From: Bryoerythrophyllum caledonicum
Taxonomy: Eukaryota > Streptophyta > Bryopsida > Pottiales > Pottiaceae
Direction of reading: 5' to 3'
Assembly (NCBI GenBank): GCA_963971425.1
Contig: OZ020517.1
Location: forward strand, 22,206,462-22,270,461
Length of the DNA: 64,000 nucleotides
Each line of letters opens with the position of its first letter. Position 1 is the stretch's first letter. A program made the position numbers and the translations under genes. Positions 1 through 64,000 of the stretch are shown in pieces. Below the pieces are notes generated by a model, which was given only the letters and a program-made list of their open reading frames with translations, did no database searches and was not told the origin of the DNA.

Positions 1-560
1 GGGCAAGAGCTTAGGAATGGTGGGAGAAGGAGGAATTAGGCTTATACATGGTCCACATCTTCATTATGCCACTAGCAAGAATTCAACGAGATTTAGGAAT
101 TTTAAAAACACAAAATAGTAGAGGACAAGTTGTATTGGTGTTGAGCATGGATATGTATGCAAAAGAGGTTGATAAGTGTGCAAGGAGGCATGCGACTATA
201 TAAGAGGGGCGGGTGACTACAAAAGAAGAGCGGGCGGGTACACAAGGAGTGAGGGCAAGTCAGTGAAAAGGGAAGGGGGAAGAGGGGGGGATTATGGGGC
301 AAGTGATTCAAAGAGGATTGCACACATGAAAGTCGAGTTCGCAAGTTGGAGGGTCGCGCACGTACAATGGAGGGTCGCGCATGCGGTAGAGGCGTTTATG
401 CCCAAATATTATAAAAAATTAAATTAATAAATTCAAAAGATTGTGCGGCCCTCAAGAGCGTACACATGCGACCCTCCAAGTTGTGGGCTCGACCCTTTAA
501 TGTGTAATCTTCCTTGGATTGCTTGACCCATAATCTCGGGCGCGTACCCATTGGATGGCG
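1..560. other. Non-coding flank with scattered minisatellite-like words
   Basis: No gene is recognised. Positions 170-400 hold looser versions of the GC-rich words (gggcgggt, ggtcgcgca) that form the regular array just downstream, so this is probably a degenerate edge of it. Short open frames here are low in complexity and look like accidents of repeat composition. Confidence 0.5.
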
Positions 561-574
561 CGCGCACGTTCGCT

Positions 575-1085
575 AAATGAGAGTCGGGCGAGTACTCAAA
601 GGGGTCGAGCGAGTACCTAAAGGGGTCAGGCGAGTACCTAAAGGGGTTGGGCGAGTACCTATAGGGATTGGACGATTATCTAAAGGGGTCGGGCGCGTAC
701 CCATTGGATCGCGCGCAGGCTAGGGGGTTCGCGCGTTCGCTAAATGGGGTCGGGCGCGTACTCAAATGTGTCGCGCGAGTACATAAAGGGGTCGAGCGCG
801 AATTAAAAAGGGTCGCGAGCGTATTTGAAGGGGTCAAGCGCGTACTTAATGGGATTGGGCGCGTATATAAAGGGATCCTGCGTGTACCTAAAGGGGTCAC
901 GCGAGTACTGAAAAGGGTCGGGCGCGTACTTAAAGGGGTTGGGCGCATGCCTGAAGGGATCGAGCGCATACTTAAAGGGGTCAGGCGCGTCTCTGAAAGG
1001 GTCGGGCGCGTTCCTAGAGGAGTCGAGCGCTTTCCTAAAAGGGTCGGGCGCGTACCTCAAGGGGCCGGGCACGTACGTACAAGGA
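575..1085 (+). repeat. Degenerate 21-bp minisatellite array
   Basis: Roughly 24 copies of a unit near 21 bp, consensus like aaaggggtcgggcgcgtacct, follow one another with substitutions and a few indels. Because 21 is a multiple of three, the array stays open in several frames on both strands and creates spurious proteins with seven-residue repeats. The unit is CpG-rich (gcgcgtac, gggcgcg). It is a tandem repeat, not a gene. Confidence 0.9.
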
Positions 1086-1117
1086 CTGGACGCATACACA
1101 ATTTTTTTAAATTTTTT

Positions 1118-1405
1118 TTTGGAGGTACACGCCCAACCCTTGTTTGTACGCGCCCAACCCTTGATTGTATGCGCCTAGCCATTGTTCATACGCGCCCTGC
1201 CCTTGTATGTACGCGCCCAATCCTAAAGGTCGGGCGCATGCTTACAAGGGTTGGGCCCGTATACAATTTATTTTTTTATTTTTTATTTTTTCGACGTACG
1301 CGCGCGACCCTTTTAGGTACGTGCACAACCCTTTTAGGTATGCGTCCGGCCCTTTAGGTACGCGCCCGACCCGTTTTGATACGCGCGCAGCCCAAAGATG
1401 TGCGC
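1118..1405 (-). repeat. Inverted-orientation arm of the 21-bp minisatellite
   Basis: The same unit appears here mainly in reverse complement (tacgcgcccaacccttg, tacgcgcccgaccc), separated from the forward array by a short T-rich spacer near 1100-1120, with a second T-rich patch at 1266-1295 and a few forward units near 1225-1255. The locus is therefore a large imperfect palindrome of minisatellite units. Confidence 0.8.
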
Positions 1406-1589
1406 CCGACTCTATGATATGACGTGGAAAGCGGTCTGATGTGTCGGCACACCTATTTTACTAGGGGATAAGTTGTAAATTTGATAGGTTTGTAAGTTTT
1501 TTACACGCTACTGTCCGCCAAAAAGTGTTGTCCGTCCTGTCCGTCCGTCCGACTGTCCGTCCGTTCGCTGTCTTTGGGCCCCTGTCCGT

Positions 1590-3355
1590 CTATGTAGACA
1601 ACCTTGGTAGCACTTGTACAACATCCTAGAGAAGGAGTTAAAAACCTTAGTTTGCAATGAAGCATTGTAATTGGGTGAGCCACCGACCTTGCAATTTGTA
1701 TTGGAGACTTCAGAACGAATTGAGATCAATTTTGCTGAAAGAGAAGGCGGTCATGTGATTTCTAATATGTGAATAGAAGGTTCTTGAGAAGGTCAAGGTG
1801 GCCAAGGCAAGCGTTCCTTTCTATGCCACTGACAATGAGCCCTTGTATTTCAAGTGTGGCAAGCCCGTACATTTGTGGAAGGATTGCAAGGACGTCAAGA
1901 CTTTTGCACCTCAAGCTAGAAGTTTTTGCTCTGGTTGTGGTGCGAAGAGACATGCTGAGACCAACTATTGGAAGCTTTATCCTGAGTTGAAACCTTTCAG
2001 GAGTAAGGGAGCGAAAGTAGGAAGCAAGGAGAAAGAACCCAAGGCTACCGAAGGTGGAAAAGAAGAGTTGGAAGGCCAAGTTTGCAAAAATGGAGGCGAT
2101 GATTGCAAACGCCGCTTTAATAAACAATAAGCCTCATGTCACTCCTAGTTTACATATTGGAGGCAAGTTTAGGCTCGATGATGAAAAATTTGAAGATTAC
2201 ATGCTGAGTGGCATGACACTTGCTATCATGGATGGCTCACAAGAGGTTTACGCCCTTACATAAAGTCAGAGACCAATGACGAAAGAGGTTCTACGTGGAG
2301 TAAGCTCCACTTATGACCCTCAACATGGAAGGATCAACCAGCAAGCTCAGTTGAGAAAACCTTTCATGTTGGAGGAGATGGTGCCAACATCTTCTATGGT
2401 ACCTTGAATTTGACGGGGGCACCCACAACACACCGTACGGTTCGAATTGAAGAGCCAATGGATGCACTAGTTATCAAAGTGTCAAACGTGGTTTGTCAAA
2501 CTTCGTTGTTTCTTGCTAAACCGATGTTACAAAAAGGCTTCAGTCCGGCAATATTCTTGAAAATGGCAGCCACAATGTGTGAGTTGGGTAATTCCATGGG
2601 CGTCAATGCGTAGAAGACGAAAGTGATTGGAGAAGAGGCGAATAAGGGTCATGAGGAGAACGTGGAGCGTTGGAGAGGTTGCTTTCACTAGCCATGCATG
2701 TCAAAACCATGGCTACTAGACCTCCAATCAAGAGGTCATTCATTACACCTTGTGTGGTGGTGGTTGACAACTCTCAGGGAATTTTCCAACTTATTGGACC
2801 TAAGAAGAGGATGTTTGTACCGTGACATGTGCTTTTGGATTCATGAACCTAACCATTGATGCTAGGAGCATCTGCCATTGAGGGGTTGGGCTTGACTAGG
2901 GACACTTGAAGAAGTGTCTATGGACAATTAGCACGTCTATGGAGGAATGGTGCACGCTACAGGCATCACGGAATCGGATGTTGCAACTCAACAAAGATGA
3001 TGTTGAGGATGCAAGCTTCATGAAGGTGAAAGCTGTAATAGTCATAGAGGCCAAGTCATATGATGTCTTAGTGGGCTCAATAATGTTGTATCCCATGGGG
3101 TTCACCTTGGATTTTTCGGAGCAGACAATAAGCTATAGACCAGGATGGCAAGGGAACGATGGGCACAAGGCTCAACTGCGAGCTCGACTTGCCAAGTTCT
3201 TATTGATAATGTTGATGTGTTTGTCTTCTCAGGAGTTATGGACGTGAAACCACCATGGTTTCAGGTAGGTGTTGAGGATTTTTCTATGGCTACTCCTATA
3301 CTTAAAAAAGTGGATGCCCACGTGAGTCACACGAATGTTGGAGATCCGGAGAGAT
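1590..3355 (+). pseudogene. Element A gag-protease remnant
   Basis: Matches the element B gag-protease region over its length, with several frameshifts and stops. Two CCHC zinc-knuckle relics lie near 1848-1890 and 1926-1970; each has lost a Cys to Tyr (YFKCGK and ...NYWK where B has CFKCGK and ...SCWK), so nucleic-acid binding would be lost. The protease active site (DSG in B) reads D-S-stop near 2838-2845. The 3' part (from 3145) is open and runs into the methyltransferase without the TAA that separates these parts in B, showing that gag-protease and methyltransferase were ancestrally one frame. Confidence 0.85.
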
Positions 3356-4690
3356 ATCAACCCCAAATTGAATCAGCGTGGAACACCACCACTAAACTTC
3401 AGAGGGATGCTGAGCAAGTCATGAAACATGCTTGGCAACATTCAATGTTTCTACAAGTGGAAGAGGAGTCTGGAAGGAATAAAGATTGGGACCACCTCTG
3501 GAAACTTCTAGTCTTCCACCAATCACTCGAAGGCACTAGAGGAGGGTATTGTCTTGTTGGAGTTATTTGGAGGAATTGGAAGTGACTTAATGGCAGTGTT
3601 GCAAGCATGGATCAAGGTCAAACGCAACATTTATGTGGATGTTGATGAAGTAGCAAAGCATGTGGCCAAGTAGCATTCACGGCAATTGAAGACCCAATTT
3701 CCGGACTTGTTGGCCACTAGTGCCATCAAAAATTCCTTTTCCACCCTTGTCGGTGATATTGCCTTGCTTTCAGAAAATTTAGACATTCACCGTGTTGGCC
3801 ATGTGGACCTTGTCATTGTAGCTTGGCCCTATCAACGCATATCTATGGTTGGACATCAAAACGGGTTGAAAGATACTCGTTTTTTGCAATTTTATGATAT
3901 GATATGCGTGTTGCGTTTGCTTCAAACATCTTAGACACGACCATCAGATTACATTGTGGAGAATGTACCGGTGGTGAGTAGCTCCAGGTCGAGGACCTTG
4001 GAGGGTATGCACCGCATATACGAGACTTTGGGTTTGCTAGTGTTGCTAGATGCGGTTGCGGTGGGATCTCGAGCACATCGCTCGCGGCTGTGGTGGACAA
4101 GTATGGCACCTCAAGAGTGCTACAGTTTATTCTAGGTCGTATCAAACGGCCGGATGTCTATGTGAATGATATTTTGGATCCTCACAGGGCACCTTGGCGC
4201 GTTTACCATGACAACCAAGGACCTTTGGCGATGGTTAACGGCAAGTGATAACCACTTTTTGCCCACATTGTTTACTTTTGCTAGATCATATGTTTTTAAT
4301 GACAACGGCCCTCGCCTTGTTTGGAATTCTTTGTCTCAAGAAATGGAGGAGCCAAACACAGACGAGCAAAAGAGAGCCATGGACTTTGACACTGGCACCA
4401 CCAATCGACTAGCATTTCGGAGCAACAACGTCAATTTTTACTTTAGAATCAATGAACTTAAATTGCTTGACTCGGATTGTCTCTTTGGTGATTGTTGAAC
4501 AGAAGCGGTTAGTTTTAAGTTTGATCGGTTTCATGGGATTTTATGAGTTGCAGGCTGGTGGAGAACCATTTGTCTCTGTCAAGGTTACAATCAAAGTGGT
4601 TGAGGGCAAGAAGGCCTTGGCACCTCATCCATGGAACGTATAGGATATTAAAAATATTTTTGTGATGCCCAACGCTGAGGATTTTCACCA
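3356..4690 (+). pseudogene. Element A cytosine-5 DNA methyltransferase remnant
   Basis: Collinear with the intact domain of B at 35503-36852. Motif I is recognisable around 3560-3600 (LLELFGGIGS), and the motif VI region ENVPVV is intact at about 3958-3976. The catalytic PCQ of motif IV is changed to PYQ near 3824-3832, removing the nucleophilic Cys. Frameshifts and stops include a TAG near 3931 where B has CAG. The enzyme would be dead. Its presence in an old and a younger copy shows that the methyltransferase belongs to the family rather than to one chimeric insertion. Confidence 0.88.
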
Positions 4691-6341
4691 TGGAGTGGAG
4701 GATTAGAGCTAAAGTAGGGGATTGGCCCACTAGAGGATGGATTTGGAGGAAGTTGTGTAGAAAATGTTCATGGAAGAACACACAACTCACCAAATGAAAG
4801 AGATTGACACACTAAGCCAATCGGAAGGACTTGGAAGCATGATGGAGGAGAGAGATGATGAGCTTTCTCCACTTGGCATTCAATAGCAACCAAGGAAGGA
4901 AAATCCTACTCCAAAGGAATTGAAGGAGGCGGTGACCAAGAATACTTGGAAACCGCTAGTTTGTTTGGCGGATGGAGTAGTTGCGGTAGAGGAACATGAG
5001 TTCCTCAGAGAATACATGGATTGTTTTGCCTTTTGTCTAGAAGATCTTGGAGTGTTGAAGGGGCAAGAAGTACGTATCAACTTGACGGATAAAGCACCAA
5101 TATACCGCAAACCGTACAAGTATAGTGACGTAGAGCGGAAGAGGATTCGTCCTCGTACGGAAGACTTGGTGGATGTAAGGCTAGTGGAGTTGGCTCCACG
5201 GGATTGTGAGTACACATTGGTGACGGTTATGCCATCTGAGAAAGATATCTACGGTAATTGGACAAAGAAAAGGATGTATGAGGTACAGGAGGATTAATAA
5301 ATTCACCAAGTTAGATCGTTATGCCATGCCAACACCGGAGGAGAACTTTAAGGTTGTTGGTCATTGGAAAGTATTTAGTATGTTGGACTTGCGCTCTAGA
5401 TACCACCAGATTGGACTAAAAGAAGAAGACAAGGAGAAGACCACGTTCTCGGGCATTGACAAATATAGGAAGGACCGGTTGTTCCAATAGAAGTTCTTAC
5501 CATTTGAATTGAAGAATGCGCCTGCCAAATTTCAGAGGGTTATGGATCAAGTATTCTTGGGCTTGGACTTCGTGAGATGCTACAATGACGACATTTTTGT
5601 CTTTAGCAAGAAACAAAGGCAGCATAGGCTACACTTGACGAAAGTGTTTGTAAGATTGAGGTTCCACGGTTTGAAGTTGCACATTGGTAAGTACAAATTC
5701 TACTTTGATTGCATCGAGTCTTTAGGCCACATGATATACCCAAGTGGATTGGGTGTGGTAGCTAGAAAAATTGAAGTAGTGATGTCCATTCCTAGGCCAA
5801 GAGATCTTAGTAGGCTACGCGCATTCTTGGAATTTTGTATAATACAGTAGCTACTACAGAAAGTTTGTGAAGACTTTCAGTGCTATTGCAAAGCCATTGA
5901 CAATGTTGACAAGGAAAGATCAACCTTGGATCTCGGGAGGTAAGCAAGAGGCGGCCTTTCAAGAGTTGAAGGACCACTTGGCATCAACACCTATATTTGA
6001 AGGCCGATAGCAAGAAAAGCATATGACCTATATACCGACTATCCAAGCGCTTTGGGAATCGGCGCAATGTTGACGCAAATGGATGACAACAGGAAGAAGT
6101 TCATGATTGCATAAGTCAACCGGCCTAACAACATGGAGGCTCAATATAGCTCGTATGAAGGGGAATGTTTGGCCACCATATGGGCAATTGCTCATTTTTG
6201 TTGTTACCTTTATGATAATAAGTTTTTGTTGATTATAGATCATCAATTTTAAAATGGTTGATGGAATCCGACAGACTAACAAGGAAACTAACATGATGGC
6301 CCTTGATGTTGATGGAGTACGACTTCAAGGTTGTGCACAAA
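4691..6341 (+). pseudogene. Element A RT-RNase H remnant
   Basis: A short linker with stops is followed by the RT of a Ty3/gypsy polymerase: MCGDYRRINKF-like region (5270-5300, frameshifted), DLRSRYHQIGL near 5385, LKNAPAKFQ near 5510, and a catalytic YNDD (NIDD in B) near 5580. The RNase H region is recognisable to about 6335 (MEYDFKVVHK). In-frame TAG at 4887-4889 in the context CAA-TAG-CAA-CCA matches the same TAG in B, and the TAG ending the methyltransferase region (4705-4707) is also shared. Other stops are private to this copy. Confidence 0.87.
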
Positions 6342-6388
6342 GGGTGATAGTCGACTAAGGTGGTACGAATATACTGTCACAAACCGGT
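6342..6388 (+). repeat. Left terminal inverted repeat of the 13-kb transposon
   Basis: Starts GGGTGATAGT; 17 of the first 22 bases match the reverse complement of the right end at 19354. Weaker similarity continues for about 20 bases more, including ATACTGT. Confidence 0.82.
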
Positions 6389-8067
6389 TTTTTCAATGTC
6401 ACAACTTCTCCTTCGCGTCACATGCCCAATTTGCCTTGGATTTCAGATGGTGGTCTGCAAAATGTGATTCCTGACTTCCATGCCATCGCACACATCAAAA
6501 AATTTAACTAAACCGGACTACAGTTCAATGGGAAGAAGTATATTTGTAATTACTACATACTTGTCACAGTTTTTAAAAAGTTACAAATATACTTCTTCTG
6601 GGAGACCTGAAGTTCACAATTCTACAAAACTTTCAGTTAACATGCAAAACTGGTTCTTTTCAATCATTCCAATTGAAAATTATGATCGTCCACTTTAATT
6701 TCCTTGTAATAGCCAAAAAAAGGCTGATTTTTTAGAGCACTTATAATGGGGGTTAATGTAGGCTTTTAAAAAAAAAATTGGGGCTCTACACCCTACACAA
6801 ACTCTAATATTGACCCATTTCTTATTTGTTAAAAAACTTTGAAATTCCATCATTTATTTTAAAATTAAGGAAACGGTGTCCTGACTAAACGAACATACTG
6901 CAAAGTATATTTGGTATCTTAGCAACCTCCATAGTATCCCAATATACGACTGTTGTGTCAGAATCGTGCCAATAATCATTCGACACGTGTTGTCCTCCTG
7001 TCACTCCATATTTATCGGCGCCTTTCCCCAGAATCTGTACAGCACAACTCCCAATGGATGAAGGTGATGTGCAGCCGCCGGCCTGAAGTTCCCAGATCTG
7101 TGAACGTTGAGAACTTGAGTCGCCAATCTTTGTTCATTACTGCGTCAGAACTCATCAATGCGACTGTAGCTCAGAGATGTACTCGCTGTAACTGGTACAG
7201 GGTCGTCTTCTCCACTTTGCAGACCTTCGAGCTCTGTAGATTACAACCTCGCCGGGATCTGCATCGACGTCTTCTTCCAGTGCAAACATGTACAGGTTTA
7301 CACCATCTTCTTCTCCTACCTAGTGATAAAATTATTTCTAATAAGATATACCGAGTCCTTCATACTAACGTGGTTTTTTGCAATCTAAACAGTTTAGAGA
7401 ATCTTCGAAGAAGTTCGAGATCCAAGCGCCAATGTAGTACTTGGAATTGATCGAACTCTAGAAAACCGTAGGCGACAACATACCTTGACGGCTACAAGAA
7501 AGAGGGTTTTGCAGATATCTGGTCGACATATGCAAACCTAGTTCTTCAAGGTATGACTCTATATTGCATTATGCCATGTTTTGATAGATACAATGAGTGT
7601 GTGGAACTTAGCTGCAGATCCCCATTCCGAAATTTATCGTTGTTTTGAATATTGATAGCTATAATCGGGCATGCAGTCAGTTTGCAGTGCTCATGAGTAA
7701 ATAGAGACGTGTGTTTCTACAATAAACATGCTCTAAATCACTTGGTAAATGTAACTCTACCAAAACATTATGAGAACGACTGTGAGAAATTAAAGTCCAT
7801 ATTCCTGATCAATGACAAACCAGTCGTGAGTGACCGTAGCTCATATTGAACACTGTTTGGGGTAGCATAGTTGTTGCTCTACAGTTTGGGAAGTTCCTGC
7901 TTCATTGTTGGGTCTCTCTTTTCCTTTGCAACTGATGAATTTTTGTCTGGTATGGAACAATTAGGGATTCAGGTTAACTCTACTAGTGGAATCGATTGCA
8001 TTTTCAAGAGCTTGGATTCGTCTTTCTTGCGTGTGGACAAGGACCATCTTGTGCAATCAATACCTGC
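6389..8067. other. Left subterminal region of the TIR transposon, no confident gene
   Basis: Mixed AT-rich sequence with several open frames (for example 6953-7450) that show no recognisable domain. Possible 5' exons or promoter of the transposase gene may lie here, but splice phases could not be tied to the main exon. Confidence 0.4.
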
Positions 8068-8493
8068 AGTTGTGGGCTGCACTTGCGAGCCGAGGACCCG
8101 TGTGCAATTCAAGGAGAGGAGCCACACTACGACAGTGCCGATCGGGGTGCTTTGTGAAGGAAAATTTGAAGTTCATCATTGACAAATTGGAGATCATTTT
8201 GTCCTCCATTGACGCAAGTATGAGTTTGCTGAAGAAGCTGAATATCACTTCAGTAGACGACCCGGAGAGCGACGAGATCACCGTAAGTGTCACTCAGGTG
8301 CTAATCATGCCCTTTTCATGTGACAATCTGATGATACCTTTTCTTTTGATCTGCTCTGGTTTCTATACGTGTACTTTTTATGATGACGTCTTGAGACATT
8401 GATATTGTACAGATGCACTTTGAAGCCCATATATGGAGTTTTTAGGCCACTGAGAAGTTAGGCGCGTTTTCTGAGGAAGCTCCTGAAATCCCA
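8068..8493 (+). other. Possible upstream exons of the transposase gene
   Basis: Two segments look exon-like. The first, 8068-8283, follows cctgcag and ends at ACC before gtaagt; it encodes about 72 residues with an amphipathic stretch (KFIIDKLEIILSSIDASMSL). The second, 8412-8493, follows gtacag and ends before gtatct, with one in-frame TAG. Joining the second to the acceptor at 8660 does not give the frame of the main exon, so either an indel intervenes or these belong to a separate small transcript. Confidence 0.35.
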
Positions 8494-8661
8494 GGTATCT
8501 TCATGTGACTTTGTACAAACATTAAGTAGCCTGCATGTCTAAAAAAATATATCATTCCATTACATGTGTGTAAATGCTTCCAGCTTCACAGAATGTGGTT
8601 TTTGCATGTTCACGTTCAGGGACATGGTATTCACATACTTTTATTATGTTAGCTTTACAGG

Positions 8662-11600
8662 ATGGTTAGGAGGCGTACAGCTAGGCCTGAACTTAGTGGA
8701 CCATCGAATGAAGAGGTTGCTTTAGCTAAAGAGAAAGCAGCTGAACGTCAAAGACGTTGTAGAGCGAGAAAGAGGGATTTGGCGGAGCGGTCGCTACGTT
8801 TGGCTCTTGCCGGTGAGGACCTTCGTGGGGACAGTTCTAGACGTAGGGATGTAAGTAGAGTCTCTGCACGGATTTCTGAATTCATCTTGAAGGAATTCGA
8901 AGTTGCTGGCGAGGGTTTAGGGTTCCGACAAGCTGTACTGGTGACAGATTTGTCCTCCAAAATGATAGTTCCCCATTTACCCAAATGCTACCGTGATCAG
9001 GATGATGCGAAAACTAGCCATGCCATCATTCAATCCTATTGGAATGAATTGCAGCTCCTCAGAAACCCATGCTCTAGAGAAAAATTAGTGAGGAGGAAGG
9101 CACTATTCGATGCTGCTATAAATACAGATGGCACAGGAGTACGTGCGATATGGAGGGTCCTTCGTACAAAAACACGGAACATAGTCGCAGCGCTGCATCG
9201 ACGGCGAAGTCTACAATCCTCTGGATCGTCGATTTTTAAGCTTGTTGAACGGAGAAAGAGGGCTGGATTGTCGATTCAAACAAGGGAGCTTGTGAAGGAG
9301 TAGTGGTCTACGGAGACTCGAGTTAGTCCCAATAAGAAGGATGTCAGGAGAAAACGGATAGAGAAGAGGGTGTACGAAAGTCATCCAACGCACTTGCTGC
9401 ATGAAAGTTAGGTACTTCACCGCACCCTCTTTGGTTGTATGTGAATAATTTCGTGTGGTCCCATTTGTAATTCGACCACTATCATAGTATCAAACTTGGT
9501 GAGTATCGTCAACATCCCGTTCTTGTCGTCGTTAAACACTCCAGTAGTCCTTTGATACATATTCCTTGTATCTTTCTATACCCTAGGTTATAATTATATA
9601 GTATTTTTTTGTGCGTAATTAACAACAATAGTTCAATGGAATACATGGGTGGTCCTCATTGATACTCCTGTAGACTCAAATGTGCTAAACTTGTCCGTGT
9701 ACATACTCCTTGAGAGTGTGTGATACACTTGTGAAGTCACATCTCATCACCTGGAGTATGTTGTTATACCGACGTGGTCCTCTGCAATAGGCTTCGGTTA
9801 TTCCACAACACACTCTTCATGTAGAGTTATAGACACTTTGTGAATACTATTCAGGTTATTCGATGTCCCCACATAGTCTATGATCATACTTGTGACACTG
9901 GACCATGGTATCCTAGAACATAGTTTACGTTGCTAATATACTATAATATACTATGTACAAGTACTTGTAACACTTATCTACTCATTGTGAGTATAAAAAC
10001 CACAAGGTGTATACTCACATGTCTAAGTCAGGATGTACTCTTTTAGTTTATTGACATACCTTTGTAGTCAGATGTTATACTTCTATAGTCGTTGTACATA
10101 CTCATAAGGTATATTTTGCACATTGTTGACATGCAATTTGGGCACTATCTTTGGCAGGCGTCCTTGTACGAGAGGTTCAAGGTTGCACATCCTAATGAGC
10201 CCATCTCCATGCAAGCCTTTGAGTGAATGCGGCCTTACTTCGTAAAAAAATGCAATGACCGCAACGTATGCTGCTGTAAATACCACATTGAGCTAGAAAT
10301 GCTTCGGCAGGCCTTATCGTTAGTCAGAGAGGCCACACGAGGATTCCACGCCGAGATTTCTTGCGATTGCGCATGCATTGTGTGTCACAATGTAGATTCT
10401 GATGGATGTTCAGCACATTTGAATAAGTTTGATGGGGTTACAAAACTGTGGGAGGTAGTGGTGTGCCCGAAGCCGAACACAAAGGAGTTCCATCGCTTGG
10501 AGTGCTTGATGGGAACATGTACTAGATGTGGAGGACATACGCTTCCTATCTGTCCGCGTGAGTCAATGCCATCAACAGTCCAATTGAAGTGGCGGCGTTT
10601 TGACTCGGAGGTGGTGGGAGTGAACGAGAACGGGAAGCCACGGAAACGCCTTGGAGAGGTTTACATGGAGACATCTCCAGCTCAGTTCTTTGAGTACCTT
10701 GTGCCCCGGCTGCACAAGTTCATAACCCATAATTTTGTTGCTAGGTGGCAGGATGTACAATGCCGACTTAGCATGGATGATTTGCCTACTGATGACATAC
10801 TATCTCATGTTGATTTTGCCGAAAACTATACCTTTGAGATCCAGAATGAGACACAATTCATGCATTGGCAATCTACGCAAATTATCGTCACGTGCCTAAT
10901 ATTTAGTGCACATTACTTATCGTCATGTGCCTAATATTGATGGCGTAGTAAAAGAGATCCATTTCTATATTTCAGATGATAGAACCCATGATACCTTGTT
11001 CGTGCAGCATTGTTTCTTGAGGCACTAGATTTGGCTGAAGTCTCGTGGTATACAGGTGAACCAACATTGGGTGTGGAGCGACGGGTGCGCCGGACAATTC
11101 AAAGGTGCAAGGTCTATGTACTTTGTTAGTAGGTATGCAGGGCTTACAGAAGGCTGTCTTATGAAATGGAATTACTTTGGAACGGGACATGGGAAGGGGG
11201 AGTGGGATGGCGCAGGCGCTGTTATCAAGAGAGCTTTGCGGACTGAACAACTCCACAATCCGTGCCGGAAGCTGCAGGATGCAAGAGACGCGGTGAATTT
11301 CTTGGAAGAAAAGATGGCGGGTTTGGTGGAAACCTCGGTTGTCAACGGCAGAATAGTATCTCATAGATACTTCCACTACATTGGCGTGGACACCGTAGAC
11401 CGGCGACAACCGTACGGATGCCACACAATTCAAGGGTCTAGAAAGCTACATTCAATTCGGGGAGTTTCCGCAACCGATCCGACATTGCTAATGGTGCGAA
11501 ACCTCTCATGTTATTGGTGCCACTGTTTGGATGGAGATTGGCCATCTTGTGAAAAGATGTCGCATGTGAAGGCATGGACAGTCATCAAGCTTGGTCCCAC

Positions 11601-12066
11601 AGATGTGACATTTGCACGAGACGTTATGCAACAGGGGCAGGTGGACAAAGGAGATGAAGATCCATGGGACTATGCTATTGACGAAAGTCTGGGAGATTTG
11701 GTGGAAATTGGGGACAATTTTGCAATTCCGGCGGATGACGGAAACGAGGAGGGCGCCGATTTCTATGTGCTTCAGTGCCAACGTCGAAAAGAAGTCGTTC
11801 GTGAAAAGTTCACTTGCAGGTGGGGAGGTGAATTTGACGTGGGGGACGACATACTTGTGGGGACTTATTATCAGAAATGGGGCAATAGTCCTAACTCTTA
11901 TGTTTTCCTTCAAAATAGTGTAGTTGCTCACATTGATGCAGATTTAGTTCTTGCTTGTAAGTTCTCAATGTTGCCGGCGACACACAGGGTCAAGGGAGGT
12001 GACCCTGTCTACCAACTTCCAGACGAATCCATAGATGTCATAAGAACGGCTCTGGAAGGTTTTTGA
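8662..12066 (+). pseudogene. DDE-like transposase gene of the 13-kb TIR transposon (broken)
   Basis: Exon 8662-9411 encodes an Arg-rich basic N-terminus (RRRTARPE, RQRRCRARKRD) and ends at a GT donor; the next exon starts at 10158 in phase and contains ERF, NDRNVCCCKYH and several Cys pairs (CTRC), a likely zinc-binding region. The C-terminal part (about 10919-12066) has EIHFYISDD, HWVWSDGCAGQFK and FGTGHGKGEWDGAG. These are the blocks of a widespread eukaryotic transposase-like family I remember from uncharacterised animal proteins; the Asp residues are likely catalytic by inference. Breaks: TAG at 9301, TAG at 9409 (last codon of the exon), TGA at 10224, TAG at 11026, and a 35-bp direct duplication near 10882-10951 with a frame change. 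Stop TGA at 12064. Non-functional as it stands. Confidence 0.72.
9412..10157 (+). other. Intron of the transposase gene, rich in GTATA/AGTATA words
   Basis: AT-rich, bounded by GT (9412) and AG (10157). It holds repeated gtatac, agtata and tatact words, as do other non-coding blocks of this transposon. Confidence 0.6.
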
Positions 12067-12795
12067 TTATTCCAAACACATGTTTGGGTTAGTTCTTTTG
12101 ATCTGCTCTGGTTTCTATACGTGTAGGAACCACAAGTTATGTCAGTTATGCAATTAGCGAATCCAAGTGTAGCTTATTCTAGTATATTCTAGACTGTGCA
12201 ACAATACTTTATATCCTGTGTTTCATATGTTCGCCCCATGTATGTGCTATATGTTTATTCTTTAGGTAAGATTCATACACCTATAGTATGTTTTGATACA
12301 TTGACAGTATAGGTACTACCTCTATTATTTAGTCAGTATACTTGATAGTATATTTGATATACTTATTGATCATTCCACAGCTCTGGTATACTATAGACAT
12401 AAAATGTATAATTGAAGGTAATTGTTCTTTCCCATGATAACAAAGTCCTTTCTACTTGGTAAGACATTTGTCCTTGCTTTACATATTAGCTACATTTCCA
12501 AAATTCGATATCAGTAGGTGAAGAAAATATTGTGCACATGAAGTTTTGGAAATGGAAAGGGCGCCGTATTTACTGTATTAACATTTTGTGCATGTACACC
12601 ACCATGTTCTATCTCGTACAATTCATTACCCGTTGGCTATGCAAGCAAGAAATGAACAAGTACCTCGAGGGCAACTTAAAACATCCCTAAGCACACAGTA
12701 CACCATAGCATATAGTCACTGTCATACAAATACAGGGGAAAAGGCTATATGCAATGGCAGTAGCTTTCAAACAACACCGAGCTGCATTAAATTGG
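12067..12795. other. Spacer between the two convergent genes of the TIR transposon
   Basis: AT-rich, no recognised coding signal. Dense in agtata/tatact words near 12170-12420. Must hold the 3' ends of both transcripts. Confidence 0.55.
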
Positions 12796-15700
12796 TCACT
12801 TTTTCTTCTGCTGCCAACTCCTTCGGTCACGACAGTCCTTGCTTCCACATATGCAACGAAAGCTTGGAACTTCGTTAGTAGTGTCTTCAAAATCAATACC
12901 ATAGTCCCAGGTGAGCTCCTCCCCGGCCACCACATTCCTACTAGTGAAGAATACCACCTGGTTTTAAACCACAGTTGAGTATGTTAATTTCAAGTACACA
13001 TTCAACATTCTTATAGAAGGAGGAATATTGGACCATTCATATTGTGGAAGATACTTACATGATAGTATCCTGTCAAATGCGTCTCAATATCAACTGGAAT
13101 CTGTAACAGATTTGCATCATGGCATCTACGTTCCACATTCAGACCACTTAGATTGGATTTTAATACATCTTCTCCAACAAACATCTTCTAGACAATGTTG
13201 CCTAAATCAAAATATAAAATTTGACTAACCTATGATTCAGAAATCTTGAGACGTTTCCTTCTCTGGTCGCATCAATTGAGAGACACTCAGCATCGCTGAG
13301 CTCATCTTCTAATCTCCAATTTGCATCTTAATTAAGGGCATACTTACCATGGGAGCGCATGCGCGTATCCAAGTTCTCGCTAGATAAAACCTCTCCTAGA
13401 AATTCGAAGACAAACGCCCCTATAGGTAAATGTTCCAATGTCCGTATGCCCCACTCCTTGTCGTTGTTGACCCAATAAACCTGTGAAAACGTACAACTTA
13501 AACAAGAAACGTTCTATTGCATGAAACGAGCGAAAGCCAAAAAGGAAAATCAGGAAAAAAACTTATACAAAAAACCAGCAAGGAACAAAAAATGTAGCAA
13601 CGAACACATACCTAGAGTTGTCGTGTTACTCCGTTCTGCACAACACGGTTAGCACAAAGGACATCGCAATGACACCCAGGCCCACATTCCTTTAAAAAAG
13701 TCCTAGTTATGTGGCCCATACATCTCCCCTTCACGGCATTTGAACAACCTACACTCTGGCAATATTTGTATAAGTCCGTATCTCGTCCCAATGTCTCCCT
13801 AAGAGCCTGCAAAGAATCCACATCATGAAAGATATGACACTTCGTTTTACAAGTAGGGAGCTAAAATTAAATTTTTGACACTCTAATACTAATGTTGATG
13901 CTGGAAATAAGAGCCATACCGTTTCGATGTAGTACTTGTGAAGTACGCTCCCTCCAGTATAAGGAGCACAGTCTGTTGCATAGAAAGCACAGTCGCATAC
14001 ATTTCTCCGGGATACTCCACACGCATATTTGCAGCCACAACAACCTTTCCCTTCTGCTACTGTTAGGTCCAGATCTACACACACAACTCCAACGAGTGAG
14101 TTTTGTAAAATGTAGTCAAAACCGTCCGGTCCCAAGCATGGGTCTTCCATGACAACCACGCTTATGGGAGTCCTTTCAGCTCCTTTGGATAAATCATACG
14201 ACTTTCGTGGTAGCCGAGCATCCTGCAACCAAAAAGACAAATCTGCATCACAATGGCAAAAACATGACTTGCCTTCTATACATACATGATCAATAACAAT
14301 GAAATTACCAAGCCACATCTATACGTAAAGCCGACAATGAAGGTGAGTACTTCCTATAATACAATATTGTATATTACAAAAAAATATATAGTGTAAAATA
14401 TACTGAGATAGAGTATATTGCACCACTTAAGGTACTACTGCATTTCATTAGAATACTACAGCCCACTCAGGTTTGTCAACCTTAGCACCATTAGAATATT
14501 TGTAGTGTGTAATAACATATACAAAAGCCTGACTCGATGTGGCCCATTCTAGAGGACTGCTATCGCAGAAAACTAACATACTCAAAGTTCTATGTATGGT
14601 GACTCAACGTCTCCATACATAACACCATACCAAAAATTCAAAAGTCGCCCCACTACTAGCGTATATACAAACGTACCCGTGCAATCCACCGGCCACAAGA
14701 ATGAGGATATGCACATCTCGCATGATTCATGAAGTACCTACACCAGGTAAATCTCGAAACTTCAAATTCACTACTATTTCCTACATGATCTCTTTACCTT
14801 CCCACCTTTCGGGTCGCCAACCTCATTGTCCACTATATCTGCAGAACCTACTTGGTCGACCTTCTTCCTCTTTGCCGCCTTCATCTTCCCTGTAGATACC
14901 TCACCTATTTCTTCGGTAGGTCCTTCGCGTCGTGTTTTGATTTTGTCCTTCCCCTTACCCCTCGTCTGTGCTCCAGCGTTGCTAGTGTCGATCATGGCAG
15001 GGGAAGCAACCTTCCCTCTAACAATACCTTTCTTCACCTTCTTTGACTTCAACTCTGCAATTCTCATTTGATACTCAGCAAGCAAAGCTGCCTCCTCCAA
15101 AACACCGTCATCTATGTCCTTCCCCTCTATGTCACTCTCAGGACCTAAAGCTTCCAATGTTACAACCCACGAGGTTTGTCAATACATGTGGATACCACTC
15201 CAAGACTGAACACTACCCGAATGAGAGGCACATCGTACCTTCTTTGTTGTATGCTTGCTCGGTTGGGGGATGCATAGGTAGGCTGCACATCAGCAGAGGT
15301 TGAGAGTTTGACGCCTCCTTCACATGTGATGGAAGTGCCTCCAAGGATGAGACTGGGTCCTTGGCCGGTGAAAGTCCCACCACGTTGGGCCGTGAAACTA
15401 GTGGTTCTGCGCAAGCTTCCAATGCGTTCTTTGGCATGCTCAAGGGCTTCTCCAGGGCTGCTGAGTATAAGACTCTCCTCGGTGGGGTAGCAAAGTCACT
15501 CTTCTCTATGCCAAGGCCTGAAATCTTGGGGAACTTCTCAGGGCTAGTTACAATGCACTCAGCCGGAATACCATCTTTTCCCGCAGAATGACGAGAGTCA
15601 TCAATTGTTGAGCTCAATTTCGCGTGGCTAGTCTCCCCTACACTGTACGTGCAGGTGGTGGTGGAGTTAGGACTATGAAATACATCTGAAGACCCTGCAA

Positions 15701-18060
15701 TGACGACAACAACTAGACAACTATGTTAGCCACAGAAGTGCAATGAACTGAAGCTTGGAACATAGCTTTCTGCATGTCTAGTACCCCAATATACAAAGAC
15801 ATAGTATGAACTATCACAGAATAGGATATATTATACTACTACCCAACCAACTAGTATTGTACTAGAGTAAGATACACTAAATTGAATACTGCAGAGTATT
15901 TATTATTTTTTATTTGAGTATATGGAAGTGTCTGGTGAAGCATAAGAGGCTACTTCATACACATTGAAACAATTTTGAATACCCATACCCAAAAAAAAAC
16001 ACCTGGTCAACTAGTCCTTGAGACTGCATATAGTATCAACTATATACTATGCAGTATATCATAGTATAGGTGACCGTACAAAGTTTCATTCAATAAAAAA
16101 TAAGACACAATGAAGCACTACTACGTGGTGTTCTAAGACAGTACACTAAGTCTATAGAAGGGGATAAAATACCTCACAAATAGACAAGTGCATACTACGC
16201 AATATACTTAAGGAACCTAAGCAGAATTATAAACAAAACCACGAACTAAAGAGGGAGTGAATGAAGGATATGAAACACACTTGAGACACATGTAAGACTC
16301 ACACGCACTGCATACGAATAGGATAACACACACAAGGGTGTCATGTACTATACCTTGGGCTACCACAAACTTCACACCAGAAACTAATATATTGTGTCAT
16401 CTACAGCACATTATACGCGACACAAACAAAAAATATAGGTGAACAAGTGTACCTTGGGCATTGACTACCAAATACAAATGAAAGGAAACAAGAGAAGGGT
16501 GACATGAAAGAAAGAGTTACCAATTGTATGGCAGTTCTTCTTTGGTGCTATGGTCCTTGCTGAAATCGCCAACACTCGACTCATGCCACAATCCAAGCTT
16601 TCTGACTGCACCTGAAGGTCATCAGGCAACTCTCCATATCCGTTGCTCTTGTACCAATCGGGGTGCACCATACCGCAATCTTGTGATGCACACCTGGAAT
16701 TTGACCTAAACCAAACCCGAGCGCACCATGGATGATAGACATGTAGGCAACTACAGACATGCATGTCATTGTGAGGAAATGACAACTCACAAACCGAGCA
16801 TGTGCGAGACCGAAGTGTAGTCCATCCCTCACCCTCAGCCTCCTCGAGGTATACCATGGGATGAGGGAAAACTGATAGTCCGTTGTAACCTGCCTTTAAC
16901 GCCGCAGCGCACTTCACCAAGTCTTTGGCCTGCCTGCCCAGCATATCTCCACGCCAAGTCAACCTTCCTATCTGGACTCCCTTGCACTCGTAATCAGCCT
17001 GTAGTATGACAAGCTTGTCTGAAGCCTCCCGATGCATGTCATCATAAAAGTCTAGGTGAACTTGTAGGCTTGAAATCCGACTGTCATCCGTGCATTCCTC
17101 CACTCGCTTCCTTGCAACAGCCCGTGATGCCTCCATAGTGTCAACTAACTGCCTCTGAGTACCCATCTGATGCACATGTTGAAGGAACTCCTTCTTCACG
17201 ATCTCCAGCTCCTTCTTGCCAGCCTCGATCTCCAGCCTCATAAGCGCTAAAACATCCTGCACTTCCCCCTTCTTCTTCTCCGTCCACAAGGAGCTGTGCG
17301 GGGCCTTCATGTCCATGCCCGTAGATGGATTAGTGCCCTCCATCTTCACCACCACTTCCCCGTCTAAATAGCTCCCGAGCTCATCCTCTGCAACGACTTC
17401 AGCGAATGTCTTCCCAAGAATCCGAGCCTTCTCTTTCACAAAACCTACCATTTTCTTCCGCCAGGCTGAGCGCTGATTAGTGTTGGTTACAGTGGCAAAA
17501 CGTGCCCATTCAACCTCAACATCCATCACAACCTCTGCTACGACCGCAACAACGAAGTCCTTGCCTATCAGCTTCGTGCTAGGCACCACAGTTTTTTTAT
17601 AACAAATACAATAGTATTTTTCTATTGCCTTTGTAATCCTAGCATCAGAGACCTTCCTAAAAGAGTACCCGGATTTGCCCGCTCGACGAGGACCAAAGAT
17701 CTGAGCAAGATCTAACTCACTCACATCATGCATTTCATGGTGCTTGTGTGGATTCAGCCCACCGGCATGTATATTGTAATGGTCCCGAAAAACTTCGTAG
17801 TTAATCGCACGAGGAGGGGCACCCCTGAGCATCATCCCTATCTTGGCATCGATGTCCATGAGTGCGGCTTCCCTCTCCTCCACAGCAGCGACGAATTCGA
17901 CGACTTCGGCGTCCTTCTCCACGTCGTTCTTGGCATCATCATCGCCGTCAGAGTCATCCTCCGAAATCCGGTCATCATTCCTCGTGATGGAGGCCTCTCT
18001 CCTGGTAGCCCCCCGAAGGACCCTCTTCTCTTGCCTTCCCATGTTGTCCACAGAAACACC
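12796..18060 (-). CDS. SUVR-like SET-domain histone methyltransferase encoded by the TIR transposon
   Basis: Nine exons on the minus strand, each with GT-AG borders: 18060-16521, 15694-15239, 15150-14798, 14222-13920, 13806-13612, 13480-13348, 13326-13230, 13125-13059, 12957-12796. Their phases join to 1,102 codons ending in TGA. The first exon has acidic and coiled-coil-like stretches, then a RING/PHD-like Cys-His cluster near 16810-16670 (CSVCELS, CSCLHVYHPWC). The last six exons form a Su(var)3-9 type module: Cys-rich pre-SET (KGCCGCKYACG to CGPGCHCDVLCANR), SET (EWGIRTLEHLPIGAFVFEF, REGNVSRFLNHRCHDAN, ELTWDYG) and post-SET CICGSKDC. Family role: lysine methylation of histone H3, usually K9. 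No SRA domain seen, so SUVR rather than SUVH. One in-frame TAG is the last codon of exon 13806-13612, where relatives have Gln. The true N-terminus is not fixed; an ATG lies near 18041 and upstream exons are possible. Confidence 0.85.
14223..14797 (-). other. Intron between the linker exon and the pre-SET exon
   Basis: Bounded by GT at 14797 and AG at 14223. Phase 0 on both sides. AT-rich with several agtata/tatact words near 14350-14470; no further exon is needed to keep the frame. Confidence 0.65.
15695..16520 (-). other. Intron of the SET-domain gene with AGTATA-rich core
   Basis: Bounded by GT after 16521 and AG before 15694; the codon split G/GG is restored across it. The centre (15780-16100) is dense in tatact/agtata words (atatactatgcagtatatcatagtata-like runs). 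Confidence 0.65.
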
Positions 18061-18359
18061 CTGAAACATGACCACCAATAAATATGTTAGATCTTAGTAA
18101 AATGAACACGTTTACTCACGACAAGCACATCTACAGCACCTCCATACACATGTTTTTCCCATGTGAAACTGTCCAAGCATGTCTGAAGCAATATTTCGTT
18201 CACCAAAAAAGTAGAATCCGGCGCTACGCCTACTCACAGGGAACACTAAACCTATTAACAGGTATTCGCTAATGGGCACTGGACCAGCTCTCACATATAC
18301 ATTCGGATCACATCTAAGATGTGCTATTAAATTTTTTTAAAAAATTGGGCGTCAACACT

Positions 18360-18905
18360 TACAGCGGTGGTGTCTTCAGTAGGGAGCAAGAGTTCGTTGT
18401 CACCTCTTGATCTCAGGTGGCAGCTACAGTTCAACCTCTGGCTTCAGCGGCGACCTCATCACCGTCAACTCTATGATCATCGAGCACAGACCCCTACTGT
18501 GCGGCTGAATACAGAAGGGGGTTCGTGGCTCCCAATCGCGCTAGCAAACAGCTCCACCGAGTAAGTATATCTTACCAGGTAATTACTACTTGGCGCTAGA
18601 CTACGGACATCACATAAACACTCGATCTCACAACTAATATGAGGTACAAAAACAAAAAAAACCAAAAAACTTGGGCACGTATACTTACAGCGGTGGTGTA
18701 CTCAGCTTTGGCTGCAAGAGTTGGCTCCCAGATGTGATCTGCCGCGGCAGCTACCGTTCAACCCCCCGCTTCCTCCGCGACCTCATCACCGTGAAGTCTG
18801 GTTGTCATCAAGCAGAAACCCCTGTTGTGCGGCTGAATGCACAAAGGAGGTACTGTACATGCAATTCGCGCGCACAAACAGCCTCCGGCCACGAAACAAC
18901 TCACG
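18360..18905 (-). repeat. Direct duplication upstream of the SET-domain gene
   Basis: Segments 18360-18565 and 18686-18905 are similar: both start (+ strand) acagcggtggtgt, contain gcgacctcatcaccgt and tgcggctgaat, and on the minus strand both end in CACCACCGCT followed by a GTAAGT donor. They look like two copies of a 5' exon plus flank, so the SET gene may have alternative first exons. The lower copy can splice in phase to the exon at 18060. Confidence 0.6.
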
Positions 18906-19303
18906 TATGTGTGGCGAGGCGACCAATCCAACGCGCTGAGAATCTACGTTCATCCTAAACCCTGAATGCTGCATGTCTCTAACACAAACCTCTCTACTCA
19001 CGCACGTCGTGAAGCTCATAGATTGCGTAGCATACAACAGCACAAGCTCCCTAAATTTTTGTGTACATACTGAAAAAAGAGTTGCAAAACTGGCCAGCTG
19101 AACGAACCCCTGAAAACGAGCGGCGGCATGGAATTAAAGGCTGACCCATGTGGCTACGCGCCACTTGTTGAATTCAATGTGCCGTCGTGTCTTTGGTATC
19201 AAATCAGAGAATAGATTCTACGGCCACGATTGAACTCCTGGATTCAAATAGACGGCTGTCATTGATTCCCATTTTTGCAAAGGACCCCAATTCAAATATA
19301 CTA
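18906..19303. other. Right subterminal region of the TIR transposon
   Basis: No recognised gene. Probably the promoter side of the SET-domain gene. Confidence 0.4.
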
Positions 19304-19354
19304 CACAGTATTTTTTTTTGCCCATTTTGTACCCCCCTTAGCGTACTTTCACCC
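19304..19354 (-). repeat. Right terminal inverted repeat of the 13-kb transposon
   Basis: Reads GGGTGAAAGTACGCTAAGG on the minus strand starting at 19354. An A-run (positions about 19311-19320 on that strand) separates the outer match from the inner ATACTGT word. Confidence 0.82.
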
Positions 19355-19836
19355 CAGAGCGAGATTGGTAAACATAGATACCAACGGCCTTTGCCGCAAT
19401 CCAATTCCAAACAAAGCAAATGCTACAAGCGCTCGGTAGCATAGTGAGGATGGGGCCTATTCATTGTCAGGTTGACATTATTTGGCCTTTCTAAGTGTGT
19501 TAGCGATGTGTAGAGATGACACTGAAGAAGTTATTGTGGCCACAATAAATGAGGATGGCAGTGAAGAATCCAGGGGCGCCAAATATAATTTTGAGGACAC
19601 AAACGTGATGTAGTTTTTGAAGAATGAAGGAGTGCCTACGTGGTCAGCCAAACGGTTTGTGTGGAAGAGAACTTACATTTTGAAAGTGTGGGCGGATCGC
19701 ACCCAAAAGATTGTGTCGTCTCCATTAGAGAGTGTGAAGTTTATTAGAGGACACGCATGAAGACTTTGGGCACTTGCTCCAGCTTCACTATTGGTTGCAA
19801 GGAATGCAGTCACAAATTCAAGATTTGATGGCCCGG
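19355..19836 (+). pseudogene. Element A, part 2: RNase H-integrase linker and zinc-binding N-terminus
   Basis: Resumes the homology to element B at the linker (B positions about 33867 downward). The integrase HHCC region is recognisable near 19758-19836 (HEDFGHL, HYWL) but ends where the next insertion begins, inside the Cys pair. Several indels and a TAG near 19612. Confidence 0.85.
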
Positions 19837-21729
19837 TGTCCTGATGGAAATTCTTCCATCATGTACATACGAGTATTAGTCTTTATATGTGTGGATTTTA
19901 ATAAGTAAGGAGTTGGGGTAAAAGGGGTTGGTCGTGGTAAGAACCACGGTTTGAGGATTTGGACAAGTGTTAGCATATAGGTGCTGCACCGCTCTTGTCA
20001 CTGCTCAGGGGGGTAGGTAGCGGGTTGACTGGTATTTTTCCTGCCTCACTAGCGAGCCAAGCCGTGGGCCGCCGAACCGCTCGACGGGCTCGATCGGGTT
20101 CGAACCCGGACCGGCGGCAGCCACTGACCACGACATTTCCAGCCAACCAACTCCACGACTTGGCGATCAGGTTGTGCGAATCAACACCTTTATACGTCCG
20201 TACCATCAGCTATCTTACGATAAGTTTTATTTTTTATTTTTATTTAGTTATTTTTTTTATTTTACTTATCTTGTTGGTTGGAAGGTCTAAGTTTTTAGTC
20301 TTCCAATAAATAAATGACTAGGGGATTTTATGTGGTTGAAAGTGGAAAGGATAAGAAAGTAATGAAGTACCTTGTGGGGTACTTTGGGTAGGATAATATG
20401 GGCTGGAGTGCCCACGTCCACTTGAGGGAAAAAAATGGGAAAAGAGATTCTTTAGGGAGTGTGTGTGTGTGTGCGGGAGGGAGAGCAAGGTTTTGGAGCA
20501 GAACTTTGACTGTGTGTAACTCGTTGAGCTTGAATGATATGGAATTGAAAATTTGTGATCTTGTTCCTTGTTTCAAGAGCTTTCCATTCTCGTTTTAAAA
20601 TTTGAATTCGGAGTTGTAGAGAAAAAGTTATTGAGGTTTTAATTCTGTAAAAACCCGAGGCCATCCATTGAGGGGCAGAGGTTTCGAGGAGCCACAACTT
20701 TTTATGTAGTTCTCAATTTGGTTTGAGATTTTGAGGGACTGTGCATCTCTATCTTAGCTTTCTAGAAAGATATTATAATTGAGATTCGGAGTTGTGAGCA
20801 AGAAGTTATAGAGATCAGAATGAATAGGGGTAGGCAGAACTTTGATTGTCCATAACTTTTGGACAGTAGTTTAGAATTGTTTGAGAATTGGAAGGTGCGT
20901 GAACAATGGTCATAACTCTTCAAAAAGTTCTTACAATTGAGATTTGGAGTTTTGAAGAAGAAGTTATGAGCGATTGAATATCTAGGGGGGCAGAACTTTG
21001 AACTCGTATAGCTTTCGGACAGTAGTTTAGATTGACTTGAAATTTGGAGGAGTGTTAGTTGTCTAAATTAGCTTTCCAGAGAGCTATTATACTTAGTATT
21101 TGAAGTTTTGAGTCATCTGTGTCACTTGTTTGAAGGTTACAGCCTTGGTGAAACGTTTCCATTGTGTTTTTGAACACTTCTTTTGAGTTTCTTAGTGTTT
21201 TTGAACACTTGAAGACTTTGGAGTTGAAGGATGGAGGAATTGAAGACTTGAGGCTTAAAGAGAAGAGAAGATGGAGACAAGTGTGTTGTGGCTTGTGGTC
21301 TGATTTCTTTTTTTGTGATTCCAAGCCAGCTTTGGAGGCTAGTTGTATTTCAATTTTGTTCTTGTAAACTCTGTTGCGGCGAAGTGGGGTTAATTGCCCA
21401 CACGGTCGTATTTATGTCGTTCCCACCGGTGAGGCACGTTTGCTGGTCATCGTGGGTTTGAATTTTAGGAGCCAATCTTTCGGACGGTTTCAGCTTGTGG
21501 TCTGGCCGTCCCGTTTTACCCGTCCGAGGCCGTGGTTTCTTATCACCCACCTTTACCCTTAACCCTTTAGAGAAACTACAGGATAGGCCAACGGGGAGGA
21601 GTTTGAAGACTGAAGACTGAAGATTGAAGACCGAAGACCACAAGATTTGACAGAACTTCGTAGCAGACTATACGAAGTCGTAGCCAGATACCTCGCGTAT
21701 TCTCAAAGCGCTCCCCTCTCTACTCGACA
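19837..21729 (+). mobile_element. Solo-LTR-like insertion 1 in element A
   Basis: Starts TGTCCTGATGG and ends CTCGACA, a TG...CA pair, directly flanked by CCGG at 19833-19836 and 21730-21733. No gag or pol is found. The interior has repeated themes such as agaactttgactgt and cagtagtttaga. About 1.9 kb, so either a long solo LTR or a TRIM/LARD-like element. Its end words match insertion 2, suggesting one family. Confidence 0.65.
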
Positions 21730-21733
21730 CCGG

Positions 21734-23506
21734 TGTCCTGAAGTAATTGAGTACATGATGTGAAAACATATATTAATATAGAAAAAGAGCAGATATTGAA
21801 TGGTTTAGGCAAAAAATGAAGATATGACTAGTGGATTCATCCTCAACTATAGGGTCATACTTTATCGAGACGAGCTTTATCTTCGAAATTATTCATGCAT
21901 CTTGCACTAGCTCAGGATTCAAGAGCATCAACCGGTTGTTACACTGCTGAAGTATCAACAGTCCCTAGACCACGCGCCACACCAACTGTTCAGACAATCT
22001 GCAGGATTTGAACTTTGAATTAATTTAGTATGGCGGAAGGCTCAGCCCGCCCAATGAGTTGTGATCAATGTATGCAGATATTATCTACTAGTATATATAG
22101 CATTTGTAGCACTATGGTTACCTAAATTATGTAAAAAACCAATCACGGTTGGTAATATCTTTATAAGTTTGAAGTATGTTAGAATAATTGATAAATGAAA
22201 TTGGAAGTTGAATTAGAAAGCTCACTTCGTACGTTTTAAATTAGTTGTGGTCTCTAGATTATTTAAGACTTAAATGTTTGATGTTAAGCCTTTAAGAAAA
22301 AAATTGGGCTTAAAGTTTAGAGTTTAGATGTAAATGTTTAAATTGAGAAGATAAAGATAGTTTAAGGGATAAAATGACATGGCAAGGGGATAGAAGGATA
22401 AGAGGAGGTGGCAAGGGATAGAAGGAGGTGGCAAGGGATGGAGGGAGGATGGCTTTGGATGAAAGTCCTCACTCCATTCGCCAATTGCTATGACCAATGA
22501 TGATTCAAGGGGTTGCCCGAGGCAGCTAGGGGGTTTTGAGCAACTGTAAGACCGATTTGAAGAAAGAAAGTTCAGAACTGGATAGATGGAATTGTGAGCT
22601 GTATTTTTGGGACAAAAAACTTAGGATTCTGAGTTTTGGTGAAAGAGTTATGAGCGTTTGAAGTTAGAGGACGATTTGAAGATCTACTGCCAATCTTTTG
22701 AGCATTCCGAGAGTTTCAGGAGAGCTTTTGGAGATCAGGAGGAGCGGTTGAAGTTAGAGGGCGATTTGAAGACCTACTGCCAATCTTTTGAGCATTCCGA
22801 AAGTTTTAGGAGAACTTTTGGAGATCGGGAAGAGCGGTTGGAAAGGTGTTTTCAATCTCTATCTATTTGGCGGACAAAAAAAAGGATTTGGAGTTGTATC
22901 AGAGAAGAAATTTGGAGTTGAACAGAGTGCATATATTTTCTAAGACCGTAAGTATATCACTTTGATATTGGTGATAGTTTTGGCCATATCTTTTGTTTTC
23001 GGACGAGTTTTTGGCTAAGATTTTCAAGGAATGTGGTTTTTAAAGTTGACAACCTACAACTTTAATTTCGTGGCGTTTGAAGATTTTGCTCAAGATTTAT
23101 GAAGATTATTGTACACGGGTGTTTGTAAACAAGGGTTTAAAGATGCAGTGAGTATTTTGGCGATATCTCAAGATCGGTGACGAATTTCGAGTTGAGATTT
23201 GAAGTGGTAGTTATTTATATCACATCAGTGCTTCTTTTAAAGAAAGAATTCATTTCAATGGTTGGATTTAGAGATACATGCCCTTAGGCTTCAGGATTGC
23301 TTCCCTTTCTAAGATTTGTAAATTTTACATCGTTTTCTAAGTAGTTGGACACTTTTGTCCTACAAAGACTTATGTATTGAGGTGATTGTCTTTTAAAAGG
23401 GACAATCTATAAATATAGTTGGATTTACACCTCAAAGAACTTGGTTGGGTAAAAATTGCAGCCAGAAACTCAGTGTTTTTTGGGACACAAACTCTCTGCT
23501 ACGACA
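21734..23506 (+). mobile_element. Solo-LTR-like insertion 2 in element A
   Basis: Starts TGTCCTGAAGT and ends CTACGACA, flanked by CCGG at 21730-21733 and 23507-23510. Removing both insertions and one CCGG on each side restores the element A sequence relative to B. A TATA-like ctataaatatag lies near 23409, about 100 bp before the end, as expected for an LTR promoter. No coding domain is recognised. Confidence 0.65.
22660..22839 (+). repeat. 90-bp tandem duplication inside insertion 2
   Basis: 22660-22749 and 22750-22839 are near-identical copies (gaagttagaggacgatttga versus gaagttagagggcgatttga, and so on), with a few substitutions. The period is a multiple of three, so the frame stays open. 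Confidence 0.92.
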
Positions 23507-23510
23507 CCGG

Positions 23511-24659
23511 TGCATGGTGTATAACTGTGTGTAAGCGTCTTTTAATGCTCCAATGCCACAATTGCAACCATTATCAATTATGAGCTTGAAATAGAAGTTG
23601 AACTTGGACTTTACACGTCCATTGCCAGCCACATATCGACACAAAAAGTATGTGTTAGAGATCATTGAACACTTCTCGAAGTAGATTGAGTTGATAGCAT
23701 TGCCTGACAAATTCATTGAAAGAACCGCTTATTCTTTCCTTGATCGCATTCTGAGTTGCTTCGGAGCTCCAGCGAAAGTGCTCACAGACTAAGGACATAA
23801 CTTCTTGTGTGAGTTTTAAACATTGTGTGAGCAATCAATGATTGATCATCACACTACTTCAAGAGATCACCCCAAAGTGGATGGATTGGCAAAGGAAATG
23901 GTGCAAACCATCAGGAAGGGGCCTCGGAAGTATAGTTTATAGAAGGGACATCAACATGATTGGGACTTGCAATTACCGTGGGTAGCCATGGGCTTCGAGT
24001 TTAGCAAACAACCATCCTTGGCATCTTTTTCTCCTTACGTTTTGTCGTTTTGAAGGTATCTAGTATTACTAAAGACCATTGAGGCAGATACTGATATTGT
24101 GTTGGCTAATATGGAAAATCTAGACACGTGGGCTCATGTGTGTGAGCAACGGCTGAAGTTGTACAAGCGGATGATGCCAATGGCATTGGAGAACCTCTCA
24201 AGTGCACAACATCAAGATACATTGCACTATTCTATCACACGAAAGGAAGCTATCAATCGCACGTGCGACGTTTTATTCCTGGAGTCTATATGTATTTACT
24301 GCAAGCAACGCCCACGGCCCACCACCTTGGATGTGACAGCAAGACGGATAATATTGCGAATTCCTAAGATAAAAGATATGGGTGTGTTACTGTTTGAAGG
24401 TTGTGATGGCAAATTGTGGAAGGATTGCACGCATGACTGCGCACCTTGCCACTTGCTACACATTGACAAGAGTGTACACCTTGGACTTTCTAAAAACTCT
24501 GCTAGATTACAGTGTCGCTTATATGGTAATGCCAAACGGGCAGCCATAATGGTCATTTGTGACTTGTGTTCTAAGGGTTGCCATGTAAAATGTCTAATTC
24601 TACCTCTTTTAGAGGTCTCAGTGGGTCAATGGTTGTATCCACAATGCTTAGCACATTGA
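23511..24659 (+). pseudogene. Element A, part 3: integrase core and PHD finger remnant
   Basis: Matches B through the integrase catalytic core and C-terminal part, with stops. Past 24099 one frame stays open to the shared terminal TGA at 24657 and covers the region corresponding to VLANMDNP... in B. The C-terminal PHD finger is recognisable (LQCRLYGNAKRAA, ICDLCSKGCHVKC), but one Cys is Tyr (CRLY for CRLC) and another pair is YPQC for CPEC, so zinc binding is compromised. At two sites where B has TGA, A has Gly codons (near 23761 and 24381), so those stops in B are private. Confidence 0.85.
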
Positions 24660-24905
24660 GAGTCTACTTAGACAAGGTTAGCTATTAAAAAGTATTGGAG
24701 GCAATTAACAATGGAGCTTCCATTGCACCCGGCCTATCCTTTGTCTATAATATGGTCTGTTAGTGTCCTTTCTGTAGATCAAATTGATTTCTCTAAACTC
24801 GAGAGGTTTTCATGGTCGGTCATCCCTCCAGTTTACGTGAATTGTGTGTTTTGCGAGCGTGAAAGGGGCTTGAGCACAGGAGAAGGGGGCAAGTAAAGGG
24901 GTTGT

Positions 24906-25691
24906 TGTAGACCAATTACTAAATGTGGTGGTCTGAGTATTTATTTCTTTTCCTCTAGCCTAGGTTGCTAAGCAGTTGATAGTTTCTTCTGTAAACAATT
25001 ATTTTTATTGTTTACGGAGGCAACGATAATGGTTTAGTCACCGTTTTTCCAGGTTTGTCTCTAATTGTGTTCTCACCTATTGGCACGATGTTATCTTTGA
25101 ACGATGTGTTTGTGTACGACAATTGTTAAAATTGGCGCATGGAGGCGTTTGTGTAGGTGGTTTCCGGTTTGAAACCACCCAGGGAGTTGTGGAATTATAA
25201 AAAAGCATAGAACTTAGCCCTAGTTAGTGATTAGAGTTGGTGCCGTGTGACGGCTAGGTTAATGGTGGTGTCTTTTGGCACCTCATTTGGGACTTGGAGC
25301 CCAAATGGCCTCCACGTGTGATTGAGGGAGACTCATCTTTCTCAAGTTGAGTCTCCTACGTGTAGAGGTGAGGGTGTATCTCCACACCATCACTCTTTAA
25401 GAGTGGCATGGACTTGACTTGTTATATGGCATAAACAAGTTTTGTTTATTTGTTTAGTAAAGGGGTCCTTGTAGACCAATTACTAAATGTTGTAGTCTTG
25501 GTACTATTTATTTCTTATCCCCTAGCCTAGGTTGCTAAATGGGTGATAGTTTCTTTTGTAAACTATTATTTTTGTTGTTTACGGAGGCAGTGGTGATGGT
25601 TTAGTCACTATTTGCTCGGGGTTTGTCTCTAATTGTGCGCTCTCACCTATTGGCACAATGTTGTCTTTGTACGATGTGTTTGTGCACGACA
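24906..25691 (+). repeat. 3' LTR of element A
   Basis: Follows a purine-rich tract (gaagggggcaagtaaagggg). Structure: a 216-bp block (24906-25121), about 350 bp of middle sequence, then a second copy of the first block (25470-25691) preceded again by agtaaagggg. It starts TGTAGACC and ends CACGACA. The same block-middle-block plan is seen in B, so it belongs to the family. Confidence 0.75.
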
Positions 25692-25989
25692 CTCATATTT
25701 TTGTTATATTTACTAATAACTAGTAACAATTATTGAGCACAGCTACGTAACTTTGGGGGTACATGGAAAACATAATTGTGACTCACTAGCTGCTAAATTT
25801 AGGACGTTCCAAAATGTCAACAACTACAAATTTGGGATTCTTAAGAGACAGCCTGAACTTGCTGTCACTACAACTGGAATGCTTGCAACAATGTCAACTG
25901 CGAACATGCCATCACAACAAAGACTTTTTCTGACTTGCAACTACAAAATGAATCCTTGGGTTCTATGAATTATAATGGATTTGAGTGCT
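25692..25989. other. Flank between element A and the Tc1-like remnant
   Basis: AT-rich; no recognised gene. May include the degraded 5' part of the Tc1-like element. Confidence 0.4.
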
Positions 25990-26763
25990 AGAGTGTTTGT
26001 AGCAAAACTGAGTGTTGGTAGAGGTCAAAATTGTTGGGTATATGGTCTCTGCAGAGTTTAGGTTCTGGCAAATGAATTGCAGCAAGGAAGCAGTTTTTGA
26101 GCGAGAAACACAAAGTAGACACGCTAACATTTGCAAAGGCACACAAGAGATGGACTTTATCAGATTGGCACAACATTATGTGGACAAACGAGTCTTCTTT
26201 TGAAATTGGAAAGACGTCCGGATAAGTCAAGGTTTGGCATCGAGGGCATGAACGCTACTCATTGGATTGCATAGCCCCCACATTCTAATCGGGCCGCACT
26301 TCCATCATGATTTGGGGTGCCTTCAACGGCTTTGATAAGTGCCCTACTATTGTTATGCCACTTCACAAATGCACAAGCGAAGATTTTGTGAATATTGTAT
26401 ATGAAGGTCGCTTAAGTGGCTTTTATATTATGCATGATGAACGTGAGAATTCTTATGCTCATGGAAGACGGCGTCCTAGTGCATTGTAGTAAATACACTG
26501 AAAGCTGGAGAGTGACGCATCGCATTAAAAAGCTTAAGTGGCTGGCAAACTTGCCGGACTTGAACCCTGTAGAAAACCTACGGATGATTGTAAAGGATTG
26601 TGTACAAAATGGGCCGATATCAAAAAACCAAGAAGAAATGATTGAATCCATTGAACGGGCATGGGAGGGCATCTCTAAGGAAATAATTGAGATCCTCATT
26701 GCTAGCATGCCTCAACGTATGAAGGTTGTAATTGACGCTAAAGGTGGTAGCATAAGATGGTAG
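25990..26763 (+). pseudogene. Tc1/mariner transposase remnant
   Basis: The translated frames carry the hallmark Tc1-like blocks in order: RWTLSDWHNIMWTNESSF near 26148-26201, SIMIWGAFNG near 26301, LMEDGVLVHCS near 26453 and LANLPDLNPVENLRMIVKD near 26545. The catalytic triad region (WTNESSFE; MEDG; DLNPVEN) is visible but frames shift near 26200 and 26410, and a stop interrupts. The 3' end TGGTAG (26758) closes an open 115-codon frame. It is a dead copy; terminal inverted repeats were not found by eye. Confidence 0.8.
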
Positions 26764-27284
26764 GTAGTATATTCTAAGATACTTTATTGTTGTATGATTT
26801 TGCAAGTTTGTTGTAAAATTTTCTTCTTGCAATAAAGTAAACTTCATTACCTTTCTAATGCACTTTTCTATACATGATTTGGCCCAAAATTGAATCTGTA
26901 ATGCCAATTCAAAATTACATCTCCATGTCTGTTTACTGCCCTATGGATACAATAAACATAACTCATTTGCAAGGTACTACATGAAATTGGATAATAAAGT
27001 GCAAAAACGCTTTACATGTATGATTTGTTATTAGATTACATGTTGAAATATAGATACACAAGGCATGCAGTGAGTACTACCTAGTGTGAAACTAGATACA
27101 TAAAATGAATCTAAAATAAATTACTAACTCCGTCTATTTAAAACATGTTGAGTACAAATACCGCAAGTATTACAAAATGGACAAATTATTTCACTCACAT
27201 AAGTGTAGTCTGGAAAGTGCCAAAAAACAAGATTCTCTGCCGTTCACGTAAGAGGAAAAGGAACAAGTCACAAGCCAAACATCA
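26764..27284. other. AT-rich spacer downstream of the DUF212 gene
   Basis: No gene recognised. An aataaa on the + strand (26831) could terminate the old transposase transcript. On the minus strand this stretch is the 3' flank of the DUF212 gene. Confidence 0.45.
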
Positions 27285-29156
27285 CTAGGATTGGTACGAG
27301 AGAGCATGGAATATACAAGTGACTAGAACTCCCCAAACGCCGCCCACAAGAACTTCCACTTTGGTATGCCCAATGGACTCCTTCAAGGGCAGGAGGCGCC
27401 ATCCGTCCTGGTGGCCGAGCTCTTGGATATCCACTTCGCCCACCTTCATGGTCGGCAACTGCTCCGCCAGCTCGAAGAAGGCTCTAGACCTTGTGTAAGA
27501 TCCGTTACTCGGTGCATTGCTGGGTGCTTTGCTGTCCTGCAGAGTCACCACAGCGGACGGCCTTTCCTTGGACGTGGTGGTGTTGTCCATGAAAGCGAGC
27601 TCGGCTTCGATGGGGTCCCGGGCAAGCTCCGCGCCAATTGGTGTGGGCGCTGGCACTGCTTGTTCCTCAGATTGAGGGAGGGGCACATATGACACAACCA
27701 TCGTGTTTATCACCTTGGCCTGCTTTCCGACAGCATTTCTTACGCCCTGTAATACAATCGATCACGTCAGCTTCAAGGCAGCAACATACATTCTGGAGCT
27801 CACTCTAGATTTAACCCTTGAACCTCACATATTCTACTCCTAAAACACGAAAATTGTATCCAAATTTAGCAAGACATATTGTTAGAATGAAGATTCTTCA
27901 ACTAACAACTTTCATTTGGAGGTCATTTCAAAATGTGAACCTTATGATGTTCCAATACGACACCATAAATGTATAATACATGACCATTTTGCAACTTCTC
28001 AAACATGTAGTAGGTGCAATAATGATCTAGCCTTGAAATGCCATGTGTCATTGGATCCGGCTTAACACAAACACAAACACAAACTTCTGTACCTCTTGTA
28101 TACATCAATTCTTACACCTTGTATGTCAAATACACAGAAAACATCATTGGTTGCAACCCAAATGTGGCTTCTCAGACCTTAAAGGGTTAGATACTCGCCA
28201 CATTTTCCAATCAATGTTTGATCAGCGTTTACCTGAGCATCGTACATCACGATGCCTGCTAGAATAACAGACAACCCGAACATTCCATCTGAGAATCCTC
28301 TGCACGCGAAGAGAATCCATCCAGCGATGAGAAAGATGTGTAAAAATCACAACCGGTTACACGGACTGGAAACCCTTTATGTAACTTTCGACATTGCTCA
28401 CTATTATAGAAACTTAATCCAAGCAAGGCAATCATCGTGATGAATCCGTCGCCAGTTGCATCCGCACCTTTCAAAAGCAAGAGCTGTTGCCGCTGCTGTG
28501 ACGGCCTGCAACGCAAATGCACAAAGAAGAGCACTTTACAATATACGCCTTACTGTCGATGTTTAAGAAATCAACACTTATGAACGGCCTTAAACTGGAC
28601 TATCATTCCTAAATCAAAGAACAAAATCAAGTTGACTTACAGCAGAGTGAGAGGAGGGCATGCCACCCGACTTGACCACCAGCTTCCAGTTGAAACCCTG
28701 ACCAGCCAAGGCTGCTGCAAAGGGCTTAGCGAGCTGGGCGAGAGCGCTTGCTGTCGCAGCAGAAACTAGTACCTGCTCATAATTCCAGTCCGAATCCAGA
28801 CTTGAGCAACACATTCCAATCTCTGGTTCGCCCTAAACTAAGGCATGCATGTATCTATCAAAGCAACATTTTGGTTTTCTATGAAGATATATCTATCAAG
28901 ATATCCTACTCCATGCTTGCTCCATGGAAACTAGGGTTCTCACCTGATTGGACGCCAACTCTTCTAGACCAGCTCGAACATGCATTCGCGACGCTCCTCG
29001 TCGCTCCTCGACACGCATTCTCGTCGTGTGTTGTGAGAACCTCCGCTCTCCCCACCACTCGCACCGTCCCAATTTCAGGCTCCCTCCCGGCTGGATCCGC
29101 TCACAGGAATGCTGCCCGTAGAGCACTGCTTGGCCCTGACCCGACAGGCACGCCAT
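27285..29156 (-). CDS. Plastid-type DUF212 protein (acid phosphatase/haloperoxidase-related), frameshifted
   Basis: Five exons on the minus strand with GT-AG borders: 29156-28944, 28772-28641, 28505-28414, 28255-28233 (23-bp microexon) and 27746-27285. Features in order: an N-terminal stretch rich in Arg and Ser suited to a plastid transit peptide; LAQLAKPF; KSGGMPSSHSA, the PAP2-like active-site signature of the DUF212 family; AVTAAATALAFE; GDGFITMIALLGL; IVMYDAQ; GVRNAVGKQAKVIN; and LKESIGHTKVEVLVGG. It resembles the Arabidopsis protein encoded by At3g61770 as I remember it. The exon lengths sum to 922, one more than a multiple of three: in exon 28505-28414 the frame changes at GAAAGGTGCGG, between ALAFE and GADATGDG. 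This is either a real 2-bp loss or a sequencing error. The stop is TAG followed at once by TGA. Catalytic activity of this family is not established. Confidence 0.85.
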
Positions 29157-29575
29157 GGCGGCAGCCGGATGATCGAGCAACCGCCCCGTCATGACGAAAC
29201 CAAAAACCAACCCCAAATTCCGCCCTAAAACTCTCAGAAGTCACTCCACCGCCAGCCGACATGGCCACGCTCGCATCATCAGACTGGCAAATAGATAGGG
29301 AAACCTGGAAATCAGCGTCCTCAGGGTGTCCGAAGTGAGCTACATTTTGCAGTCGGGACGGAGCTTCGGAGGTTGTTATGCGGACAGGGACAGATAGCAT
29401 TCGACGACGACCAGGGGCGGATTGATGGCCGAGGACGTGTATCCTCTTTCGCTGCCAGGATGCGGATGCAACCAACACCACCCGGTTCCGAGCGACAGAC
29501 TTTTGGCGACGATGGATGTGTGGGACATGTCGTTTCCGCGTTGCGAATGAGAGCCGTGCATGGGCTTCGGTGCTG
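29157..29575. other. 5' flank of the DUF212 gene
   Basis: GC-rich, no distinct gene on either strand. Likely holds the DUF212 promoter and 5' UTR (minus strand). Confidence 0.5.
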
Positions 29576-29865
29576 TGCGACCACGTCCTACAACCGTGAC
29601 GTAATCCTATAACCGGAACCGTGCCACCACATCCTACAGTATAACGGTGATCGTTTCCTGCCGCGAACCACGTCCAATAACCGTGACAGTCGTCCTATCG
29701 TCCTCCTATAACCGTGATCGTCCTCCTACGACCGTATTCGTGCGACCACGTCCTATAACCGTCATAGTCGTCCTATCGTCCCCATGTAACCATGATAGTC
29801 CTCCTAAACCGTAATCGTGCGACTACGTCCTATAACCGTGGTTGTCGTCTACCGTTGACCTATAA
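29576..29865. repeat. Degenerate minisatellite of CCTATAACCGTGA-type units
   Basis: Words such as accacgtcctataaccgtga, gtcgtcctatcgtcc and gtcctcctaaaccgt recur every 20-40 bp with variable spacing. No coding potential. Confidence 0.8.
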
Positions 29866-29934
29866 CTAGTTGCATTAGAAATCTACAGACCTAATAGATT
29901 ATTCAGACCACCATGTGGGCCACTTGTGTAATTA

Positions 29935-30485
29935 GGGTCGCTTCACACCTGGCGGAGTCGAGAGTCCGTCCGTCAAAAAATTTGCCCAAACTATGGCCAG
30001 AGTCCAAACTTTTGGATTAAAGAAAACCATTAGAATGTATATATTGAAGCCTTTGGGCGGTTGTAGTGTAAAGCCCCAAAGCCCAAGTTCTAAGTCCAAA
30101 ACCCATATCATTACGCCAAAAAAAAAATCAGCCCAGAAAAATCAGCCAATAAAAATGAGACATAAAAAACCAGCCATAAAATTCAGCCGCTTTCATCTAC
30201 CGGTCTAGATCTTGTCAGATTTTGATTGTTTTATTGAAAAAATCAACGGACTCTAAAAGGAAGTTTGGATCGACTAAAAAAGGTGATTCAAGTTTTGCTC
30301 GAGAGTCCGTCGCCTTGGCGCCAAAACTCTCCAAAAGTACTGCCATATAGGCACATTGGAAGACGACGGCCTTTGGACTTTGGCCTTTGGTGTGAATGCC
30401 CAGAGGCAAGACTTTGGCCAGCCAAGTAATTTCATTGGTGGAAACCGACGGACTCTCAACTCGGGCATTAGGTGTGAAGCAGCCC
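29935..30485. mobile_element. 551-bp MITE with GGG termini
   Basis: Terminal inverted repeats of about 38 bp: left GGGTCGCTTCACACCTGGCG then GAGTCGAGAGTCCGTC; right (reverse complement) GGGCTGCTTCACACCTAATG then GAGTTGAGAGTCCGTC. Flanks TTA (left) and TTG (right) could be a mutated 3-bp target duplication, as for Harbinger/Tourist elements. No transposase. Confidence 0.72.
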
Positions 30486-30774
30486 TTGGATTTTCTATGG
30501 TTGATGGTCAGAAGTGTTCAAAACAACGATTGGACGAAAGAAGAATGATCTAAGTTCGGTCCTCAACAAAAAGAAGACTAGAAAATAACCAACCCCTTAC
30601 TCAAGCCGCATAATTCATAATAACGGAATAATTCACACCCGATCAAAACATTCAAACAAATATTGTTTTACTTCCAACACCATATGGACCACACTTTCTA
30701 CCTCCCCATCTATCCTTAAATGGCTCCTTTTGAGCTTCTTGTTCTATTATATAGTGTCTACTCTCAAGAGGGGA
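30486..30774. other. Intergenic spacer left of element B
   Basis: No gene or repeat recognised. This is the original left flank of the 348-bp sequence duplicated around element B. Confidence 0.5.
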
Positions 30775-31122
30775 AAGTAGCTCCATGCTACTAATCCTTT
30801 CTCCAATGGACATCGCTTTAGTGATGGAACGAACATATACTTTATTCATACCGGTCTTCTTCGGAGACCAGTGTTCTTCTTTTTCTTCTTGAAAAATAAT
30901 TATTACAAAATTTTGAATGTTCTACTTGAAAAGTAACTCAAATTTACATATCATGTAGAACTAAAAATATATATACGAGATAGCAAAAATGGGTTATTGG
31001 AAAGTGCAAAAATGTATGGACTCACTTAATGTACTTTCTAGTTCACTTTGGAGATTACAACAATTATTATTTTGCAACCGATTCATATTGGTCTCATCAA
31101 GATCAAGTTTGGAAATATCTAT
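30775..31122. repeat. 348-bp flanking direct repeat, left copy (X)
   Basis: About 99% identical to 42431-42778 in the same orientation. It abuts the outer end of the 3' LTR of element B. Not present in element A or its LTR, so it is genomic flank rather than element. Confidence 0.93.
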
Positions 31123-31948
31123 TGTCGTGCACAACCGCATCGTGCCAAGATAACATCGTGCTAATCAGGTGAGAACGCACAGTCAGAGACAACTCGAGAG
31201 TAACGGTGACATAACCACCACCGTTACCTCTATAAAACAATAATACAATGCACACTTACACACTTTCAGCAATCCAGACTTGGGAAAAAAAGAAATAAAT
31301 GACCCATGACCTCGTACACCAAGAAGTAGTAAGCGGTCTCCAAGTACCCCTTTACTAATAAATAAGTAGAAAATACTCATAAACTACACATAGTCAAGCC
31401 AATGCCATTCTTAAAGAATGGTCGCATAATAACAATGAAGTTCAAGAAGTGCACGCACGCACGCACTCTCTCACTCCATCACGTGGGAGACTCAACTTGA
31501 GAAAGATGAGTCTCCCCACACTACACGAGGAGGTCATTTGGACTCCAAGTCCCAAATGAGGTATCAAAAGACACCACCAAGGCCCTAAAAGTCAAAGAAC
31601 ACTAATACTAACTCTAATTAACAACTAAAGCTAGCATCTAGGATTTCCTTGGGCCATTTAACCTCCTAGTTGGTTTACAAAGCGTAAACCAACCTCCACA
31701 AACCTTCCAACGCGTCGAACCTGACAGCTGTCATGCACAACCGCATCGTGCCAAGATAACATCGTGCTAATCAGGTGAGAACGCACAGTCAGAGACAACT
31801 CGAGAGTAACGGTGACATAACCACCACCGTTACCTCTATAAAACAATAATACAATGCACACTTACACACTTTCAGCAATCCAGACTTGGGAAAAAAAGAA
31901 ATAAATGACCCATGACCTCGTACACCAAGAAGTAGTAAGCGGTCTCCA
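31123..31948 (-). repeat. 3' LTR of element B
   Basis: On the minus strand it starts TGGAGACC (31948) after a purine tract and ends CACGACA (31123). It contains two 220-bp direct repeats, 31948-31729 and 31342-31123, differing at one base (CATGACA versus CACGACA), around a middle block (31724-31357) that is also present at the 5' side of the element (42430-42059). The second 220-bp copy is preceded by its own agtaaagggg. Confidence 0.8.
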
Positions 31949-31973
31949 AGTACCCCTTTACTCGCCCCCTTCG
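31949..31973 (-). other. Polypurine tract of element B
   Basis: Minus strand reads gaagggggcgagtaaagggg immediately before the 3' LTR. Element A has gaagggggcaagtaaagggg in the same place. Such a tract primes plus-strand DNA synthesis. Confidence 0.75.
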
Positions 31974-32193
31974 CCCGTGCTGAAGCCCCTTTCACACCGG
32001 CGAACCACACAGTTTACATGTAAACTGAATGATAACCGCGAATGAAAACCTCTCAAAACCATAGAATCACTGTAATCCACATGAAAAGGCGCTAAAAGAC
32101 TTAACAAACAAAGGGTAGGCCGGGTGCAAGTAGAGCCCCATCGTTAATCGCCTCTAACATATTTTTAATGCTAGACTTTGTCCACTCAGACCC
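31974..32193 (-). other. 3' untranslated segment between pol stop and polypurine tract of B
   Basis: Collinear with 24660-24880 in A. No open frame of note. Confidence 0.6.
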
Positions 32194-32469
32194 TCAACGT
32201 GCTAAACACTCAGGACAAGACCATTGATCCACTGGTACTTCCAACAGAGGTGGAGTTAAGCATTCTAAATGCCACCCCGTAGAACATAAGTCACAAATAA
32301 CCATAGTGGCTGCCCTTTTGGCACTACCACACAACCGACAACGTAATCCAGCAGAGATGTGAGAGAGACCAGGGTGTATTGTCCCATCAACATGTGGCAA
32401 GTGACAAGGTGCACAATTACATGTGTGATCCTTCCACTTCTTGCCATCACGACCCTCCAACACTAACAC
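32194..32469 (-). CDS. Element B C-terminal PHD finger segment
   Basis: In frame with the integrase upstream but separated from it by a TGA at 32470-32472 (element A has a Gly codon there). It holds a Cys/His-rich lead (CNCAPCHLPH) and then a canonical PHD finger in Cys4-His-Cys3 order: CRLC, ICDLC, WHLEC, CPEC, with the Trp two residues before the final Cys pair. PHD fingers commonly read histone H3 tails, so this domain could guide integration, in the way chromodomains do in chromoviruses; that is inference. The TGA stop at 32194 is conserved in A. Confidence 0.88.
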   Translation of the reverse strand: MLVLEGRDGKKWKDHTCNCAPCHLPHVDGTIHPGLSHISAGLRCRLCGSAKRAATMVICDLCSTGWHLECLTPPLLEVPVDQWSCPECLAR

Positions 32470-33081
32470 TCATGAGTCCTTCACCTCACGAACTCTCAAG
32501 ATTACCCTTCTTGCTGTCACATCCAAGGTGGTGGGCGCTGCTTGCTGCAAATACACATAGTCTCCAGGTGTGAAACGCCGCACCTGCGGTCGATAACCAC
32601 CTCCTCGTATTGTAGCATAGCGCAACGTATCCCGATGTTGAGCAATGGAGAGGTTCTCCAATGCCATAGGCATCACCCTTTTGAACAACTCTGCACGTTG
32701 CTCACACACTTGAGCCCACGTGTCTGGATTGTCCATGTTAGCCAACACGGTGTCAGCATCTGCTTGAATGGCCTTCGGTAAAACCGGGTGCCTTCCAAAT
32801 AATAGATAGTAAGGTGAAAAAGACGCCAAGGATGCCTGTTTGCTGAACCGATAGCCCATTGCTATCCATGGTAGCTGTAAATCCCAATCCTGGTGATGTC
32901 CTTTCTTCAAGCTGTACTTCCGGAGCCCCCTCTTGACGGTTTGCACCATGCGCTCCGCCAATCCATCTGTTTTGGGGTAATCCCTCGAAGTAGTGCGATG
33001 ATCAATCATCGCTTGCTCACACAACGTCTGAAACTCACCCAAGAATTCTCTGCCTTGGTCTGTAAGTACCTCTGCTGGAGC
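32470..33081 (-). CDS. Element B integrase core, C-terminal part
   Basis: Continues the frame after the TGA at 33082. TDQGREF carries the second catalytic Asp and GLAERMVQTVKRGLR the catalytic Glu of the integrase DD35E triad, followed by the typical Ty3/gypsy LPWIAMGYRFS and PYYLLFGRHP motifs, a linker, and FTPGDYVYLQ of the C-terminal SH3-like region. No chromodomain follows; the PHD finger takes that place. Confidence 0.9.
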   Translation of the reverse strand, partial: APAEVLTDQGREFLGEFQTLCEQAMIDHRTTSRDYPKTDGLAERMVQTVKRGLRKYSLKKGHHQDWDLQLPWIAMGYRFSKQASLASFSPYYLLFGRHPVLPKAIQADADTVLANMDNPDTWAQVCEQRAELFKRVMPMALENLSIAQHRDTLRYATIRGGGYRPQVRRFTPGDYVYLQQAAPTTLDVTARRVILRVREVKDS

Positions 33082-35319
33082 TCAAAAGCGACTCAGAATA
33101 CGGTTAAGAAACGAATAAGCAGCTCCCTCACTGAACTTATCAGGCAATGCCACTAACTCTATCCATTTCGAGAAATGCTCGATGATTACCAACACATACT
33201 TGTTGTGTCGAGGTGTCACTGGCAATGGACCTACAAAATCCAAGCTCCATCTATATCCTAAGCCCATAATTGGCAAAGGTTGTAACTGAGGCATTGGAGC
33301 GTTAAAAGACGCTCGTACCCTGTCACACACCATACACCGAGCCACTAAAGCTTGCACTTGGGATTGCATTCCACGCCACCAGTAGTGAATCTGAAGTAGA
33401 CTAAAAGTCCTCCGCACTCCAAAGTGTCCAAGGTCCTCATGTGTGTCTTTAATCAGTTTCACTCTTTCTATTGGAGTTGGTACTACCTTCTTAGTACCAT
33501 CTGGCCACACTCTCACAAGGTGAGTCCTCTCCCACACAAACCTCTTAGCTCGTTGTAGAACCCTATCTCTCTCCTTATGAGACCATGAAGCCATCGTTTC
33601 TCCATCTTGCAAAAACTGCATCACATTCGTGTCTTCGTGAATATCTCTGGCGCCCCCAGACTCCTCACCTCCATCCTCATCTACTATGGCCACAGTAGCT
33701 TCCCCGGTGGTGTCTCCCTTCATTGCCAATATCCCCAGAAAACCCGAACAATGCCACCCTGACAACGGGTCGGTTTCACCCTCAATATGCCACCTAGCGC
33801 CTGTATCATCCTCTTGGTTTGGAATTGGATTGCGGCTAAGGCCATCTGCATCCATATTAACCAAACCTGCCCTATGAACCACCTTGAAGTCATACTCCAT
33901 CAACATCAAGGCCCACCGTACCAATTTTCCTGTCAATTTATCATACTCCATCAACCATTTCAACGGCTGATGATCTGTAACTAACAGAAATTCGTTACCA
34001 TAAAGATAACACCGAAAATGAGCAATTGCCCATATCGCAGCCAAACATTCCCCCTCATACGAGCTATACTGAGCCTCAGCATTGTTGTTGGACCGGCTGG
34101 CATACGCAATCACAAATTCCTTACCATCATCATCCATTTGCGTCAATACTGCACCAATCCCCAACGAGCTCCAATCTATGTGTAGCTGGTATGTCCTTCC
34201 TGCTATAGGCCTCCGAAGTATTGGTGCTGATGCCAAACGGTCTTTCAATTGTTGAAAGGCCGCCTCTTGCTCATCTCCCCAGATCCAAGGTTCATCATTC
34301 GTTGTCAACATGGTTAATGGCTTGGCAATAGCACTGAAAGTTTTGACAAACTTTCTATAATAGTTACACAACCCCAGAAATGCTCTCAACCTACTAACAT
34401 CTCGTGGTCTAGGAATAGACATCACTATTTCCACTTTGCTAGCTACCACACCTAATCCACTTGGATAAATCATGTGGCCTAAATACTCAATGCGATCAAA
34501 GTAGAATTTGCACTTACCAGGGTGCAGCTTTAATCCATCAAGCCTCAATCTAGCAAAAACCTCCATCAAGTGTAGTCTATGTTGTTTTCGATTCCTGCTA
34601 AAGACAATGATGTCATCAATATTGCATCTCACGAAATCCAACCCCGAGAATACTCTGTCCATGACCCTTTGAAATTCTGCTGGAGCATTCTTCAATCCAA
34701 ACCGTAGAAACTTCCATTGAAACAACCGGTCCTTCCCATCCCTGTCAATGCCCCAGAACGCGGTTTTCTCCTTATCTTCCTCTCTCAATCCAATCTGGTG
34801 GTATCCAGAGCATAAATCCAACGTACTAAACACCTTGGCATGGCCAATGGCCTCAAAATTCTCCTCAGGAGTTGGCATTGCATAACGGTCTGACTTAGTG
34901 AATTTATTAATTCTCCTATAGTCACCACACATCCTTTTCTCAGTCCAATTACCATAAATGTCCTTCTTGGATGGCATAACCGTTGCTGATGCATACTCAC
35001 AATCTGGAGGAGCCAACTCTACCAACCCTGCAGCCATCGATTCTTCAGTGCGAGCACAAATCATCTTCTGCTCCATGTCGCTGTACTTGTATGGCTTTCG
35101 ATAAATTGGTGTTTCGTCGGTTATGTTAATATGCACTTCTTGCCCCTTCAACACTCCCAAATCATGTAAACTGAAAGCAAAACAATCTAAATACTCCTTC
35201 AGGAACTCATGTTCTTCCTCCTCCACTGCTCCATCCGCCAGGCCTACTCTTGGTTTCCAAGTGTCCTTAGTCACCACCTCCTTCGGTTCCTTTAGAGCAG
35301 GGTTTTCCACCCTTGGTTG
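33082..35319 (-). CDS. Element B RT-RNase H-integrase N-terminal part
   Basis: About 745 codons after the TAG at 35320. RT motifs: PIYRKPYKYS, MCGDYRRINKFTKSD, FSTLDLCSGYHQI, FLRFGLKNAPAEFQ, and the catalytic NIDD in place of the usual YxDD. RNase H: HIDWSSLGIGAVL, YASRSNNNAE, YEGECLAAIWA, VTDHQPLKWL. Integrase: zinc-binding H-x4-H and CMVC pair, SLDFVGPLP with the first catalytic Asp. The frame ends at TGA 33082-33084, inside the integrase core just before GAPAEVLTDQG-like sequence; A has GGA at that codon, so this is a nonsense change private to B. Confidence 0.95.
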   Translation of the reverse strand, partial: QPRVENPALKEPKEVVTKDTWKPRVGLADGAVEEEEHEFLKEYLDCFAFSLHDLGVLKGQEVHINITDETPIYRKPYKYSDMEQKMICARTEESMAAGLVELAPPDCEYASATVMPSKKDIYGNWTEKRMCGDYRRINKFTKSDRYAMPTPEENFEAIGHAKVFSTLDLCSGYHQIGLREEDKEKTAFWGIDRDGKDRLFQWKFLRFGLKNAPAEFQRVMDRVFSGLDFVRCNIDDIIVFSRNRKQHRLHLMEVFARLRLDGLKLHPGKCKFYFDRIEYLGHMIYPSGLGVVASKVEIVMSIPRPRDVSRLRAFLGLCNYYRKFVKTFSAIAKPLTMLTTNDEPWIWGDEQEAAFQQLKDRLASAPILRRPIAGRTYQLHIDWSSLGIGAVLTQMDDDGKEFVIAYASRSNNNAEAQYSSYEGECLAAIWAIAHFRCYLYGNEFLLVTDHQPLKWLMEYDKLTGKLVRWALMLMEYDFKVVHRAGLVNMDADGLSRNPIPNQEDDTGARWHIEGETDPLSGWHCSGFLGILAMKGDTTGEATVAIVDEDGGEESGGARDIHEDTNVMQFLQDGETMASWSHKERDRVLQRAKRFVWERTHLVRVWPDGTKKVVPTPIERVKLIKDTHEDLGHFGVRRTFSLLQIHYWWRGMQSQVQALVARCMVCDRVRASFNAPMPQLQPLPIMGLGYRWSLDFVGPLPVTPRHNKYVLVIIEHFSKWIELVALPDKFSEGAAYSFLNRILSRF

Positions 35320-35502
35320 CTATTGAATCCCCTGTGAAGGAGACTCCCCTCCTTCCTCCTCAATAACACTCCCAAGTCCTTCCAATTGACCCAATTTGTC
35401 AATTTCTTCCATGTGAAGAGCTGTGTGTTCTTCCAAGAAGATCTTCTCCACAACATCCTCCAAATCCATCCTCTGGTGAGCCAATCTGCTCCCTTCACTC
35501 TA
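35320..35502 (-). other. Inter-stop linker between methyltransferase and RT of B, with TAG readthrough-like context
   Basis: A 59-codon in-frame segment lies between TAG 35500-35502 and TAG 35320-35322 and encodes a charged helical stretch (KIFLEEHTALHMEEIDKLG). Both TAGs are at the same places in element A (4705 and 4887). The second sits in CAA-TAG-CAA-CCA, which fits the UAG-CARYYA consensus known for stop-codon readthrough in plant RNA viruses. Confidence 0.7.
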
Positions 35503-36852
35503 GTTCTCCCCTCCATAGTGAAGATCTGTTGCTGTGGTAGTCGCAAAATTATTTGCGGTATCCCACATGTTCCATGGATGAGGTGCAAAGGTCCTCTCGC
35601 CCCCAACCACCTTGCTTGTCACCCTGACAGAGGCAAGTGGTTCTCCTGCCGCCCGCAACTCAAAATAACCCATGTAACTAGTTAAACTAGAAGCTAACCG
35701 CTTCTGTTCTGCAACCACTAATGAAACAATCCAAGTCAAGCAATTCAAATCCATGGCCTGACCAAGTAAAAATCGTCTCTGTGGTTCTGAAATCCCAGGC
35801 ACATCGGTGGTGCCAGTGGGAAACCCCATGGCTCTCTCTCTCTCATTTGCATTGGGCTCTACCATCTCCTGAGACACTGAATCCCAAACAAGTCCAGGTC
35901 CATTATCCTTGAAAGCATAAGACCTTGCAAAACTAACCAACGTGGGCAAGGCCCTACGTGGTTCCCCCTTGCGGTTAACCACCGCTAATGGGACCTGGTC
36001 ATCGTGATACACGCGCCGTGGTGTCCTGTGAGGATCCAAAATGTCACTCACATACACATCTGGGCGTTTAATACGACCCACCACGAACTGTAGCAACTCT
36101 GATGGTGCCAGGTTTGTCCACCACAAGCGTGGTCTATGTGCCCTGGACCCTACTGCAGCCGCATCAACAAACACTGGCAATCCCAGAGTCTGATGGATCC
36201 TATGCATACTCTCGAGTGTTCTGGACCTCGAACTGCTCACCACGGGCACGTTCTCCACAATATAACCAGGCGGTTGCCTCTGAGAAGTCTGAAGCAATCG
36301 AAGTACTCGAATCATGTCAAAGAACCTGGAAGAACGGGAATCCTTTAACCCATTCTGATTGCCTGCCATAGACATGCCTTGGCAAGGCCATCCTCCAATG
36401 ACAAGGTCCACATGACCCACTCGGTGAATGTCATCGTCTGACAACAAGGAAATATCACCCACAAGTGTAGAGAAGGAGGTTTTGATGGCACTAGTGGCCA
36501 ACAATTCTGGGAATTGAGTCCTCAGCCTCCGTGTGTGACGTTTGGCCACATGCTTTGCTGTTTCATCCACATCCACGTAAATGTAGCGCTTAACCTTGAT
36601 CCCAGCTTGTAAAACAGCTGCCAAGCCTGTGCCAATTCCTCCGAAGAGCTCCAATAATACGATACCATCCATTGGTGCCTTCCAATGGATAGTAGCACTG
36701 TCTAACGGAGGCCCCATGTCTTGGTCAACTCCAGTCTCCTGTTGCATCTGTAGTAGCATAGATTGTTGCCATGCCTCTTCCACTGCTAACTCCGCGGCCT
36801 CCCTCAACTGGGTGGTGTTACTCCACGCCGCCTCAATCCCAGGTTTGTATCC
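35503..36852 (-). CDS. DNMT3-like cytosine-5 DNA methyltransferase domain of element B
   Basis: A domain of about 430 residues, in frame after gag-protease (one TAA at 36853 between them). Motifs in canonical order: I, ELFGGIGTGL near 36651-36622; the GIKVKRYIYVDVDE region; IV, GGWPCQG with catalytic Cys near 36385; VI, ENVPVV near 36255; VIII, AHRPRLWW near 36140; IX, ERERAMGFPTG near 35840; X, LLGQAMDLNCLTW near 35765. The pattern around motif I (GIxVxRYI) and motif VIII (AHRxR) is closer to DNMT3 than to DNMT1/CMT, and the order is not circularly permuted as in DRM. All catalytic signatures look intact. The family transfers a methyl group from S-adenosylmethionine to cytosine in DNA. Element A carries the same domain with PCQ changed to PYQ. 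Confidence 0.94.
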
Positions 36853-38727
36853 TTATTCGTCTCCACCACTCGTGTTGCCCATATAGACATCCACCTTCGC
36901 TGAAATGTGGTCAACCTTAGATGGATCCTCAAAACCTGTCTGAAACCATGAAGGTTTCATGTTCAGACATCCAGAGAAGGCAAACAGGTCAGCTAAGTTA
37001 CCAGTAAGAACTCGAACAAATCGAGCTGGCAGCTGAGCCTTCCGCCCATCTCCTGCTTGCCATCCTGGTCTATAGCTTGCTGACTCCTCCCAGAAATCCA
37101 AGGTGAATCCCATAGGGTATAGCACCGCCGAGCCCACCAAGACATCATACGACTTGGCCTCCGTAACGATTGCCTTCACCTTCATAGAACTGGCATCTGC
37201 CACATCACTTTGGTTGAGTTGTAACACCAACTCAGCCCTTGTGATCCCTGTGGCTTGCTCTGTACCCCCCATGGATGTGCTAATGGTCCTGGAACACTTC
37301 TCCAAAGTATCCCCAGTTAATCCCAACCCTTCCATAGCTGACGCTCCCAGCATCAAAGGTTGAGCTCCCGAATCCAGAAGCACACGTCGAGGTACAAATA
37401 TCTTCCCCTTAGGTCCAACGAGTTGGAAAATACTTTGGGAATTATCAACCACTACCACACCAGGGGTAATGGATGATCTCTCAATCGCAGGTCTAGCGGC
37501 CATTGTCTTCACACGCATGGCTGCTGAAAGCAACCCCTCCACGTTGTCACTCTGGCTCTCCTCTGCCTGGGTTATCTCTGTCTTCAACACATTAACGCCC
37601 GTGGAGTTGTCCAACTCACACATTGAGGCTATATTCTTGAAAACTTCTGCCACACTGAAGCCATCATGTGACAACATCTTAGCAGAAAATAACGAGGCTT
37701 CCCACACTGAAGTAGTTGCCTCCATAAGTGCTCCCGAACCTCCTGTGAGTCCTCCAGCTCGTGGTAAGGCTTGTGTGGGGGTTGCCACTGGTCGTGGTGG
37801 AGGTACCATGGATGACGTCGGTACCATCTCTTCTAACGTGAAGGATTGAGGCAACCTGGCTTGTCGATTATCCTTTCCATGGTAGGGATCCAGAGTTGGA
37901 CTAGCTCCACGTGGAACATCCTTAGAACTTGGAGTATGACTCCGTGTGAGGGCATAGGCCTCCTGTGTGCCATCCCTGTTGACAAGTACCATACCACTCA
38001 ACATAAAGTCTCCAAATTCATCATCTACGGAGCTAAACCCGCCCCCAGCATGAAAACTGTGAGTAACCTGAGGCTTGCTACCTACCACATTGGTATTGGC
38101 ACGCATAGCTTCCATCTTGGCCTCCAACTCGGCAAATTTGGCCTTCCAACTCTTCTCCCCTCCAGTGGTCTTGGACTCCTTGTCCTTGCCTCCTTTAGCT
38201 CCCTTGCTCCCCGTTGGCTTCAACTCTGGATGAAGCTTCCAGCAGCTGGCCTCTGCATGCCCCTTGGTACCACAACCCGAGCAAAAACCTCCAGTCTGAG
38301 GTGTGGAAGTCTTACCTTCCTTGCAATCCTTCCTCTGGTGTCCTATCTTCCCACATTTGAAGCACAAGGCACTAGACTCTGCAGTATACAAAGGAATGGC
38401 CACCTTGGCCACCTTAACCTTCTCTGGGACCTTCTCTTCACGTTTGAAAAAGCCCATGGCTGCCTTCTCTTCCAGTAAGTTTATCTCAATCCGCTCTGAA
38501 GTCTCAAAAACAAACCGTAGTGTCGTAGTGTCTCCCAATCGCAACGCCTCATTGCGAACCAAGGTCTTCAACTCCTTATCCAGGATACTGTACCAATGTT
38601 GCACTGCCTGTTGTTCTGTAACTCCTTGAGTAGCTGAGATTAGTCTCCTTAATCTCGCATGAGCCTCTCTCAGAGACTCGTCACCTCCACGTGTGAAGGA
38701 ACGCAGGGCCTTCATCTTATCCGCCCT
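36853..38727 (-). CDS. Element B gag (capsid/nucleocapsid) and aspartic protease
   Basis: About 624 codons ending at TAA 36853. The N-terminal part is a gag-like helical region (RGGDESLREAHARLRRLIS). Two CCHC zinc knuckles follow, CFKCGKIGHQRKDC and CSGCGTKGHAEASC, typical of nucleocapsid. The aspartic protease has LLDSGAQPLMLG (D-S-G) near residues 450-460 with GLGLTG beyond. In A the frame runs on into the methyltransferase without a stop, so the ancestral product was a fusion. Confidence 0.93.
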   Translation of the reverse strand, partial: RADKMKALRSFTRGGDESLREAHARLRRLISATQGVTEQQAVQHWYSILDKELKTLVRNEALRLGDTTTLRFVFETSERIEINLLEEKAAMGFFKREEKVPEKVKVAKVAIPLYTAESSALCFKCGKIGHQRKDCKEGKTSTPQTGGFCSGCGTKGHAEASCWKLHPELKPTGSKGAKGGKDKESKTTGGEKSWKAKFAELEAKMEAMRANTNVVGSKPQVTHSFHAGGGFSSVDDEFGDFMLSGMVLVNRDGTQEAYALTRSHTPSSKDVPRGASPTLDPYHGKDNRQARLPQSFTLEEMVPTSSMVPPPRPVATPTQALPRAGGLTGGSGALMEATTSVWEASLFSAKMLSHDGFSVAEVFKNIASMCELDNSTGVNVLKTEITQAEESQSDNVEGLLSAAMRVKTMAARPAIERSSITPGVVVVDNSQSIFQLVGPKGKIFVPRRVLLDSGAQPLMLGASAMEGLGLTGDTLEKCSRTISTSMGGTEQATGITRAELVLQLNQSDVADASSMKVKAIVTEAKSYDVLVGSAVLYPMGFTLDFWEESASYRPGWQAGDGRKAQLPARFVRVLTGNLADLFAFSGCLNMKPSWFQTGFEDPSKVDHISAKVDVYMGNTSGGDE

Positions 38728-39440
38728 CTATCTTTGGTAGTCTCTATGGAGTTGCACAAAAAATCCCACGGTGGGATTGAATGGAGGTGGATGATTTACC
38801 AGTGCCTCTGGCTGCTCCACATCCTCCGTTGAGCTCGTGCGTTCTTCCATCTTCCCCTTGGACAAGAGTGGGGGTGTCACCCTCGGTGCTCCTCCAAACA
38901 CGTCCACGTAGTTCGGTGCGTAGAAGTCCCTCCAGGCCATGATTTCGGTGAAATGAGCTGCCTCGAACTCTCCGTAGTCCGCCAGTGGCGCTCCCTCCAG
39001 ACACCCAAACAAGGCTCTCCACACCATATACGGATTGAAGTTGGGGTTACGTGACTTCTAGAGTTCACACCACATGGTGAACTCCCTCTTGAAGTCATCG
39101 GCTTCGATGGTGCCCGTGGCACCTGAAAATCTTGGTACCCCTCTTTCTCCACCTCCATATGGTGAAGCCATTTCCTCCCAATCAAAATATGATTGGTAAG
39201 GCTTTGTGGATAACACTGGGACCTGGACACCCGCCTGTGGGCCTTCTAGAAATTGTTCCTCTTTTACCACAGGCAAAACGCAGTCCTCAGACTCTTTTGA
39301 TTGACCACGAATTTCAGACAACACTCTCTCACTAGCATCTACTGAGAAGGGGGTGTTTCTACGCGTAAACCCAGGACCCTTCCAGTTCTCCAGATTGCTA
39401 GTTTCGTGATCTACTCGAACAACTGCTAGGCTTCATGGGT
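38728..39440 (-). CDS. Element B gag N-terminal part, interrupted by TAG codons
   Basis: Same frame as the gag-protease segment, broken by TAG at 39058-39060 and 38728-38730. It contains FDWEEMASPYGGG, RFSGATGTIEADDFKREFTMW, MVWRALFGCLEG and HFTEIMAWRDFY, a pattern like the capsid (retrotransposon gag) domain. No ATG-initiated start is obvious in this frame; an upstream ORF in another frame precedes it, so a frameshift (mutational or programmed) near 39430-39440 is likely. Confidence 0.75.
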
Positions 39441-40052
39441 CCCTCTCATCTGTGGAGCATAGATCGTAGGTGTGACTTCCCAGTCCAATAACTCTAACGT
39501 AAGAGTATCCCACACACTCGAGGCACGCTCTTGCCACGTATTAACCTCCCACTGCCAGGTAGTGTGGAATAAAAATCCTTCGCTCTCGAACTCGGTGAAA
39601 ATGAGGGAGAAGGTGGGTAACTCGATTCCTGAAGAGAAGTCCTCGACCTCTACACTATATCTGGATCTAGAATTTTGTAGAACCACGGCCTTACCTCCAA
39701 TCACTAAGTCTCCGACGCCCACTTGCCCACGAGCACGGCACAGCGGTGCTGAAATTCCCTCTTTCACTCGAAGTGAGCGGATCTTCTGGACCCTACCTAG
39801 TGAAGTCCAGTACTTTACGGATTCCGCACTCAACACTTTCGTGCCTAGTTTACGTAAATTCTGGGGTCCCGTGCGAGATTTGGCTATGGGTGAAAGCTCA
39901 AAGTTCCCGTGGCTACTGCTTGCTGTGGAAGGGGAGTCTGTCACCTGTATGCTCTGCAAACACGTGATCAAGGTGTCCAACACCTCGCCATCAATTTCCA
40001 CCTTCCGCCTACTAGTCCTCTAGGGTTTCTTAGCCATACCTCTTCCCTCCAT
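39426..40052 (-). CDS. Element B leader ORF or gag extreme N-terminus
   Basis: Starts at ATG 40052 (MEGRGMAKKP), meets a TAG at 40020-40022 and then runs open for 191 codons to TAG 39426. No domain is recognised. It overlaps the start of the next frame by a few codons near 39440. It may be the true N-terminus of gag joined by frameshift, or a separate small protein. Confidence 0.55.
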
Positions 40053-40344
40053 GGTCCATCACTGGAATCCCCAATATCCTTAAAATATTCAAACCATGTT
40101 AATAAAATCCCTACACGCTTCCACTTTACCTCCCACCAGGCCCTATGAGCATGAGTCACCTCTCAACCTCCTCATAATCAACCTTGATCCTCAGGTGCTC
40201 TCACATGCAAGCCCTTCGTGACCTGATACGAGTACGACAACCACACATACAATTCCAGTGCGGATGTCGTGCACAAGTCAGAGCTTACACCGTAAACATG
40301 TGTCTCTGCAACGAGGCAAATGTTTCCTGCTACTAGTTATCAGG

Positions 40345-40880
40345 CCCAAGCTCGATTACCAACCCCCACAGCCGGTCATCAACCCGATTGCCGGTTGTCA
40401 ACCCAACTGCAGGTCATCAACCCCACAGCCGGTCAACAACCAAGGGGCCGGTTATCGGAGTCAGATAAAGGTATCACAGTACCGGTCGGGTATTGCAGTC
40501 ACAGCCGGGTATCAACTATAACATCGGGTCTCAAACCTCACAAGTCGATCTCAACTCTCATACCGGGTATATGGCAAGTGAGGGTTTCAATTGCATAGAC
40601 CTGTATAAAGTGCAATCCGGGTATCAGGGAGTCAGCCGGGTATCATACGTAGGCGGGTATCACATATCAAACCCGGGTATCACCAATTGTCCAGGATATC
40701 AACGATGCCCCGGGTATACACCCTGCCCCGGGTACCAACTGTGACCCGGATATCAATTGTGACACGGATATAGATAACAGAACTGGGTTTCAACACAAAC
40801 ACTAGGGTATCATTAGCATACGGGTATGAGTGACCAGTGTAGGAGCCGGGTGTCAGTAACAGTGGCCGGGTAGATATAGC
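40345..40880. repeat. Irregular array of CCGGGTATCA-type words
   Basis: ccgggtatca, cgggtatca, cccgggtaccaa, cccggatatcaa and similar words recur about 20 times with 12-35 bp spacing in the leader of element B. No fixed period. Confidence 0.75.
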
Positions 40881-41480
40881 CGAAGTGCAACCTGTCTGCG
40901 CCTGTCTGTCTGTGTGCACACCGCGTCTGTACACACACCTCCGAACTTACCTTCCTATAACTTCTGGCGAGGTTTGGTCTGTTGACACTTGAGACCCGCA
41001 AACCCAGATGCACTAGTCTCCTTTGCAGGCAAACACTGTAATGAAATGCGGTAGTAAAACCTCACGGCCACACGGCATTGCCGAGGAATGCCCTCCGCCT
41101 CAGATTGCACGAAAGCCCTAAGAACGGATTCTCCAAGAAACGCGCACCGACGATTTGCCTAAGGACCCACCGGAATCCGCAGGGCCTTCACGTTAATCCC
41201 CGCACCGTGCTGTTGTCCAGCACCCACCAAAAACAGCCCCGCCCACAACCAAAAAAACTAGTGCCACGACTCCTCCCTAGCTCTCACTTTCTCTCGTTCC
41301 ACAGCTCCAGCTGCGCGATCACCTGGTTCGTGAACTAGCACCACATCACGAAGCTCGGGTGGCACGTCGCGCACCCACAGTTTCCCCGCCTCGCGCTCCG
41401 AGCTCTAGCGTCACCAGCTGCAGGCCCGTGCCTTGCACACTGATCCGCTTGACTTGGCCATGCACGACGTTGTTTCCAAG

Positions 41481-41532
41481 GCTACCACACCAAATCCTTC
41501 GAGAACTCTGAAGTTAAGCACCTTGGTGTGGC
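41481..41532 (+). other. 5S-rRNA-like fragment
   Basis: GAGAACTCTGAAGTTAAGC followed by acctTGG is close to the plant 5S rRNA segment with AGAACTCCGAAGTTAAGC and CTTGG. The outer words CCACACCAA and TTGGTGTGG are exact reverse complements and would pair as the 5S helix does. Only about 52 bp is present; the rest of 5S rRNA, including box C, is not seen. Confidence 0.5.
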
Positions 41533-42058
41533 TGCATTAGCGCTTCAGCCTCGAGCCTGCACACGAACACCACGCTACCAGTTGCTTGTAGGTGCACCTT
41601 CCTCTCGCACAACCATGGAGATCGAGTCTCCTCCTCGCATCAACAGCCCCCCTAAACCTTGAAGCACCACTGCCCAGCTCACGTCGCAAACTCCCAGCAT
41701 GCACAGACGCCGCGGCTTCCAACGTCGAACCATGCAGGCCCCCAGAAACCACCACTGCACAGACGCGTCGTCTCTCTCCTGTGAAAGCGGATCTGAGATC
41801 CTCACAGAGAGTGTGGATGAAGGCTAAGGTCAACGGACTATCATCCACTTGGATTGGTTTGGAGTTGACATCCGCCACTCATTCTCACCCTTATCCAATG
41901 GATTTCATCCGCTTAGCTAAGCACACTTGAGGTTTTGCAACAAAATTTCAGCACTAAAACATTGCTCAAAAACACCCTAAACACAACATTTTGAGGGTTT
42001 TAAGTGTTACTAAATTACTAGGAATACACTCATATCTCAGTGATGATCTTTCTCAAGT

Positions 42059-42430
42059 AATAAATAAGTAGAAAATACTCATAAACTACACATAGTCAAG
42101 CCAATGCCATTCTTAAAGAATGGTCGCATAATAACAATGAAGTTCAAGAAGTGCACGCACGCACGCACGCACTCTCTCACTCCATCACGTGGGAGACTCA
42201 ACTTGAGAAAGATGAGTCTCCCCACACTACACGTGGAGGTCATTTGGACTCCAAGTCCCAAATGAGGTGTCAAAAGACACCACCAAGGCCCTAAAAGTCA
42301 AAGAACACTAATACTAACTCTAATTAACAACTAAAGCTAGCATCTAGGATTTCCTTGGGCCATTTAACCTCCTAGTTGGTTTACAACGCGTAAACCAACC
42401 TCCACAAACCCTCCAACGCGTCGAACCTGA
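42059..42430 (-). repeat. 5' LTR fragment of element B (middle block only)
   Basis: About 99% identical to 31357-31724, including a short cgcacg repeat that is one unit longer here. The 220-bp blocks that surround this sequence in the 3' LTR are missing. It is joined directly to the flanking repeat X at 42431. Confidence 0.9.
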
Positions 42431-42778
42431 AAGTAGCTCCATGCTACTAATCCTTTCTCCAATGGACATCGCTTTAGTGATGGAACGAACATATACTTTA
42501 TTCATACCGGTCTTCTTCGGAGACCAGTGTTCTTCTTTTTCTTCTTGAAAAATAATTATTACAAAATTTTGAATGTTCTACTTGAAAAGTAACTCAAATT
42601 TACATATCATGTAGAACTAAAAATATATATACAAGATATCAAAAATGGGTTATTGGAAAGTGCAAAAATGTATGGACTCACTTAATGTACTTTCTAGTTC
42701 ACTTTGGAGATCACAACAATTATTATTTTGCAACCGATTCATATTGGTCTCATCAAGATCAAGTTTGGAAATATCTAT
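42431..42778. repeat. 348-bp flanking direct repeat, right copy (X)
   Basis: Same orientation as 30775-31122, with about three differences. The right-hand continuation (cgttaaatg) presumably is the original genomic flank. Confidence 0.93.
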
Positions 42779-45700
42779 CGTTAAATGTTTTCATTTGAAA
42801 TTGACAATTATTGATCTTTAATCCATCTTTGAATAGCAAGGTAATATAGATATCATATTCAATAATACAAGTAAGAAGGAAGAAGAACTCCGAACCTCAC
42901 TTAACGGGGCCGGAGTGAATAAAGTATCTGTTCATTCCACCACTAACCCAATGTAGTGATACCACAAGTACAATACATTGAGTTCCAAAAAAGTGCAATG
43001 CATTGTAGTACAATGTAGTTTAAGGTGTTGTATTATATTGCAACAAAAAATCTTTTTCATTTTAGATATCAAATTGTTGAAAACATTTCACATTGTTATA
43101 GATTCATAGAATTCATCCAATGTCATTGTTATCCGTGTAAGTTAATCTCTTAAGATCCAAGTTAATAGAGGATAAACACATTTGGATTATTACTATAAAT
43201 AGATTCATGTCGGTCCCGATGGGCCAAGGGCAATTGCCAATTAAACCCTAAAGGACCAAGTGTCCATTGGGAGGACAATTTTGATTTCAAGCCAGTTCCT
43301 AAACTTCAATGAATAAATAAAAATAAAACTTTTATACTATATTGTCCCTGATAAGAGCTCCATGGAGAGAAATATATATATACAAATATTTTTTGGGGGG
43401 ATTCATGGTTTGAGAGTTAGTATTACTCAAAGTTTAAAATGGGGACTTGGAGCAGCTCCAAATTTTTTCTAGAAGTCTCTATTGACATTTAGATTTTCCA
43501 TACATGTAGAGAATACTACCATCTTTGAAGATGTCAAGGAAAATTATTGTCTTTAGTGTAAAAAACATTTTAACTCAAGTCAAACATTTTTACACATTTT
43601 GGGCAAACGGGGAAAAAAACTTCATCTATTCTACATAAAACCTAGAGATCTTCATATTTTTCAATTCTTATTTTCTCTAACACAATATGTGGTGTAAACC
43701 TTCTTATTGACCGTTTAGATTATCATTCTAAAACAAATTAAACTCTCCAATAAATAAATTGTGATTTGACAATTATTGAACCTCCACTCCTTGCACACTT
43801 CTTTTTAATATGCTACACCCCTTCTCTACCTCTAAAAATTGGTGATTAGGGAACTAACATCATGCTTAAGACAATGGTAAAAGATTTAGACTTTGTGTAG
43901 TGCAAAAATTTAATACCAAGTGAAGTCAAACCCTGTTTATTCTCAACGTAGAGAAGAAAATGAACCATTTTCTTGAATTCGAACACTATAATCTTTCTAT
44001 CCGTGTGGTCAAAGTGTATGAAATTTTGTGAGTATGTTACTTAGCAAGTCTTAATAGAGATCCTATGGTCAAAAGAATATATATAAGGTTTTCATTCCTT
44101 CCTTACTCATTGCACTAGAATCAACAATTTTGAAGTGTTTTTGGTGTGAAACTGTCATGGTCCTTTAGGGATAAAGTCCACGTATGTAAGTGCCAAAATC
44201 AAATGTACATGTATATACCCGTTATGTACTTTATATATCCGTTATTTACTTCTCTTACCCATTATTTTTTATTTCATATATCCGTTTTTTACATTGGATT
44301 CCATCATTTACTTTATATACTTGGACTAGTATACTCTGTGGTTTCATCCAGATATGTATGTAGAAATTTAAAATTTAGACATCATTATTTTAGGATTGAA
44401 TGTGAAGACATCATTATTTCTCTATACTTGATACATAATAATATTTAAAACTCAAATATAATTCTACTATAAGACAATCCCCTAATGAAAGGGCCCATAC
44501 AAAGGACAACATGATCCCTTCAAAAGGTTTTATTCCAAAGGAAATTTCCCTAGGTTTCATCTAGATACTCCACCGAACGTATATCAGATCGATTTTTAAT
44601 TATTATAAGAGAATATATACATGATATCATAATATAACAAAATATCACTACCATGTACATGTATTCATGTAAATATTATAGTATTCCAATATGATGTATT
44701 TAATTCTTTGATAAGATGAGTTCACAGTAGTGCCAATTCAACTTCATAGAGGTTCCAAGCTAGTTCATGAACCTTCCAATCGATGTTGCTAGAGTGTTCA
44801 ACCAATGTCATAAACCTTCTAAAAAGGTTCATGATTCTTCTGAGCCGACTTAACATGTGGCACACCTCACTTTTCACAATGGTGGACCTTTAACTCTGAC
44901 AACTTCCAAAATTTTCCAAACGTATCTCATAAATCTTATCAAAGTTGTAGACGAGAGGTCAATAAAAAATTTGGTAAAATAAGTTGTAAAGAGCAATTAG
45001 AAGAGTCTTACACATGGTGTACCGTTCTCTGTGAAATGAGGTTGTATAATTCATGAAATCGATTTTGTGAAGTTGTGAATATGGATACCATAATTTAATG
45101 CAATTGTTTGCAAAAAGTAGTGAAACTGGTTAGAGAAGTTCAAGTTGAATTGGTTGCCAACATAGTGCACTTGGTTCAAAATTTCTATGGTAGAACCGAC
45201 TGCTAAAGTGCCTTTTCAATTTGGAAATTCATCTTAGCAAAGGAGTGATATATGTAACATGTTTTATGGTTGGTTGGAATACTGAAAGTCAACAATAAGA
45301 ATACTATAAGATGTCCATCCTACTGAGTAATTGTATTTGGAGTGGATGAATAGGTAATATGGATGAAAAATGATGTGGACCACATCCACTTTGGTGTGGA
45401 AGAGAATTAACTTCTAGAGAACCAAGTGTACTTGTTGGATACAAATGTTTTCACTTTGGCTGTAAATTATCTTTTATTCCATATGGTCAAATATTTACAA
45501 AACATTTACCACATCATCTTTTATGAGTTTAAAAGAAGATCCTATGGTTACATTCTCTAAGCATTCATCTTAGCACTTTTTAATCAACAGACTAGAGATT
45601 TCTCTAAAACCCCTTCGTCCTTTGAGGGTTGATGTAAACAGATTTCAACATGTGTCAAGCTGCCCAATACCACCACTCCACATTCATTTTATGTCGACTA

Positions 45701-46024
45701 TTTTGATTCAACCCACACTATTTTCTGACGTACATGATTTAATGCGGATTAAGAATTGAGGTAGACCACTATAATTTGCGTAGTGTAGCTCCTTCAAAGT
45801 ACTCTGGTCGATACTATATACAGGGCACTATACAGTAAGCAGCAAGAGTATGTGCACGTTCCCGAGGTGAAAAATCATTTGCTCTCCCCATTATATCGAT
45901 TTTCACCTCGTCGATGTCATCAAGCTGATCAGGCATCAAGCTTCGGATTATAAAGAAAACACTAAACTCTCAAAAAGCCCCCAGAGGCCCTCAAGCCCAA
46001 CCCTACAGGGTTTGAGAAATGCAT
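42779..46024. other. AT-rich intergenic DNA
   Basis: No gene, repeat array or retroelement domain could be supported on either strand. Open frames such as 44146-44448 are AT-rich and lack any family signature. Confidence 0.55.
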
Positions 46025-46096
46025 ATCAGAGAGGCACGGCGGAAGCGTGGTGGGCCCATAACCCACAGGTCCGAGGATCTAAACCTAGCTCTGATA
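46025..46096 (+). tRNA. Initiator tRNA-Met (CAT)-like sequence, probably a pseudogene
   Basis: A 72-bp stretch matches plant tRNA-iMet: acceptor ATCAGAG pairs fully with CTCTGAT; the anticodon arm GGTGGGCCCATAACCCAC is intact with anticodon CAT. Deviations: position 8 is A instead of T, one mismatch in the D stem (GCAC/GCGT), one in the T stem (CGAGG/CCTAG) and a changed T-loop base (GATCTAAA for GATCGAAA). No T-run terminator follows. Likely a decayed copy. Confidence 0.78.
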
Positions 46097-47348
46097 ATAC
46101 AGGGACAGAAGAGCTCCGACAACACTTGTGCTCAATTTCCCCCGCCTTCTCAACACACGCGTTCCACACACCACGCATGTCTTACCAACTAACCAACAAA
46201 CACTAACCAAGCGCGCGCTGCGGATATCGTGCTCGCAGGATTGCGTCGTTCCTCCTCGAGTGGAATCATCGTTGCTGTAAATGTTACGAGAGAGCCCACA
46301 CACTCATCATGTATTCAAACACCAAGTTCGTTTGCATTCTTGCCTGCCACACCCACTCATGCAATCCAAACTCATGCACAACTGCCACGCAGTTCATGCC
46401 AGGGGCGAACTGACATCGCCTGCCACACACAGACAGCTCACCATTGTTCACACGCAGGCCCAAAAAAACCTAGGGGAGTCGGAGCGCAGGCGAAGTTCCA
46501 TGCCCAACCCCTACACCACAAAACTCCCCTTGAGCGAGGGGACGCTCCCGCACTCGACGACGCTGGCCTTGCCTGCCCTTCCGCTGCACTGACGATGCCC
46601 CAGTCCCACCTCGGACGCACTCATTCAACCGGTCCCATCAGCCACCGCGCTGACCTCAGCGTCGCGGATGATCCCCGACACTCCGAAATGTTACCATGCT
46701 CTCAGCATGCGCCAATCACAATCCAAGCCAAGGATCTATAACAATAACAATTCCATTGTGATTGGTCCCTCACCTGGCCCATGGAAAACCGGATCAACAT
46801 ATCACGCTTTGATTCCCTAACAAATTACATTGTGCTTCCGCCCCGCTACACTGCATCCCCTTACATCTCCTACCAACTTTGCAGCGCCCAGAAGGGCCCC
46901 CTATATGTAACGCCCAACTGACGCCATACATCCGCTCCCTCCAACCGCTCCCCCCGCTCTCCTCCGTCTAGACTCCCGACCACAGCTTTACATGCACCAC
47001 GGAGGCCCCTCCCGCCATCCCGCTCGTGTGCGCCCATCACCCACGCAACCACCCCGACAGCCCATCCCAGACTCGCCTCCTCTCGCCGGCCCTTCTTCTT
47101 CCCAACTAAACGCGCCGCCGCCGCCATTCCCCACCACGGCCACGTCCTACACACCTACTGCCTCTCCCGAAGATGGCGGACCAAAAGCAAGGCTCCAACC
47201 TACAGCCTACCCCGCCTGCCACCGACAGAGACGCAGTTCCCACGACGCCCCCTTCTACAAAGGTAGCTCCTCCTCTCGCCACCGGAACTGCTCAGACACC
47301 ATACTCCCTCTCTCGCGCGCGCTCTCATTCGCCCGTTCCAACCCTCCT
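46097..47348. other. 3' flank of the GSK3 gene, C-rich on + strand
   Basis: No independent gene supported. The part next to 47348 should be the 3' UTR of the kinase gene. Open frames on both strands are compositional. Confidence 0.5.
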
Positions 47349-50189
<2,841 letters not shown>

Positions 50190-52001
50190 ACAACGCTACC
50201 CACACAACGTCCACGCCCCGTCTCACTTCTCTCCCTCCACCCCCGTTATCTGCTTTCACCTATCTCCCCACGAGCATCCCTGCCTCCGTGTGACCACATC
50301 CGTCCGGCCCTCCAATCAACACAGCGAAACTCCCGCTCACAACTCCACGCCCACTGTCACAGTCCAACACCCAACGCCCGCTCAGACATGCACTCATCAC
50401 CCCATCGACATCCCACATCGTCGCCGCGTCGGACTACAACAAAACCATCTCAAGTTGTCACCATCGTGGGTCCCCGAAACCCCACTGCGGGAGGACCCTG
50501 ATGTCGTCATTCACGCTCTGCTAACCGCAACCGCTCTACAACGAAGCAACACCAGAGTGATACACCAACCACGCACGCGATACGCACAAACTGCTCCTTC
50601 CAACGTCCATCCAGAGCACCTCGACACAACCAGCCCGCCACAGGCATCCCATCACGCATCCAAAAGCTCGACTACTGCTCCGCTGAGACAGAGGAACAGA
50701 GCAACACTCCTCGGGGCAAATGCTCTCCGCTGCTTCGATGGTGTAGGGCACAAGCAACAATCGCGGACGCATCAAACCACTCCCACTGCAACGCGACGAC
50801 TCTTCACCACACTACCGCACACATCTCATTCGCACCATCTCGGAATATCAAGCACGGGGACAAAACGCACGAATCTCAAAGCAGCGCTCAGTTCTGCGAA
50901 TCGCATCAAGCAAGCCCCTTTCCGGCCGCACACAATTATGAACCCTCACCATCCTGCACCCTCCAACGACTGGACCGAGTGCCCGAGTCCCGCACTCCAT
51001 CCACTCATCGACCACGAAATGTCGCCCACATACCCCTACTCATCACATGCAACCCATGCCTCACACGAGAGTAAGACAAGCCTGCCGAGTGCGTTAAGCT
51101 CTACCCACATGAATGCGCCCGAATCCACCCGCATTCCTGTCTCCGACTACTGCCAGGACCAGAGCCATGTCCTGGAACCTGCGCACGAATAACCCTGACT
51201 TTCTCACCGTTGACACGACCCTAGATGGACGCAAAATCAAAGCAAGCTGGAAGAATGCGACAACCACCAATACGTACCGGCATCCGCCCAAGAGCCCAGA
51301 ACGACTAACATTTCCAGCCACCCGCCAAAGCTAACCCTCGGACCGCCGCATCACACGAGCGCCACGCACCAAATCACTCCGCCCCCCTCGCCGCCAGGTC
51401 ATGCCGCGAATGCCATGCGCTCGCGCTCCAGATCCCCTCCTCCGGCCCCGGACGGCCTCCAATGCGACCACACGCCTCAGGGAGATCCCACCAACCAACT
51501 CTTCTTCCACCGCCTCAAGGGAAACGCTTCCAAGAGACACCACCCCTTCCACCCCGCGCATGACCCTCTCCCAATCCCTCCCTCCCTCCCAACAAACCCC
51601 AACCCTCCGCCTCCGCTGGCCTCGTACCCTCGGGGCGCCCGCCCGCTGCGACCTCCGCGTCCAGCCAAAACCATCCGCCGGAGGACACAAATTAACGACA
51701 GCGGGACCTAAGACGTGCAGCGGAGCACAGAGAGAGCGCACAAGTCAAGGGCCAGTGGGTGAGTTAGAAACGCAGGAGCGGGGGTGGCGCTGCGTGACGC
51801 GAGGCCTGGCGCTGGTGCGGCTGTGCAAGTGCGACGGCGAGGCCACGGCCATGGAGCATGATCGCCATAGCCACTGCTGCTTTGCCTTCCCTCCTGGCCT
51901 CCTTCCTTCCCTGCTCAAGGCAGCTTCAGTCGCCTGCCTAGCTCTCGTGACGTTGGTCTCGTTGCCGCTCCCTTCACTTTGCTCCCTCGACCGCGCCTCC
52001 A
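50190..52001. other. 5' region of the GSK3 gene, C-rich on + strand
   Basis: Promoter, 5' UTR and possible untranslated exon of the kinase lie here on the minus strand. Long open frames on the + strand (for example 49552-51192, Pro/Thr/His-rich) run across kinase introns and exons and are artefacts of strand-asymmetric composition. Confidence 0.6.
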
Positions 52002-52056
52002 TCACCGTGGTCCCGTTGCTTTGACCGTGGTCCCGGAACTTTGACCGTGGTGCCGT
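52002..52056. repeat. Short tandem repeat, 20-bp unit x3
   Basis: ccgtggtcccgttgctttga, ccgtggtcccggaactttga and ccgtggtgccg follow one another. Confidence 0.85.
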
Positions 52057-52349
52057 TTCATCCTCAGAGCTTCTCCACCCCTGACACCAACCCAGTCACG
52101 CCAGTCCGGGAGAAGCCCTGGTGCAGCGGGGTTCGGTGAGTTTGGTGGCGAACAATCGTACAGGGGCCGGGGAAAAGACATAGGGAGTCGGGATCAGCAT
52201 TGCAGGTGGACGGCAGGTGCCGCTCGATCGAGGCGCTCACGGCGGGTGATGCCTCCTCACAAGTGCTCCTTGGATTTCAAAAAAGTTCAGAATTATATAC
52301 ATGTGATTTTCTTGGGGGTATTTTGCTAAGTTGTGGTCTTCGAGTTTAA

Positions 52350-52792
52350 GAGCATCTCCACCCCTGGCGAGGAAACTCCCACACTAGGGGGAGATTTTGG
52401 TGTAGACCAAGGTAGACGGAGGAGGAGTTATCCTCCCCTCCCCGCACCCAGCTGTAGCTGGCCGGCAGCTTTAAAAAAAATAATTAATTAATTAATTAAA
52501 TTTTTAATTAAATTTTTTATAAAAATCATTTAATTTTTAAAAATAAATTTTTTAATTAAAAAAATTAAAAATTCCGACCGCTGCACTCCCGGCATGCCAC
52601 ATGGCATGCCGGGAGTGGGGGGGCCAGAACTGCAAACCCCGGGGAGCTGGGTGCCCAACCCTAGTTCCCCGTTGGAAGCTCATTTGAACGGGAAAGTCCC
52701 GCACCGATGCCCCGTTTTGAGGCATGCGGTGTGGGCATTCAACCACCCCGCACCGCCAGTTTGGCGGTTTGCGGTGCGGGGTGGAGATGCTC
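52350..52792. mobile_element. Tourist-like MITE (443 bp)
   Basis: Inverted termini GAGCATCTCCACCCC and GGGGTGGAGATGCTC, flanked on both sides by TAA (52347-52349 and 52793-52795). GAGCATCTCC ends with a 3-bp TAA duplication are typical of PIF/Harbinger-derived Tourist MITEs. The interior is AT-rich (attaattaattaa) on one side and has GC-rich hairpins (ccgcaccgcc/ggcggtttgcggtgcgg) on the other. No coding capacity. Confidence 0.88.
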
Positions 52793-52849
52793 TAAGGGGC
52801 GGTATACACTACGGACCAAGAACTCGTCCCATGACCCTTGTGGGAAGCC

Positions 52850-55800
52850 GTTCCCCCTTACTTCCGGAACTCAATACCAAATCCGGAAGAAAATAAAGGA
52901 AAATTAAAAAAAATTAGCTAGTTAGTCAGCCATAAGAGCATAAGTAGTTCATAGAACGGAATAAGATTTTAGTGCTGCGCCGGAATCCCTAATGGAGGTA
53001 GTTACAGCACCCTTCCTGGAAGTTGCGAAACCGGATGACAGTTACAGCCGGATCCGGAAATGCCATCATGACGCATAACGGTTTTTCCGTACAAGGGTGT
53101 CAGATACAAAACGCGACTGGCAGCCCTGCGCGCCAATCTTTTAGGGTTTCCAGCAGGCTCCTTCTCTTTCCGCTCTTCGCGTTCTCTTAGGGTTTCGAAT
53201 CCGGCCTTTGTGAAGGACGGTAGCGCAGAATTAGGTCAGCACGAGAGACTTGGTGAGGTCAGTGGGTGCAGGATTTCTGGACACCATTGCGAGGCGCAAG
53301 TTCACGGAGAGGTGGGCACGGATGGCGGGCAAGAAGGGCAAGGCTCCGGCTACCGAAACCCTGGTGCTGCAGAAGGTGACTCCGGAGATTCCGAAGCCGG
53401 TCAAGACCTGCCGGGTTTTAGAGAGCTTCCTCGAGATCATGGGTTGTGAAGGTCTTTTAGGAACACCATGGGCCTTTCAGAGCGAAACGATGATGGCGGA
53501 GCTCCTAGGAGAGCCACCAAGCCAGTACGCACAGAAGGTCAGGGCGCATCCGGAGGTCTGGACCACGGCACTCTAGAGAGACACCTACGAGTTCCGGGCA
53601 GGGACGATCAAGGTGGCGGAGCGTGACGACGCCATCCTGAAGGGCGAGTTGCGCGCAAAGGCTAACCCTAAAGACGGTTATGTCCTCAGCGACCTCACCA
53701 ATTCGAACGCCAGGTTAGTAATGGCATTCTTCAACCCCGTTTTCCATCCCGAGAAGCCTAAACGGATAGTGGCCAAGCTAGCTACACTGATCCTGGGCTC
53801 GATGAGAGGAAAGTTGTCCGTCGACTAGGCGGCCATCATGGACGAGCAGATCGATAGGATGGTGAAGAACCTACCGAAAGCCCGGAAAACCCCATCCCCC
53901 CTTTCCACCTACATGGCTCACGTGTACGCAAAGCAGAAGATGTTGAGTCCGGATGAGTAGGCCGAGTACGATAGCCTGCTCACCATCCAGTCATACGGAG
54001 GGATGGAAACAGATGAGGAGCCGGAAGAATCGACGGACTCTGACACGGAGAAGTCGTCATCCCCCCTCATACTTCGGAGACCGAACCGGAAGCGGAGTCG
54101 TTCGGTGCAGAGGACTCCGGAAACCCCCGGAGCATGCCGGCCTTTGTCAACAATTCCGGCTCAGAGCCCAACCGCAGCACCACCAACCGCAGCACCACCA
54201 ACCGCAGCACCACCAACCACACCGGAAACGGCACCGGAAGACGACCGATTCACGACCGGATCCGAGCCAGGATCCACATTTGTTCCAGCCATCACTGGCG
54301 ACGAAGGTCCGGGCAGCTTCTCAGACACTGACTAATATCCGCACGGCGTTGGATTTCCCGGTGGATACGGTCAATCGGGCGTTGCTCTACACGGAGAGCT
54401 TAGAGTAGAATGAGAAGCTCAACAGGGGACAAATCATCCGGTTCCTGGTGGATCACAACCGGAAAATGGAGAGCACCTGGTCCAAGATGCAGGAGCTAGC
54501 GAGGGATCTCATGGCGGCAACCTCAATAGTACCAAAACCTCCACCTCCATTTCCGGCACTACCTGCTCCGGACGGGGCTGAACCATCCGGAACCATTGCT
54601 GAACCATCCGGAACCACTGCAGAACCATCCGGAACCGCTGCAGGTCCGTCCGGATCCCCATCCGGACCGGCAGCTGCTTCTCCGCTCCAACCTCCGCCTG
54701 GCTCTTCACCCAGACCTGCAGCTGGAACGCCGAAGTCACTCACCGGAGAGTTCAATGATCTCGTGGGAACGCCGGATTTCAGCTCTCCTATGAGTTGGAA
54801 TGGGGTGGCCTTCCCAAGCACGGAGAGTATGTAGAAGTGGAAACAGGTGCCAGGGAGTCATACAGTACCCCCTTTGCCCTTCCGAATTCCCTCAGAGTCT
54901 CCATCTCCAGGGCCACCAGTGACGGACCCTTTACCCGGAAGCTCGGCAGCGACACCCATGGTGGTCAGCCCCAGTGGTAGCTTCCGGGACCTTCCGGACG
55001 TCGAAGACCGAGCAGATGCACCATCCGGCCGGACGGTGACAACAGAGGATCCGGATGCACCATCCGGACCAGGGATGCCGACACCGACCTCCTTACCGGA
55101 GCCACCAGCATCCATTCCGGCGCAATCCGAGGCCGGCACCGCACCAGCAGAGGTTACCCCTTCACGCCGTAGTAGTAGGAGGCGGAACCAGGTAACTCCG
55201 TAGATTAGAATCTTTAGGGCTAAAGTATGATAGCGATTAACGATGGGTCTCAAGTTTGCATCCGGCTATCATGCGGTAGTCTAAAGAAAACCCTGCTTTT
55301 AATTTTGAGTTAGATCCTTAAAAACCAGATCTCAGATCCGAAATTTTCGGATCTGAGTTTGAATTCCGGATTTTTAGGGATGAGATCCCTTTCACTTTTA
55401 GGATAGGATTTTTCGGATTTTTAGCTTTTTATATCAGTGGTAGCGGTTTCTTAATACCTGAGTCTTAGCCGGCTCAGGGTCTTTTTCCCTTCTTCCTCCC
55501 GAATGATATTTTCTGTTAGTATATTTTCTCTTCTTGAAATTATGTTGATGGTGTATTGTTTCGTGAATGAAGGATAGGGCCCATTGTGGTTGATGATTAG
55601 TGGAATAGTTGTTGAAACTGAAGTGGTTCACGGATAAGCATCTAGTCTAACCGGTTGGGACTTGCTGTGGGAGAGCGCCCGGAACAGCTGAAGGAGAAGT
55701 TAGATAGAGTCTGACGATCCTTGGTGACCGGAAGGAGCCTGGAAGGGGAGGGAGGGTACTTTAGGTGGTGGGCCTGGTGGCTCCTAAGGCACGGAGAATC

Positions 55801-56454
55801 CGTGAGAACCCGGATTCTGGTTGCGACCGGAATTTCCCCTTAGGATAGATGGAAAAGCCTGTGGTGTATGTCTAGAAGGAAGTCCAAATGCAGATCTGCC
55901 CTTCATACCTCACTAAACCACTGATCATCAACCGGAATGTCGTTGTAGTCCGAGTGAGCCTCTGAGTGACCATATCCGGAAGGCCTTCCGGATAATGTAA
56001 GAGAGTGAATCTGGAAACCACAAACCAACGACCATTTAGCAATATAGGGAGAGTGGGTGTCCAGCCACTATAAGTTTCAGGGCAGTGGGTGTCTAGCCAC
56101 TTAAAATTACGAGGCAGTGGGGAATCCGGCCACTTACACAAAATAGAATCAGTGGTACCCGGCCACTCGCTTAAAAACTCTGGAAGAAAAACTCCATCTG
56201 ACCTTCCGGAAGTTGGAAGGATCCGGAGGTTAGTAGGAAACCACATCGGACATCCGGAAGGATTCGGATGAATAGATAAGGCGTAGAATAGGAATGCTAA
56301 ATGGTGCATGGTAGAAGGATAGCAGTTAGTTTACTTATCATTCAAAGAAGAAACAATAGATCTCTGTGGGAATGAATTTAGAGCGATCATTCCGGACACA
56401 TTTAGCTCCAACTAAGTGCTATCCGGAGGAATACTTACTCTACAAACTGCAACA
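52850..56454 (+). repeat. Presumed 5' LTR of element C, containing a coding region
   Basis: The primer binding site at 56462 implies that the sequence just upstream is the 5' LTR; a plausible 3' end is CA at 56453-56454. The left edge is not defined. The TCCGGA/CCGGA word that marks element C starts near 52863, right after the MITE. If the LTR reaches that far it is about 3.6 kb and includes an interrupted ORF (53250-55230). The 3' LTR is not in the window, so this cannot be confirmed by comparison. Confidence 0.5.
53250..55230 (+). pseudogene. Interrupted ORF upstream of element C gag (plant transposon-protein-like)
   Basis: Frame 0 (53250-54335) and frame 1 (about 54290 to TGA near 55230) together encode roughly 650 codons, with one frameshift near 54300 and six in-frame TAGs (53574, 53826, 53958, 54406, 54832, 55201) but no TAA or TGA. 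The N-terminal half (LVMAFFNPVFHPEK, LILGSMRGKLSVD, STYMAHVYAKQ) resembles the putative plant transposon protein domain found near gypsy-type elements, from memory. The C-terminal half is Pro/Ser/Thr-rich with short repeats (TAAPP, EPSGT). Confidence 0.55.
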
Positions 56455-56461
56455 CGATTTT

Positions 56462-56479
56462 TGGCGCCGCTGCCGGGGA
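56462..56479 (+). other. Primer binding site of element C (tRNA-Asp type)
   Basis: TGGCGCCGCTGCCGGGGA, preceded by T's, is the classic Athila/Tat-type site complementary to the 3' end of tRNA-Asp. It fixes the start of the internal region. Confidence 0.88.
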
Positions 56480-56573
56480 TCTATTCGTATTCATTCGGAA
56501 TTGATAAGACTGACATTGGATTAGCTTAGGAGAATAAGTCGATAGTTTATCTAAAGATCTGGGTAGGATCTGT

Positions 56574-57683
56574 ATGAGTAGGAACGACCGGAGACCTGAA
56601 GGTATCCGAAGGTCAACTCGAAAGAGAATTATAGACGGGCAGACCGGAAGCCGCTCCCTCACTCTTCCCCGTTCGAGCCGGAGAGAGGAACTCCCGGAGC
56701 GGATAACAGTCAACCCCTTCGTCACAGAAGTCACCGGAATGGCTCTTCCGGTAGTGCCCCGTTCCTTTTCCCGACTTAAGTACCGGAAGTTCAAAGGGGA
56801 CGGTAGGGAGGATGTTGATGACTGGCTCTGTGAGTTTAGTTCAACAGCCGCAGCAAATCAAGATGACGTTGCCACCAAACTTCGGATGTTTCAGGGTCTA
56901 CTTAAGAGTGAAGCATTGCAGTGGTATCAGGACGTTCCGGAAGCCACCCGGAACGATTGGGACCAGCTTGCAGCAACCTTCCTCCGGACCTTCCGGGAAG
57001 TCGGTGGAGAAGCTCGGACATTGGGAAGGCTTAACAGAATGAAGATGAAGAAAAACGAATCCGTCCGGAGGTATGGGCAGAGAGTAAGAAGACTCATTCA
57101 CAAGCTGACTCCGGGTACGGCGGATAGTGTTCAGATCGAATGGTACGTCGCTGGCTTTCCTGATGAGATGGGTTTTCATGTCCGGCAAGCTCGACCCCAG
57201 TCACTACAAGAGGTGATGGAAGCTGCGCAGAATTACGAGAACTCGAAGCAGTCTTTACGACAAAGTCGGAGAAGATCCAAGCAGGAGAGCTTTAAGCGCG
57301 GCAAGCAGCTCCAGAAGAACCGGAGGGACTCCAGTTCCGGTTCCAGTGACTCCAGCGATGGGAGTAATACGGAGAGTTCCACTAGCGATAGTAGAGATTC
57401 TGATAACCGAAGCCCCCCCCGTAGATCCTCCAGTTCGAGGGGGTACCGGAAGAATCAGGACCAAGTCATTGTCAAGGTCAAGGAGGAACTTCCGAATGAC
57501 AAGCGAGTCATCAAGGATATCCAGTCTAGTTTAGCAGCAATCAAGATTCACTTGGCAGAAAACAACAAACCGAGGCGGGCAGTTCCCATAGTTCGGGACA
57601 ATGTTTGGTGCACTCGGTGTGGTCGACCCGGACATTACCCAAACGAGTGCCCCTCGTCCCTCCTGCACAAGTGCAGTTCGTAG
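56574..57683 (+). CDS. Element C gag
   Basis: Begins at ATG 56574 and encodes 369 residues. A basic N-terminus is followed by a retrotransposon gag domain (YRKFKGDGREDVDDWL, ALQWYQDVPEATRNDW, FLRTFREVGGEARTLGRL, SVRRYGQRVRRLIHKL), an Arg/Ser-rich linker (SSGSSDSSDGSNTESS), and a CCHC knuckle CTRCGRPGHYPNEC at the end. The pol frame overlaps it from about 57605, so joining needs a shift of frame. Confidence 0.9.
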   Translation: MSRNDRRPEGIRRSTRKRIIDGQTGSRSLTLPRSSRREELPERITVNPFVTEVTGMALPVVPRSFSRLKYRKFKGDGREDVDDWLCEFSSTAAANQDDVATKLRMFQGLLKSEALQWYQDVPEATRNDWDQLAATFLRTFREVGGEARTLGRLNRMKMKKNESVRRYGQRVRRLIHKLTPGTADSVQIEWYVAGFPDEMGFHVRQARPQSLQEVMEAAQNYENSKQSLRQSRRRSKQESFKRGKQLQKNRRDSSSGSSDSSDGSNTESSTSDSRDSDNRSPPRRSSSSRGYRKNQDQVIVKVKEELPNDKRVIKDIQSSLAAIKIHLAENNKPRRAVPIVRDNVWCTRCGRPGHYPNECPSSLLHKCSS

Positions 57684-58660
57684 ATGACGAAGGAACGGTG
57701 TTCTATGCTACTCTGGAATACGAGCAAGGCGAATTGGTTCCGGTATATCAAGTCGCACAGGCATACGGAAGAGGAAGAGGCCAGCCCACGATGATGAAGG
57801 CCAGGTATCCGCCGGGCCGACCAGCACCTACTGTCTATATACCCCCTGATCCTCAAGCAGCGCCCAACTATCCGGCTCGTCCTAATATAGTCTGCTATGG
57901 ATGTGGAGAAATCGGACATTACTCATGGGAGTGTCCCAGACGAGGAGGGCAAGGTGCTCCCCTTGAATTGCCATGCCAGAACTATGGACATTACGGCCAC
58001 ATTGCTCCGGATTGTCAATAGCCAGCACGACTAAGGCCGGTTTACAAACAAGTCGAGGTGCCACCCCGGGAGCAGACTGCTCTTAATTACGGACACAAGG
58101 AAGGCGTCGAGAATCCTACTACCTGACGGTGTCCGGTGGAGCAACCGGCCCGACCCGAGAGTGAAATCCATCAGGTCAGTACGCGTAGCTCCACCCGAGG
58201 CCGGATTAGTAGAAGGAAGAAAACTTCTCGGGTTCATAGACCAAAATCAGCGGAAAGAAATGTCCGGACTGCGGATCTTTCCCTAGAGTCCGGAAGCTCG
58301 GAGTCTGAAAACCTTCCAGAAGTAGCAAAATTAGAAAAAAGGATTGAGGTTCCAACTCTGAATCCGGATATTACTAAGGAGGTACGAGAGGAACTCGACC
58401 GGACAGGAGAGGGGATAGAACGAAGGGTAAGATTCCGGGAGCCTCTTACCATGGTTCATCCGTCAGTCAGGGTAGATGAGTACAATATCTTGCAAGATAT
58501 CAAGGATCAGAAGGCCAATGTTACGATTGGCCAACTACTACACGACAATACAAACTACCAGAAGCAACTGAAGACTGCTTTGATCAAACCCCGGAAACGG
58601 AATGTTCGTCTACCAGCAGTGGCGGTTAACTTTGCAGAAATGGAAGACTTCGGGGCCCCA
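57605..58660 (+). pseudogene. Element C nucleocapsid-linker region
   Basis: Same frame as pol, interrupted by TAG 58019-58021 and TGA 58124-58126, and closed by TAA 58661. It has a second CCHC knuckle (CYGCGEIGHYSWEC) and a third, variant one with Tyr in place of Cys (CQNYGHYGHIAPDC). The rest is a charged linker (ELDRTGEGIERRVRFREP). Whether the stops are decay or reflect separate ORFs is open. Confidence 0.75.
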
Positions 58661-58663
58661 TAA

Positions 58664-60673
58664 ATCTCCGTCGAAATCGATGGATGTACGATCCGGAATG
58701 TCCCAGTAGATGGAGGATCCGGAGTCAACCTCCCTCTGGATAGCACGGCCGCTGACCTTGGATACACCATCTTTGAGTCCACTAATCAGACCTTACGGAT
58801 GGCAGACCAGTCCCGAGTAGTGCCGGTTGGAAAACTATCCGGAATTCCAACCCGAATCTCCGGAATAACCTACCGTCTAAACTATCTTGTCATTAGAGTG
58901 GAGGAAGGACGGCCCTTTCCGATGCTCTTGGGAAGACCATGGCTGTACTTAGTTGGGGTAAAAGTAAACTCGGCACAAAAGGCCTTTTGCTTTGGAGATC
59001 CGGCAGTAGTTCTGTCATGGCGCCCGGAACAGCATCAAGGCGAGACCAGTGGCTCAGACGGATATACAACTGACTGGACAGATCCGGAATCATCCGGCTC
59101 CGTCCAATCATATCAAGTACAGGTGTTGCGGGAGGTTACTGAAGAAGATCTCGGATTTCCGGAACCCATTCCGGAACAAAATGCATTTCCCACTATGGAG
59201 GAAAATCCAGATCCCGCTGGAATTAAGAAGGAGAACCGATCCTTGGGAGAATCCAGTGTGCAGTTTTCAGTCGAGTGGATACAAAGAAAGATTACAGAGG
59301 GATCACTTCCTACAGTTTCTACTGGAAGTTGTACCAATCCTAATGCATGGGCAGAATTCCGGAGTATACCCGAAGCTGGGGATACCGACCTAATCAAAAC
59401 AGTCGTATCTCCGGAGGATTACGATGCAATCAAGGTGTCAGAGACCAAGACCTTCTTCTTGGGGAAGCAGCTAACTCCGGAAGAGCGGGAGGACTGTATC
59501 AAATTACTCATTGAGTATGACGATGTGTTCGCTTGGGCACCTTTTGACCTCGTTGGGATACCACCAGAGTTGGGGGAACATCATATCGACTTGATGATTG
59601 GAGCCATTCCAAACCGGCAACGCCAATACCGTCTGAACCCGAAGTATTCTTTGATGGTGAAGGATGAACTTGACAAGCTGTTGGAGGCAGGTTTCATCTA
59701 TCCGGTCAATAATTCAGAATGGATTTTGCCCATTGTGATTGTTCCGAAGAAACCTGGTCCGGACGGAAAAGTGAAGATCCGAGTGTGTCAAGACTTCCGG
59801 AAACTCAACGCAGCAACTAAGAAGGACCACTTCCCCCTACCATTCATCGACATGGTTTTAGACCACGTAGCCGTCCAAGAATGCTTCAGCTTTCTCGATG
59901 GGTTCTTCGGATATAACCAAGTATCCATCAGGGAGGAGGACCAACTGAAGACGACGTTCACAACGGACTGGGGCACTTACGCGTTCAATCGAATGCCTTT
60001 TGGACTATGCAACGCCCCCGGAACCTTTCAACGTCTTTTGATGGACATTTTCCAGGATTTCCTTAAACACTTCCTGGAAGTGTTTATCGATGACTTCGCG
60101 ATCTTCAGTAAGCTTAACGAGCATCTATCCTGCCTCCGGAAGACCTTCCAGAGATGCCGAGAGACAAACCTCAAATTACACCCGGGTAAGTGTTTTTTTG
60201 GGATGATATCCGGATTACTCCTTGGTCATGTAGTGAGCCAGGAAGGAATTGTTGTTGACCTCGGAAAGATTATAGTAATGCTTGCTCTAATTCCTCCCGG
60301 GAACCTGCGGGAACTTCGTGGATTTCTTGGTTGCGTGGGATACTACCGGAGGTTCATCGAATGTTACGCCCGAATCGCCATGCCATTAACGGAGCTGCTG
60401 AAGAAGGAGATAGAATACATTTGGACAGAAGTCAGGCAGGTGGCATTTGAGGAGCTGAAGCTACGATTGGTGACAGCACCAATTCTGGCACCACCAGATT
60501 GGGAGAAGGAATTCCATGTTACCTTGGACGCATCCGGATGGTGCCTAGGGGCCATACTATGGCAGCCGGATGAGGAACGACGGGAGAGACCGATCTACTA
60601 TGCTAGCCGACAGATGAATCCAGCAGAGCGAAACTACACCACCACCGAAAGGGAGGCAAAGAATATCAAATAA
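58664..60673 (+). CDS. Element C protease-RT-RNase H, truncated
   Basis: After TAA 58661 the frame runs for about 669 codons. An aspartic protease signature VPVDGGSGVNLPL (D-G-G) lies near 58700-58735. RT: RQYRLNPKYS, VCQDFRKLNAATKKD, FSFLDGFFGYNQV, FNRMPFGLCNAPGTFQ, FIDDFAIFS with the catalytic DD. RNase H begins (HVTLDASGWCLGAIL, RPIYYASRQMNPAE). The element breaks off at 60660-60673 in RNase H (TTTEREAKN), where AT-rich unrelated sequence begins; integrase and 3' LTR are missing. The pattern is that of the Athila/Tat branch of Ty3/gypsy. Confidence 0.92.
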   Translation: MSVEIDGCTIRNVPVDGGSGVNLPLDSTAADLGYTIFESTNQTLRMADQSRVVPVGKLSGIPTRISGITYRLNYLVIRVEEGRPFPMLLGRPWLYLVGVKVNSAQKAFCFGDPAVVLSWRPEQHQGETSGSDGYTTDWTDPESSGSVQSYQVQVLREVTEEDLGFPEPIPEQNAFPTMEENPDPAGIKKENRSLGESSVQFSVEWIQRKITEGSLPTVSTGSCTNPNAWAEFRSIPEAGDTDLIKTVVSPEDYDAIKVSETKTFFLGKQLTPEEREDCIKLLIEYDDVFAWAPFDLVGIPPELGEHHIDLMIGAIPNRQRQYRLNPKYSLMVKDELDKLLEAGFIYPVNNSEWILPIVIVPKKPGPDGKVKIRVCQDFRKLNAATKKDHFPLPFIDMVLDHVAVQECFSFLDGFFGYNQVSIREEDQLKTTFTTDWGTYAFNRMPFGLCNAPGTFQRLLMDIFQDFLKHFLEVFIDDFAIFSKLNEHLSCLRKTFQRCRETNLKLHPGKCFFGMISGLLLGHVVSQEGIVVDLGKIIVMLALIPPGNLRELRGFLGCVGYYRRFIECYARIAMPLTELLKKEIEYIWTEVRQVAFEELKLRLVTAPILAPPDWEKEFHVTLDASGWCLGAILWQPDEERRERPIYYASRQMNPAERNYTTTEREAKNIK

Positions 60674-61320
60674 TAGAAAATGAGGGGTTAAAAGATGAGA
60701 AAGTGAAAAGAAGTGAAAGATGAAAAAAAGAAAAAATAATATTAATTATAGGAAGTGAAAGAATATAGGATAAGGGGCTATATATTGAGAGAGTAAAGAG
60801 TAAGATGTTAACAAGTGAGTTTATAATAATAAAGAAAGTAAAAAGAGAAATAGAAAAGTTAAAAGTTATAAAATTTGTAATAATAATAGAAAGTAAATGA
60901 ATCAAGGAAAAAAGAATATCAAATAATAGAATAAATACAAAGAGAGTATAAGATAAACTATTAAAAAGTATAAGAGTGAAAAGTAAAGGCATAAAGAATA
61001 AATGAATGAAAGATATAAAAGTACAAAAAATAGGAGAAAGTATAAAAACAATAAGATGTACGTAAGAGTTCAAGTTATTTTTTAAAGTATTTGTAGTATT
61101 TATAAATACTATATATATATTATATTTGTAATTTTGTAGTATTTTTAAATATTTTTTGATTGTTTTTTGTTTTATAATCACCACGAATCCATTTGTCAAA
61201 ACTAGTTTGGCTGCTCCAATGAGTTCGTTGGAGAAGTTGATCCATTATCATCAGGAAGACCTCATTTGGTCTTGCAACACTCTTATTTCCGCTTGAAGTG
61301 CACTAGTGTTTTTGATTTGC
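60674..61320. other. AT-rich sequence that truncates element C
   Basis: Purine-rich on + (gaaagtgaaaagaagtgaaag). The word agaatatcaaataatagaa occurs at the junction (60661) and again at about 60912, so the junction may result from recombination or insertion of a repeat. The minus-strand open frame 61199-60666 is low in complexity and not believed. Confidence 0.6.
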
Positions 61321-62820
61321 TCAACATGTACTATATCTACATAGCTTTTGGCCCTCCGTGACAATCACCTCTTTGAGACTATCCATTTCTTGCCAAGTTT
61401 CCCCCAAAGTGGCTTTGGAACTCTTGGCTACCGCTACATCTATTAGTGTGTTGATGTCCTTTTTACTGTAACTGTCCCTCATCATGATGTTTAGTGTTTC
61501 TACCGTATTGGCAATTGCAATGTTGATATCCAGGAACCCTAACCTAGTTAGCTCCTCCGGGCTAGGTCTAAGTTTTCCATCCATGCTACGAGGGTGAGCA
61601 ATAAACTCCAAATATTTGTTAAACATCTTCTCACATTTGTTTAGATATTTCTTGAAGACTGCAACATTGTTACACTCCACATTACAAGATCCCACATGTT
61701 TCTCATTCTCAAGTCTAAAATAGATGCTAACAACATTTTCCTCTCCCATGAATTGTTTCATGACTACCTCTAGCTCGTTGGTGGATTTGGTTTTGTTCAA
61801 GTTTTGAGCAATTAGAACTACGACATCCTTTTTGGCTTTCTCATCCTCCGTCATCCTCCCACTTTTAACAAAGATCGGCACAAACACTTCACTATCCGCA
61901 TATATTTTCTGCTCCTTTATCTTGCTAGCCTCATCAGGAGTTGGTGCTTTCACCCATGCAAAATCTGTCAATTCCTTTTTCGTGACCGTGGTGATCTCAT
62001 ATTCCACTCTCCTCTTGAATCCTTCATTCACAATTTCGTAAAGGACGTCAAACCATTTTCTACTTTTGAGTGAAGGGTTGCTAATCCTTATTGATAGAAG
62101 TCTTTGGATAGCTATAGAGTCAAAGGATTTGCAAACCTTTCTTCTCACTAGCAAAGTTTCATCTAGCTTAAGGATAAAGGGGCAAATCCCCGTAAGGAGG
62201 GCACATGCATCTCTCTCAGGATCTTTTAAATGAATTTTTACTACACCACTCCAATTCTCTGACTTCTGAAGACACATGATAGCTATAGGTTGTGCCATTC
62301 TCTCTTCTAGTGGTATTTTCATGTGCATAAGTCTATCTCTCACTAGCCTTAACAGTGTGTCCTTAGAGACAATGTTTTCTCCAATCTCAAAAGAAATGGC
62401 TATTTGGTAATCAAGGGAAAAGCCAAATTCGTCCACTTCCACATCACATGGAAGTTGGGTGAGATTTAGATGGTTCCCCTCTTTCCCATCAGCTCTAGAG
62501 TTAGGCCATTGCTCTTGCGTGACATACGAGAAGGAAACAATTGCCTCACTTGCTTCGACTGCTTTCAAATTGCTCATCCCTTCCGACTCCATTTCACTCA
62601 CACTAAGGTGTTTGACTCGGGGCCCTTCACAAATCTGCCCTAGATTATTCAAAGCATCAAAGCCTAACTAGAAACGAGGTCTCGCACGCTTCACCAAAAT
62701 TACCTCAAGAGAAAGAGATGTTGCAACATCCATGTCTAGACGTTTGATGGGTGATACGTCCATATCGTTGGAGTCCTCTTTGTTGGAGCAAGATGCTACT
62801 TCAACTTGTGGTGAATGCAT
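61321..62820 (-). CDS. Unrecognised protein, one in-frame TAG
   Basis: From ATG 62820 (MHSPQVEVASC) to TGA 61321 one frame of 500 codons is open except for TAG 62668-62670; an alternative start is ATG/ATT downstream of it near 62640. I do not recognise the family. The sequence is of normal complexity, mixed alpha/beta in pattern, with charged stretches (KKELTDFAWVKAPTPDEASK, FKKYLNKCEKMFNKYLEF) and conserved-looking Cys residues. There is no signal peptide or membrane segment. No introns are needed. Its intronless form, location next to truncated element C, and single TAG suggest a transposon-derived or retrocopied gene, but this is inference. Confidence 0.55.
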
Positions 62821-64000
62821 TCTATATGACTAAGAAGAGAAGTGAAAAGAGATTTCTCTAAGTAAACGGGCAATTCCAACAAATTCACTACTCCAACATT
62901 CCACAATTTAAGTTGTGGGCCGTGTAGGATAGGAGTGTGAGATTAGAAGAGATTGTATAGCAATATGTTGAGGTAAAAAAGTATATCAATTATGATATCC
63001 CTTTCACCTCTATTGCAGATTGGGCAATATTGACATGGGCAGTAATAGCTATAGAAGCAATACTTCCTTCTTATCATTGCTATATATCTAAGACTTAAGT
63101 AATGATCTACACATTGTAAATAACATAGCAATGAAGTTACACAATTATAACAACTAGAGCATTTTATATTAGCATTTCTATCAGCATCAGTTCTATACGG
63201 CAAGCACAACATTTTACACACATCTTTACGGCATTTTCTACTTCTACTTCCTAATGCAAAGAGACACATAGTAGATACACCACTTAATTGTGTGGTCTAT
63301 CTTTCTACTTGACAAAACTTTATATTGAGTGCATAGAACCTACAATATAGTGGGTTTACACAATAAACCTCACATTGCAACAACTCAACAAGTATATACC
63401 AATACCAACCTTGTAGATTTCTTGGTTGTTGATTGGCCTTTTTTCTTTCCTCCGTGTTTGGTACTCTTGCCGTTGTTGACGACGGGGGTCGCTTTTCCTC
63501 CTAGCCACCACATTAATCACCAGAGGTTTAGGTTGCCTCTTGCCAGCCTTTCTAGTGGAAGACGCCAGTTTGGCCTCCGGGTTTGATATGTATTTGCTAT
63601 GAGGTCTAAAAACTTAAACTCATTTCTCTCTCTGACTCTACTTAAGTTGCTATAATCTGTGGAAGTAGTGCAAGAAAGCTTATAGTAGGTTGGGTGTGAC
63701 TACAAGACAAATATTGAGGCGACAGATTTGTGGGTGCCTCCGGGATAGAGATTCTCCACTGGTATAGTACTGATGAGTAATGTATGACGCAACACCACAC
63801 TCTCCTTCAGTCCCGCACTGTTTGCATAGTCTTTCGTCATGGTTTCTCCTTGGTCTTGTGTCGATTCTCCGAATACATTCGCTTTTCAGCTTCAACGTAC
63901 TGGTTGAGTTCTTTCTCTGGTGCAGCACAACGTTTCTCTTTGCCCAAGCGTGAGAGCCCGATCGAGTCTGCTCCATAGTGTGTGGCCGTTGTCTGCGAGG
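62821..64000. other. Right edge of the window, no confident gene
   Basis: A minus-strand Cys-rich open frame at 62943-63269 (CRKDVCKMLC, DADRNANIKCSSCYNC) has a faint likeness to zinc-binding tails but no reliable match. GT-rich and AT-rich intervals follow. Nothing else is supported. Confidence 0.45.

Follow-up and report, generated by a model that had tools for sequence, protein, structure and literature searches.

The 13-kb segment at positions 6342-19354 is a genuine class II DNA transposon with terminal inverted repeats (TIRs), target duplications and copies at different places. Its SET gene, derived from a plant SUVR gene, is almost certainly a resident gene of a family of DDE transposons, standing in a fixed tail-to-tail order with the transposase gene at about a hundred places in the genome. 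That the SET cargo belongs durably to the element is unusually well supported. The overall best explanation, to which we give a probability of about 0.6, combines this resident SUVR-derived gene with self-directed H3K9 methylation.

The window, i.e. the whole stretch of 64,000 nucleotides analysed, corresponds to C4:22206462-22270461 in a genome of 437 Mb. The limits of the element (about 13.0 kb) were set by uninterrupted full-length matches at three other places, with 95.9-96.8% identity, and by an empty-site alignment. A comparison of ends across the copies placed the left TIR, GGGTGATAGTCGACTAAGGTGGTAC..., at 6342-6370 on the plus strand and the right TIR, with the reverse complement GGGTGAAAGTACGCTAAGG..., at 19326-19354 on the minus strand. 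The two ends match (left GGGTGATAGTCGACTAAGG... against GGGTGAAAGTACGCTAAGG...), and GGGTGATAGTCGACTAAGG starts 9 of the 11 left ends read, the copies c9 and c10 differing at the second base. The matching inverted ends that the sequence-only reading had reported were seen at 6342 and 19354, and the full-length recurrence elsewhere makes them more than a chance resemblance. The element is flanked by a 4-bp target duplication, CAAA at 6338-6341 and CAGA at 19355-19358, the copies of which differ by one base; both were placed by the comparison of ends and by the empty-site alignment. The host site is a Ty3 element. When its flanks are joined with only one of the two 4-bp copies kept, they match a Ty3 paralogue in the same window (32-39 kb, approximately 75% identical to the joined flanks) with no gap across the site, which bears out the exact interruption of a surrounding element claimed earlier. 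The Ty3 retrotransposon family around the element is one that includes a DNA cytosine methyltransferase stretch. Upstream of the SET gene, at 18339-18882 on the minus strand, lie degenerate repeats (about 0.2-0.3 kb, 70-75% alike), as seen from secondary matches of 18.3-18.9 kb to displaced positions in other copies.

Further copies were sought with the left 421 bases as a query, which gave 56 matches at 40 places (the best 40 of 467 candidates scored). The DNA beyond the left-end match was read at 23 of the 40 places, window included, and 10 further places besides the window were read at 20 kb each. The full length of the element was found in c2, c5 and c6, the last without a match to the final two bases. 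The copies c7, c8 and c12 are full-length yet interrupted, and c12 has an internal gap in addition; c3 is interrupted and partial in the stretch read, and c4 is rearranged. The matches in c9 and c10 end at 12683, and these two probably represent one duplicated place, since they have a common flank. Pairwise divergence among eight aligned copies amounts to 2.4-5.9%. Exact 4-bp target duplications border c5 (TGGC), c6 (ATCC), c7 (ATCT) and c12 (ATAG), three of four bases are alike in the window copy and c8, and c2 has no target duplication. A further two insertions are short derivatives (about 0.86 kb), with TAAC/TAAC and GGGA/AGGA at their borders. Among the nine insertions with both ends read (seven long and two short, the rearranged c4 excluded), the duplication is exact in five, matches at three of four bases in three and is absent in one. 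At five of the six places with diverged left ends, a 4-kb stretch read some 5.5 kb away from that end contained no element sequence, and two of these five are the 0.86-kb derivatives.

As the sequence-only reading had proposed, the element holds two convergent genes, one of them transposase-like, and the frames of eight copies together with homologues confirm this arrangement of a DDE-type transposase gene tail-to-tail with the SET gene. The transposase gene, on the plus strand, comprises exon 1 at 8661-9411, defined by the frames across eight copies with inferred splice borders, and exon 2 at 10158-12066, defined by the same frames, 48 homologues and the fold of the homologue P0006. Exon 2 contains the predicted RNase H-type DDE/D catalytic core, with D174, D257 and D299 of P0006 as candidate DDD residues. 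A comparison of the transposase with Pfam and NCBIfam gave no convincing match, and a Foldseek search with the P0006 fold gave none at E 0.001. In the window the gene is broken: exon 1 has a stop at 9301-9303 and its end codon reads as a stop, and exon 2 has a stop at 10224-10226 and loses its frame near 10880.

The SET gene runs on the minus strand from 18060 to 12796 and, in the model obtained, consists of eight exons with 1,108 codons, in agreement with the approximately 1,100 codons estimated before; of the nine exons then proposed, eight were found as coding exons, and a 5' leader exon is possible. AG/GT borders are present at all seven internal junctions of the window copy. Exon 1 (16521-18060) encodes an acidic start, a long coiled coil and a RING-like zinc finger (PF17120 at 2.2e-5 and PF13639 at 3e-4, both below the curated cut-off). 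Exons 2 (15239-15694) and 3 (14798-15150, a basic linker) were determined from splice sites and frame, as were exons 5 (13612-13806, the end of pre-SET) and 7 (13059-13125). Exon 4 (13920-14222) carries pre-SET, which matched PF05033 at 3.2e-5 on the unspliced frame, below the curated cut-off, and did not appear at E 0.01 when the spliced protein was searched. Exon 6 (13230-13480) contains the SET domain up to NHR (PF00856, 1.6e-16 in the spliced protein, which also gave a weak RING match), and exon 8 (12796-12957) contains ELTWDYG and post-SET, assigned by splice sites, frame and comparison with solved structures. The pre-SET, SET (NHRC, ELTWDYG) and post-SET modules recognised by the sequence-only reading were recovered by the Pfam match and by the alignment of SUVR homologues, which cover about 95% of a query starting with exon 4. 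With a query from pre-SET to post-SET, the 100 best-listed matches were plant SUVR-type proteins and unnamed proteins with the same domain composition, with 34-43% identity in those that covered most of the query, and EHMT1 was a match among solved structures (6.9e-31). PF10440, the WIYLD domain, is present in 92 of these 100 homologues and was absent at E 0.01 from the 1,108-residue element protein. No homologue of the 507 residues of exon 1 was found at E 0.001 among 7,997 candidates scored, and its single-sequence fold was poor (pLDDT 42.7) apart from a long helical pair at residues 255-383, which was predicted with confidence. A weak match of exon 1 to the nucleoporin domain PF23664 (5.1e-4, below the cut-off) was taken for chance.

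The SET gene had earlier been described as intact, which does not hold for the window copy. Its codon 949, the last of exon 5 (13612-13614), is TAG, with glutamine in five of the seven other aligned copies, histidine in one and one copy out of frame; codon 1000, in exon 6 (13328-13330), is TAA, with leucine in all seven. These two in-frame stops make the gene a pseudogene there, next to the broken transposase. A whole SET frame survives in none of the eight copies aligned from the window subfamily: every one is broken by one or more stops or indels in the SET exons covered, and a stop at codon 1041 is common to c3 and c12.

The association of the two genes is a property of the family and not of single copies. 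The pre-SET exon as a query gave 115 matches (142 of 142 candidates scored), the transposase core 118 listed matches (117 of 415 candidates scored) and a moss SUVR 126 listed matches (72 of 614 candidates scored), 54 of which were used for linkage; the counts refer to matches, and a few loci give two. A SET match lies within 15 kb, always tail-to-tail, of 103 of the 118 listed transposase matches. In several copies with distinct target duplications both genes lie between the same TIRs. At a transposase identity of at least 58%, 85 of 95 matches have a pre-SET match within 15 kb, and all 85 are tail-to-tail; approximately one pair was expected by chance between the pre-SET and transposase lists. 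The median gaps between the two genes are 1.5-1.8 kb depending on the identity class, and the SET and transposase identities of the 85 pairs are correlated (r 0.91). The 23 transposase matches at 48-51% identity had no pair with the pre-SET query and were considered a SET-less sister clade, an idea dropped when the moss SUVR query found a tail-to-tail SET match within 15 kb of 18 of the 23; a nineteenth has a SET match 24 kb off. Fifteen of the 118 listed matches were without a SET match by these two queries, and one of the fifteen, at C3:24084693 (L033), holds later SET exons. Conversely, 29 of the 115 pre-SET matches have no listed transposase within 15 kb. Two unrelated nested elements are not favoured, because the same junction occurs in every full copy and the tail-to-tail order is so widespread.

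The state of the SET gene in a second subfamily points in the same direction. In L044, the single member of it that was read, the pre-SET, SET and post-SET exons are free of interruptions and have lengths (303, 195, 251 and 67) equal to those of the window subfamily; L044 also has an open transposase end tail-to-tail with SET, 76% identical over 111 residues. Between L044 and the majority sequence of the window subfamily, the SET exons gave dN 0.239, dS 1.259 and dN/dS 0.19 (322 codons), and the transposase end, compared with the window subfamily, gave dN/dS 0.11 with dS 1.60 (111 codons); between-subfamily dS (1.26 for SET) is near saturation, and values this high are rough. The ratio of 0.19 means that the SET gene was under selection, and the comparison indicates that it is a gene kept in working order by purifying selection while the family spread. 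Within the window subfamily, singletons are near neutral (omega 0.85 against a context-aware expectation), variants in at least two copies gave omega 0.56 for the whole gene and 1.6 for the pre-SET and SET part, where no selection is evident from only 15 variants, and three more diverged copies gave 0.62-0.81. L045, of a third group, contains pre-SET and the start of SET, is then cut off, and has no transposase in 2.6 kb.

The SET phylogeny, suggested earlier as a check, places the element sequences of two subfamilies in one clade with support 100/100 inside plant SUVR1/2/4 (trees of 33 and 19 proteins), in line with the proposed capture of a SUVR gene. The nearest sequence is the one from moss (support 97/99 and 93/97). 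The stem of the element clade is long, 2.8 to 3.5 changes per column, and therefore its exact place is unsure. The trees hold two of several SET groups of the genome, with the host SUVR-like locus left out, and a single capture is thus supported for these two groups only. The host locus, C7:9597247-9599376, is 79-86% identical to a Ceratodon purpureus SUVR (P0061) in four matches, some of them marked with an internal TAG stop; the similarity at this one locus suggests that the host is a moss. A second, less similar SUVR-like locus is located at C7:12934656-12936130 (65% and 41%).

With regard to function, an ancestor of the family may have acquired a gene of the SUVR1/2/4 type, either whole or only its SET portion, which would then have been joined to a new front end with a coiled coil and a RING-like finger. 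The resulting protein would methylate chromatin at H3K9, most likely at the copies of the element itself, and such self-directed marks could hold the expression and copy number of the family at a level tolerated by the host. SUVR4 writes H3K9me2/me3 (PMC7218100, passage cited). The NHRC and ELTWDYG motifs are retained in SET of both subfamilies, and in the cited passage of PMC4260354 the SUVR2 counterparts of the family's essential residues are an H and a C; we take these to be the H and C of the NHRC motif retained by the element. According to the same passage, Arabidopsis SUVR2 keeps residues equivalent to the catalytic ones yet was inactive, so motifs do not prove activity. Judging from its sequence, the SET protein has quite probably retained catalytic activity. 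That it regulates its own family is a tentative suggestion, somewhat short of even odds, and more tentative again is the fuller proposition that a plant transposon lineage has kept an H3K9 methyltransferase since before the subfamily split as a chromatin switch on its own copies.

The chromatin history of the copies can be read from their mutations. C-to-T singletons reach 0.252 of CG, 0.294 of CHG and 0.091 of CHH sites, and A-to-G or T-to-C singletons 0.025; C-to-A or C-to-G singletons amount to 0.061, 0.118 and 0.041, respectively, and are also highest at CHG. The excess of C-to-T at CG and CHG indicates that the copies have been part of chromatin methylated at CG and CHG. Such scars are usual in plant transposons, and the rates given describe the copies of this element alone.

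An active self-directed silencer would be the best fit to the selection and the motifs, with a decoy or an insertion guide as possible roles. As a decoy, a SUVR-derived protein without WIYLD would join or compete with host SUVR1/2/4 complexes and weaken the repression of the element. The missing WIYLD agrees with this, SUVR2 silences without catalysis (PMC4260354, passage cited), and anti-silencing factors encoded by transposons are known from VANDAL (PMC12730594, passage cited); however, the dN/dS of 0.19 and the catalytic motifs in two subfamilies suit an active enzyme better, and the strong CG and CHG scars also speak against weakened repression, which leaves the decoy unlikely. It is likewise improbable that the SET protein guides integration to heterochromatin by marking or binding it, or silences rival elements or host genes, a role to which the position of the window copy within another transposon, the interruption by other DNA of five of the ten copies read at 20 kb, and a RING-like and coiled-coil front that could bind partners would lend themselves.

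A passive passenger, i.e. a functionless piece of a host SUVR hitch-hiking on the transposon, would account for the decay of the eight aligned copies and for their near-neutral singletons. The low between-subfamily dN/dS, the identical exon lengths and the linkage of 103 of the 118 listed matches in one orientation make it very improbable, and passengers from two separate captures of conserved host genes would be at odds with the 100/100 SET clade. Nor does the ratio of 0.19 agree with a Pack-type capture, in which the captured piece is without selection. Nothing was found in favour of a host locus with chance inverted ends and no transposon. It is practically ruled out by full-length copies that sit between different flanks, have target duplications and carry SET between the same ends, and by the separate SUVR-like locus at C7:9597247-9599376, which leaves no ground for a unique host gene in the window.

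The preferred reading, self-directed H3K9 methylation by a resident SUVR-derived gene, would, if true, be a case of histone-based self-regulation by a plant DNA transposon. Anti-silencing proteins of mobile elements are better known than any use that such elements may make of the silencing enzymes of the host to their own advantage. Here a plant transposon lineage has a histone methyltransferase of repressive type among its long-kept genes, purifying selection was measured between subfamilies, and a separate SUVR-like locus of the host allows comparison. Mosses lend themselves to laboratory work, so that a possible benefit to a transposon from heterochromatin writing is directly addressable.

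The element shares pre-SET, SET, post-SET, NHRC and ELTWDYG with plant SUVR1/2/4, in the same clade, and differs from them in being about 40% identical, without a WIYLD found, with a new front end, in many copies and mobile. In SETMAR, a SET domain and a transposase have likewise been brought together, but in a single domesticated fusion protein of the host, whereas in the present element SET is a gene of its own within a transposon. The Pi in Proto-Helentron-Pi stands for Phytophthora infestans. That mobile element also has a SET ORF, but it is a rolling-circle element whose short intronless SET resembles yeast Clr4 (PMC4067079, passage cited). No SET-bearing transposon of plants was found in the open-licence PMC papers searched, Repbase reports and most subscription papers lying outside the search; the earlier statement that no plant DNA transposon family with this cargo had been described stands to that extent, but the cargo has precedents in oomycetes in the passages cited (PMC12730594, PMC4067079). 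There, the HarbingerS and MuDR families of Phytophthora are likewise DNA transposons with a gene for a SET histone methyltransferase (Kojima and Jurka 2014, as cited in PMC12730594). They are of Harbinger or MuDR type in an oomycete host, whereas the present element is from a plant and has 4-bp duplications, a transposase that matches no Pfam family, and a SET gene of SUVR type that contains introns and has a RING-like front. Related Harbinger families have a 3-bp duplication, the passage of PMC12730594 being silent on HarbingerS itself; the element has 4 bp, and no Pfam transposase match was obtained. Sola elements have 4-bp target duplications and a DDD-type transposase, are reported from the moss Physcomitrella and in some cases exceed 15 kb (PMC10741241, passage cited). 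The element matches them in the length of the duplication, a likeness by description alone; a SET cargo is not mentioned in the passage. Finally, TET/JBP-bearing fungal DNA transposons (PMC12730594) and KnitGypsy-Dnmt3 (PMC5890265) are, in the passages cited, also mobile elements with captured epigenetic enzymes, but those enzymes act on DNA cytosine, whereas the enzyme carried by the moss element is of a type that acts on histones.

Two short places in the host genome (L041 and L042) were identified as non-autonomous derivatives of the SET transposon, each of about 0.86 kb, which retain the left 415 and the right ~100 bases of the element and are flanked by 4-bp duplications, exact in one case and matching at 3 of 4 bases in the other. 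Other places found with the left 421 bases of the element may be derivatives of about 0.86 kb as well. SUVR-like SET sequences are also present elsewhere in the genome (G000). Among the matches listed in the search with the moss SUVR (72 of 614 candidates scored), about 13 additional places, including C6:1397726, C4:4442404, C11:18468594, C1:62258161 and about nine more, were characterized by 44-53% identity to its SET region, taken over residues 390-582 or part thereof. Long open frames, reaching up to 348, run through these places, which are seemingly devoid of introns. By eye, none of the 118 transposase rows listed was located within 15 kb of any of them.

The SET transposon was inserted within an older Ty3 copy, the remains of which occupy ~1777-6341 and continue from 19355. 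The second Ty3 retrotransposon of the window (32470-38727, minus strand) includes a stretch that matches the C5 cytosine DNA methyltransferase family PF00145 (1.6e-14); the corresponding Pfam match in the older copy (0.0022) falls below the curated cut-off. Both copies also contain a PHD-finger-like stretch 3' of the integrase region, at 24054-24659 (plus strand; PF00628, 1e-4, slightly below cut-off) and at ~31600-32480 (minus strand; recognized by eye in translation).

Elsewhere in the window, positions 46000-52000 show a GC content of ~60% and long low-complexity frames, in which no clear gene was seen, and a 448-codon open frame at 61321-62667 (minus strand) gave no Pfam match at E 0.01.

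The methyltransferase stretch of the Ty3 element is placed between gag and the reverse transcriptase, and the element can be likened to KnitGypsy-Dnmt3 of Klebsormidium (PMC5890265).
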